Assembly: GCF_019649055.1 (NCBI RefSeq)
Contig: NW_026570232.1
Location: 1,054,001 to 1,118,000 of the forward strand
Reading direction: 5' to 3'
From: Paramacrobiotus metropolitanus
Taxonomy: Eukaryota > Tardigrada > Eutardigrada > Parachela > Macrobiotidae
DNA: 64,000 nucleotides
Shown: in pieces, positions 1 to 64,000 of the stretch
How the letters are laid out: every line of letters begins with the position of its first letter
Position numbering within the stretch: the first letter of the stretch is position 1
Notes under the pieces: generated by a model
Told to the model about the DNA's origin: nothing
The model's input: only the letters and a program-made list of their open reading frames with translations
Databases searched by the model: none
Made by a program: the position numbers and the translations under genes

Positions 1-1025
1 CATATCCGATTAGAAGGTAGACGTGATTGTTTACTAATCAACCGCCTGTAATTTTGATAATCAAATCTGCAAACGTCAAAACGTAAAAGCTGTTTGGTGT
101 ACAACAGTTTTTATCCGGCTAAGAAGCGTGATTCTGTGGACACAGCGCCTAGCAGAAAATTAAGAAAGTGGTAAGTATGATCAATATGAGTAGTGATGTT
201 TTGGCTCAACCATCTGCTCATGCTAACCGAAACAAATAAGTAGCATCACAGTGAATTAACAGTTTTTTGTGCTGCAAGTTTTGTTGTCGGTTTACTGACG
301 TTCAGCTTACTGACGCAATAAGAAAATCAAGTCAAATATGACCTGCTTAACTTAAAAATGCTACAAATTGGGTTATGGAAATACTGCATATATCAATCAA
401 AAACACACAGCAGAAAATAAAATACTTTATTTCACAAAACGCTTTCTAAAGTATACACTATATGCATTTATCAGTGCAATCATGGATGGATTGAAAACTG
501 TTACCGGCGTTTTATTTGACGATTCTTTCAGTCTTTCTAAAAACGGATTGCTCGAAGAGTAGGCGTCTGCAAAAGCTACCAACTTTACATGCCCTTCCGG
601 TCCATCTCTAGACCCATGGGAGACATTCAATGCACGTGAAAGCTTCGATAAAAATAAAAAGATTTTTGTATAGACAAATATCCATTTTATTAGTCTTTCC
701 TACTACACTCTGCCGCAACTAGTGCGTTTCGGGAGTCGTGGAGATGAGACCGGCATGACTTTGGCATTTATCCAGATTTTTGATTTATTAAATTTAGGAA
801 TAAATGGGAACGCACAAGCGCGTGCATTTGTATATTGCAGCATGCAGTAAATTTGAAATATCTATATCTACGGTACCAGAAGTATGCTCTTTTACATCAG
901 CCCGAAGGCACTTCGAAGTCTATTATATGAGTAGAAGTTGTGTTAGCATTATTATATTCAGCTATCGAATAATATGGATTCGTTCGGTTAGATTCGGTTG
1001 GGGGTGGAACAGCTGGTTAACGTAA
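1..1025. other. No gene recognised
   Basis: AT-rich sequence with only short open frames and no recognisable protein motif. An in-frame stop at 1023-1025 bounds the retroelement fragment that follows. Confidence 0.5.
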
Positions 1026-2078
1026 AAATTTCTGAAGCTCAGTGGACGCAGATATCTCTTCCAGTACGGTTTGGGAACGCGACGCATCGAGACATTAGCT
1101 GTTTGTGCCTATTTGGCATCGGTGTACTCTGTGCAACCCATCGTTTCCGAATTTTATCAGCCAACTGAAGAGTGTCTGACGAAAGCAGCTCAGGAAACCT
1201 GGGTACGGCTGACAGAAGGTGAGATTCCGGTAGAATCTCTTCGGAAGTTTCAGTTTGCATGGGACAGCCAAATGATTGAGCGAGATATTTCCATGCTGAT
1301 GTCCTGTACTGAAGGCAACGACCGCGCCAGGGCGGTCTTGCTGGCTGCCTTAAACAAAGACTCTGGAGCATGGTTAAATGCCTTGCCTGCGCCATGTTTG
1401 GGCACCTTCCTGAAGGACGATGATGTCAGAATCGGTGTAGCCTTGCGATTTGGATTACCGGTAGTGGTGGCACACAAATGCATCGCGTGCGGTACGCAAG
1501 TTGAAATCAATGGTCACCATGGGCTATCATGCAACAAATCAACCAAAGGACGATGGGCGCGGCATAAAGAAATGAACAGCATCGCCAAGAATTGTTGCGA
1601 AAGCGCTGGTTTTCCTTGTCAGCTGGAACCGAATGGACTATCCAGCACAAACGGGAAAAGACCTGACGGAATGACGCTGATACCAGTTCGCTAAGGCAGA
1701 CCGCTTGTTTGGGATGTAACAAGCTGGTGTACTGTTGCGGATTCCCACGTCACCGCAAGCTCGAAGAAATCCGGAAGTGTGTCCCAACTGGCGGAAAATT
1801 CCAAGCGCCGCACATATTCTTTTTTGGAATACGGTTACCTCTTTTATCCCCTGGTTATTGAGACACTGGGAGTTTTTGGCCCTGCCTTCACTGAAATGCT
1901 GCATTTCATGGGCCGCAAGATTCGTGACATAACGGGCGAAGCGCGTTCTACTGCTTTTCTCAAGCAGCGTTTTAGTTTAGCTGTTGTTAAAGGAAATGCT
2001 ACGGCTGTTTTGACTTTGAGTACACTGCCTTTTAATCCGAGAGAGGATAAGGATTTTGGTTGTTTTTTTAATGTTTAA
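1026..2078 (+). pseudogene. 3' fragment of a retroelement ORF (zinc finger plus restriction-like endonuclease tail)
   Basis: One reading frame runs from after the stop at 1023-1025 to the stop at 2076-2078 and is broken by a single in-frame TAA at 1692-1694. Upstream of that stop the frame shows a CIAC zinc-binding pair followed by HHGLSC, then RHKEMN, then an LEPNGL/KRPDG stretch whose PD resembles the catalytic PD-(D/E)XK core. Downstream it resumes with LVWDVTSW and ends with YPLVIETLG, GRKIRDITGEAR, FLKQRFSLA and KGNA. This order matches my memory of the region that follows the reverse transcriptase in many animal non-LTR-type elements. The reverse transcriptase domain is absent, so this is a 5'-truncated dead copy. 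The exact clade cannot be told. Confidence 0.75.
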
Positions 2079-3620
2079 TTTTTAACTATCAAGTAGTGTA
2101 CCAGCGCTTGCATTTATTGCTATTTGGGTGGCTATTGCCAATAAATCAATATGGATTCTAATTGTGGATTCAGTGACAGCAGTTCGGTGAGTACTCGTAT
2201 CTCTCAGTTCCTTCAATGTGGTAAAAGTAATATGAACATAAAGATATAGTTATATTAAGAGAATGACCGGTACTTTGCCTTTGAGCGCATTTGTGGGTGA
2301 GACATTTAAACTGAGACAACAGCCATAGTAGTGCGAATTACTTGCTATACTTCTTGTAGTAGCAAAGATATGTATTTCACAGTATCTTCAAAAGTAATAA
2401 TAGCAACTGTCAAATTTACCACGTATTGGGATTCAGAGAGAATTGTATCTAGGTCAAAATGCTCGAGTGCGCTCCAACTCACGCACTGATTTGTGAGTCA
2501 GACAGATTCACTGATAACGCTGCGCGCATTGGTCAGATGGAGAATCAGTTGCTGAATTATAAAACCGAGCTGTTGAGCTCGTTTTATAATTCGTGGCCAC
2601 ATTCACGACCGCACATCAACTCGTTAAAATTATCCTGAGCTGCTTATAAATGTTCGTAATGATGCCGTGCTGTATTAGACTGTATGAAATTACGCTGTAG
2701 TCCGTAATTAAGTGTTGAGATGATATGGTTTAATTAACTAAATTACTAATTAGTAATTAAGCAAAACTTTCATGAGCAGTTATAACTGGAATCATTTACG
2801 CCTAATTAATTAGCAAATTTTGCACAAAATTAGCAAATTTTGCCCACACGAAGAAAAATTTAATTATTGCATGTCATTAAGCTTAAATTATTTTCTCGTC
2901 AAGTTTGCACTTGTTTACCGTGGCAATATAAAACGGCAATGAAGGCTGATTTATTGCAGAATTCACGGTGCTCTGACTGCTCTCAGGTATGGTATTTATT
3001 TCTACTCGTGTATCCGTTATCACTGGTGGGAACATATTTCAGTTTTTTCTCTTAGTCATAGCGGAAAGATGAGTAACCGATACGTGCGCAGCAGTCGTGC
3101 CGCAGATACGAGCGGGCTGCTGATATTTGACAGTTCTAAATAATATCCTCGAAATGCAGTACTGTAATCATTCCTCATGTATCACGTAGTATTTCGACAG
3201 TTGTTGTTTTATTACACTGGAAGAGCCAGAAGTTCATCAAGAATACCAAATAAAGTCTGAAATAAATTGTTATTGTACAATGTACAATGTACATATAATT
3301 AACCGACTGCTTCCAAATACAAGTAATCCCGGCGCCGAAAAACTGGCACAGTAAGCAATCGATAATCCGATTCTTGCATCAAGTTCCATGTGGTACTTCG
3401 GCAACGTTCCTGCAAATGGCGTAATGCTGTACTACTGTACTGTGCTTTTGCGTTCTGACTCATTCGATGATGACATGCTGTCGATACAACAAGCACACTG
3501 CACAAACAAGACCAGCAGCAAATCTTACCATTAATCGTTTTTCATATTTTTTTAGTGCGAGTACCCCAGAGTCTCTGAATATAGTGGACACTGATATTTG
3601 GGGGTTCAGAACCATCCATC
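2079..3620. other. Intergenic, AT-rich; one hairpin
   Basis: No coding exon recognised. A 39-nt imperfect hairpin lies at 2554-2592 (arms GAATTATAAAAC... and ...GTTTTATAATTC around a GAGCT/AGCTC core). The stretch 2700-2870 is rich in TAATTA words. Confidence 0.45.
2554..2592. repeat. Imperfect hairpin / inverted repeat
   Basis: The left arm GAATTATAAAACCGAGCT and the right arm GAGCTCGTTTTATAATTC are reverse complements apart from a one-base offset, with a 3-nt loop. No role is evident. It may be a relic of a foldback element. Confidence 0.6.
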
Positions 3621-4844
3621 ATGGATACCCGAACCTATATTCTGGAACGAATACCGACTTTACTATGCTTATCCATCGTGGAAATTGTATTTGGGATCCT
3701 TTCAGTTATCGGCGTAATAACAAAGTTGATTAGTAAGTTAGTTTTCTTCAAAATCAAGTGATGGTCGCAGTTGGCATGTGTGTACTTGTACGGCAGAATT
3801 AGGGTTGTTACAATTTTCATATATTTATTTTTACCTATTTTGTAAGTTACGGTAGTTTTTCTTTTAAATAATTCAGTTTTAGAGAACACCAGACTAATCT
3901 AGCACGGCTCTAAAGAATTGTAGTGCTTACGGCTTACTGTTAGAGTGTCAATTAAAATTACAGTATTTCTATGTGCTCGAAGTATAAAATTATCTACAGA
4001 GAGAAATATTATACAATGCTCTGTAGTTTGTACTCGTGTATATGCGGTAGATCATGTCGTTTTCTCCGGTACCAGCGTATTATTTAATTAGTTTTCTTTG
4101 GTTTTCTTTCTCTATAATTCTTATCTGGACTGCATTGTCTTTATATACGAGTAATATACAGTAACTTCCTTATGTTTAAATCATTGATTTGCCTAGTTAC
4201 TTATTATCAGCGCACTGACTAATGCTACGTAAACCATAACTTACGAGTACAACTACGGGTAGTTCTTCTGTTGATTAAACAATTGACATTAGGGTTCACT
4301 GATTTTTGTTTGACACAGTGTTTTCTGTTGTGTATCAGGAGCAGAAAGCCAGATCGAGAACCAACTAGACGACTTCGCCACCGGTTTTCTGAGCGCTGCA
4401 CTGTTGGTGGCCACCGGTGTCTACGGTGTCGTCACCATTAGACGCGTCCGACAGGGCATCGTGGACGCCAAATCGTTTCGCATTCTGGGCATTCTCAACA
4501 TCGTCTTATGCGTTATCTGGGCAATTGAGATGCTATTTTTTATCGTGGTGTACATCCTCACTGAGACGAACCCATCCCTGGCCAATGCGGTGGTGGCCTG
4601 GCCGAGCACTTATGACCCGTCCAATGCCGAACTGCAGAAGGAAGTCGAAGGTCTTATCAGCCTGGTTACCGGGTTTTTGTATATTGTCCTCTTGATAATC
4701 CTCCTGTTCGTCTTGACGGCAGCCATGGCCGCCTGGATCAGTCGCCGTAACGCGGCCATCATTAATGCCGGTGCGCGGGGAGGCTATCCCACTGCGGCAG
4801 CGGGAAACATGCAGTATACAGCGGTCAAAACGGAGCACGCTTAG
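3621..4844 (+). CDS. Four-pass membrane protein, tandem family copy 1
   Basis: Two exons, 3621-3732 and 4339-4844, join in phase 1 (donor A|GTAAGTT, acceptor tgtatcag|GA) to give 205 aa. The first exon carries a short N-terminus (MDTRTYILER) and TM1 (about residues 13-33, containing LSIVEIVFG). The second exon carries TM2 (about 50-71), then a basic loop RRVRQG, TM3 (about 86-111), a polar loop of about 40 residues and TM4 (about 150-178). TM4 is followed by the family signature SRRNAAI and a short polar tail. There is no N-terminal signal sequence other than TM1. The fold is tetraspan-like (compare MARVEL, MS4A or claudin topology), but I cannot assign it to a named family. There is no CCG motif as in true tetraspanins. 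It probably sits in the plasma membrane or vesicles. Confidence 0.8.
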
Positions 4845-6616
4845 GCGCACAATCTGGAGCGAACGGTAACCTTTGCAAAGGTGCATATATGTTGCATCAG
4901 CACCTGGTTATCGTAATGTAGTTAGTTGTAATTTTTTGTTGCAATCGTTTTTATGAAGTATGAAATGTATACACGGTCACCTTTTTGTAGTTAATAGACG
5001 TCGTTAATAGACTACATTTGTTGTATATATAACCTTTCCAGTTAAAGTTGAGGAGTTACTGCAGCAGGAGCAGTGTAAATTACTCTTTGTGTAGCACAGT
5101 TCTGCAGATTTTTTTACAGCTCTGCCACTTACGACTGCCGGTATATTTATGCTGCAATGGTAATTTCCTTCGATAGGATGGAGTCCAGTCCGTCTGCCAT
5201 TAACCAAGTGCTTCAAACTAACCTGAAAGTTGCCGACTGGAAACGTTGCTTTTTTCCAAGCAACGCCAGCTCCAGATGACTGCTACATTGCGGATCGTGA
5301 GGGTCCAGCAATTAATGCCACTGATTTGGCCCATCGTGGATTCTTTGCTTTCGAGGTGATAATTTCCCCGCTTTTGCGAGCATTTCGCTTCTGTATTATT
5401 GGTTTCAACTCTTTGTTAGTGCTATAGTAGAAGCATCAGTCTTCACAGTGAAAGTTGTACCTTGGCGCTTGTATAGGAGGGATCGAAATATTTTTGTTGT
5501 TCCGGATTATCATATTTTTTTGCCAGCCGAAGACATACTCTACCATGTGTCTATGATTGTCAATGTAAAGCCTGTTGTAACGTATACTTCTATGCTTCAC
5601 GATTTGTTCGCAGTCTCAACTTCGCACATTTGGTGACCGGAAAAAGTAAGATGTAAAGGAAGATCGTTCAGCGTAGTCTGGCTGGACTGTATGCCCAGCT
5701 AACCAGGAAAAAATCGATACGAGTAGGAAGTGCCTGCATAGTCGTTGTGCATGTAATCCTCGCAACTTTCTGGCCCACTAAGAACCAGTACCAAATTGTA
5801 CAGCAGTCAATAACCCATATCTATCTATATACATTGTACTTACGAATACAACTACGAAGCTGTGCTAGCAAGACAGTCTGTTGAAACTGGAAACAAAATA
5901 AGTAATTTATTCCGTGGTACGCTTTATAAAACATTATTATGCGCTGTATGCCGTACTGCAATACAGCACTTTGATATGGAACTACGAAATATAGATATCT
6001 ATAATACAGTGCTTCGAACTAGGCATCGATCCAGCACAATCTCGATCATCTGGCCAGAAACCAGAAGCACTGCTCCGCTTCAGAACGCCGCCCGTCATGC
6101 GCGTTGATCACTACATATTTTTAGGTATTTACCAACAACCATCTTGCTTTTATACGATGTCGCTCTTAAAAAGACCACGAACGCAGCGCTTAACGTTTTG
6201 TTATAGAGCTGCCGCAGATAGTACATAAACTGTCTTTTTACTGCTACGATTTATTGCACTGAAAGGGAAGTTCTGGTGCGGTTGCACTTAAAGACTGGAG
6301 AGATTTCACGCGATGTTGCTCTCGCCGTGTACTCGTAACAACTTTAACCAGCGATACGATCAAAATGGTTCAAAACTGCTAGCGAAGTTTTTCGATGGAT
6401 GATTTGAGAATACCAATAAAAAATCGCTTATTTTTAAAGAGGCTTTTGCAAAAGTGACCAAGGAATTGCTCAAGATACGACCGGTAACAAAGTATATGTG
6501 ATTCCGCTTTGATTTTAATGATTTTTTTGATTCCCTGCTTAGCGCGTACCTATAATCGTGCTGTCACGCGAACCTGCCGTAATACGAGCAATTTTTAAAA
6601 TTAATCATTGTTAATC
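4845..6616. other. Intergenic, no gene recognised
   Basis: Short open frames only, with no signature of the flanking family's first or second exon. It includes the 3' untranslated region of copy 1 and the upstream region of copy 2. Confidence 0.45.
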
Positions 6617-8029
6617 ATGGATTATTACCGTACATCCAGTCATCAGTTGGAGTCTCTAACGCGTCTGCGTTATATATCCATTGCGGAAATTGTTATGGCC
6701 TGCGGTAATTTTTTGATTTTATTTACGGCTGGAAAATTCAAATCCACATGTAAGTCATAGATTTAACTATATTTAATTCTCAGAACCACCTATTACTTTA
6801 CGTAATACGCATTTAACAATCCCAGTTGCGCTTTTTTGATATTAGATGTTAACAAAACAGCAAGCTTATTATAAAGCAGTGCTTACGGGTTAAACCGTTC
6901 GCAAAATATGCGTTTACACAATTTCTGGAATATTCAGTTTAAAATAATTAAGTTCCAGAAATGGACTTGTTAGGTGCCCTATAATTTGTTTTGCACGATT
7001 GTAATTGTGACAAGTAAACATGTGACTATGATAAACCGTTGTCAATGGATTAAACAGGACGTGAAGAAAACTTAACGTTAACGCTTAAAGTTAGTTTTCA
7101 ATAAACAAAACTCAAGCTTTCAACTTACAATTAGTCGTGCCAATAACATACGACCACGACTATACGTTTTTCGCGTGAACTTTTGTATGCTACCCAAACC
7201 AGTTCAGTTGCATTAGTGTTAATTTATTCACGTGGTTTACAACAGTTGTTATTGCTGCCATGTCATTTCACACTCACAAAAATTTCACGCACACAAAATA
7301 TATTACTTGTACCGTACGTATAATTTGATATAAACCAGATCGCTTTGTATTGTTTGGGTCAGCCCGGCTAAGTCTACCGTGAATTCATAATATTGCGTCG
7401 TAAATATAAGGTAGATATTATGTTGAATTATTGATGATGTACGTAGATATATAGTCTAAGTAGAATTATAACGTGATAGTTTTAATAAAATTATGTACGG
7501 TATATATCGATACCTCGATATAAAATGCGTACGATTCAATCTTCCTTGCTTTTTAGTTATTGGTGAACGTTATTCATGGTCATGGTCATGGGCGTTAGTT
7601 TCCCGCTTGTCGTTGGACTTCATGATCCTGTACACCGGATGTTGGGGATTATTTGTCGCGCGAACGGCACGTCAAGGTGTCATGTCCAGGAGGTCGTTCA
7701 TGGCGTTGGGCGGGCTGAATCTGATGCTGTGCGTTATTTCCGCTGTAATGCTGGTGTTCCTTATAATTAACGCCATCCTCACCGGGGTACTGGAGGATTA
7801 TCCTCTGAGTGATCCCGGACATTTTTGGCTGGGTGCGGATTTGCCCAACATGCAGACCGATTTGGCGAATGGCACCGGTTATATCCCCTCACCGGACCAC
7901 TATCCCAGCGTCACCGTCATTGTATCGGCATACTTCCTTATTGGCCTCTTTTTGATTTCATTGGGTGTTTTGACGGGATTTGCAGCGAGGATATGCAGAA
8001 CGAACTTGACGATTTTGACTCGTGGTTAA
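6617..8029 (+). CDS. Four-pass membrane protein, tandem family copy 2
   Basis: Exons 6617-6749 and 7557-8029 join in phase 1 (donor T|GTAAGTC, acceptor ttttag|TT) to give 201 aa. The first exon has the family pattern LESLTRLRYISIAEI leading into TM1. The second has TM2 (around FMILYTGCWGLFVA), a basic loop ARQGVMSRRSF, TM3 (GLNLMLCVISAVMLVFLII), a polar loop with one N-glycosylation motif (NGT), TM4 (VTVIVSAYFLIGLFLISLGVL) and the tail AARICRTNLTILTRG. That tail is a diverged form of the AAKISRRNAAIL signature and ends early, so this copy lacks the longer cytosolic tail of copies 1, 3 and 4. The intron is 807 bp. Confidence 0.8.
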
Positions 8030-8919
8030 AAATAACTGCATATACTGAATTACCCCATATTTCTTCTTGTTGTACACATGCGCCTCGCTAGAGTAGACTG
8101 AATCAACTGATTCGCAACAAGCACATCCGACAACTCGATTCACATTACTACTGTAACGAAATTACGAAAAAAAGTACTTTTGGAATTTATCTGTGGCCGG
8201 GGACGAAGTATCGCATTAGCGTGACGTTTTCGTTCACATTAATAAAAAGATAAAATTAATGGCAATAAATATGCGATTTTACCGGCACCGCTTTATTAAT
8301 TCTGAAATCGTTCGAAAACAGTAGTTTTCCAAAATTTGTCAACGGGCGACATTCATAATCATCTGTCAACACAGCCAACACAAAAAGAAAAGCAAGCAAG
8401 GCTAATCGCATACACTCAACGATAAATGACACAAAACTTCTGTCATTCTACGTATATACAAAGTAGTAGGACTTCTGAAGTATGTGAATATATTTTCAGA
8501 ATCAAAGAAGTATGTATTTACTCTGGGTATTGTACAGTACGTTCATATCGTATCCTACCCTATATATAATATAAGTGTTTTAGCTTTCACTTAAACATTT
8601 CTGTTTTAATCCATCACCACCATTATTAAGCATCATGGAATGCAAACGGAATGCAAGTTACTCCCAGAATATAAAATTAATAAATATCGTAAAACGCAGG
8701 CGCTTTAAAAAATATGTAGTTAATTGGAAAAAAACTCAAAACATCCCAAGGTAATAACTGTAACTTAAATTAGCACGATTGTGGCAGGAGAAGACGAGCT
8801 GTGAGCAAATATTCTACTCAAACATGGGGAATGTAGGCTTCGTTAACGTTCTTCCAGGAATGATACCACCCCTAAAACACAGTTATTACGAAGCAAACCC
8901 TCTGGTAAGAACAAAGAAC
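8030..8919. other. Convergent 3' intergenic region
   Basis: This lies between the stop of membrane-protein copy 2 (plus) and the stop of the dehydrogenase (minus). An AATAAA-like word near 8240 may serve copy 2. No coding signal was seen. Confidence 0.45.
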
Positions 8920-11315
8920 TTAATGCAATGTCTTTACACAAAGGGCAGTTTTCCAGTGGCCGTAAGTACGAGAACGGAGACCGAGATGTGCCAACGCGCC
9001 GGCCACTGCTTGCTCCGGCATGGCGACCAGCGGATGACCTTCCAGTTCTTTGAACATTAAACTGGTTTTCGTAGCTCCAGGAATATAACTCTACAAAAAT
9101 AATCCCAGCGTAAGAAATCTCCGTTTCCAAATAACATCATCATGCATGCAATGACAATTTGCAAAGACAAGACAGAAATACAATACTTCTATACATACAT
9201 ACGCTACACATATTGTACATTAATACGAATGCAGTGATTTTATTTTGCATAAACTACGTTATCTCGAACGTCAGTAATTCAACATGCTAGCATGTAAGTA
9301 CGCATATCTCGGTATATAACTACCTTCTTTTGAGAACGAAACCGTTTCTGAATCTACCACTACCAGTTAAAGAGCAACGGTAGATACGCACCGGAAAACG
9401 CAAGATTGTGATCAGAAAAATTTGCAGAAGTGCTTCGGTAAAATAAGCTTTAGCAGCTATGAAAGTAATACCGGCACCGATCGTATTGTATTATGCTCTG
9501 GTCGATTGCTTGTACAAAGGGAAGCCAAACTCTTCTTTCCAAGAATGACGGAAGTAAGACGTACCTGGACAAAAATTCCCTGATCCTTATATTCATGGTG
9601 AAGCGCGATGGAGAATGAGTCCAGGAATGCCTTGGTCGCGCCGTACACCGTTAACCCGGGCGAGGGGTTAACTCCCCCGAAAATAGCGCCCACATTGATC
9701 ACATAGCGCTTTTCACCCTTTTTCTTGGCAATCATCAACGGCAGGACAGCGCGGCTTATCTGCAATTATGTGCCAAACTGTAAAAAGTAAATTCGATGAA
9801 TCTAAATCTTTTAATTACTGTGCTTTTAGCTTACCATCACGACACCGCGCGCGTTGAGATTTACAATGCCGGCCACATCCTGAAACGTAAATTATGACAT
9901 TATTCATGCAACGAAACAATAGAATAACACTAATTCGTACTTCGTCGGATCCGGTGGTAAGGAAATTCCCTACTCCCGCGGCAGTACCGGCGTTGTTTAC
10001 TACAAGCAAAAATATTAAATGCACTGGATATCACATATAGCAAAATCAAACCGCAACAAATGGAAAACGTTAAATCAATTGCGATTATATATCGGCAAAC
10101 CTAGCAGGGCGATATTGAGATTCTGCAGTTCGTTGCGCATCTGGTGAACGTTTTCCGGTCCCATTTTGCCGATGTCGAGTGAAATAACTTTGGTCTGAAT
10201 GTTGAACCGGGTACCTGAAAATGCGCAACGGAGATCGCTTAACTACTGATACTTTCTGCAAACCAGAGTCATTATTAATTACCGAAGATTCGCTGCAATG
10301 ATTATGAACTGAATAAAAGCGAAATCCGAGCGTAAATTGCACCTGTAACATCAAAATGTATTCCACCTACTGATATCTCGAGCAACGGCTTCCGTTTTGT
10401 CGAGGTTCCGGGCAATCAGAACGACATTAAGGCCTTTTCGGCCAACTGTAATAGACGCAATTAACTTATACGGCTATCACGTTATCAGCACAGTGGAGTT
10501 AAATTCAAACAACTGTAAGCCGTTTTTGGAATGAAATTTGTCTGAAACACAATATTAAAGTGGAAAGTTAAAATTCCTTTTCTGAATATTTTTTTCTGTA
10601 ACAAATAAAGAAATTCCATAACTCGTCGAAGGCATTGTTAAACAGTTATTTCATTTTACTCGTATTTATTAAGTCGACATCAAATTTAGCCAATCTCTAT
10701 TTAATACTACATGTATTTATAAAAAAATAAATTTCCGTTTCGAAACCTTTTTAAATACTTGAAGCCACGTTGAATTTTGAATTATTTCATTTTAAGCTTA
10801 AAATTATAAAAATTTTAAAATTATGATTTCAACCCTATCCTAACAAACCTGAATCGCAAATTCCTTTCCGATCCCGTCGTTTGCTCCCGTAACGACTACA
10901 TTAAAAAAAACAGTGACTTTATACACAGTGACACCAACAAAAGCAGAATCAGGAGGTATCTGGCCATAAGGGAAAACCGGCGACAACGTACCCGCCCATT
11001 CTCCTGATTTTTTTAAATCCGCTCCGAGATTCAACGGCACAGCCAAACCGTACGTAACAAACTGCAAGGACGAGCGATATTTCAGAATATATTCGGGGTG
11101 TAATTGCGCGAATCTGCAAATACCGCTTTTCCCAGAGAAACGGCCCATTTGGCGGACAAGTAGGCCAGTGTCACTCCGCCAACCACGGTGAAGATGGGTT
11201 TGGCGCGCTGGATGAAGGAGCTTTCATGGTAGAAGTAGACGCGCAGTCCGGCAGGCATATGATCGAAGACGGCTTCGTGGACGCTATCCAGAGCGTTACG
11301 TGTTTGGGCTAGCAT
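8920..11315 (-). CDS. Short-chain dehydrogenase, 17-beta-HSD12/HSDL1-like, with a one-base frameshift
   Basis: Nine exons: 11124-11315, 10992-11061, 10849-10895, 10371-10445, 10101-10214, 9941-9999, 9835-9879, 9565-9759 and 8920-9090, about 322 aa. The N-terminus carries a membrane segment (FTVVGGVTLAYLSAKWAV). GEWA is followed by the cofactor motif TGANDGIG, then GLNVVLIARN, NNAG and the active-site YGATK, and the C-terminus has PGATKTSL. The order and length match the steroid/3-ketoacyl-CoA reductase branch of the family (ER, NADPH). Exons 3 and 4 join out of frame by one base exactly where LARKG is expected (CAG | TTGGC-CGAAAAGGC), so a base is missing near 10440. The catalytic Ser, normally 13 residues before the Tyr, is not present; VGAIFGG lies in that region. 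Many introns are very short (61 bp for intron 1). It could be a real gene with an assembly error or a decaying copy. Confidence 0.8.
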
Positions 11316-13286
11316 GTTGCAGTAAGGGGATGAGCAGGTGTTCAGAAGGGTAAACGAGCACTACGGGTAGGGATTGATAGGTGCACTAATCAAGAAGAAA
11401 TAAAATGCAACATTTGCACCTTACATGTTTTTCACTTGCGGGTCTTTGCAGATGACGTACTTGTTGTTTACGAGTACAGAAAGACACCGGGAATCGCCTC
11501 GCGTACTGTATGGGTATGATCAACACACCGGTGTTTAACACCTGTACGTCTAATGTTTATATTAAGAGAAGTACTATACTGCACTTCGATACTATTAAAA
11601 ATCGTTATTTCTACTGCACAACCGACGGTTTGGATTTGTTCGTACGTGCGGTGCTAAATGCACCCGTGCGCATTTCAAGTACCGTACAAGTCATTATTAT
11701 GGTACCATAGGCTAATTTGAACCGGAACATAAAGTCTGGTGTCTAGACGACCGGGATTTAAAAGCATTTACAGAGTACAGTAATATTAATACAAGCTCAG
11801 CACGGATGAATGTAGGCTCACGATTAGTGGTAAATTTAATTCGTGTGAACTTTCACGTGCACTGTAATGCAACCTTGTCAGAATGAAAACATTGTATTAA
11901 ATTCAGCGAGAGCACTGGGAACATTATAGTAATCGTTTATGAAATTTGGCCTGTTAACAGGACTTACGTTTACGGTTTAACAGGTGTTACGTTTACGGTT
12001 TACTTGCGCTAGGTTTCTGCGCTTGTACTATTTCAGAGATACCAATGGGGATTCGGGTTAATGTATTCAATATTGGTGAAACTGTTCGTTGAAATTCTTA
12101 ATGCAGCTTGTAGGTTGGGGACGTACGTGTTCTCTGAACAATAACCGAAGCACAGTGGTCGTAACTACTGTATACTGTAGTCACTGTCATTTTGCAGCGC
12201 ATTTTGCAGTGCACCACTACAGTCTACAGATATGCGCGTGGTTACAAAGCAGCCCGTGTTAGTCCTATGGCATCAATGGTAACAACTAACAAGTGTTTGA
12301 GTGACCACTGGGCGTAACAAAATAAAGTTCACAAACCGCCAACAGCCCAGGAACACTTCTCGCAGTCTAAAGATTCTGTTGCACTTTAAATCGGCAAAAT
12401 CGAGTGATTAGAAGCTGAGATCACTGGCCGGGAATAAACTGGCCGAAATCCTGGCACAGATAATTAGTATTCATATAATTAATTCATGGTCACAGAAAAG
12501 TTTTGCTGCCTTTTAAAAAAGATGGCGCTTTCTCACAGTAACACTGCTTTATAAATGGGCAATTTTGCGATGAATGGATATGAATGAACTGTACGACAAC
12601 TATATAAGTAATAACAATGTTATAGTTACCGGAGACAATGAGACTTTAGAGAAATTGTCAATGCCTTTTACCTAAAATGACTAATTCGAACGCTGTTGAT
12701 TTAGTGTAACAAATTAACATAATTTTTGCAATTTATTGCCACTCTACCAGTGCCAGCTTATCTATAGAATTAGAGGTACATAGTATTGTACATACCGTGC
12801 TTAAAGCCTTAAAAAATGAAACATACCCTACATACCGTCGACGCACAGCGAAGTGTAAAGTCGGCATTTGCGCCAGCCACCAACGTGCGCATCTGGTGGA
12901 GAAGCGAAATGGCCAGAGCGCTCATTAAATAATGCCGACATGACAGCTGGTTATTTCAGCTTTCCAGACTAGTTTTTTAATGACAAAAAGCTTACTCATC
13001 TCCATCTTAGCAATGCCATCGGCAGCTAAATGCTGCATTAATAGATCTCCCCTGGCTACGAAAATAGTGCGGCAATACTTATGCATAGTCGCAATTGCAG
13101 CCAAGCTACACTTGACTGCGTTCTACATTCAATGCCGCTAATTTCTGCGGTGCAATTTACAGCAGTACCGCCAGGGTTCCGAAGCGTTGCGGTGGCCTAG
13201 ACTAGAGTCCTCCGCGCGCACGACGGAAGTGTTCTGGCTGTGAACTGTAGTAGTGGATGCTGTGCGTGTTTCTTCCGGAAGAGACC
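11316..13286. other. Intergenic between divergent genes
   Basis: This is the upstream region of the dehydrogenase (minus) and of membrane-protein copy 3 (plus). No exon was recognised. A 23-bp unit (TAACAGG..TTACGTTTACGGTT) occurs twice in tandem at 11955-12000. Confidence 0.45.
11955..12000. repeat. Two-copy 23-bp tandem duplication
   Basis: Two adjacent units TAACAGGACTTACGTTTACGG and TAACAGGTGTTACGTTTACGG differ at two positions. It looks like a simple local duplication. Confidence 0.7.
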
Positions 13287-14428
13287 ATGGATGTCGTCCG
13301 CGGCTACCGGCTGGAATCGCTGTCCCGGCTGAAGTGCATCTCCATTACGGAGATCCTCTTCGGGCTGATTGGTCTGCTGCTGTTCATTGTCGCCATCGTT
13401 CTCGCCTTAACGCGTAAGTTGTAAAATAGTGTTGCCCTGAGTTTTGGTTTGCTGATTGGGAGTATTTTACACGAAAGTATTTTACTGCAACCACAAACTG
13501 CAGACGTAGTCGAATTCCGCTTTATACGGCATATAAGTGATAGCGATTACTTAAGATATAAGCGGTGTTTCCAAACATTGCAAAATTGATACGTGCGTTT
13601 TGCACGCACCTAGTACGGTACATTAGCAATTCTGACTTTTACAATACCCACGTAAAACAAAACAGTTTTATAATTATTTTTATCGCATACTGGTCACTGG
13701 TGTATTTCTATCTCGTGTGAATGTACTTTTTATTAATTAACTTTGCAGTAAAAAAGCGCAAGCACGTATGTTCTCATACGGAATTATGTAATAAAAAATT
13801 TTATTTTATCGGGTCTTATTGTGAATTTGCAGACCGTTCTACACAGGACAACCACTTAACATGGTCCTGGTCACTCTTTCTCATTGTCGGATTCTACTTC
13901 CTCCTGTTCATCGCCGGCTGCTTCGGCGTCCATGTGGTACGACGGTGCCGGAAGGGCGTGGCATCCTCGTCGTCCTTCACAGCGTTGGCTGGCATGAATG
14001 TGATCCTGTGTATTATATATAGCATTCTACTGGTGCTAATAATTATCTCCGCAATTCTTGTCGGCGTCCTGGCGCATTACATGCACGCCATCCTCAATCA
14101 TATCGCCCAACTATTGAATCTGCACAAAGATACCATCTATGATCCCGCGCAGCCCGCTCCCGGTCATACCGCGCAGGAAACCGTGCATAAAGTGACCAGC
14201 GCGGTGACGATTGTGATGGTGGTCATTTTTAGCGTGATCGGCACGTTTTTGTTGTTGTTCACTATCTTGACGGGATGCGCGGCGAAGATTAGCCGGCGTA
14301 ATGCGGCCATCCTGAAAACACCGACATCCGGGAATTACAACGATAGTCTGCTGGCGTCCATGGGCGGAACGTATCCCAAGCAGGTGTCCACGTACGGAGA
14401 ATATCAGCCTATCAGGCAGCAAATCTGA
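13287..14428 (+). CDS. Four-pass membrane protein, tandem family copy 3
   Basis: Exons 13287-13413 and 13833-14428 join in phase 1 (donor C|GTAAGTT, acceptor tttgcag|AC) to give 240 aa, the second longest confident copy. The first exon has YRLESLSRLKCISITEILFG and TM1 (GLLLFIVAIVLAL). TM2 is FLIVGFYFLLFIAGCFGV, followed by the basic loop RRCRKG. TM3 is MNVILCIIYSILLVLIIISAIL. A loop of about 60 residues rich in His, Pro and Gln precedes TM4 (VTIVMVVIFSVIGTFLLLFTIL). The signature AAKISRRNAAIL follows, with a 45-residue hydrophilic tail containing two Tyr-based motifs (YGEYQPI). The tail could be a sorting or signalling tail, by inference only. Confidence 0.82.
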
Positions 14429-16153
14429 AAGCATGTGAAGATTTTTGGCATATGAAATGTAGACGCCCACGCTGACTTCAAACGCAGGATGTGTCGTTAA
14501 TAATATTATGTTTATGGACCCTCCGACACTGCTTACACAATACGGTTAAATTTCATGTGTAAAGTTATGCATCTGACATTTTGCACAATCTGTGTGTTTG
14601 CAGAAAAATTTAATTTCAGCGTTTAGCCGGCTAAATTCTAATGCAGCTTTAGAGTTGTGGCTTGTTGCTCAAGTCATGTAGAAATCGGCAGCAGTTGTTT
14701 TTTAGAGTGGGAAGCTAGTAGAAAGTATAAAATGTTGCTTTATTGCTAATTAAACAACCGCTTTTTTTGTGCTCAGCAGCACGGGATGGGTGTGCCATAT
14801 ACACGCCTCCATAAATTTGTATGGCATTATCAATAAAAAACAGAATTCAGTATGTAATGGGAGCTAAATTTATATTCATCCCCTTTAGCTTTAGCTGTAA
14901 TTTAATGCAAAGATGTCAGTATAACTACGATAATTTTCAAGCATTATTCATAAATTACCAGATTGATCACTTGAATCACATGTGTCACCTGCCGTACAAT
15001 CATACACAAGCACGTAAGTTCTATTTATATACAGTACATATATAGCTAAATATCGGTAATTTTATTTAGTCTAAATCTGTTGGTGCCTTTTTTCCAGAAA
15101 TTCTGCCAGAACTACCAACAAAACAGCATTTACGAAATACTGTATGCGCGGATAATTCTCACAATTTCGAAGTGCCCACCGGCACCGTTGATTATGTCCC
15201 AGACTTTCAGGCACCTTACTGCGTTTCATACAGTACAAATTGTACAATGTCATAGTAAAAATTACGGTAAGTAATTAACTAATTGTAAGAAGAGTACTTA
15301 CCAGTTAGTTGCAAGTATCTCTTGCTACTGATGGAAATGGAAGTCATAGCATTACATGTACAGGTAGTCGAACCTACTTTTGATCGCGCTTGGCCTTGTA
15401 GACACTTCAGCTAAAAATATCTATATTTCTCAGCGGTTAAAGAAGTCTGTCTACGCTTTCATTTTGTTACCCAAAAACCGGAAAAGCTGGTTTTTTTCCG
15501 TAAAATTAAAAATGCTACCCGTTCGTTCATTGAGACAGTATTCGGCATACACTCGATCGAATTTTGTGTAGCAACAAGTGTCGGCAAAACATTGCTTACA
15601 TTTTTTGTGTTGTATTGTAACATATACGAGTATTGTACCATACATAATGACACTGCAGTTAAAAACCACGGTATACAGAACGTTTGTAAGTTGTAGTTCT
15701 ACAGGTACTGCAATCGTGTACCCGGCCCTTGGTTCGCATGTAAGTACAATAATATGGCTGCATTATATTGGAGATGGTGCGCGGCAGAGCGAATACTTTT
15801 AATTACATCATTTTGCTTTGTTGTTGTGCTTTTGATTTGCTACAACGCTTTTCGTTAGTACTAGAATAGTAATTACAGTAGTAAAACAAATTTTACCTTC
15901 GATTTAAACTCGAATTCACTGGAGCGAATTCTCCGAGGTTAGTTATGCTATACTGACAGTACCTATTGTTAAGGTGAACCTCAAAACACTTCTACGTACG
16001 TTAAAGTTATTCCGTATTTAATACCGGAATAAGCAGACACAGAATCGTTATACAGTATATATAGTTAATCATAGGTATTTTGCATTTTCATAAGCTAGCC
16101 ACATCTGGGATTATGCTTTGTACGTCAACGCAGATGAAAAAGCGTATTTGAGG
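14429..16153. other. Intergenic, no gene recognised
   Basis: Short frames only, AT-rich. No family first-exon pattern (LExLxRLxxISIxEI) was found on either strand. Confidence 0.45.
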
Positions 16154-17186
16154 ATGGAATTCCAGCAACTGGAAGCACTGACACGTCTCCAGCGCATATC
16201 GATCACCGAAATTGTTTTTGGAATTTTGAACATTGGCACAGCCATTTGGTTGTTGATAAGTAAGTTATGACAACTATTTAAGATTAGAATTAATTCATCA
16301 TTTACATTACAATTAGGTAAACATGGATGCGGTAAAAATAAAAATCAAAAGATGATGTACTTCCAGTTGCAGGTCCCAAGGACAGAATTATGTTTTATTT
16401 TTATACATAAATCATATACTTCTGTCTTATGTATCTTTACATTTTGTCTTCCGGTTGTTGCTCCAAATGTATAACATTTTTGCCTTATATACATAATAAT
16501 TATAGATGTGTGAATCTACAAAACATGCAGTGTTCGGCGAAACATAACATCCGGAAATCAAGAAATAAATAAGAAAAACGAAATATGCTGTTAAATGTTA
16601 GCTGTTTTTATTAACAGAGATTCCCAACGAGCACATTTGGCCTGTCGTTGTACGGCTGCTATTCGACATCTTCTTGATGGTCACCGGATCCCTCGGTGTC
16701 CTGGTTGTTAAAAAGAGTCGGCAAGGAGCCCCATCCCAGCGATTATTCTTTCTAGTCGGCGCATTCAACATTATTCTCTGCATCCTGTACAGCTGTGCCG
16801 TGGTATTATGCATCGCCATTGGTGTACTGTTTATCTGGTCGCCGTACTACCTAAAGGTCGCATTGGATAAAGTGGCCGAATGGCTGGGAACATCGCCGGA
16901 AGGCCCACATTCCTCCCAGCTGCCCGGCGGCACACCGACCACCGCGCAGAACGTCAACGTAATCGTCTTTGTGGTGTTGGTGGTGCTGATCTCGGTGATT
17001 TGTATATTTGTACTGATTTGCGCTATACTGACCGCGGCGGCGGGGCGGATTAGCCGGCGCAACGCCACCATCCTGGAAGCGGATCCGGTGACGATTCCAC
17101 CGCGCGGTCCTGCCAAAGAGACGAATGTCAGAGTATCCAACAAGCAGGGCTATCGTTCGATAAGCGATAAAGAGTATAAAGAGTAA
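16154..17186 (+). CDS. Four-pass membrane protein, tandem family copy 4
   Basis: Exons 16154-16259 and 16618-17186 join in phase 1 (donor A|GTAAGTT, acceptor ttaacag|AG) to give 224 aa. The start is MEFQQLEALTRLQRISITEI, the same pattern as copies 2 and 3, leading into TM1 (VFGILNIGTAIWLL). TM2 spans VVVRLLFDIFLMVTGSLGV, followed by KKSRQG. TM3 is GAFNIILCILYSCAVVLCIAI. The outer loop is rich in Pro, Gly and Thr. TM4 is VNVIVFVVLVVLISVICIFV. AAAGRISRRNATIL and a basic hydrophilic tail follow. Copies 3 and 4 are the most alike of the six. Confidence 0.82.
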
Positions 17187-18222
17187 TACAATTGGTATAA
17201 CTTTACACACGCTCTCCTGCACTTTATACTCACAATCAGTTCCGTAGTTTCTGGGATTTATTAAATTCGTTTTTTTTATTATTCGTAACTAAAGCGGAGA
17301 AATGATGCGATACTTTGTAATTACAGGATAACGTAAAGGTTTTGTTGTTGTAATTTTGTTATGTTGCTGTATATGATTAGTGCTAAATCTGTTCACAATT
17401 AGGACACCCGCGTATTAACTGATTACCTTGCAATTATCTGCAGATAAGCTCTTAAATACTCCAGCAAATTATGAGAATTCGGAAAAAAATGCCGTAACTG
17501 TAAGAACAATTTTTGATAGTACAACAAATACTGCGTACTTAGGCCTTGTCCCGAATTCAAAGCGAATCTCGCTTTGGTACGGTTGCTCAACCGCACGAGG
17601 TGGCTGTACGCAGTGGCCACGCCTACAGATACGGTACGCGAAGCTACCTCGCGAGGTGGAGTTGCTGTATCGCAACCAGATTCGCTTTGAATTCGGGACG
17701 AGGCCTTAGTACAGTAGGTACGGTAAGTTGGCTAAACAAAGTACCACACGTTCACCAGCCATATTAACACCATATTTGATGACTGATGGTAAGTGCAGAT
17801 GAGAAGCAAATAATTTTGTTTGCTGGAGGAACAGTGCCGGCAGATATATTGTTCTCTAAAAAACAGCAATAACTGCGCTGGGAAATCACGGAACTCACGG
17901 GTACAGCTTAAAAACAAATATCGCAAAACGCATGATTCGATAATAATATTATTAGGCGTATCTGTATATGACAGGAAATAGCCGTTCTAAGAAACCTAAA
18001 AGCTAAATACTGTTGAACTTCGGTCTGGTTTGAACGGAAACATACAGATATACTACAGCACAGCTGATCCTATCTTTGCGAGTAGTTCTATTCTGTCACA
18101 CGTGTCTCTATTTTCTGCTCAAAAGTGCATGCGATCGTTGGTTATTTAACTTATTATTTATTTATATTTTACGATTCATTTACCGTCTTGCTTGAGTATG
18201 CTACTGTACGTAGCGTGCAGAA
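17187..18222. other. Intergenic, contains the MITE
   Basis: Apart from the MITE at 17542-17705 nothing is recognised. The short open frames at 17423-17770 are shadows of that element. Confidence 0.5.
17542..17705. mobile_element. MITE with Harbinger-like ends
   Basis: A 164-bp element with terminal inverted repeats of about 28 bp (GGCCTYGTCCCGAATTCAAAG...), one mismatch over the first 28 positions. It is flanked by TTA at 17539-17541 and TTA at 17706-17708. A 3-bp TWA duplication and GG-starting ends are the hallmark of PIF/Harbinger elements. The interior is partly self-complementary (TACCTCGCGAGGTGG). No transposase is present, so it is non-autonomous. Confidence 0.8.
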
Positions 18223-19408
18223 ATGGACTCAAAAATTTATCCATACAAATCGGTGCCAATGGATATTTCCGCGCTGCACAAAGATGAATACACTCGCATA
18301 CATCGTATATCACTTGCGCAGATTATTATGTCCATAACAGGATTGGTGGGGACAATCATTTCATGTCTTGGTAAGCAGCTATCCTTTTTATCATTGTGAT
18401 AAACTAGTCCTCGTTATTGGCATAAAGGCGCAGTATTTAGCAGTTTACTTGCTTACAGTATCACTGTAACTTTCTTTTAACACTGCTTAATTAATTGTAA
18501 TAATGCTTTCGATCAATTATTGTAATTAATTCCTTCGACACACTGGGCAGGCTTGCGCAAGTTCGACAACTACGGTTAGCAACACATATTCAACTCTAAA
18601 AAACTGTATTGAGTCTGCTTTTAACACGCTTATTTTACAAGAAAATATTTGTATGTATCCGTGTAAGGTGTTAATGGTGAAAATAGCTGAAAATGTTTGC
18701 AGTTGCAGTTGCAGTGTATATGAATAGAAATAAATGCTACGTGGGTACTGTGATTATGCATGCGATGGCATTAAAAACTAACAATCTCCTCTTTTCATGA
18801 CTTTGAATTTCTTACAAATATATGCGCATTATTACCAAGCTTTGGTTAATTTCTTGATGTGTGGTTGACTTAATTTTGTAGTTATATCTGGTGAACACTT
18901 GTACACAGTTCTGGCGGGACTAACTGTGGACGGCATCATCCTAAGCGCTGGATCGTACGGTCTAAAAGTGTCTCGTACCTACGAAGAAACTGCCTGGAAA
19001 AAGAACAAAAGCCGGCTGCGCATCCTGTCTTGGTTTAACATTATCTCGGCCATTTTCCTTTGCGTTGTTCTAATACTGTTGATCATTGCGGCTGCCATTA
19101 TTCCAACGAATCTGCATTACCTTGATTTAGCCGTCCGGGAAGTCGTGTCAGCCAATAATACGCTCCATTATCTGGAACAGAAGCAAGGAAACGGAACAAC
19201 ATTCTTCGTCCCGGGCATCAATGTCGGCGACTCTACCATCACTATTCTAATTTCCTTTATGGTTATTTGTGGCATCTTTTTGCTCACCAATATCGTGCTT
19301 TCTCTTGTAACCGCCAAGATCAGCCAATATATTCTTAATAATTTCTTCCGGAATAGCAAACTAGGAAGCCATGGAATTAGTATCACTGTTACGAACGATG
19401 AATCCTGA
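18223..19408 (+). CDS. Four-pass membrane protein, tandem family copy 5 (diverged)
   Basis: Exons 18223-18370 and 18882-19408 join in phase 1 (donor G|GTAAGC, acceptor ttttgtag|TT) to give 224 aa. The N-terminus is longer and contains YPYKSVPMDIS, shared with copy 6 (YPYKMDIS). TM1 is IIMSITGLVGTIISCL. TM2 is TVLAGLTVDGIILSAGSYGL. TM3 is FNIISAIFLCVVLILLIIAAAII. The outer loop has two N-glycosylation motifs (NNT, NGT). TM4 is ITILISFMVICGIFLLTNIVLSLV. The signature is degenerate (TAKISQYILNNF) and the tail is short. Copies 5 and 6 therefore form a subgroup distinct from 1-4. Confidence 0.78.
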
Positions 19409-20252
19409 AAACGGACCGTTTAATGCGATTTGTAAATTTGTATGTAATTCTGCGAATTGTCAATGTATTTTTATTTGTTTATCTGAAAGATGACAGATTC
19501 GATCTCAGGGTCAGTGAATAAAATACCTCTGGACAAAATTGGAGAGATTCCATAATAACAATTTCGTGGTCCTGTCCAGTAGCTGTGGCAAATGGGCATA
19601 CAGTAATAACGCAGACTACAATATACAGCATTACAACGCATTTTGTATCGAACGTACCGGTAGTTAACATTAACATAGTTACACATTACTGTTTCAAAAT
19701 TATTATCCTCTGCACAAGTAGTTATGTATGGATTAATTCTTAGGTAATAGTGCAGTAATTACGATTTTGTTTCACATCTCTCGATAATAATGGCTCAATT
19801 ATGGTGCGATTTTCATTTATAAACTTGACAATTTCGAGTGTATTTAGTAGTAATTATTAAAGGCATTGGAGATTAATAGTAGACCTTGGATCGATTTAAA
19901 AGAATTTAGATAGCTGTCAGTCAGCGTCAGATTTGTTCGCCGTATCCCGAGTTTCCTCAACAGATTTCATTGTGCTGAATCGAATGAAAAATTTGGTAAA
20001 AATATTCACTGATGGAATCAATCGCTGTCAGGTTTTTGCAGTACTCGTACTTGTACTTATTACTACTTACTTTAATTAAACGATGATCCGGATGGTGCGG
20101 TATTGTTATTGTACAATACTTAAGGAAAATGGCCCGGTACATGGTGTCAAAAATCGTATTAATAATCGACCGAAGCGAAGCGAAGGTCCTCTATGTTCAA
20201 GAAAACGGGAATTTTTGTGCGTCGGTCACGCACGTCGGTCACGCACTAAGTT

Positions 20253-20288
20253 GTCGGTCACGCCCTAAGTAGTTAGGGCGTGACCGAC
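20253..20288. repeat. Perfect 16-bp hairpin with direct half-copies beside it
   Basis: GTCGGTCACGCCCTAA, loop GTAG, then the exact reverse complement. Two related direct copies of GTCGGTCACGCAC lie just upstream at 20221-20246. It could be a transposon end. Confidence 0.8.
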
Positions 20289-21265
20289 ACTTAGGGGCAC
20301 TTAGATGAGACTGCTAGGCGCTCAATAACATTTAGGCACTACAACGTAGGGGAACCTGTAACCGCGCATTAAACCAAAACACTAATGTGCTTACTAACGT
20401 GTTTTGTCAGTCCTAAGAGCAAATTTTACTAAACACGGTACTAACAGAATGTCCTTAGACTAACTACCAAGAAACAGCGCACAGCTGACTGATTTAGCAG
20501 CTGAAGTGATAGTAGACCCTCTATATTCAAAAAAAGCAACCCCTATCCTTTTTCCTGTATCATTTATTACTGACATAGAAGTAGCACCGTTCTATGCTAG
20601 CATATAAGACCGAAGCTAAGCTAGGAGTCGGAACAGTAAAAGGAATGTAGTCCAGCAAATTCCTAGATTCAGCTTGATTCAATTCTATCTGCTAAGAAAC
20701 AGTGGATTGGCAGGGGCGCAGACATTAAGAAACTGCAGAACGGTAAACGAGATGTCGTAGCAACCGTAACCTTTGTTGTATTTATGACCTCTGTCCATTG
20801 TGATATCTATTGACCTACGTTTGCATTGTTAGTCAATCAGTTAGCAGACAAATCTTGAGCGGCAACTCGTGAAAACGCGTAACAGGGCATTCTGCCGCAA
20901 GGTTGTAATGAGGACCACGCCCCTATCGCGGGCAACTTTTTTTTTATTTGGCGCCCAAAACTTGCTCGTATCACTTGCAGTACGTATAAAGAGTTCGGTA
21001 AGCACGTTTCCACTTAAAAAGAAAAGCGTCACTTACTCGTACTTTTAGCAGTAAGCGGCATTAATATTCCGTGCATCTTGTACTAATGGTGAGTAATGAA
21101 CGTTAATCTGTAGTATACGAATGTTATGGAAACACATACAGTCTTGTAATCAATATCGTACTCAAGGACTTTGTTGTATTACTTACATTATACAGAATGG
21201 TGAGTCTTAGTACGAAAGTCTTGGCAAGCAGATATGAACGTATGACCTCGTTGGGTCGTGTCCTT

Positions 21266-21345
21266 CATTTGGTCCACCACTCATTTTGTCCACCACTCAT
21301 TTCGTCCACCATTCATTTTGTCCACTGTACATTATGTCCACCATA
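21266..21345. repeat. 16-bp tandem array, five copies (left arm)
   Basis: Five units of the type CATTTTGTCCACCACT with one to four changes each. The array is mirrored in inverted orientation by the array at 21641-21720. Confidence 0.85.
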
Positions 21346-21640
21346 CAGTTCGATGCACACTACCGAGTTCGATTTATACTTTACTGCACCTACGCAAACG
21401 CTAACTCTGTGCTGAAACGATTACAGTGGTTTAGGTTAAACGATATACAACACCTCGCAACCCTCAACACTATGCTGAGAAGTGAGAACGATTACTGTGC
21501 TTTAGGTTATCTTAGGATTTCTTAGATTCATTAGGTAATTCTACCCTAGGTTTTCTTAGGTAGTAATTCTTTTCGGCTTTAACGGTATTCATCGGTTTGA
21601 ACTTATAAACGGTTCTCTGTAGTTTAAAGGAGTAAATAAT

Positions 21641-21720
21641 TAGTGGACAAAGTAATTGGTGGACAAAATGAATGGTGGATAAAATGAATGATGGACAAAA
21701 TGAATGGTGGACGAAATAAT
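21641..21720. repeat. 16-bp tandem array, five copies (right arm, inverted)
   Basis: Five units of the type TGGTGGACAAAATGAA, the reverse complement of the left array. The spacer between arms is 295 bp and has no protein-like frame. Confidence 0.85.
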
Positions 21721-22309
21721 AGGAAGCCCGTTAGGTTATGTTTCCCTTTACTGTTTCTAGCAGTAGCTTCGCTTCGGTCTTATAGTGCTAGCCTAAAGCG
21801 GTGCCCTTTCCTAGTTATTAATACGTACGATATCTATACATCGCGCCGCACATTAAGGATTTTAATTGGTTTAATACTCGTATTGTACTAACAAAAAGCT
21901 CTGAGCCTCGAAGAGTCATGCTCTGTGCACTACGTGCGTATGCGGTTTGGGTTAATAATAATTATTATTATTATCAATTATTCTTACTGCAGGTTGTTTT
22001 TCTCAAAGTGCAGTACTCGTACATGAAATTAATTTTACTACGATCTAAAAACGATGCACCGCATGTATTGTACGTCACAGGTTGCGCCAAAGGCAATACC
22101 TACTGTACAAGATACGCCGTACGTTATACCCCTATGTCTATTTGCACAAGACAATCCGCATTTCTCGGTCTATCATGCTAGACACTTTCCATATGTGTGC
22201 GATGATTACTTACTGCTTCATGGGTTTTCCTTTCCAGCTGACCAGAGTTTTAGTTCCTAGTTATCTTCTGCGCTAATAGATATTTTGCGAAAAGAATCGA
22301 CAACGGTTC

Positions 22310-23669
22310 ATGCGTAACGGATTTGTGTATCCATACAAGATGGACATTAGCCACATTGTCACTCCCGAATATCGCCTGGACTTCATTTCCAAACTGCACA
22401 ACATCTGCACATTCCAGGCAGTTTGCGCTGCGTTCAGCCTGTTGCTGCGCTTCGGCTCAGCTGTTCTAGTAGTCTCGTCAGGTACGCATCGTTGTTATAT
22501 ATAGCTGTTAATCTTATTATTTCTTCATAACCAATCGTCTGTGCGTTACGTGGATTAAGTACTTATTATTTGAGAAGTTTTACGTTCAGCTGATATCGTT
22601 GTGTGTTTTATCGTGTTTTCCCGTAGATTCATCGGATCCGGAAGACACCACACTGCACTACCTGCGCGCCCTCCTCATCGGCGTGCTAGACGTGACACTG
22701 TTCAGCAATGCGTTCTTCGGAGTGAGACTGATCCGGAAACTGCTCAGCTGCCGTCATCTGCCGAACAGTCGCGAGGAAATCTTTCTGCAGTCGCGTCTCT
22801 TCGCCAGCATCGGCGCCGTCAACGTCGTCTTGTGCATCGCGCACGCCGTCGCCTGCGTCCTCATCCTCATTCCCGGAATCATCACCCTCCTCGCCTACTA
22901 CCTGCAGGCGCACGCGCTCCTCATGGATCAGGTGACGTGGATGCAGACCGTCTTCGGACGTCAGCAGCTGGATGATACGGAAATCGCCATATCAAGTGCG
23001 CAACATTTGCTCGAGAATATTTTACAGTTATTATCTTTATTTGGGGTATCACGTTTTTGAAAGATATATCACATGCTTCTTTCAGAATTTAAAATTAGCG
23101 TGAAATTGCAGCGTTCCTTACTGCGAATATCCACGTTAAAAAAGGGATATCGCTTTCACTTTTTACTGCAGTATACTTCTACGGAAACTCTAAATACAGC
23201 TTCAGATTTAATTTAATCATAACAATTTAGTGTACTATTTTAGTACATCTAATAAATTACAGTAACTGAGTAACATTTGGTGTGAAATTACAGTTTTTCT
23301 ATTGAGTATTAACGGGAGACAGGAATAATAATTTTATCTTGAATAATGATAATCTGTGCGTATACTCTGAATGAAGCTGCAGATTAATTGTAATTATTTT
23401 GAAATAATTAAGCGCATTCATATGATTCGAATAAATCTGTGTTTAATGCTGTAATTTTTACAGTGCTGTATTCGCTTATGGTGGCGGTGCTGTGTGGAAA
23501 GGCCGCTAAAATTTGCCTGCGCAATGCAGTCATTTTAAGGGACTGTCATGATGGGGTTCTGGATACTGAAGAAGCCAACCAAAGGGAATTCATCGTGGAT
23601 GGAAAATACGCCAAAAGCCCACCACCCTACTCCGAACGCGATCCGGCTTTGCAGCAGGGACTGGTGTAA
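22310..23669 (+). CDS. Four-pass membrane protein, tandem family copy 6 (diverged)
   Basis: Exons 22310-22481 and 22627 onward join in phase 1 (donor G|GTACGC, acceptor ccgtag|AT) and encode an N-terminus with YPYKMDIS, TM1 (AFSLLLRFGSAVLVV), TM2 and TM3 (VNVVLCIAHAVACVLILIPGIITLL). A third exon ending at 23669 supplies TM4 (VFNAVIFTVLYSLMVAVLCG), the signature KAAKICLRNAVIL and a tail with PPPYSERD. This copy thus has an extra intron inside the region that is a single exon in copies 1-5. The best coherent solution is donor TCA A|GTGCGC after 22995 and acceptor at 23411-23412 (exon from 23413), about 265 aa, but the donor is weak and these two sites are uncertain. The GC-rich second exon (22627-22990) differs in base composition from the other copies. 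Confidence 0.7.
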
Positions 23670-24790
23670 ATGGCTCGTAACTGCGGTGACCGGAGAAGCT
23701 TATGTCCAGAAATCTCAACAGGAAATGCGGATGTGATACGTACTGGGCAGGATTAGTAGCATGGAACGATTCAGACAGATGCCTACTTATCGAGTTTATG
23801 CGCTACAATACTCAAAGTTATAGTGAATGAATTCCGTTTGAATTTTAATGCAGACGCTGTGTACACTGGTTTACATAACATTATATTTTTGATAACGATT
23901 AATTTCATGATGGGCAGACGTTGTATTATGTATGCAATACTTGCGTAAAATTTGCAGTTTATACTTAATATTATATATGTGAAGCAGTTACAGTATACTG
24001 TAACATGCGTCCACGGTCCACTGTGTTAACTCTTTTTAATTGTCTTTGCATAAACGTGATTGCTGACAACTTGGCACAAACGGCAAGGTCGACCAGGAAT
24101 GACCAGGGGCAGGATCCACGCATCTGCTGTGTTATAGAGAATTAAAGCATATTATTCCAGTTTCCAGTTAAGACAAGCTACTTTGTGCGAGCGGAAGAAG
24201 CAAGGGGCATGACATTTTTCCGTTTGACACTCAACTATAACATTCATGTTTTTCAAGTCCTGTTACGTACTACATACATAGTATACACAGGCACAAATAC
24301 TTAGTAGTGTGGCGTAAGTGTATAAACCGATGTTATTGAACATATTATTGTGATCCTTGTGAATAAGTCGACAAACTAAACGCGCGCGAATAATTAAATA
24401 TGACCAAAATTGTTGCACGTAGGAAAGTTCTGCTAATTTTGTTCTTTTACTTGCTTGTGTCCATCTAGAAAGTGGCAGCAATAACACAATTACAATACCA
24501 CAAAACACCGGCAAGGAACAAATCCAGAAGTCTACATGGAAAATGGTTGATATACTAAAATAAAAACAACAAATAAAAATACAACCAACTAAAATAAAAG
24601 AAAACCAAATAAAAATTAAAACAAAAAGCTAACAAAAACCCAATATTTGTAGGTAGGTAGTAATACCACAAGAGAGCAAAAACACCAATTAAGTATTTAC
24701 TGTAACGACACCCAAATGTCTGCTAAGCTGATCTCGTCCTTTAATACCACACCAAAAAGCCCCCCGATGACACTACCGTTGCGCGGCTGT
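23670..24790. other. Intergenic, convergent 3' region
   Basis: No coding exon seen. An A-rich stretch lies at 24540-24640. Confidence 0.45.
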
Positions 24791-26563
24791 TTATTCATCG
24801 ACATGCCTGCGCGAGATCTTTAGTTCCATGAAATGCGTGCTGTACTCGCGGTCAGCGACGCTGACAGTATGTCGTCCAGCTCGCAGTGAGCCGTATGTCG
24901 CCTCCTTATAAGCTCCGTCAATGTACGCTTTCACTGGCAGACCACGCTTTAATATATCCATGGCTCGAACGGCCTTTATGCGCTGCCGGATACCCCCTTT
25001 ATCCTTAGCGTTATCCATTTCATACTCGTGTGAGAAATCAGAAACGTCGTTTCCCGTGACGGTTGCCGGATACCAGTAGCCGTTGTTGTACAAGATAAAA
25101 ATCTTCTCCATCGGTTTGTACGTGTATCTCGACGTGAGGCGATACATGAAGTGGCGCCGGGGCTCCACAGAAAATTCCAGCGCGGGCTCTTCACTGGTTG
25201 AATGTTTACTCAGTAACACCCGCGACACTTCTTTGTCTCTCAGTAGACCACTCTGCAAACGAACCACACAGCGGAATTCATCAACACGGTAATCTGTTTA
25301 GCAATTTTCCAACCTTAACAGGCCCGTTGGCAAGTTGGGCCTCATTCAGCAAGGCAAAGCGCACAAGGAACAGTGCAGGACCCAGCATCCGGCGGCGATT
25401 TGCGGGTGACGGGGAGAGCTTCTTGCGAGCGCAGGCGGCCGCTGCCCATCTAAACAACCAGACAAGCATAAAGAAATACCGAACGCACTGCACCTTTAGT
25501 GCTTCAAAAAGGGCCGCTTGATGTTTTAAAACAAACCGGGCCGAGAGACCATAAGGGAACATTTTGCACATAGACAGTTGCTGCGAAAAACACGCTGCCA
25601 CTACTTACTTTTCCACAGCCGTGTAGACGAAATTCTCCCTTGCCGACAGTGTGTTGCGCTGCAGAATTCGCTCCAGCGTTTTCCGCTCCAACTGGGTGAA
25701 GTGTGCCGACTGGAATACCGCCTCGCTGGATGCATCCACCACGTCCAAGCATGTCTCCACCACAGGATCACAATCCGGAGACCAGCGTAACGCCTGCAAA
25801 ATCGCGCAGTCGTCACACACTAGAAATTTGGAATAAGGCTGGTGAGTGCCTATCTCGAATGCCGGCTAAAGCCTAAAGGATTTTAAACAAAAATAGACCG
25901 AGACAATTATGGACTATCTTGCCCATGCTTCTTGAATTGTCCGGTTCCCTGTCACAAGCAAAACTACGAACTAATGCTTAGACCTACATTTTCCAAGTAC
26001 AGGAGGCAATTGTCCGCGTCGAGGTCGTTGAGGATGAAGTCGGTGCAGCGCTCGGCCAACCAGGGCAAATCGTACTTGTCGGCACAGTACAGCGTCTGTA
26101 CCGCGTTCTCCGGCAGGAGATTGTCCATCGCATCCGTGTAGATGTATCTGGAATGCAGAGAAATGAACCCAGCGTACGTAACTGCACAGTATGGGGTGAG
26201 CGCCTGCCTGAGCAGGTTGTCGAAGGCATCAGGAGGGATGTCCGCGATGTCGATGGCAGTGTCACACCGCTCGGCCAGGCTCCCATAGAACATGGTGTGG
26301 AACACGTCGCTGCTGATGCCGAGAGTCAACCTATAGCCGAAAAGCAGCGTTTATAGCGCTTTATTCACTGGTTATTCATTGCGAAGGCAACGTCGTGCTT
26401 ACTTGTGCGCGCGGAACCTCTTGACTTCGCCACACAGGCGTCCAACTGCAAATTCCACATCGCTCAGCTCACTCTTCGATAAGGCATCCTTCCAGCGACC
26501 GCTGGCCTGGGAGACCGTGCCGCGACGTTGGGAACTCACAAAGGGTGCGGACTTCTGCGCCAT
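24791..26563 (-). CDS. BTB-BACK domain protein, BTBD1/2/3/6-like N-terminus with unusual C-terminus
   Basis: Six exons: 26403-26563, 26208-26330, 25984-26147, 25609-25819, 25314-25449 and 24791-25252. They sum to 1257 nt, 418 aa, all in phase. The BTB fold (about residues 26-135) includes LSDVEFAVG, FRAHK, SSDVFHTMFYGSLAE, IPPDAFDNLLRYIYTD and TLYCADKYDLPWLAERC. A BACK domain (about 140-250) includes AILQALRWSPDCDP and LERILQRNTLSARENFVYTAVEKWA. Such proteins usually act as cullin-3 adaptors. The last 150 residues do not look like the PHR domain of BTBD relatives. They contain ILYNNGYWYPATV (about 318-330), reminiscent of a Tudor/SH3-like barrel. Intron 2 (26148-26207) uses a GC donor, is 60 bp and has no stop in frame. 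AATAAA overlaps the stop codon. Confidence 0.85.
26148..26207 (-). other. 60-bp GC-AG intron, in frame and stop-free
   Basis: The donor is CAG|GCAGGC and the acceptor is attccag|A. Removing it restores the conserved BTB stretch NLLRYIYTD. Keeping it would insert 20 residues without a stop, so retention would still give a protein. Confidence 0.65.
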
Positions 26564-27968
26564 ATAATGAGAATTGCTGAGAACAGGTCTTTTTGGAACT
26601 GAGAGAGGCGAGTACACTGAAAAATCAAACTTGTCTAAAAACGGAAACGATGCATTCGCAGTCTTAAATCGCAGTTACGAACGACAAATCCCAATTAGAG
26701 TCACGTATCGCGGTAGCCGATTTCTGCTAGAAATCAAAATGCAGTTTTCTTCTGAAGATAAGATTCATTAAGAAACAAATTTAAGCATAACAACAAACAT
26801 GTTAACAACTGAAAACTGAAACTGCCACAAAACACGAAATAAGGACTTTCAAAATTCAAAACTAGAACAGGACTGAATGCGCCAGCAGAGAAAAGCTGCA
26901 GATGTCTCCCCGAGGGTGGTTGCGTCATGCGTGGTATGTTTGGCTATTTAGTACAGTATGTAGCCCGGCGGGACTCGACTCAGTCGACTGGAAGCTGGTC
27001 ACTGTGTGGTCAGTGGTTAGTTAGTGTGTTAACTGGGCGAGTGCCGCCACGGAAGCTCGACAACACCAACGATTTTCCCGGCTTGGAGAAATGGCCATTT
27101 ACTTAGTGTCAGCTGCTTTTCTGTTTTCTACGTCTCTGGACGAAATGCGGTAGTAGTAGATCAAGATAAAAGTTACTTACCGTTACGTAATGAACTTGTT
27201 TAAATAGTTCTGATCGCATTTTCTATTTAATTTACGTGATTCCCGCCAAGCTGATCGGCCAGCTTCAAACTACGGTTCAGGAAATAAATAAATTTTCCTG
27301 TATGTAATTGTATAATCATAGATAATATATATGGTAGTGTGACTAGTGTCCCAAATCCCGAATTTTTGCAAATGTACTGGGTAGACAAAACGCAGCCCCG
27401 CTAACTTTGAACCGAAAAATTAAAAAATACAGTCACTGATTTTCCTAAAGGTAAGGATTAATCTAACCTGGACTTAGAATACGTTACTTACAGTAACTCA
27501 ATCTTTTCAATAAATTTTGTTCAACAAGTATTTTGCGGAACAGTGAAATAAGGTACATGTATTTGTTTCAAATTTCGATCAAAACGGAAAGCATTTTGAA
27601 ATTTTCGGTTCCGTAGTAATTTAATGAAACGACTCTTTAGACAGAGTAAATCGAATGTCTAACAATTTGTCACGCCTAGAATAACTCATAATAACTCGTA
27701 ACTCGGTTGAAGCAATGTTTTGCCGGTATGATGGCGAATACAGTGTATTGTACATGTGTACCGTACCCTGTGCCTTCGATTATTCTCTCCGTTTCGTTAC
27801 TGTGTATAATTTCTGCATCCGTGTAAAACTGAATCATAATAATTTTTGATGATGAGCGATTACCAAAATTTTATTACAGCAGATTAGATATACTTTCCGT
27901 CGCCGTTTTTCATGGTGGTATATGTGGTTTTCAAGATGCTGTGATATTTCGAAGCGTTATATAATATC
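26564..27968. other. Intergenic between divergent genes
   Basis: This holds the upstream regions of the BTB gene (minus) and the transporter (plus). No coding exon was recognised. Core promoter elements could not be assigned with confidence. Confidence 0.45.
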
Positions 27969-30909
27969 ATGGATGCTGAGCTGCTGCTTTCTTTGACACA
28001 GAAGAAATTCCCCGGACGGTTCCAATGGATGCAGTTAGTGATTTTGAGTTTGCCGCTGATTTTGAGCGGAATGAGCGATACCGTGGTAGTATTTTATGGC
28101 TTAGAGCCGATGTTTATGAAAGTGAACATCTCCGGAAATTCCAGTACCAACCGTACAGTGCTGTTACCGTTCAGTATGTTTCGTTCATCCAACGCTTGCG
28201 CAACGTTTGGTGGAGGCGAAAGTCTGGAATACATCTACCAGGACCAACAATGGTCCATCATAGCTGACGTAAGTTGAGCGTAGAAGGCTGATGTTATAAT
28301 TATTACAGCAACTATACATCTAACCAAAGGTCAAGCAAATTGAGCAGGCGCATTAATTGTTTGACCGCGCTTTCTGTTTATGTAGATGGGTCTCATTTGT
28401 GAGAAATATTGGCTACTTGCCTTTGCAACTACGATATATTTTCTTGGTACGTGACGCTTTGTTCTACAAATTACCGAATACACTGCTTTTTAGCACAGCA
28501 AAAATTTTACTGTAGATGCATTACGCATGAATATCGGTCTGGATATACTGGAAATTTGAGTTATCGAATTACTCAAACATATCCACTGTATTTATCCCAG
28601 ACTTCCGGCAGTTTGATTTTTAAAGGTCAACTCATCGGAAGCTTCTTTAACTGGACAGCGGATGTTTATGGCCGTAAAACGACGCTTTTGTTGGCAACAC
28701 TGTTGTTTACCTGTTTGAATACAGGACTAATATTCATCGCTGATTATGTCTTATTCAGTATTCTGCGTTTCATTGTCGGCTTCTGCAGACAGGTGACAAT
28801 AATACTTAATTTGCTAACCTATTATTAGTTCTACACGGAACGAAACAGATTTTTAAGTAGGATACTTTTTATATCTGAGGCGTAAGGTGCAGTTATTAAA
28901 GATACTTTTGTCTGTTATTGATGTTTTTAAAGGATACATAGAGTAAATTAACAGTGTTAGTAACTACTGTATCTAATTGCGATGCATTGTGTGGTTGCGT
29001 TACAGGCATTAGGCAACATTGCCTTTGTATGGATCTCTGAGTGGATTCCAGCAAAGCAGCGCAGCAGTTGGTCGGCGGTATCCCAAATCTCCTACATACT
29101 CGGAATGATCATTCTGGCCTTGATTGCATATTTTCTTCAAAAATGGTATTTCATCCAAGCAGCATTGAGCGCGTTTGCCGGCGTTGCGTTGGTGCTTTTA
29201 TGGTAAATAGGAATTGCAAATTAGCTTGTTTCCGGACGCTAATTTAATCGTAATAGTAAAAGGTCATTTGGATTCGTAGGTTTGCTCCAGAATCTTTGCG
29301 ATGGATTCTGTTGCAAAGGCAGTATAGCCGAGCGGAGAGGCTATGTCAAAAAATTGCAAAAATTAACGGCATGAACGCGGAGGAGAAAATTTGTTCCGCA
29401 TTTGAATATGAATCGACGGCGTCTATTCTTAAACGTAAAGGATCGTACTTCTTCGCTTGCTTGTCCACCCGAAACATAAGAAGATTCACTGCACTCTGCT
29501 CGTTTGTATGGTAAATATATTACGATTTGAAAAACGTATTGATGCTTCATTAACAATTTTTCCCGCGAATATAACAAGTGAGCGATCAACGAGTACAATA
29601 AAATGCAAAGCAGGGCAAAAGATACTGCACGTTTATATGAAATGTTCTGTGCATTCAGATGAAACGCAAATTTGTATTGATAGGATGGGACTGCAAGTCA
29701 TTTATGTTGGCTTAATCCTATTCATCAACAAACTCCTAGGGAATATTTTTCTAAATTCCGCCATAAGTGCCACCTTGGAACTCATACCACGAATACTGCT
29801 CATATTGCTGTCCACAAAGTACGTTCCACTTACAGTTACATATTGGTAACTATATGTACTATATAAAAAATACGCGCTGTTCAGCATTCTTCGACGAATT
29901 TATTTACAATCCCCATCACGATTACTTCAAAAATTATGGAAGTTTCAACTGGCTGGCTTTCTGATTATAATGATACTCGTAGATACGTTTTCGGCAACCG
30001 CCCATCGCTGATGTTTTACACCGGATTGGGAGGGATAATTGCACTAGTTGCCGGCCTGGTCCCATCCAGTATTTTGTATTACGGGCCTGTTGTAACTGCG
30101 TTGGTGATGATAGCTCGGATGGTCATTTCCAACTCGGTCTCCGTTATGTACACGTACGCTTCGGAGTTGTTCCCAACGGTGATACGAAACAGCGGAATGG
30201 GCGTATGTTCAGTTGCTATGCGGATAGGATCAATGGCAGCGCCTCAAATTCTGCTACTGGTAATTTTATTTTAAATTAACCGCCAAATATGTACTGTAAT
30301 CCAGACTGTTTTCTATACATAGCAAATTATACGATGTAAAGAAAAAATGTTTTATAAACGTTTAATTGTTAGCTAGAAGCTTTAGCACATGGATTTAATT
30401 TACACCGCAAACTTACAAGTTAATTCCAGAATCATTATCAAATAAAAATTTGAAACTGTGGCAGAACAGTTTAAACAGAAAATATGCTAGAACCTTTGAA
30501 GTTATAAAATTATTCCGTAATATTTCATTTACAGGGAGACTTAGGTGACTATACCGGACTTCCACTGATAATAATGGGAATATGCGCATTATGTGGCTTC
30601 TTTGCTGCCGCTCTCCTGCCGGAAACGCAGGGAACTAAACTAATGACAACCGTGGAGGAAGCCGAGAAATTCGGCGAACAAAGCTGGGCATCATTCATAC
30701 AAAACGTGGACAATGCTAAAATGAAAATTACACGATCTAAATCCGTTGCATTTCAAGAGAACCATTCAAAAGTCGACGGTGAGTGTGGACCGTCCAAAGG
30801 GGATGTTACAGAAGTGTGTGGAATTCAGGAGCAGAAAGTTGTTATTGTTAAAAAGAGCAATAGCTTGCCTGATACAGATAAAATCTCCGTGCTTAGTATG
30901 GAACCATAA
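27969..30909 (+). CDS. SLC22-family organic ion transporter (MFS)
   Basis: Eight exons: 27969-28268, 28386-28450, 28612-28792, 29006-29202, 29280-29510, 29684-29818, 29983-30259 and 30535-30909. They total 1761 nt, 586 aa. It shows the SLC22 layout: TM1 after a short cytosolic N-terminus, a large outer loop with N-glycosylation sites (NISGNSS, NRT), the loop motif WTADVYGRK after TM2, FAPESLRW after TM6, YTYASELFPTVIRNSGMG around TM11, and PETQGT after TM12. Members move organic cations, anions or carnitine across the plasma membrane; the substrate cannot be read here. Exon 2 offers two donors, G|GTACGT and AC|GTGACG. Only the second keeps the frame (FLGTLIF). The cytosolic tail is about 85 residues, with Lys/Ser-rich segments. 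Confidence 0.88.
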
Positions 30910-32167
30910 CTTCATGATCTACTTTCTCTTCCTATAATACGACGTTTTATGCTCGCTCGCTTCCACTGTTGTGGTTACTCTAGATTTGGATGCTTTGGAT
31001 TATCCATGTGCAATATCATTATTAAATTTGCAAACATTATTAAAAACAGCTGTTATAATGTTGTGCTTAGCTTGGTAGGATAATGTGACCTATCGTACAT
31101 GCGTATGGAGTAATGGAGGTACATAGATAGTTAACAAATTTTTTTAACATTATTATTATTACTAACCATAAGATTATATTCTAAGAGCAGTTATTATTTC
31201 AGATCAGTCATTTTCCCAGTTGACACTTGCAGCTGCCATACAAATGTACCTGCTTATACGACCATATTTTCGCAAACGGTAATCAAAATATGTGACCTTT
31301 CGGCGACGTAACCGAGTCGCCATTTTACGTCAATAAATACCGCAAATCAACCACTGCCACATTTTATTGTGCTGCAGTTGACATGTCACTGTATCCTAAA
31401 TCCGCTGAGGCCCTTAAATTTTTATATTGGAAAACGGCAGAACTGCAACCGTTTAATTTTCTGTAAAAGGTACGTACGGTTAAGTTAGTGAGATTGGTTT
31501 AACAGATTTAGCATATGTCACGTGTTGGCCGACACAGAGGAACGCATCTGTAATTAGGTTTCTCGACCGTTTTATCTAGGAAATGTTTCATGTTGTTTGA
31601 TTAAGGGTTGCCCAGCGTAATAAATTGTTTGCTAACAATTAGCTGGTAAAGCAAAATTCAACGTAGTTTCTGTAATATACCATACTAATAACAACCCTAC
31701 TCTGTCTGCAAATAATAACCTGGGAGCGAGTTACCGCTGCAGTCAGAAATATTACTACGAGTACCATACGACTAGTGTACATGTATTCCGTTATCCGCGA
31801 CGTAATTACAAAGAATTGTAGTCAAACCAGCACGGTGCCTGCGCACTCATACTGCGTAATACAATAAAGATGATCCGTAATTTCAGAAACTGCCTGAAAT
31901 TAGCAATATTTATTACCTATACTAACGACCCGGAAACAAATAAATGCAGTGATATTAATGACATGACAAAATGCGGCATCGTAATGCCACCGGCACAAAC
32001 GCAAATCCGCTACATATAAGCCATTCCAAAACACAGCATCAGCCATGCAACAGGCAATCACAATCATTGTTTGTATACAAAGAACTTGTTATCTGATTAT
32101 CCATCCCGAGTCGAGGGAAAACGCCACATTGTGAGTGTATTTAAAGAGTATCCAATCTCCAGCGAAG
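30910..32167. other. Intergenic, no gene recognised
   Basis: The transporter's 3' region and the monooxygenase's upstream region. Only short frames were seen. Confidence 0.45.
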
Positions 32168-34782
32168 ATGCCTTTTTCACGCGATACCACCGGCAGCCGG
32201 CAGGTTTTGCGTGCTTTCGCCCGGCGATTATCCGAACTCGTAAGCATGGCGCAAGCCGACGACGGGCAGAGTAGCCGACGACCTTTAAAGGTCGTGATCA
32301 TCGGTGCCGGTGCGTCGGGATTGTGTGCCCTGCGACATTTTGCCAACGATCCAAGATATGATTGCGTCGCGTACGAGCAATCACCGGCCATCGGTGGGAT
32401 TTGGAACTATCCGGAAGGATGCGAGGAACACCCCAATGCTCCCCCAACATCGCCGTACTACTGTCGCACGTATCGCGACTTAATGTAAGTGATGCCGCTG
32501 CATTCAGACTACGGTTTTCTTAGAAAAACCCGTAGACGCAGTAACGGTTTGTCATTTTACTGCTGGTTTCCCGGTTTCGTTATTTATGAGTATATCACGT
32601 GTACGACGCACTGTTTTCCGCCGGAGGTTAGTTTGTGTCATCAATGCACTAGACAAAACACAACAATCATATTATTAACCTGATCGTAAGATTTCACACA
32701 AATTCTGTTTTACAAGAAGCTGAAGTCTCTGGCAAAAAGTTATTAATATCAGCCGGCAAAGATTATTGTTATATGGTACTTAATACTCGTATTTCTTAGT
32801 AAAAATGTGTACGAGCTTGCTGTAGCGCCTCTTTGAATATCGTATCAACGCGTTTCATTAGCCGGCATTTCCTTAATTACATGAATTTGTAGGACAAATT
32901 CCCCCACTGCACTAACCCACTTTCCCGATTATCCGATGCCACCAGACACTCCAAATTTCGTACATCGGGAAGTTGTGGTGCGCTACCTAAACGAATACTG
33001 CGACCATTTTGATATCCGGAGCTGGATAAAGGTCAGTCACTTTGCAGTTCACGTAGCCAGATTTTGCAGAAAAATAGTTTTATTATAGCTTCGCCATCAA
33101 GTTATCCGTATTGAACCTGTGGAAAATCTTAAAGATCCAAACTGGCCGAAATTCCATGTCACCTCAATGGATTTAGAGACTGAAAAGACTGAACAAGTTG
33201 TGGCAGACATTCTCTTGATATGCAACGGGTACGCAGGGTGTGGTGCAGTGCAAATGACTTTACAACTTTCTTCTAAGAAACTGCTGTATATCATATTCTA
33301 ATAATTTTCAGGACGCAACTTATGCGGATATCATTATTTGACATTAAATATCTATTTTGTTTAGGCATAATGGAAAGCCCAATATTCCGCTCCTGCATAA
33401 TATCGAACAGTTCAGAGGATCGGTCATCCATAGTGCGGAATACCGAGTACCGGAAGTCTACCAGAACAAAAATGTGGCCATTATCGGAGGAATGGTTTCT
33501 GCTAATGATATCGCTTGTGCGCTGCTACCAGTTGCTAAAAAGGTAAATATTTATGCTAAACATAATAAAAATTGAATTTTTCATAAACATTATCAGCCTT
33601 GAAAGGTTTTAAAGATAAGTTACGCACCGTACTGAAAAAAGCTAATATATGGTATTAGCATTTTATTTAAATACGGTACGGTACGACTATAATTACTTAT
33701 CAGCAATATGGTTTTAGTATAATATCTGTACTTGTGTACGCTCATTTATGCATTACATAGCTGTGCTATTTGTTTTAGATCATACTGTGTCGACGTGTTT
33801 TTCAAGAAGTTTACAGAAAGAAATTTTTGCATGTGTTGGAAACCACATCGGCCGTGACTTTTGGATCAGACCACATCATTCTGGAGGATGGCACGAAAGA
33901 GAACATCGATGCAGTTATCCTAGCCACTGGATTTGACTACGATTTCCCATTTTTGACACCGGAATGCCGAACGGAGATTCTGCGTGGACGTGTTAAACCG
34001 TTGTACCGACATTTAATCCATTGTGAGTTTCATTCGATGGCTTTCGTTGGCCTGTTCAACGTGGTTCCCTTTCTTGCCGCCGGTGCCGATCCGCAGATCC
34101 AGTACTACAAAGCTGTCGTAGAAAGAACGGTTAAACTTCCTCCAGTCCCGAAAATGTTTGCCGAAGTGGACGAAGAGTTCAGTCAACGTTTGGCCAAGGG
34201 TTTCAAACCGCACTGGGCCCATAAAATGATCAATCAGGTGCTTGTTACATATTACATAAGCAAAGATTGCATACACTTATGCAGATGCAGACTACAATAT
34301 ACAGGTATATGTAGCTAACATCCGGTGATACTTATAATATTACAAACCGATTATGAGAAATTAGTAATCGTTCTATTTTACACTACCTAGTCGAAGCGTA
34401 AAGTCATAGTGGTGCTTTTATTTAGGTTTGGCCGTACATTGACACACTGGCTAAAGAAGCCGGTTTCCCCACCCACAAAGCCGGTTTTCCCGCCATGTAC
34501 AAAGATAACGTGGAGTGCATTCTCAAGGCACCGTGGGAGTACCGCGACATGGTCGAAGAACGAATCGCGGCCGAGCGAGAACGAGCCAATCGCGAAGGTC
34601 GCCGATTTTCCCAGATTTACGGCATCCCCAATAGCGAACCCCTGGAAGCGAAAAATGCCGAACTGGGCCGAGGCGGATCAAAAATTCCGGACATGTCGAG
34701 CGTACCGGATGGACGTAGAATGTCAAAACCACAGATACCAACCGGCGAACGACGACCTTCCCTTATGCAGGTTAATGAATAG
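32168..34782 (+). CDS. Flavin-containing monooxygenase
   Basis: Six exons: 32168-32484, 32893-33031, 33089-33228, 33365-33542, 33779-34237 and 34426-34782. They total 1590 nt, 529 aa. The FAD-binding GAGASG (about residue 48) is followed by GGIWNYPEG, NSPTALTHFPDYP, the family-identifying motif FRGSVIHSAEYR (F-x-G-x3-H-x3-Y), an NADPH Rossmann motif (GGMVSANDIA) and ILATGFDYDFPF. FMOs use NADPH and oxygen to oxygenate soft N or S centres in drugs, amines or metabolites. The C-terminus is hydrophilic with no membrane anchor, unlike vertebrate FMOs. About 39 residues precede the Rossmann strand and are Arg/Ser-rich (RAFARRLSEL), resembling a mitochondrial presequence. A second Met (MAQADD) after it would give the cytosolic length. 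All intron phases agree. Confidence 0.9.
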
Positions 34783-35266
34783 AAAAGCAGTTTTATGCTG
34801 GGGTCATCGAGTGGGGGATGCAGTTAGAAACGTTGTGGTTATCGGACTGAGCAATATCCATTATGTTATGCTTATTCAATGAATAATCGATATCTTTCAT
34901 TATTTGCTTTGCTGGGTGTTATTAATTTTGTCAATGTTCTTGCACTGAAATTTTTAACAATGTAGGTGCACATATCATTCGCTTTTTAGCTAGGGTGTTA
35001 AATAAGATCCATTAAACTTGATTATTCGTTAGACTGTTCAGTAATCGTAATCACGTTTTCAGGTTTGTTATGAGCTTGTAACAAGGTTTGAAATTTCGAA
35101 ACAAAAAACATGTATAAAATACAATAACATATAATATACGCATTCATGCACTTGACGAAACGAAACAGACTAGTATGAGCATTATGACAACGTTAACGAA
35201 GACCTTTTATATTAACATCTAGCGATATTGAACTTTTCCCACGGACAGGCAACAAAAGACAAATGC
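34783..35266. other. Convergent 3' region
   Basis: A 484-bp gap between the monooxygenase stop and the mucin-like gene's stop. No coding signal was seen. Confidence 0.5.
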
Positions 35267-38200
35267 TTACGATCCTTCCCGTTCCATTTCCGCTTGAGAA
35301 AAAGCTGCTTCACTCGGTACACTTGTTCTTGCCGCCAAGTCCATTGTGGTTGGTAGAACCGGTTCGTGGTTGGCTACCGCTTCCACTGTGGAGGCCTCTG
35401 TACTGCTCTCCACGATATTTTCTATCGTCGATGGTTCTTGAGGGCCTTCCGCGGTGGTGCTGCTCACCGATTCCGACGACGTCGTAACATCATCAGCGGT
35501 AATTTGCATGCTTTCAGTAAATGCCGGATCGGCCATCGTAGTCGATGAGCTGAACTGCGTCTGCTCGGCCGGATTAACCAACCGTTCATCCGGTTGGGTG
35601 GGCTCTGAATCGGTACTTGCAGCGCTGGCCTCGGTGCTGGTGTTATCCAATACAGCTTCCGTTGGGTTCCGAGGGGTCGATTCCGACGTGGATTCCTGAT
35701 GCGTTGGCGTCTCCGTCGCATTACTGATATTAACGGGAGGAGTTGCTTCTGTGACGGCTGAGCGATCGTCTGTTTCGTCATCAGGAAAAGCATTTGTTGA
35801 TTCCGTTGTCGCCGGTGAGGTTGAGCTGTTGACTTCTGATAACAGCACAGGGAGCATCGTCGTCGATGTTGTTTCGATGCTTGTTGTATCCTGTGTCGAA
35901 ACAGCTGTTGTTTCCTCCGTTGTGTCGCTTTGCGGAGTTTCCGAACTGGAAAAAGGTTCCCTGGTTTCGGGTACAGTTGTCACCAAAACGACGTCGGCAT
36001 GGGCATCCGTAGTCTAAACATATCAGAACTGTTAAAGCATGTTACCATAACTGTGCAGAAAGATGAAATTCGCTCGGCAAAGGCTCGTGCCACAGGAATG
36101 GGCCAGCGGTTGCGCAAATATATTTGAATTAATTACTTTTAAGTTTGAGAAATACGATGCTGATTGGATAAAATAATGAATTAAAGGATAAACTGAGCCA
36201 TACTTCAGAATTGACAAATACCGGTAGGCTCCAGGAATCTGTTGTGGGAATCGCTTCAAGTTGTTCAGTTGAATTGTCAAAAGATGGCAGGTCAGTCGGT
36301 TGAGTGTCTGTAGTCGCATCACCTGGCGAACTGAAATCAGTGGCTGATGATGTGGCGGTAGAGACCTGCAAATTTAACATACATATTACATTTCTCAAGA
36401 TTTTCATGTCAGACGTTTAGCTAATATGTGGGGGCGCTCAGATACCTCCTCCATTCCTGGCAAGTATAACCTGAAGGGAATTTTGCTATCCACAGTCCAA
36501 GGTAGACTGGATGCCGAAAGATGACCGTAATCGCCAGAAACTGTTGACGTTGATGTGTCAGCTTTGGTTGTGGTGTCAGATAAAACGGTTTCCGCTTCAG
36601 CTTCTGTTGCTGTTGAAGATTGGGCATTCAGGCTAGTCGTGAATGCCTCATCCGTCGTCCGCTGTTCGCTTTCCGCTGTTGTATCGGTCACATTTTTAAA
36701 CGCTGTTGCTGTCTGTTCGGATGCAATGATGTAGGGCGATTCTGTGGGAAAAGTATTTGCGGTCGAAGCAGTGTTGTGTTCCGCAGGCGCATCCGTGATC
36801 TCACCGACTGGAATAAGTGCAGTGGACACCCAAGTTGTTGTTAGTGAGTCGTCATCACTTGCCGAAACCAGGTCAGTCGCACCAATGTCAAAGATAACTT
36901 CCGATTCCACCACAACGTGATCCGTCGACGTTTTTGCTGTCATATCGTCCGGCATTGACGTCATCAGTTCGGCATGAGAAAGGTTGGGGAAGTCAGCGAT
37001 AACTTCTTTGGTGGGCATTTGTATACCCAATGCAGTGGATGTGATTTCATAGCTACTGGATGAAGAACTGTCGATGTGTGCAGCCGAAGTTGCTAACGAA
37101 TCCTCAAACGCTGCGATTTTAACTGGGTCAGCCGTATCAGGAGTATTAAGATCTGTTGAGCGCGATGGTACAGTTTCCTCAGCCGGTGTGCTGCTAGCGG
37201 TGACCTCGGTTTTGTCCGACGTTAATTCTGCAGCTGCTGTAGCTGACAAAATTTCCTCCGAGTCATCCCAGCCAAATAATCCAGGCAGCGTGAACGTTTC
37301 AACCGTTGTTGACAACTCAGGATTGCTTGGTGTTTGTGGGATGAAGCTGCTCGCCGTAGCGGGCACCGGTTCCTTCGAGACTGAATACTGAGTACTCGTT
37401 GTGGCTACCGTCAGCATATCGCTCGGAACCTCTTCTTTGGAAACGGTAGAGTTCATCACGACCAGGGCTGTGCTTTCTTCCGATAAATCCGCCGCAGTTG
37501 TGGAGAAATCGGTGGGATTGCCACCTGTAACTGTGGGCAACCTTGAAGTCGGAAAAGTGACATCCATAGGAGAAGTTGGTATAGTTGTTTGTTCTTCCGG
37601 AATGGGCGCGGTAGAAGTTTTGGCTGCATTAGCAGAAAAGTGAGTTACCGGTTCACTGGGCATCGTTGTGGCTGTCAGTGTAGTAGTGTCCGTTGTAGAC
37701 AAATAGGTAATAATAATAGGCGCTTCTGTCGAACCTGTAGTTGATGGAATGGCATTTGGCGCTGCTGTTGTAGTAGTTTCCTTCACAATCTCAAATAGCA
37801 TAGGAATTCTTTCGGTCACAACTTCCGGTGAAGAGATCTCAGGCGTTGTGCTTGTGCTGCTTGCCGTCGTTTGTATTATTGCTGCATTGCTTGTGGTCGG
37901 CTCGGCTTCTCTTGATGAAGTAGCTACTACAGTTGCAGTGCTCAGTTGAAAGATTGCCGGTTTCCGCACAGCAACGGCTTCGACGGTGGTTGTTGCGGTT
38001 TCGGCCATCGCTGAAGACCCACCAAAGATTTCCGGCAGTACCTTGATATCTATGGGTTCCGGGTCCGCTGTCACGGATACAAACACGGGTTTTCTGGCGT
38101 TGAACGGAGTAGGCTTCACTTTCGGTTTCACTATAACGCGCTTCTTGTTCTTAATTCTGGCAGCGGGGACTTTTTTGATTAGAGGCGCATCGCTTGTCGC

Positions 38201-39687
38201 CATACTGCGATCCACTGCAACAACAGGCTTCTCGAAAACAGATTTCTTTTTTGGCAGTGTAACCTTCTTTCTGGCTTTGGAGGCTGATAGGGTTTGGTTG
38301 ACGAAAGTACGGTTACGGACCACACGGAAACGTCCTGATGTGGCTTTTTTGGTCGGTGTCGGAGTGCTGTCGCTTTTCACCGGCGCAGCAGTTGCGGATT
38401 TCAAAGCGGAGGCAGTTCGGTTAGTTGGTCTTCGCACTCTCTTTACTGTTCGGTTTACAGTATTGCCGGTTTTGTTGGAAAAACGGGATGACGGCTGCTT
38501 GACCTTATTCAGTGTATGGGCGCCCAGGGTTCTGTCCGCAAAACCAAAATATTCGACACTCAAATGACGTTTAAGTACTTGAAAGACCGTGTTAAACGCA
38601 CCAGGCTGCTTACCGGTTTGCAACTACGGCGTCATCCGTTGTTAGCGCCCGGGATAAAGACTGCGGTCCAGATTTACCGACTTTGCTGGTTGACGATGGT
38701 CGTCTAAAGTTGGTTTGAGGAACACGAGGATTCCGGTATTCGGTCAATGAGGTGTTCCTGTTCATGCCGGAGCCTGAAAAACAAATGAGTATAGAAGATT
38801 CTTTTTGCAAAAGGTTTTTTTAGTGCCAGTGGGTTGTCACATCGTAGACATATTTAAGATCGGGGGTGGCCGAAACCTAACATGAAAACATGAACAGCTG
38901 CGAAATCTTAAGAATATGTTTCTTAATACATGTAAATCGCTAATCTATATTACCACCACGAACTGGCGGAAGTCATAGTAAGGCCCCGTCTTCACCACAC
39001 AAATAACAAAATACTATCGCAATTTAACTACACCTGCATGAAAAAAGCTTCCACGCACATTATGGAATCCCGTTACAAATCAGTTGATAAATTTTTAAAT
39101 TGTGGCAACATTCCTGACTTAAACAGATAAGAAAGCAGGTGCGGAACAAAGCAGATTCATATAAGTACAATAATTTTACCTTCATGAGCACCACTATCGT
39201 TCAGAAAACGCTGTGGGAAAGGACGGTACACCGACATGGTGGGCGCGTACGGCTGTCTGTGCAGTGGACTGATGAAATCGAATTCCTCTTGGCCGGGTGC
39301 GTGCAGATCTGTTAAGTCCGAATCCTGGTGTGTTAAAGTGGTGTTAAACCCACGGGAGCCCACGGGAACACCAAAGGTCTGGTTCCGCAACATGGGATTA
39401 ATTTCCGGTGGAGAGTAGCGACTGAGTGAGGCTCCGTACGCTGGAATGAACTGCTCCGGCAACACTTCGGGATGTTCTGCCATGAGGTCATGGTGCCCGG
39501 CTCCGTATTGTGGGAATGTTGGGCCGACAAATTGGTTGGGTATCGTTCTTTGGTAATCTTGTGATGCAGGAAAAAACTGTCGCGAAACGCGAGAGATACC
39601 GGTTTCTGGTTTTGTATCGTTCAGACTGATCGTATTGTGAGGAAGTGGTGTGCCGGATGAGTAGCATAACAGTAGGCTAAAATGCAC
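35267..39687 (-). CDS. Secreted mucin-like Ser/Thr-rich protein (paralogue of the giant repeat protein); 5' exon not found
   Basis: Exons 39180-39687, 38614-38773, 36446-38558, 36222-36365 and 35267-36013 join in phase to 3672 nt (1223 residues plus stop). The first begins at an acceptor (tgttgcag|GTG) directly with the hydrophobic signal core VHFSLLLCYSS, so a short start exon lies upstream and was not located. Then come RVSRQFFPASQ, an Asn/Pro/Arg-rich region with N-glycosylation sites, a strongly basic block (KKVTLPKKKSVFEKP, IKNKKRVIVKPKVKP), and about 900 residues rich in Thr, Ser, Ala, Val, Asp and Glu with TTT/STT clusters expected to carry O-glycans. No Cys-rich mucin, chitin-binding or membrane domain is visible. 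The layout and the CG|GTAAGC phase-2 junction match the gene at 41-59.8 kb. One intron is only 55 bp (38559-38613). It is likely extracellular matrix, cuticle or mucus, by inference. Confidence 0.75.
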
Positions 39688-40676
39688 CTGCAACAGAACA
39701 CATAAGTTATTTACTTTCCATGAATTTACACGAATAATTTAATTACAATTATTTACATAAACTTACACGAATAATATTTGTATCAATTACCGCTTGCAAT
39801 ATTATAGGTGCTTACTGTAAAGTTAAATAGTAATAAGCTAAATTAGGTAGCGCTGCCATACCATCAGAATTCTTCTCCAAGACCAAGTTGATCCACATTT
39901 AAAAGCCATTAGAATGCCTATGGATGGGTAGAGTTGGCGTGGAAAATTAATAATAAATAGAATTAAACGACCAGCCGGTAAAGGAATTCAGTAGTGAACT
40001 GCAAATGGCCCACAAAATTGAGCGAAACACATTCGCCGCACAACACTCGGAAGTAGAAATTATGTCTTGAGCATCAACGAATGGGCAGTGGGAAACGGCT
40101 TCCAGAAAAGCGTGGCGGCACTCCTAGCTAACAGTTCACAGAATCGAATCATCTTGGCTGCATAATGAATTCAACTGAGAAACTGCTGTTTGTGTTTCCG
40201 GTAAGTTTCGTTGGCACGTTTTTATCAATAAGACCCAGAAATGACCGATACAGCGTCATTGTACGTACTGTGCATGTTGATGTAGCTGCTTCGGCCACGT
40301 TGAGCTGCATAGCTCAAGTGTACATATCGTCTTGCTGGAACATGTAATTCATAAACCGAAATCGGTGTACTGCACTTGGTACAGATTACAGCTAATCCTA
40401 GTTCACATCGTTTGCGTAAACAGTCTCACGGGAATACAGCACGCAACCAGAAAACCGCATCTATACACGCGCAAATGGTATGCAGTTTTTCCATAGCACC
40501 GGCTGTCTACTACAGTAGACAACTCATACAGATATGTAATTCTCAAGTATTGATTTTTTGAGCAGCACCGAAGTACCGCTCAGCTCCACTAACAAAAGAA
40601 CGGCAGCTGCTTTAGGCGCTTTGCCGGGGAATAGCGAATTTTACCAAGACCATTTTCAGTTTCCTCAGTAACCCGG

Positions 40677-40877
40677 CTAGTGTTAAGGGACAAATTATTA
40701 CGATGCACCAAAGAATTTATCACTTTTACAAACTTGCAGTGCACTTATTAAAATTCTACAACAAAGCAATGAAATCGTAAATTCTGTAACTAATCTTACG
40801 ATCTAAGACAGAACGACTGCTCCAGTTAACAAAAATAATTCTTTGGTGCATCGTAATAATTTGTCCCTTAACACTAG
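40677..40877. mobile_element. MITE with 41-bp inverted repeats, TA-flanked
   Basis: CTAGTGTTAAGGGACAAATT at the left end recurs as its exact reverse complement at the right end (40837-40877). The match extends over 41 bp through GCACCAAAGAATT. TA lies at both edges as expected for Tc1/mariner-type insertion. It is about 195 bp with no coding capacity. Confidence 0.8.
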
Positions 40878-40894
40878 CACGAGAAATCTCGTGC
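40877..40894. repeat. 18-bp palindrome next to the MITE
   Basis: GCACGAGA AA TCTCGTGC, a perfect 8-bp stem with a 2-nt centre, abuts the right end of the MITE. It may be part of an older element. Confidence 0.7.
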
Positions 40895-41130
40895 AGTACG
40901 TACTGTGCCGTTAAAATAAATTCGATAGGCGAGGCATCACATATCTATATTACGTCTGGCGAATTGAGATCAGCAAGGTTACAGGCCAACAAGATTTAAT
41001 TCCATTTCATACACGGTACACCATCAAAAGCCGTCAATATGTAAAAATCCAAAGATCTTCGGCTAAACGCAGCTGAGTCACTAAAGAAAATGGCAATTCA
41101 GTACAACCAAAATAATCGAATGCTTTGAGT

Positions 41131-44100
41131 TCAGGTACTATGCTCGCGCTCGAGCTCATCCGTAAATTTTGAAGAGGCTGACACTCTAGAACTTCCACGA
41201 GACGACAAAGATTCTGGCGCATCTGTCGCTACATCAGTTCCAGCTGCTGCTGCTGCAGTTGTAGGACTTGTACCAAAAGCGGCTGGGGAGTTGTCCGTTG
41301 AAGCGGGTGGGGTGAGGTCAGCAGCTGCAGCCGATGGGCTTCCGGCATCTACTGCTGCATTGTCTTTTGGGGCTGCCGTCGCTGCGTTGGTACCGGTTAT
41401 TGCTGCCGTTGAATCAGACGCTGCATCCGCTTGAGAGCCGTTGGAAAGGCCACCAGCTCCGGCAGTCGCACTCCAAGCATATGGTGCTACAGTGACAACT
41501 GGCATCGCTGTTGAAGAGTCTAACGCACCTCCAGTATCCACAACTGTGTCCACAGGAGCTGCCGTTGACGTATCTGCCGGTGTGTCGGTGACCGTTACTG
41601 TTGCAGTTGTATCTGGCGCAGCATCGGTGCTGGTCACAGCATCGGTTGACGCGGTGATAGGAACATCTGTTGCTCTTGTTGCGAGGATTGCAGCAGGAGT
41701 TGTATCCGGCACAGCATCAGTACTGGTCGGTTCAGCAATAGACACTGTAGAATGGACATCTGTCACAGCGCCCCTGATGGTCGATGCTGCGGTTGTGTCT
41801 GGTGTGGCGTCGGTACTGGTCGGCGCGTCAGTGGACATTGCCGAAGGCGTATCTGTCACTGCGTCCGTGATGGTCGATGCTGCAGTTGTATCAATTGCAG
41901 CATCGGTACTGGCCTGTGCGTCACTGGACATTGCAGAAGCCGCATCTGCCAACGCGTCCATGATGGTCGATGCTGCAGTTGTGTCTGGTGCATCGTCGGT
42001 ACTGGTCTGTGCGTCGGTGGACACTGCAGAAGGCGCATCTGTCACCGCGTCCGTGTTGGTCGATGCTGCAGTTGTAACAATTGCAGCATCGGTACTAGTC
42101 AGATCGTCGGCGGACATTGCAGAAGGCGCATCTGTCACTGCGTCCGTGATGGTTGCGGCTTCAGTTGTATCCGGCGCAGTATCGGTACTGACCACAGCAT
42201 CGGTTGACACTGCAGAAGCTGCATCTGTCACTGCATCCGGTAGAATCGATGCTGCGGTCGTGTCTGGTGCGGCGTCGGTACTGGTCGGCGCGTCAGTGGA
42301 CACTGCAGCAGGCGCTTCTGTCACCGCGTCCGTGTTGGTCGATGCTGCAGTTGTAACAATTGCAGCATCGGTACTAGTCAGATCGTCGGCGGACATTGCA
42401 GAAGGCGCATCTGTCACTGCGTCCGTGATGGTTGCGGCTTCAGTTGTATCCGGGGCAGTATCGGTACTGACCACAGCATCGGTTGACACTGCAAAAGCCG
42501 CATCTGTCACTGCGTCCGTGATGGTCAATGCTGCTGTTGTGTCTAGTGCGGCGTCGGTACTGGTCGGCGCGTCGGTGGACACTGCAGAAGGCGCATCTGA
42601 CACCGCGTCCGTGGTGGCCGATGCTGCGGTTGTGTCTGGTGCGGCGTCGGTACTGATCGGCGCGTCGGTGGAAACTGCAGAGTTGGCATCTCTCGGTTGC
42701 ATCACAGCATCGGTTGACACTACAGAAGGAGCATCTGTCACTGCGTTCGTGATGGTCGATGCTGCTGTTGTGTCCGGCGCGGCATCGGTACTGGTCGGCG
42801 CGTCGGTGGACATTGCAGAAGGAGCATCTGTTACCGCGTCCGCAATGGTCAATGCTGCAGTGGTGTCTGTTGCAGCGTTGGTACTGTTCGGCGCGTCGGT
42901 AGAAACTGCAGAGTTGGCATCTCTCGGTTGCATCACAGCATCGGTTGACACTACAGAAGGAGCATCTGTCACTGCGTTCGTGATGGTCGATGCTGCTGTT
43001 GTGTCTGTTGCGGCGTCGGTACTGGTCTGTGCACAGGTGGACATTGCAGAAGGCGCACCTGTCACCGCGTCCGTGATGGCTGCGGCTTCGATTGTATCCA
43101 GCGCAGCATCGGTACTGATCACATCATCGGTTGACACTGCAGAAGGAGCATCTGTCATTGCGTCCGTGATGGTCAATGCTGCTGTTGTGTCTAGTGCGGC
43201 GTCGGTACTGATCGGCGCGTCGGTGGACACTGCAGAAGGCGCATCTGACACCGCGTCCGCGTTGGTCGATGCTGCAGTTGTGTCTGTTGCAGCGTTGGTA
43301 CTGTTCGGCTCGTCGGTAGAAACTGCAGAGTTGGCATCTCTCGGTTGCATCACAGCATCGGTTGACACTGCAGAAGGCGCATCTGACACCGCGTCTGCGT
43401 TGGTCGATCCTGGAGTTGTGTTTGGTGCGGCGTCGGTACTGGTCGGCGCGTGGGTAGAAAACGCATAATTGGCATCTGTCACTGGGTCCGTGATGGTCGA
43501 TGCTGCAGTTGTGTCAATTACAGCATCGGTACTGGTCTGTGCGTCGGTGGACACTGCAGAAGGCGCATCTGTCACCGCGTCCGTGTTGGTCGATGCTGCA
43601 GTTGTGTCTGGTGCGGCGTCGGTACTGGTCGGCGCGTCGGTAGAAACTGCAGGATTGGCATCTGTCACTGCGTCCGAGTTGGTCGATGCTGCAGTTGTTT
43701 CGATTGCAGCATCGGTACTGGTCAGATCGTCGGTGGACATGGCAGAAGGCGCATCTGTCACTGCGTCCGTGATGGTTGCGGCTTCAGTTGTATCCGGCGC
43801 AGTATCGGTACTGACCACAGCATCGGTTGACACTGCAGAAGGAGCTTCTGTCACTGCGTCCGTGATGGTCAATGCTGCTGTTGTGTCTGGTGGGGCGTCG
43901 GTACTGGTCGGCGCGTCGGTGGACACTGCAGAAGGCGCATCTGTCACTGCGTCTGTGATGGCTGCGGCTTCGGTTGTATCCAGCGCAGCATCGGTACTGA
44001 TCACAGCATCGGTTGACACTGCAGAATGAGCTTCTGTCACTGCGTCCGTGATGGTCAATGCTGCTGTTGTGTCTGGTAAGGCGTCGGTACTGGTCTGTGC

Positions 44101-47100
44101 GTCGGTGGACATTGCAGAAGGCTCATCTGTCACCGCGTCCGTGCTGGTCGATGCTGCAGTTGTAACAATTGCAGCATCGGTACTGGTCAGATCGTCGGTG
44201 GACATGGCAGAAGGCGCATCTGTCACTGCGTCCGTGATGGTTGCGGCTTCAGTTGTATCCGGCGCTGTATCGGTACTGACCACAGCATCGGTTGACACTG
44301 CAGAAGCCGCATCTGTCACTGCATCCGGTAGAATCGATGCTGCGGTCGTGTCTGGTGCGGCGTTGGTACTGGTCGGCGCTTCGGTGGACATTGCAGAAGG
44401 AGCATCTGTTACCGCGTCCGCAATGGTCGATGCTGCAGTTGTGTCTAGTGCGGCGTCGGTACTGGTCGGCGCGTCGGTGGACATTGCAGAAGGAGCATCT
44501 GTTACCGCGTCCGCAATGGTCGATGCTGCAGTTGTGTCTAGTGCGGCGTTGGTACTGGTCGGCGCTTCGGTGGACATTGCAGAAGGAGCATCTGTTACCG
44601 CGTCCGCAATGGTCGATGCTGCAGTTGTGTCTGTTGCAGCGTCGGTACTGTTCGGCGCGTCGGTAGAAACTGCAGAATTGGCATCTGTCACTGCGTTCGT
44701 GATGGCTGCGGCTTCGGTTGTATCCAGCCCAGCATCGGTACTGATCACAGCATCGGTTGACACTGCAGAAGTAGCATCTGACACCGCGTCCGTGGTGGCC
44801 GATGCTGCGGTTGTGTCTGGTGCGGCGTCGGTACTGATCGGCGCGTCGGTGGAAACTGCAGAGTTGGCATCTCTCGGTAGCATCACAGCATCGGTTGAGA
44901 CTACAGAAGGAGCATCTGTCACTGCGTTCGTGATGGCTGCGGCTTCGGTTGTATCCAGCGCAGCATCGGTACTGATCACAGCATCGGTTGACACTGCAGA
45001 AGTAGCATCTGTCACTGCGTCCGTGATGGTCGATGCTGCAGTTGTGTCTAGTGCGGCGTCGGTACTGGTGGGCGCGTCGGTGGACATTGCAGAAGGAGCA
45101 TCTGTTACCGCGTCCGCAATGGTCGATGCTGCAGTTGTGTCTGTTGCAGCGTCGGTACTGTTCGGCGCGTCGGTAGAAACTGCAGAATTGGCATCTGTCA
45201 CTGCGTTCGTGATGGCTGCGGCTTCGGTTGTATCCAGCGCAGCATCGGTACTGATCACAGCATCGGTTGACACTGCAGAAGTAGCATCTGTCACTGGGTC
45301 CGTGATGGTCAATGCTGCTGTTGTGTCTAGTGCGGCGTCGGTACTGGTCGGCGCGTCGGTGGACACTGGAGAAGGCGCATCTGTCACTGCGTCTGTGATG
45401 GCTGCGGCTTCGGTTGTATCCAGCGCAGCATCGGTACTGATCACAGCATCGGTTGACACTGCAGAAGGAGCTTCTGTCACTGCGTCCGTGATGGTCAATT
45501 CTGCTGTTGTGTCTGGTAAGGCGTCGGTACTGGTCTGTGCGTCGGTGGACATTGCAGAAGGCGCATCTGTCACCGCGTCCGTGCTGGTCGATGCTGCAGT
45601 TGTTTCGATTGCAGCATCGGTACTGGTCAGATCGTCGGTGGACATGGCAGAAGGCGCATCTGTCACTGCGTCCGTGATGGTTGCGGCTTCAGTTGTATCC
45701 GGCGCTGTATCGGTACTGACCACAGCATCGGTTGACACTGCAGAAGGAGCTTCTGTCACTGCGTCCGTGATGGTCAATGCTGCTGTTGTGTCTGGTGGGG
45801 CGTCGGTACTGGTCGGCGCGTCGGTGGACACTGCAGAAGGCGCATCTGTCACTGCGTCTGTGATGGCTGCGGCTTCGGTTGTATCCAGCGCAGCATCGGT
45901 ACTGATCACAGCATCGGTTGACACTGCAGAATGAGCTTCTGTCACTGCGTCCGTGATGGTCAATGCTGCTGTTGTGTCTGGTAAGGCGTCGGTACTGGTC
46001 TGTGCGTCGGTGGACATTGCAGAAGGCGCATCTGTCACCGCGTCCGTGCTGGTCGATGCTGCAGTTGTAACAATTGCAGCATCGGTACTGGTCAGATCGT
46101 CGGTGGACATGGCAGAAGGCGCATCTGTCACTGCGTCCGTGATGGTTGCGGCTTCAGTTGTATCCGGCGCTGTATCGGTACTGACCACAGCATCGGTTGA
46201 CACTGCAGAAGCCGCATCTGTCACTGCATCCGGTAGAATCGATGCTGCGGTCGTGTCTGGTGCGGCGTTGGTACTGGTCGGCGCTTCGGTGGACATTGCA
46301 GAAGGAGCATCTGTTACCGCGTCCGCAATGGTCGATGCTGCAGTTGTGTCTAGTGCGGCGTCGGTACTGGTCGGCGCGTCGGTGGACATTGCAGAAGGAG
46401 CATCTGTTACCGCGTCCGCAATGGTCGATGCTGCAGTTGTGTCTGTTGCAGCGTCGGTACTGTTCGGCGCGTCGGAAGAAACTGCAGAATTGGCATCTGT
46501 CACTGCGTTCGTGATGGCTGCGGCTTCGGTTGTATCCAGCCCAGCATCGGTACTGATCACAGCATCGGTTGACACTGCAGAAGTAGCATCTGATACCGCG
46601 TCCGTGGTGGCCGATGCTGCGGTTGTGTCTGGTGCGGCGTCGGTATTGATCGGCGCGTCGGTGGAAACTGCATAGTTGGCATCTCTCGGTAGAATCACAG
46701 CATCGGTTGAGACTACAGAAGGAGCATCTGTCACTGCGTTCGTGATGGCTGCGGCTTCGGTTGTATCCAGCGCAGCATCGGTACTGATCACAGCATCGGT
46801 TGACACTGCAGAAGTAGCATCTGTCACTGCGTCCGTGATGGTCGATGCTGCAGTTGTGTCTAGTGCGGCGTCGGTACTGGTGGGCGCGTCGGTGGACATT
46901 GCAGAAGGAGCATCTGTTACCGCGTCCGCAATGGTCGATGCTGCAGTTGTGTCTGTTGCAGCGTCGGTACTGTTCGGCGCGTCGGTAGAAACTGCAGAAT
47001 TGGCATCTGTCACTGCGTTCGTGATGGCTGCGGCTTCGGTTGTATCCAGCGCAGCATCGGTACTGATCACAGCATCGGTTGACACTGCAGAAGTAGCATC

Positions 47101-50100
47101 TGTCACTGCGTCCGTGATGGTCAATGCTGCTGTTGTGTCTAGTGCGGCGTCGGTACTGGTCGGCGCGTCGGTGGACACTGGAGAAGGCTCATCTGACACC
47201 GCGTCCGCAATGGTCGATGCTGCAGTTGTGTCTGGTGCGGCGTCGGTACTGGTCGGCGCGTCGGCAGAAACTGCAGGATTGGCATCTGTCACTGCGTCTG
47301 TGATGGCTGCGGCTTCGGTTGTATCCAGCGCAGCATCGGTACTGATCACAGCATCGGTTGACACTGCAGAAGGAGCTTCTGTCACTGCGTCCGTGATGGT
47401 CAATTCTGCTGTTGTGTCTGGTAAGGCGTCGGTACTGGTCTGTGCGTCGGTGGACATTGCAGAAGGCGCATCTGTCACCGCGTCCGTGCTGGTCGATGCT
47501 GCAGTTGTAACAATTGCAGCATCGGTACTGGTCAGATCGTCGGTGGACATGGCAGAAGGCGCATCTGTCACTGCGTCCGTGATGGTTGCGGCTTCAGTTG
47601 TATCCGGCGCTGTATCGGTACTGACCACAGCATCGGTTGACACTGCAGAAGGAGCTTCTGTCACTGCGTCCGTGATGGTCAATGCTGCTGTTGTGTCTGG
47701 TGGGGCGTCGGTACTGGTCGGCGCGTCGGTGGACACTGCAGAAGGCGCATCTGTCACTGCGTCTGTGATGGCTGCGGCTTCGGTTGTATCCAGCGCAGCA
47801 TCGGTACTGATCACAGCATCGGTTGACACTGCAGAATGAGCTTCTGTCACTGCGTCCGTGATGGTCAATGCTGCTGTTGTGTCTGGTAAGGCGTCGGTAC
47901 TGGTCTGTGCGTCGGTGGACATTGCAGAAGGCGCATCTGTCACCGCGTCCGTGCTGGTCGATGCTGCAGTTGTAACAATTGCAGCATCGGTACTGGTCAG
48001 ATCGTCGGTGGACATGGCAGAAGGCGCATCTGTCACTGCGTCCGTGATGGTTGCGGCTTCAGTTGTATCCGGCGCTGTATCGGTACTGACCACAGCATCG
48101 GTTGACACTGCAGAAGCCGCATCTGTCACTGCATCCGGTAGAATCGATGCTGCGGTCGTGTCTGGTGCGGCGTTGGTACTGGTCGGCGCTTCGGTGGACA
48201 TTGCAGAAGGAGCATCTGTTACCGCGTCCGCAATGGTCGATGCTGCAGTTGTGTCTAGTGCGGCGTCGGTACTGGTCGGCGCGTCGGTGGACATTGCAGA
48301 AGGAGCATCTGTTACCGCGTCCGCAATGGTCGATGCTGCAGTTGTGTCTGTTGCAGCGTCGGTACTGTTCGGCGCGTCGGTAGAAACTGCAGAATTGGCA
48401 TCTGTCACTGCGTTCGTGATGGCTGCGGCTTCGGTTGTATCCAGCCCAGCATCGGTACTGATCACAGCATCGGTTGACACTGCAGAAGTAGCATCTGTCA
48501 CTGCGTCCGTGATGGTCGATGCTGCAGTTGTGTCTAGTGCGGCGTCGGTACTGGTGGGCGCGTCGGTGGACATTGCAGAAGGAGCATCTGTTACCGCGTC
48601 CGCAATGGTCGATGCTGCAGTTGTGTCTGTTGCAGCGTCGGTACTGTTCGGCGCGTCGGTAGAAACTGCAGAATTGGCATCTGTCACTGCGTTCGTGATG
48701 GCTGCGGCTTCGGTTGTATCCAGCGCAGCATCGGTACTGATCACAGCATCGGTTGACACTGCAGAAGTAGCTTCTGTCACTGCGTCCGTGATGGTCAATT
48801 CTGCTGTTGTGTCTGGTAAGGCGTCGGTACTGGTCTGTGCGTCGGTGGACATTGCAGAAGGCGCATCTGTCACCGCGTCCGTGCTGGTCGATGCTGCAGT
48901 TGTAACAATTGCAGCATCGGTACTGGTCAGATCGTCGGTGGACATGGCAGAAGGCGCATCTGTCACTGCGTCCGTGATGGTTGCGGCTTCAGTTGTATCC
49001 GGCGCTGTATCGGTACTGACCACAGCATCGGTTGACACTGCAGAAGGAGCTTCTGTCACTGCGTCCGTGATGGTCAATGCTGCTGTTGTGTCTGGTGGGG
49101 CGTCGGTACTGGTCGGCGCGTCGGTGGACACTGCAGAAGGCGCATCTGTCACTGCGTCTGTGATGGCTGCGGCTTCGGTTGTATCCAGCGCAGCATCGGT
49201 ACTGATCACAGCATCGGTTGACACTGCAGAATGAGCTTCTGTCACTGCGTCCGTGATGGTCAATGCTGCTGTTGTGTCTGGTAAGGCGTCGGTACTGGTC
49301 TGTGCGTCGGTGGACATTGCAGAAGGCGCATCTGTCACCGCGTCCGTGCTGGTCGATGCTGCAGTTGTAACAATTGCAGCATCGGTACTGGTCAGATCGT
49401 CGGTGGACATGGCAGAAGGCGCATCTGTCACTGCGTCCGTGATGGTTGCGGCTTCAGTTGTATCCGGCGCTGTATCGGTACTGACCACAGCATCGGTTGA
49501 CACTGCAGAAGCCGCATCTGTCACTGCATCCGGTAGAATCGATGCTGCGGTCGTGTCTGGTGCGGCGTTGGTACTGGTCGGCGCTTCGGTGGACATTGCA
49601 GAAGGAGCATCTGTTACCGCGTCCGCAATGGTCGATGCTGCAGTTGTGTCTAGTGCGGCGTCGGTACTGGTCGGCGCGTCGGTGGACATTGCAGAAGGAG
49701 CATCTGTTACCGCGTCCGCAATGGTCGATGCTGCAGTTGTGTCTGTTGCAGCGTCGGTACTGTTCGGCGCGTCGGTAGAAACTGCAGAATTGGCATCTGT
49801 CACTGCGTTCGTGATGGCTGCGGCTTCGGTTGTATCCAGCCCAGCATCGGTACTGATCACAGCATCGGTTGACACTGCAGAAGTAGCATCTGTCACTGCG
49901 TCCGTGATGGTCGATGCTGCAGTTGTGTCTAGTGCGGCGTCGGTACTGGTGGGCGCGTCGGTGGACATTGCAGAAGGAGCATCTGTTACCGCGTCCGCAA
50001 TGGTCGATGCTGCAGTTGTGTCTGTTGCAGCGTCGGTACTGTTCGGCGCGTCGGTAGAAACTGCAGAATTGGCATCTGTCACTGCGTTCGTGATGGCTGC

Positions 50101-53100
50101 GGCTTCGGTTGTATCCAGCGCAGCATCGGTACTGATCACAGCATCGGTTGACACTGCAGAAGTAGCATCTGTCACTGGGTCCGTGATGGTCAATGCTGCT
50201 GTTGTGTCTAGTGCAGCATCGGTACTGGTCAGATCGTCGGTGGACATGGCAGAAGGCGCATCTGTCACTGCGTCCGTGATGGTTGCGGCTTCAGTTGTAT
50301 CCGGCGCAGTATCGGTACTGACCACAGCATCGGTTGACACTGCAGAAGGAGCTTCTGTCACTGCGTCCGTGATGGTCAATGCTGCTGTTGTGTCTGGTGG
50401 GGCGTCGGTACTGGTCGGCGCGTCGGTGGACACTGCAGAAGGCGCATCTGTCACTGCGTCTGTGATGGCTGCGGCTTCGGTTGTATCCAGCGCAGCATCG
50501 GTACTGATCACAGCATCGGTTGACACTGCAGAAGGAGCTTCTGTCACTGCGTCCGTGATGGTCAATTCTGCTGTTGTGTCTGGTAAGGCGTCGGTACTGG
50601 TCTGTGCGTCGGTGGACATTGCAGAAGGCGCATCTGTCACCGCGTCCGTGCTGGTCGATGCTGCAGTTGTTTCGATTGCAGCATCGGTACTGGTCAGATC
50701 GTCGGTGGACATGGCAGAAGGCGCATCTGTCACTGCGTCCGTGATGGTTGCGGCTTCAGTTGTATCCGGCGCTGTATCGGTACTGACCACAGCATCGGTT
50801 GACACTGCAGAAGGAGCTTCTGTCACTGCGTCCGTGATGGTCAATGCTGCTGTTGTGTCTGGTGGGGCGTCGGTACTGGTCGGCGCGTCGGTGGACACTG
50901 CAGAAGGCGCATCTGTCACTGCGTCTGTGATGGCTGCGGCTTCGGTTGTATCCAGCGCAGCATCGGTACTGATCACAGCATCGGTTGACACTGCAGAATG
51001 AGCTTCTGTCACTGCGTCCGTGATGGTCAATGCTGCTGTTGTGTCTGGTAAGGCGTCGGTACTGGTCTGTGCGTCGGTGGACATTGCAGAAGGCGCATCT
51101 GTCACCGCGTCCGTGCTGGTCGATGCTGCAGTTGTAACAATTGCAGCATCGGTACTGGTCAGATCGTCGGTGGACATGGCAGAAGGCGCATCTGTCACTG
51201 CGTCCGTGATGGTTGCGGCTTCAGTTGTATCCGGCGCTGTATCGGTACTGACCACAGCATCGGTTGACACTGCAGAAGCCGCATCTGTCACTGCATCCGG
51301 TAGAATCGATGCTGCGGTCGTGTCTGGTGCGGCGTTGGTACTGGTCGGCGCTTCGGTGGACATTGCAGAAGGAGCATCTGTTACCGCGTCCGCAATGGTC
51401 GATGCTGCAGTTGTGTCTAGTGCGGCGTCGGTACTGGTCGGCGCGTCGGTGGACATTGCAGAAGGAGCATCTGTTACCGCGTCCGCAATGGTCGATGCTG
51501 CAGTTGTGTCTGTTGCAGCGTCGGTACTGTTCGGCGCGTCGGTAGAAACTGCAGAATTGGCATCTGTCACTGCGTTCGTGATGGCTGCGGCTTCGGTTGT
51601 ATCCAGCCCAGCATCGGTACTGATCACAGCATCGGTTGACACTGCAGAAGTAGCATCTGTCACTGCGTCCGTGATGGTCGATGCTGCAGTTGTGTCTAGT
51701 GCGGCGTCGGTACTGGTGGGCGCGTCGGTGGACATTGCAGAAGGAGCATCTGTTACCGCGTCCGCAATGGTCGATGCTGCAGTTGTGTCTGTTGCAGCGT
51801 CGGTACTGTTCGGCGCGTCGGTAGAAACTGCAGAATTGGCATCTGTCACTGCGTTCGTGATGGCTGCGGCTTCGGTTGTATCCAGCGCAGCATCGGTACT
51901 GATCACAGCATCGGTTGACACTGCAGAAGTAGCATCTGTCACTGGGTCCGTGATGGTCAATGCTGCTGTTGTGTCTAGTGCAGCATCGGTACTGGTCAGA
52001 TCGTCGGTGGACATGGCAGAAGGCGCATCTGTCACTGCGTCCGTGATGGTTGCGGCTTCAGTTGTATCCGGCGCAGTATCGGTACTGACCACAGCATCGG
52101 TTGACACTGCAGAAGGAGCTTCTGTCACTGCGTCCGTGATGGTCAATGCTGCTGTTGTGTCTGGTGGGGCGTCGGTACTGGTCGGCGCGTCGGTGGACAC
52201 TGCAGAAGGCGCATCTGTCACTGCGTCTGTGATGGCTGCGGCTTCGGTTGTATCCAGCGCAGCATCGGTACTGATCACAGCATCGGTTGACACTGCAGAA
52301 GGAGCTTCTGTCACTGCGTCCGTGATGGTCAATTCTGCTGTTGTGTCTGGTAAGGCGTCGGTACTGGTCTGTGCGTCGGTGGACATTGCAGAAGGCGCAT
52401 CTGTCACCGCGTCCGTGCTGGTCGATGCTGCAGTTGTTTCGATTGCAGCATCGGTACTGGTCAGATCGTCGGTGGACATGGCAGAAGGCGCATCTGTCAC
52501 TGCGTCCGTGATGGTTGCGGCTTCAGTTGTATCCGGCGCTGTATCGGTACTGACCACAGCATCGGTTGACACTGCAGAAGGAGCTTCTGTCACTGCGTCC
52601 GTGATGGTCAATGCTGCTGTTGTGTCTGGTGGGGCGTCGGTACTGGTCGGCGCGTCGGTGGACACTGCAGAAGGCGCATCTGTCACTGCGTCTGTGATGG
52701 CTGCGGCTTCGGTTGTATCCAGCGCAGCATCGGTACTGATCACAGCATCGGTTGACACTGCAGAATGAGCTTCTGTCACTGCGTCCGTGATGGTCAATGC
52801 TGCTGTTGTGTCTGGTAAGGCGTCGGTACTGGTCTGTGCGTCGGTGGACATTGCAGAAGGCGCATCTGTCACCGCGTCCGTGCTGGTCGATGCTGCAGTT
52901 GTAACAATTGCAGCATCGGTACTGGTCAGATCGTCGGTGGACATGGCAGAAGGCGCATCTGTCACTGCGTCCGTGATGGTTGCGGCTTCAGTTGTATCCG
53001 GCGCTGTATCGGTACTGACCACAGCATCGGTTGACACTGCAGAAGCCGCATCTGTCACTGCATCCGGTAGAATCGATGCTGCGGTCGTGTCTGGTGCGGC

Positions 53101-56100
53101 GTTGGTACTGGTCGGCGCTTCGGTGGACATTGCAGAAGGAGCATCTGTTACCGCGTCCGCAATGGTCGATGCTGCAGTTGTGTCTAGTGCGGCGTCGGTA
53201 CTGGTCGGCGCGTCGGTGGACATTGCAGAAGGAGCATCTGTTACCGCGTCCGCAATGGTCGATGCTGCAGTTGTGTCTGTTGCAGCGTCGGTACTGTTCG
53301 GCGCGTCGGTAGAAACTGCAGAATTGGCATCTGTCACTGCGTTCGTGATGGCTGCGGCTTCGGTTGTATCCAGCCCAGCATCGGTACTGATCACAGCATC
53401 GGTTGACACTGCAGAAGTAGCATCTGACACCGCGTCCGTGGTGGCCGATGCTGCGGTTGTGTCTGGTGCGGCGTCGGTATTGATCGGCGCGTCGGTGGAA
53501 ACTGCAGAGTTGGCATCTCTCGGTAGCATCACAGCATCGGTTGAGACTACAGAAGGAGCATCTGTCACTGCGTTCGTGATGGCTGCGGCTTCGGTTGTAT
53601 CCAGCGCAGCATCGGTACTGATCACAGCATCGGTTGACACTGCAGAAGTAGCATCTGTCACTGCGTCCGTGATGGTCGATGCTGCAGTTGTGTCTAGTGC
53701 GGCGTCGGTACTGGTGGGCGCGTCGGTGGACATTGCAGAAGGAGCATCTGTTACCGCGTCCGCAATGGTCGATGCTGCAGTTGTGTCTGTTGCAGCGTCG
53801 GTACTGTTCGGCGCGTCGGTAGAAACTGCAGAATTGGCATCTGTCACTGCGTTCGTGATGGCTGCGGCTTCGGTTGTATCCAGCGCAGCATCGGTACTGA
53901 TCACAGCATCGGTTGACACTGCAGAAGGAGCTTCTGTCACTGCGTCCGTGATGGTCAATTCTGCTGTTGTGTCTGGTAAGGCGTCGGTACTGGTCTGTGC
54001 GTCGGTGGACATTGCAGAAGGCGCATCTGTCACCGCGTCCGTGCTGGTCGATGCTGCAGTTGTAACAATTGCAGCATCGGTACTGGTCAGATCGTCGGTG
54101 GACATGGCAGAAGGCGCATCTGTCACTGCGTCCGTGATGGTTGCGGCTTCAGTTGTATCAGGCGCTGTATCGGTACTGACCACAGCATCGGTTGACACTG
54201 CAGAAGGCGCATCTGTCACTGCGTCCGTGATGTTCGATGCTGCAGTTGTGTCTAGTGCGGCGTCGGTACTGGTCGGCGCGTCGGTGGACATTGCAGAAGG
54301 AGCATCTGTTACCGCGTCCGCAATGGTCGATGCTGCAGTTGTGTCTGTTGCAGCGTCGGTACTGTTCGGCGCGTCGGTAGAAACTGCAGAATTGGCATCT
54401 GTCACTGCGTTCGTGATGGCTGCGGCTTCGGTTGTATCCAGCGCAGCATCGGTACTGATCACAGCATCGGTTGACACTGCAGAAGTAGCATCTGTCACTG
54501 CGTCCGTGATGGTCAATGCTGCTGTTGTGTCTAGTGCGGCGTCGGTACTGGTCGGCGCGTCGGTGGACACTGGAGAAGGCGCATCTGACACTACGTCCGT
54601 GATGGTCGATGCTGCAGTTGTGTCAATTACAGCATCGGTACTGGACTGTGCGTCGGTGGACACTGCAGAAGGCGCATCCGTCACTGCGTATTTAATGGCT
54701 GCGGGTTCAGTTGTATCTGGTGCGGCATCGGTACTGGTCGGCGCGTCGGTGGACACTGCAGAAGGCGCATCTGACACCGCCTCTTTAATGGCTGCGGCTT
54801 CAGTTGTATATGGTGCGGCATCGGTACTGGTGGGCGCGTCAGTGGACACGGCAGAAGGCGCATCTGACACCGCGTCCGCAATGGTCGATGCTGCAGTTGT
54901 ATCAATTGCAGCATCGGTACTGGTCGGCGCGTCGGTGGACACTGCAGAAAGCGCATCTGTCACTGCGTCTGTGATGGTTGCGGCTTCAGTTGTGTCAGGC
55001 GCAGCATCGGTATTGACCACAGCATCCGCTGACACTGCAGAAGGCGTATCTGTCACTGCATCCGGTAGAATCGATGCTGCGGTTCTGTCTGGTGCGGCGT
55101 CGGTACTACCCAGCGGGTCGGTGGACACTGCAGAAGGCGCATCTGTTACCGCGTCCGTGTTGGTCGATGCTGCAGTTGTGTCTGGTGCGGCGTCGGTACT
55201 AGTCAGCGCGTCGGTGGACACTGCAGAAGACGCATCCGTCACTGCGTCTTTAATGGCTGCGGCTTCAGTTGTATCTGGTGCGGCACCGGTACTTGTCGGC
55301 GCGTCGGTGGACACTGCAGAAGGCGCATATGACACTGCGTCCGCGTTGGTCGATGCTGGAGTTGTGTTTGGTGCGGCGTCGGTACTGGTCGGCGCGCGGG
55401 TAGAAGTGTCAAAATTTCCATCTGCCACTGCGTCTGTGATGGTCGATGCTGCAGTTGTGTCTGGTGTGGCGTCGGTACTAGTCAGCGCGTCGATAGAAAC
55501 TGCAGAATTGGGATCTGTCACTGCGTCCGTGATGGTCGATGCTGCAGTTGTATCAATTGCAGCATCGGTACTGACCACAGCATCGGCTGACACTGCAGAA
55601 GGCGTATCTGTCACTGCATCCGGTAGAATCGATGCTGCGGTTGTGTCTGGTGCGGCGTCGGTTCTGGTCAGCGCGTCGGTCCACACTGCAGAAGGCGCAT
55701 CTGACACTGCGTCCGTGGTGGTCGATGCTGCAGTTGTGTCTGGTCTGGCATTTGTCGTTGCTACGGTCGAACGGTCAACGAGGGCGACTGTTGTGCTTTC
55801 AGTATGCGCAGCTGTGTCTGCAGCAGCTGCCGTTGACGTATCTGTTGCCACGTCGGTAACCGTTGCTGCTGCCGTTGCATCTGGTACAGCATCGGTGCTG
55901 GTCACTGTGCCGGCTGGCGATGCGTCCGGCGCTGCGGTCGACATGGTCGCTGCTGCAGTTGTATCAATTACAGCAACGGCACTGATCGGCACGTCGGTGG
56001 AAACTGCAGAAGAGGCATCTGTTACTGCTTCCGGTAGAATCGATGCTGCGGTTGTGTGAGGTGCGGCGTCGGTACTGGTCAGCTCGTCGGTGGACACTGC

Positions 56101-59100
56101 AGAAGGCGCATCTGTCACTGCGTCCGTGATGGTTGCGGCTTCAGTTGTATCCGGCGCAGCATCGGTACTGATCACAGCATCGGTTGACACAGCAGATGGC
56201 GCATCTGTCACCGCGTCCGTGTTGGTCGATGCTGCAGTTGTGTCTTTTGCGGAATCGGTACTGGTCGGCGCGTCGGTAGAAACTGCAGAATTGGCATCTG
56301 TCACTGCGTCCGTGTTGGTCGATGCTGCAGTTGTATTAATTGCAGCATCGGTACTTGTCGGCGCGTCGGTTGACACTGCAGAAGGCGCATCTGTCACTGG
56401 GTCTGTGATGGTTGCGGCTTCAGTTGTGTCAGGCGCAGCATCGGTACTGACCACAGCATCGGCTGACACTGCAGAAGGCGCATCTGTCACTGCGTCTGTG
56501 ATGGTTGCGGCTTCAGTTGTGTCAGGCGCAGCATCGGTACTGATCACGGCATCGGTTGATACTGCAGTTGTGTCTGGTGCGGAATCGGTACTGGTCGGCG
56601 CGTCGGTAAAAACTGCAGAATTGACATCTGTCACTGCGTCCGTGTTGGTCGGTGCTGCAGTTGTATCAATTGCAGCATCGGTACTGGTCTGTGAGTCGGT
56701 GGACACTGCAGAAGGCGCATCTGTCACTGGGTCTGTGATGGTTGCGGCTTCAGTTGTGTCAGGCGCAGCATCGGTACTGACCACAGCATCGGCTGACACT
56801 GCAGAAGGCGCATCTGTCACCGCGTCTGTGTTGGTCGATGCCGTCGTTGTGTCTAGTGCGGCGTCGGTACTGATCGGTGCGTCGGTGGAAACTGCAAAAG
56901 AGTCATCTGTCACTGCGTTCGTGATGGTCGATCCTGCAGTTGTGTCTGGTGCGGCGTCGGTACTGGTCAGCGCGTCGGTGGACAGTTCAGCAGGCGCATC
57001 TGTCACTGCGTTCGCGATGGTCGACACTGCAATCGTATCTGGTCCGGCATCGCTCGTAGTCACGACGTCGGTTGACACTGCAGACGGCGCTTCGGTCACT
57101 GCGTCGGTAACCGTCGCTTCTGCAGTTGTACCTAGTGCGTCATCGGTGCTGGTGACTGTGTCGGTTGACGATGCATCTGTTGCTGCGTCCGTTATGGCCG
57201 CATTTGAAGTTGTGTCTGTTCCGGCATCTGTCGTTGCTGCGGTGACAAGGTCAGCGGAAGCGGCTGTTGTGCTTTTAATATCCACAGCTGTGTTTGCAGG
57301 AGCTGCCATTGACGTATCTGCCGGTGCGTCGGTAACCGTTGCTGTTGCAGTTTTATCTGGCGCAGCATCGGTGCTGGTCACGGTGTCGGTTGATACTGCA
57401 GAAGGCGCAGCTGTTACTGCGTCCTTGATGGTCGATGTTGCAGTTGTACCTGGTTGGGCATCGCTGGTGGTCACGGCGTCGCTGGTGGTCACTGGGTCGT
57501 ACGACACTGCAGAAGGCGCATCTGTCACTACTTCCTTAGCGGTCGATGCTGGAGTTGTATCTGGTGCGGCATCAGTACTGGTCACAACGTCGGTTGTCGC
57601 ATCTGTGGCAAAGTCACCCTTTGCAGCGTCCGTGCTACTTCCGGATTCTGTTGCTGCATTGGTTGTCACAGCCGTAGATGCGTCGGTCGGTGCCTCAGAC
57701 ACCGCTTCTGGCTGAATCGTTTCCGACACGGATGCCTCAGTAACCGCGACAGTTATTTGTTTTGGCTGACCATCAGTTTGAGCGCCGTAAGCTTGATTGT
57801 CAAATGCATTACGGGCTTCTGCTACGGTTGTCGTTTGATCCTTTCCTGGAGGTGTCGTTGTTGCATCAGTTGTGCCAACCACGCTTAATGATGCGTTTCC
57901 TGCTCCGTTTTTGGGCTTAATGTCTTCAACACCTATCAGAATATCGTTTTTAAACGCTGCAGGTGTTTCCTCTTGGTTGGTTGGCATGGTAACATTGTCG
58001 GGTTCCAGCTCGATCAATAGCATAAAGGGTGTTTCTTCCTCTGAGGGTGTTCGAGGCAATACGTTAGTGTTAATTGCCGGGACCGCAGCTGCTGCAGAAA
58101 CTTTTGCAGTCTTTTTCGGCTTTCTGCGTATTGGAAACGGCGCACCCTTGCTTGGCTTTTTCTTTTTGGCAGCAAATTTTTTAGGAGTGGGAGGTGACTG
58201 GGTCAGTGATTCCGTTAGGGGCACTATTCTTACTGGTGGGACCACCTGAGCCCGAGAAAGCGAATACGGTTTGTGCTGGCTCGTCCTTCCAGCCAGATCT
58301 GAGGGCGGTATGCGTTTTCTTTCCGTTTGCGCTTGGATTTGGGTCTTCTTTATTGCAAACTGGGTCTGTTCGCGCTCATTCTGGACTGCCTGATTGGCAT
58401 CTGGCAAAAATGGCGATTTCCATCTGTTGACAGAGGGTCTCTGTTTTGCCGATGTACTGGAACAAAATCACGTACTCATCAGGCGGAATAATATAACACG
58501 GGTCTCTATCGCACTGTGGAGAAATTTCTCGCTTGGATCGATACTTATTTATTAAGCTCCGACCTGCATTGTATTTCGTTCATACCTGTTTTTAATTGCA
58601 TACTGCGCTCGTTGGGAGTATCCGTTCGATTGTGAGCTTTCTGGCAGAATTTGTCGTTGGCTGACCGCTGAAAGAGCACCTCCCTGCGGACCTATCTGGG
58701 CACTAATGATTTGCTTCCAAGGTTCTATAAGGAAAAGCGTTATGTTGCCGTTGTCTGTTAGGAGTAAATTTACCGATTTGGAACTACAGGCATACCTGGT
58801 GCATATTCCGTTTCATTATAGTAACGCCTGAATGGTAAATCAACCGGAGCGGTTCCTGTCCGTAGCCGCTCGCCGGTAAGCGTCCTGTTGCGAAAGATCT
58901 GATTCTGTGGCAATGGTCTCGATTCAAGATTGTTATTTGCCGGACGTCGCATCGAATTCGACTGGCGATAGTTTCGGCTGTCGGGTGGGACACGATTGGG
59001 AAACTGCCAGAAAGAATCGATAGCTGGCACACGGAAGCTCGTCAAAGCAACAGAAGATTCACGCCTTACCGGTGGATCTGGGTATTGGTGTACTCTAGAA

Positions 59101-59755
59101 GGCGTATCTAAACTATCGTCATAACGGATCCCGGGTTGGAATTGTCGGACAACGCGCAACAGAGTTCTTTCCAAGGACGGATCTTCGTCAGCCCGGAAAG
59201 AGTCGTACGATACCGGGTGCGCCATTATGGTCCAGGACAGCATAACAACAAACTGCAATAAATTATACGTATATTAATGACCCGCTGATAAATACGTGAA
59301 TAAACTGTTAATTATCGAAGGCTTAGGCTCGCAATCATTTTGGCAGAAGTCAAATTAGTAATTTTCGTCCATAACTATAAAGACGTGATTGGAAAACGGG
59401 AATGCGAAGCAAGAAAGGGTAAAAAGTTGAGAAATGGTAGCAAAATATTCGTGCAGCAGCCACTATAGCCCTTATGAATGGGAAAAATTAATACAAATAT
59501 TTCGTGTAGATTTGAATTAAAGACACCTGAGACAATTGTTACTGTCCCTTAACAAAGAAAAACTTTATTAAACGCTTTTCCAGTTTAAAAGGTCACGAGT
59601 ATACCACTGGCAGTTAAAAGAGTATAATTATGCTACACATGTACCATCAGGCATGCAATGCAATAAAACAAAAGTACTTGTACTAATGTTTCACTCACCA
59701 AAACAATCGAAAAGTTTCCGCCGTAAATCCGATGGAGATTCCGTAAAACGGACAT
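41131..59755 (-). CDS. Giant secreted mucin-like protein with about 170 31-residue repeats
   Basis: Three exons join in phase: 59699-59755, 58774-59252 and 41131-58423, 17,829 nt, about 5,942 aa. Exon 1 (MSVLRNLHRIYGGNFSIVL) continues into FVVMLSWTIMAHP to form the signal peptide. Exon 2 has RVVRQFQPG and an Arg/Pro/Asn-rich region with NRT and NET glycosylation sites. The third, uninterrupted 17.3-kb exon starts with a basic block (KKFAAKKKKPSKG, IRRKPKKTAK), then repeats from about residue 440 to 5,750 of the type STDAPTSTDAALDTTAAS + TITDAVTDAPSAV. These contain almost only S, T, D, A, V, P, I, L, N and M, with no Cys and almost no Lys or aromatics. A unique Ala/Ser-rich end finishes at LEREHST. 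The repeats should be disordered, very acidic and densely O-glycosylatable. No lectin, chitin-binding or anchor domain is visible. Confidence 0.85.
41650..57640 (-). repeat. Coding minisatellite, 93-bp unit with higher-order blocks
   Basis: The unit is 93 bp (31 codons). A few units are 45 bp (15 codons, containing LPRDANSAV or QPRDANSAV). Equivalent positions recur at 44048, 45953, 47858, 49253, 51020 and 52787, giving block lengths 1905, 1905, 1395, 1767 and 1767. These equal 20 units plus one 45-bp unit (twice), 15 units, and 19 units (twice). The two 1767-bp blocks translate identically as far as I can see. Block edges outside 44-55 kb are more diverged. The limits given are approximate. 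Confidence 0.9.
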
Positions 59756-61048
59756 TGTTACTGGTTTGTCAAAAGCAGAAAGTCAGCAATTTCTTTTTGG
59801 TGATTTAATTATTAATCACACAACGTAAAGCTATCTCAAAGCTGCATAAAATAAGTTGCCGGTAATGGCATACTGTGTTTTACTTTTCCTTTTGCTTTGG
59901 TACCAAAAAAACTAGTGCAAAATTACGCGCAATACAGTTTGAAACATATACAACGCGTAATATGAGTGATTATTACGATGTTGCATATAGCCGATCGAAC
60001 AAGTGCCCCAGTTTTGCAGATTCCGAAACGGAGTTCCCAAGGATCGTCAACATTACGAGATGGCAGTTTGCATTTTTCGAACAAGCTACCCGTAGCTTAA
60101 GAGCACAAGGATTCCGACTGAACAGGTCTTAAGCGTGAGTTGTTGTGTTTACTGTTTATTGTTTCTGTTGATCATGATGATCTAACAGATACGGTATTTA
60201 GATATTGTAACCGCGTGCTGAACAGATGGTTTACATCGTTTTTAAAACAAACATTTTAAATTTTGTCACCCGTGATTTGCACTTCGTGCTCATATAATTA
60301 TATCAGTGCCCAAATATGCAGTAGATTCAACCTCGGAAACGTTTTCGGTTTATTAAAGCCCAGCTCGCGCACCTAACGCCTTTTTTACGCGCGTTAGGCA
60401 TTAGCAAAAAGCATACAAAGAGGAAAACATAATACATACTTGAGAAAAAATAATATTTCTTTATTACATTTATCGAATGTCTTCTCTTGTCTTCCAATTT
60501 ATTCGATTGTTTTTTACGAATGTACGTGTACTCGTAGTATGCTTATTTATTTGTTTTGCCAGCTGGAAGGGTGCCATACCTGACAATAGATGCAATACTT
60601 TCCTATCACTGAAACACAAGGTTGATATAACAAGATGGCAAGATACTTGTACTGTACGTATGCGCAGTACTGTAATTTACTTGTACTGGCACTTTATAAG
60701 TCGTGTAACACCTTGCGTAATTTTTCCATCCGAAATTTGTTTTGGAATTCACAACACATCAGAAATCGGGTTGCATCAGTAGTATTTATTTCAAAGCTAT
60801 AGCATCAGAATTTCAAGCTAAAATTTTAAACCGACACTCCATAAAGCGCGTGACCTCAGAACGTTATCATACTCGAATATTATACAAACATAAAACTGAC
60901 AGGGGATCAGTTTACGTCGTAGTTTGTGTCGTACTGCGTAGCAGTGGGTAAAGCTATAAAGCCCAAATGTTAGCAGTCGTTGAAGTAAACATTCTGTCTT
61001 TGTGTTTACAGTAGACAGTACAGCTTCATCATCACAGATAAATAGCGT
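59756..61048. other. Intergenic, no gene recognised
   Basis: The upstream region of the giant mucin-like gene and the 3' region of the propeller-like gene. Open frames here are short and featureless. A possible polyadenylation signal for the minus-strand neighbour lies near 60782. Confidence 0.45.
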
Positions 61049-63961
61049 TTATTCAACGCCCCAGCCTCCTCTGGGTATTTTCTTGCACCTCATCGTTAAG
61101 GACACTGATGTTTCATCCAAATCTGCAATGAAAATTGAAAACTTATTGAATAGTTATGCATTTTCTGACAAGACAAATTATAGGGAAACTACAAATCTTT
61201 GAGTGGGCTTTTACCTGGCGGGTCAATTCCATCAAGGTTAAGAAAGGGTTGGCTCCCACAAACTCCTAACGCCATTCCCGCGCTTCGTTTGACATTATTA
61301 AAGCTGTCCAGCTTTTGAATCATTAACCCATGAAGAGTGTCTGCTACGGTGAAGAGCTCTGTTTCCGTTGTTTGACCGTAACCGACCAGGATTGTTCCAC
61401 ATTCCTGCTCAACGACTCGGAATTTGTCGTGCTGAAAATGAAGAAGGCCACCTTATACCTTCAACTAAGGACAAAGTGATGCAACTGCAATAATCTCCTT
61501 ACATTTTCTTTCGAAGGGATTTCTGCCGCATTCTGAGTTTCAAAGGCGACCTTTTCAGAACGGAAGTCGTAATTCTCGGGCAGAATAAAGGATCGGCCAT
61601 AGGTGCCGTTACAGCGGAGGTGTCGACCACTACCAACAATCAAATAACGACGTTGATCCGACAGCATCAGCTCTAGTGATTGCACCCCTACAAGATGACC
61701 TTTAGTTGTCAATGTGTGCACCAATATAAAGCGATTGATGAGAAAAGTTTACCGCATAGTGGCAGTTGTCCAACGCTGGAAATAATGTTCCCATTTGACC
61801 GTGGCAACACCCGGCATAAACGTTCATCATCGCTCAGCACTTCGAAAAAGGACAGAATGGATGCTTTGGATTTAGTCGATGGTTCGGATGCAAACACAAG
61901 TGACAGGAGTCCATGATGGTCTTCCCATCCGCGGACAGCCACAGCACCGGTGACCGGAACATAATCACATAACAACAAGCGGCCGTTAACAAAGCGGTAT
62001 ATTGGCGAGATTTTCTCGGCTGTTTTAGATTTGTCGTGCGTATGCGGATGGAAAATCGAGAAGGCAACGAACGTATTTCCCGCTGACATGGTCACGACGT
62101 CGACATCACTGATGTACCGATGCGGAATGTCTTGGATTTTCACCACGTGCAGCGGGGAATCAGAGTGAATACCGGAGCGGATCTCGTACAGATGGCTTCG
62201 TCTGTCCGCTAGAATGGCGATCACGTAGGCGTGCCGATGCACGACGAAACTCTGAAGAGAATGAACTTCTCGATGCAGACAGATAGATCCACAAAATCTC
62301 ATAACAGTATCTCATAATCTACTACTACTAACAGATCTACGAAATCTCATAGTAGTATAGTACTATCTCATAGTAGCGGTCTGCTTATACCTTCAGGCTT
62401 TTAACTTTTCCACTGGTAGATGCAAAGGACTTCGAATCACTGTCGCGCTGCACAAAGATCGATTTGTCGGGATCACATTCAACGTGGCGAGCATGAAATC
62501 CGTAATCCGTTCGAGTTCCCTCAGAGCCGGTTTCCCCGGAGCACTCCAACAGTACCCTGAAAGTACGAGTACAACAGAAACTTGTGGAGAAGTCCATAGA
62601 TCGCTGGCTGACTGACAGAAACCGCTACGAGGTCTCTTATCTCACATCATAAGGACTTTATTTAAACGTGTAACAAACTCTTCCTCAAAACGATTAAATT
62701 ATTACACATCTAGTATGTGTCTACTGTCTAGCAGAGATTATGCATGCGATAATACTATAATAATGTGGCAAACGAAGTTAGAATTCATACCACACATCTT
62801 TTTCTTCGGATTCAGAATATTTGTTCGGGCGTTTGCGCAGCCAATGACCGTCAGACTGGGCGGGCAACTTGACAAATTCTGAGCAATAAGACGTGGACAG
62901 TCCGCTGAGCTGGTCAATGTGGACAATTTCGTGGTCTTTGTGATCGAGATCTGGAATCCGGCAGTGATGCAGTTACACAAAGAGAAATTAGCGGCACGGT
63001 ACCTGTGCCATGCTCTAGCGGTTGCGTTGTTTCTGCTTCTTCTGTGACAGATGGTACCGTCGAGGACAAAGTGGACGTTTCGGTTGGAGCTGTCGTAACC
63101 GGCGTTTTTATCGAAATTGACGGCAGTGTCCATGCATCCGAGTACAGCTCCGCTACAACAGGCAGCGTCCATGCAAAAACGCCTGCCGGCGTGCTGGTTA
63201 TTTCCGAAAGGTGCAGCACTTTCTCTTCTGGCTGGTTAGTGGCATTATTCGCAACAACAGTTGAATTCTCAGTGGAAAAATGCGAGAGAAAATCGGTTGG
63301 GTCTGTTTAAATTGATTAACAATCTTTTCCTGATTTATTGTATTAATGTGTAATAAGTTGGGTGAAAAGATATCCGCATGCTACGATAAGAAGCTTTACC
63401 TTCACCTGAACCATCCATTTCTTCGTCTTTGGTCTGGTTCAAAATGTGCGGCACTTTTCCATTTACGCTAGAAGCGAAAACCTTAAAATAGTCAGTGATA
63501 CGATTCTTGGCTTACCGCTGCTTGCCTTTTGCCCCGCCCGCCGATGACCGGAAGGAATTCCTCTTTGTCGAATGTTCCAGTGTCATACGAGACGCTTTCG
63601 TTGGTCCATGTCAAGGCAACTGATGTGGCATTGGGTGAACAATTGCGTCCACCATCCACGCAAAAATCCGCTATCCAAAAAAAAGGAAAAGGAACAGGTA
63701 TGCCTGTAGTTGCTTATTAGCGTTTGATTACTTCTGTGCACGGTACCGACATTACAATTTTATGAATCTACAATACGTCGTATTCAATGCGCAAACTGAA
63801 TTAACCGGTATAAAACACTTCGCAATCATGCATGTAGCACAAGAAACAGGAACATTACCTGCATTTCCCGCTCCGGCGTGTGCAGATAGGCATACGATTA
63901 GTAAGCTGGCATACCAAAACATATAACGCTCACCGCTGGTTGTAATCCACCTTTCCTTCAT
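61049..63961 (-). CDS. Secreted protein with Thr/Ser-rich linker and C-terminal beta-propeller-like (EAR/EPTP-like) domain
   Basis: Ten exons: 63859-63961, 63526-63670, 63400-63467, 63003-63302, 62791-62950, 62391-62556, 61753-62251, 61503-61687, 61215-61431 and 61049-61122. They total 1917 nt, 638 aa, every junction in phase. A signal peptide (MFWYASLLIVCLSAHAGAG) is followed by a region with N-glycosylation sites (NCS, NAT, NES), a Thr/Ser/Pro/Glu-rich linker (about residues 110-205), a dibasic RKR, then about 350 residues of repeating strands with spaced motifs such as FVVHRHAYVIAILADRRSHL, PIYRFVNGRLLLCDYVPVTG, and GVQSLELMLSDQRRYLIVGS. These recall EPTP/EAR propeller blades (hydrophobic-GA-hydrophobic, then YLxVG), but the match is by eye only. 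Exon 2 ends at a GC donor (AG|GCAAGC). AATAAA overlaps the stop. Extracellular location is likely. Confidence 0.75.
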
Positions 63962-64000
63962 TTTGTGAACGCGACTTTATATTTTGCGCACAGCAAAGAC

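Follow-up and report, generated by a model that had tools for sequence, protein, structure and literature searches.

Gene structure

The analysed window, 64,000 nucleotides without any N from a Paramacrobiotus metropolitanus contig, contains on its minus strand a giant gene whose best model, chosen by phase and splice-border fit, has four exons and encodes 5,992 aa. Exon 1 (59699-59755) contains the ATG, with an in-frame stop upstream, and encodes the N-terminal part of a predicted signal peptide (MSVLRNLHRIYGGNFSIVL); it ends at the donor GTGAGT in phase 0. Exon 2 (58796-59252; acceptor AATTTATTGCAG, donor GTATGCCT) would encode the remaining signal peptide, a propeptide, a furin-like site, and the start of the mature chain, and ends in phase 1. 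Exon 3 (58586-58724) has AG/GT borders (acceptor TTTTCCTTATAG, donor GTATGAAC), fits the phases of the adjoining exons, ends in phase 2, and has a counterpart exon in the neighbouring gene. Exon 4 (41131-58456; 17,326 bp including the stop codon at 41131-41133) comprises the end of a basic head, a repeat array, and a short non-repeat C-terminus. The underlying frame runs through 5,778 codons (41134-58467) with neither a stop nor a frame break, and its residues are A 24.4, T 22.3, D 14.0, S 11.4, V 7.4, and P 5.9%. A preliminary description of this DNA had placed a single 17.3-kb coding exon at 41131-58423, inside this open frame; the exon stands, with its border moved to a better acceptor, ATTTTGTTCCAG. 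The same description joined the exon in phase to two upstream exons with a signal peptide. The phase and the signal-like N-terminus were borne out, but the third exon had been missed. That join likewise keeps phase; the four-exon model agrees with the intron phases of the neighbouring gene.

This neighbour (36407-39909, minus strand, for the exons modelled here, with further exons to about 35270) lacks a comparable tandem array. The two genes have in common intron phases 0, 1, and 2, an RVxR|QF motif, and a basic head followed by an acidic Ser/Thr tail. In the neighbour the head has 55 K/R vs 21 D/E and the tail 23 vs 78, and its charge peak of 34 was matched by 0 of 2000 shuffles. We had expected the two sequences to be significantly similar, but no such similarity was found: shuffles reached one observed local score in 91 of 500 cases and the other in 409 of 500, and the best BLASTP E was 1.2. 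The gene structure nevertheless agrees. A GIRYD motif in exon 2 (59118-59132, minus strand) recurs in a number of other genes on the minus strand farther along the contig. Among the motifs noticed there, GIRYD alone lies within the giant-gene and neighbour frames; it was spotted after the other genes had been read.

The repeat array

The array (41587-57627, minus strand) consists of 165 in-frame units of 31 aa with the consensus DAVTDAPSAVSTDAPTSTDAAPDTTAASTIT, in which Ala, Thr, Asp, and Ser are abundant; about 170 units had been estimated. At the DNA level 83 of the 165 are distinct. Spacing is exactly 31 aa in 154 of 164 cases, and repeat copies align at lags divisible by 3 and at no others (block score 2,913, vs a best of 11 otherwise). 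On average a unit carries 5.17 D+E and 10.8 S+T, in line with the roughly five Asp per 31 residues and the dozens of potential O-glycan sites per hundred residues described previously. Units 1-11 are more degenerate (0.789 identity to the consensus vs 0.840-0.864 in the remaining units). At a higher order, a 2,965-bp block is repeated at a lag of 1,767 bp with 0.13% difference. Array length would change by gain or loss of whole units through unequal exchange.

Near-identical blocks of this kind would also be expected if the gene were real but its array length partly a product of assembly, over- or understated. The published read N50 of the nanopore data is about 17 kb (PMC11191345), so few reads span the array, and 10% of the 2-kb words in exon 4 are non-unique. 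Against this, every 3-kb word is unique, the assembly combined 45x nanopore and 62x Illumina coverage and was polished (PMC8277472), and a search for a second copy of the repeat on another contig found none. We consider this explanation improbable.

The open frame is less telling than had been claimed, since of the 279 single changes possible in the consensus unit just 1 creates a stop. The antisense frame also has an open stretch of 1,096 codons. Both points would suit a non-coding satellite or a dying gene whose frame stays open through composition, an explanation to which we give almost no weight: when neutral change was simulated along the tree of the 83 distinct units, the array remained stop-free in 1 of 500 runs, the actual 83 units contain no stop, the array's other reading frames hold 9 to 276 stops, splice sites and phases are conserved with the neighbour, and the non-repeat ends are unique. 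The openness of the frame exceeds chance.

Constraint on the amino acid sequence is weak and nominally strongest at Asp/Glu. On the tree of distinct units, the dN/dS-like ratio is 0.69 overall, 0.42 at Asp/Glu, 0.67 at Ser/Thr, and 0.81 for the remainder, and 201 of 479 events fall at third codon positions vs 136 and 142 at the other two. A naive count against the consensus had given 0.38 overall and 0.08 at Asp/Glu; the latter value, which would have meant strong charge conservation, rose to 0.42 on the tree, with 56 events, and the Asp/Glu constraint is therefore given as nominal only. Differences between the youngest duplicate blocks mostly change amino acids. The selection to stay coding is therefore weaker than had been proposed. 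Ser/Thr sites are kept no better than average, unlike the expectation for essential glycan sites. Selection would preserve the frame and approximate charge rather than the exact sequence, and charge that is kept while Ser/Thr positions drift bears on what selection fixes in mucin-like proteins.

Features of the predicted protein

The N-terminus is hydrophobic and signal-like, and the predicted signal peptide was called by eye. In 19-residue windows hydropathy peaks at 1.93 from aa 15, stays at or below 1.26 beyond the first 60 aa, and reaches at most 0.92 in the final 300 aa; with the peak confined to the N-terminus, no further membrane anchor is indicated. The predicted cleavage site RVVR|Q (aa 52-55; 59145-59156, minus strand), which we take to be a furin-like motif, corresponds to RVSR|QF in the neighbouring gene. 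The whole protein has 950 D+E vs 88 K+R and 6.1% P, and the backbone from residue 57 has a pI of 4.05 and a mass of 574.8 kDa. Charge is divided into two blocks: the head (aa 56-353) has 49 K/R vs 20 D/E, net +29, and the acidic Ser/Thr-rich tail 33 K/R vs 925 D/E, net -892, in accord with the acidic product foreseen in the preliminary description.

Such acidity could also indicate a calcium-binding matrix protein, for example of a mineralised feeding apparatus; tardigrade stylets are mineralised, and about five Asp per unit, the nominal Asp/Glu constraint, and the low pI fit this role. The motifs do not: the 5,305-residue array contains neither D.D.D (0) nor the EF-hand-like D.[DN].[DNS]G (0), S.E phosphorylation motifs number 8, and Asp is widely spaced. 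A matrix function is highly improbable.

Searches at E<=0.1 returned 0 Pfam families in exon 2, in three pieces of frame 41134-58467, and in the first 330 aa of the spliced product. In the parts scanned, the features of gel-forming mucins (VWD, Cys-rich or Cys-knot domains) were accordingly not matched, and the chain has 1 Cys in 5,992 aa. The features of membrane-tethered mucins were likewise not detected, with no SEA match and no transmembrane-level hydropathy past the first 60 aa. Pfam holds models of spidroin terminal domains, and no Pfam family was found in the N- or C-terminal parts.

Whether the repeats are hydrated or ordered bears on a further alternative, a structural secretion (glue, cement, silk-like material, or egg coat) in which they form beta structure or condense. 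AlphaFold predicted beta strands for four units at low confidence (mean pLDDT 62, pTM 0.52), although its five models disagree (pLDDT 62 to 27). In the charge-hydropathy plot the array falls on the folded side of the boundary (0.162 vs 0.249), which we counted against a hydrated mucin, and opposite charge blocks within one chain would favour condensation. Giant repeat exons and recent block duplication are shared with spider glue spidroins (PMC6553539). The lack of any Pfam family in the scanned parts, and thus of spidroin terminal domains, speaks against a structural secretion, as do the 13 aromatics and 21 K/R of the 5,305 array residues, which make for poor cross-linking chemistry. On balance this alternative is unlikely.

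Relatives and known systems

In the searched P. metropolitanus genome the repeat turned up at the giant-gene locus alone. As a check on the species, a 19-base part of a primer has one exact match (0 in the control), while the gene part of the reverse primer was not seen in the 3-kb locus. Within the same genome, the exon 2 frame matched only itself at E<=0.001, the non-repeat start of exon 4 matched only itself, and exon 2 of the neighbour matched itself and one further sequence at E 0.7. Repeat relatives were not confirmed among 57 pattern stretches in viral contigs or 258 in prokaryote genome contigs. Pfam matches such as Complex1_LYR_1 in L015 were dismissed, with 0 passing stretches. One 124-aa stretch of the giant protein had no sequence relative in the PDB, and an Rfam scan of the 64,000-nt window gave 0 matches. 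In the open-licence literature we found no paper on a tardigrade mucin gene and nothing usable on tardigrade coats, stylets, or secreted proteins.

The unit has no family in Pfam, in keeping with the earlier statement that no named family carries it, although the protein as a whole can be placed. Syed et al. 2008 (PMC2515642) define PTS-repeat mucins by S+T above 25% of the protein and by repeats with proline that span no less than a third of its length. Here S+T is 33.1%, and the 165 units make up 85% of the chain, with 5.6% P in the array. The giant protein falls within these published sequence criteria, and O-glycosylation of its repeats is predicted. The PTS domain is a mild one, since among 118 windows, each 100 aa long, 0 reach 40% S+T and 82 combine 5% P with 25% S+T.

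A close likeness is to the Drosophila Muc class, of which the same source (PMC2515642) describes six studied mucins without a conserved domain: alike are S+T above 25%, many repeats that span over a third of the chain and contain proline, and a secreted look. The giant protein differs in a much more acidic backbone (about 5 D/E per 31 residues), in its basic head, in a 31-residue unit unmatched in Pfam, and in its phylum, Tardigrada. With the human VNTR exons of MUC4, MUC12, and MUC16 (PMC13345508) it shares a single large in-frame tandem-repeat exon, block duplication, and an array edge with more degenerate units, whereas VWD, Cys-knot, SEA, and a transmembrane part were undetected. The spider genes AgSp1 and AgSp2, whose product is a wet secreted polymer (PMC6553539), likewise have a very long repetitive coding sequence, but the repeat is another one and the giant protein is without a spidroin terminal domain. 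The Chironomus Balbiani ring genes (about 40 kb, with four introns in the long ones; PMC4192438) are giant secretory repeat genes with few introns and clustered relatives, as here. Size is no record, because human, fly, and spider repeat proteins equal or exceed it: in the same sources, MUC4 alleles reach 27,843 bp and MUC12 23,080 aa (PMC13345508), fly mucins range up to 23,000 aa (PMC2515642), and the AgSp1 coding sequence is 42,270 bp (PMC6553539). The earlier placement among the largest secreted repeat proteins is hence only loosely true. Giant repeat mucins are already known, and the gene adds a striking case to that kind without founding a class of its own. Balbiani ring units contain Cys, and the giant-gene array has no such units.

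Interpretation

We conclude, at a probability of roughly two in three, that the gene is real, apparently restricted to a tardigrade lineage, and codes for a putatively secreted, domain-less, acidic mucin-like protein; the best reading of its role is that the product hydrates or coats a surface. The signal peptide would direct the chain into the secretory path, and the propeptide would be removed at RVVR|Q. The mature chain, about 575 kDa before sugars, would be a two-block polymer: a basic head, some 300 residues long and carrying N-glycans (net +29), followed by an acidic tail (about 5,600 residues, net -892) in which roughly every third position is Ser or Thr. GalNAc-transferases would glycosylate the tail Ser/Thr. 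GalNAc-transferase-like loci, scored as Glycos_transf_2 followed on its own strand by Ricin_B_lectin, number 8 in the genome for pairs within 2.5 kb and 10 for pairs within 5 kb. The tail may form an extended, hydrated, negatively charged brush. The head would anchor this brush to a partner, either acidic or a polysaccharide, or to other molecules' tails, which could yield a coat or mucus that needs no disulphide bonds. If expressed, the gene would provide a specific candidate for the polymer of a tardigrade mucus or coat, and variation in array length can be tested between animals.

A bolder proposal, rather unlikely as a whole, is that co-oriented genes with GIRYD-type and RYNx[S/T] motifs form a tardigrade-specific locus (about 55 kb) for fast-evolving secreted glycopolymers, with the giant gene as its extreme case, and that the two charge blocks turn the giant protein into a self-anchoring, cysteine-free polyelectrolyte of an external gel or coat; that such a coat is important in drying is speculation. 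A broad GIRYD-type pattern has 18 matches over 94 kb vs 1 in a reversed-sequence control, and strict RYNx[S/T] has 51 vs 6 in the control; the strict RYNx[S/T] matches all lie outside the giant-gene and neighbour frames.

A probable four-exon gene with a giant last exon

A frame scan of the window, which contains no N, identified a single minus-strand frame of 5,778 codons without a stop at 41134-58467. The preliminary description had joined two upstream exons directly to 41131-58423; that join also leaves the frame open, but it omits an exon at 58724-58586. From the sequence, we prefer a model of four minus-strand exons (59755-59699, 59252-58796, 58724-58586, and 58456-41131), all in phase and with AG/GT borders, because the neighbouring minus-strand gene, running from 39909 downward, has identical intron phases (0, 1, 2). 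The spliced model encodes 5,992 amino acids, with the sole strong hydropathy peak at the N-terminus. R52-V-V-R55 directly precedes Q56, and the equivalent in the neighbour is RVSR followed by QF. We take RVVR before Q to be a furin-type site, and we infer that the protein is cut after R55. The net charge is +29 over residues 56-353 and -892 in the remainder; in the neighbour, too, a positive part (+34) precedes a negative one (-55), as judged from a 947-residue model without its last exons. Sequence likeness between the two genes was no greater than that of shuffles.

Repeat array and selection on the frame

The frame is composed largely of Ala (24.4%), Thr (22.3%), Asp (14.0%), and Ser (11.4%), and contains an array (57627-41587, minus strand) of 165 units of 31 amino acids with the consensus DAVTDAPSAVSTDAPTSTDAAPDTTAASTIT, 83 of which are distinct at the DNA level. 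Unit spacing is exactly 31 residues in 154 of 164 cases, 46 in six, and different in the other four. The second-longest frame of the window, with 1,096 codons, lies antisense within the array (52769-56056, plus strand) and encounters nine stops when followed over the whole array; it is a by-product of the repeat. When the genome (169,799,020 bases in 533 contigs) was searched with the repeat, at least 93 places matched, and every one listed was within the giant frame. We assign this genome to Paramacrobiotus metropolitanus: the gene-derived part of a TPS-TPP primer given in PMC8277472 matches it exactly once (control, none), 0.8 kb upstream of Glyco_transf_20 matches, and this family occurs on three contigs, in line with the three TPS-TPP genes that the paper names.

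A 2,965-bp block of the array is repeated 1,767 bp (19 units) further on with a difference of 0.13%, and identity to the consensus is lowest in units 1-11 (0.789 versus 0.840-0.864 in the others). All 3-kb words of exon 4 are unique, and 10% of its 2-kb words are not; since the nanopore read N50 was about 17 kb, according to PMC11191345, the number of units may be inaccurate, yet the gene itself is sound.

The lags between block copies are always multiples of 3. A stop is created by just one of the 279 possible single changes to the consensus unit, and openness by itself is therefore weak evidence of selection. Changes were counted along a tree built from the 83 distinct units, which is rough because units exchange sequence with one another. 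The 479 events were distributed 136/142/201 over codon positions 1/2/3 and included no stops, while neutral change simulated along this tree produced a mean of 16 stops and was stop-free in 1 of 500 runs. The dN/dS-like ratio for all residues together was 0.69; Asp/Glu sites gave 0.42 (38 N, 18 S), Ser/Thr sites 0.67 (91 N, 64 S), and the remaining residues 0.81 (164 N, 104 S). Most differences between the youngest blocks alter the amino acid: of those at lag 6,834, for example, 12 of 13 do so, as do 16 of 22 where the lag is 1,395. The frame and broad composition are retained, and the exact sequence is loose.

Character of the predicted protein

Ser and Thr make up 33.1% of the protein and Pro 6.1%, the units account for 85% of its length, and it contains one Cys, 950 Asp and Glu, and 88 Lys and Arg. 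A Pfam scan of exon 2, three pieces spanning 41134-58467, and the spliced first 330 residues returned no family at E ≤ 0.1. The protein falls within the sequence criteria for Drosophila mucins set out in PMC2515642, where six of those mucins likewise have no conserved domain; it matched neither the gel-forming nor the tethered mucin criteria applied to it. Judged by its predicted product, this looks like a real, very large, acidic, domain-less mucin-like tardigrade gene. Mucin-like repeat genes are an already known kind, and its size is no record because spider AgSp1 measures 42,270 bp (PMC6553539) and MUC12 reaches up to 23,080 amino acids (PMC13345508); its interest lies in the phylum that carries it, in its acidity and its two charge blocks, and in the genes around it.

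A simple disordered brush would be one reading of such an array. The array falls on the folded side of a charge-hydropathy plot, and AlphaFold, given a 24-row alignment of four-unit stretches, predicted beta strands (mean pLDDT 62; 62, 48, 46, 29, and 27 for the five models), which count against it. Glycosylation, invisible to both methods, would alter this folded, beta-stranded picture.

Genomic surroundings

Further minus-strand genes with long Ser/Thr-, Pro-, or sequon-rich frames lie to the right of the window. In a 94-kb scan continuing past the window in the same numbering, GI[RK][YF]D-type patterns matched 18 times versus once in a reversed control, with 15 of the 18 at 59,132-91,862, including PGIRYDD of the giant gene. 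RYNx[S/T] matched 51 times versus 6 in the control, with 40 at 68,102-91,784 and none inside the giant gene's frame. Pfam gave no convincing family for the scanned frames right of the window, and one such frame, searched against the genome, matched only itself and the adjoining frame. In the adjacent segments L015-L017 (G000:C12:1118001-1148000), minus-strand genes, in the same orientation as the giant gene, repeat GWERxxxNxxFxxRYNx[S/T] or GIRYD/RYNx[S/T] motifs and carry numerous N-glycan sequons. Sequon-rich minus-strand frames at L015:1640-2116 and L017:4826-5212 follow motif-rich frames and have in common a GSGxxxFEI stretch, perhaps a shared C-terminal domain. The genome also contains eight GalNAc-transferase-like loci with their two domains (Glycos_transf_2 and Ricin_B_lectin) ≤2.5 kb apart.

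A separate multi-exon minus-strand gene at 60900-63960 has a signal-like start (MKERWITTSGERYMFWYASLLIVCLSAHAG) and a Ser/Thr-rich part; the phase of its first intron differs from that of the giant gene. Six plus-strand frames of 176-235 codons at 4314-23057 look like tandem four-pass membrane proteins, and the two scanned with Pfam gave only sub-threshold matches (DUF7649, 19.3 bits versus 27). Immediately downstream of the giant gene, at 40670-40880, inverted arms of about 40 bases (TTAAGGGACAAATTATTACGATGCACCAAAGAATT and its complement, identified by eye and separated by about 100 bases) resemble a small non-autonomous transposon. HGLSCxKSTKGRWARHKExNSxAKNCCESAGFPCQLEP is common to frames at 1026-1691 (plus strand) and L017:15-401 (minus strand), and therefore belongs to a dispersed element, which may be a retrotransposon remnant.
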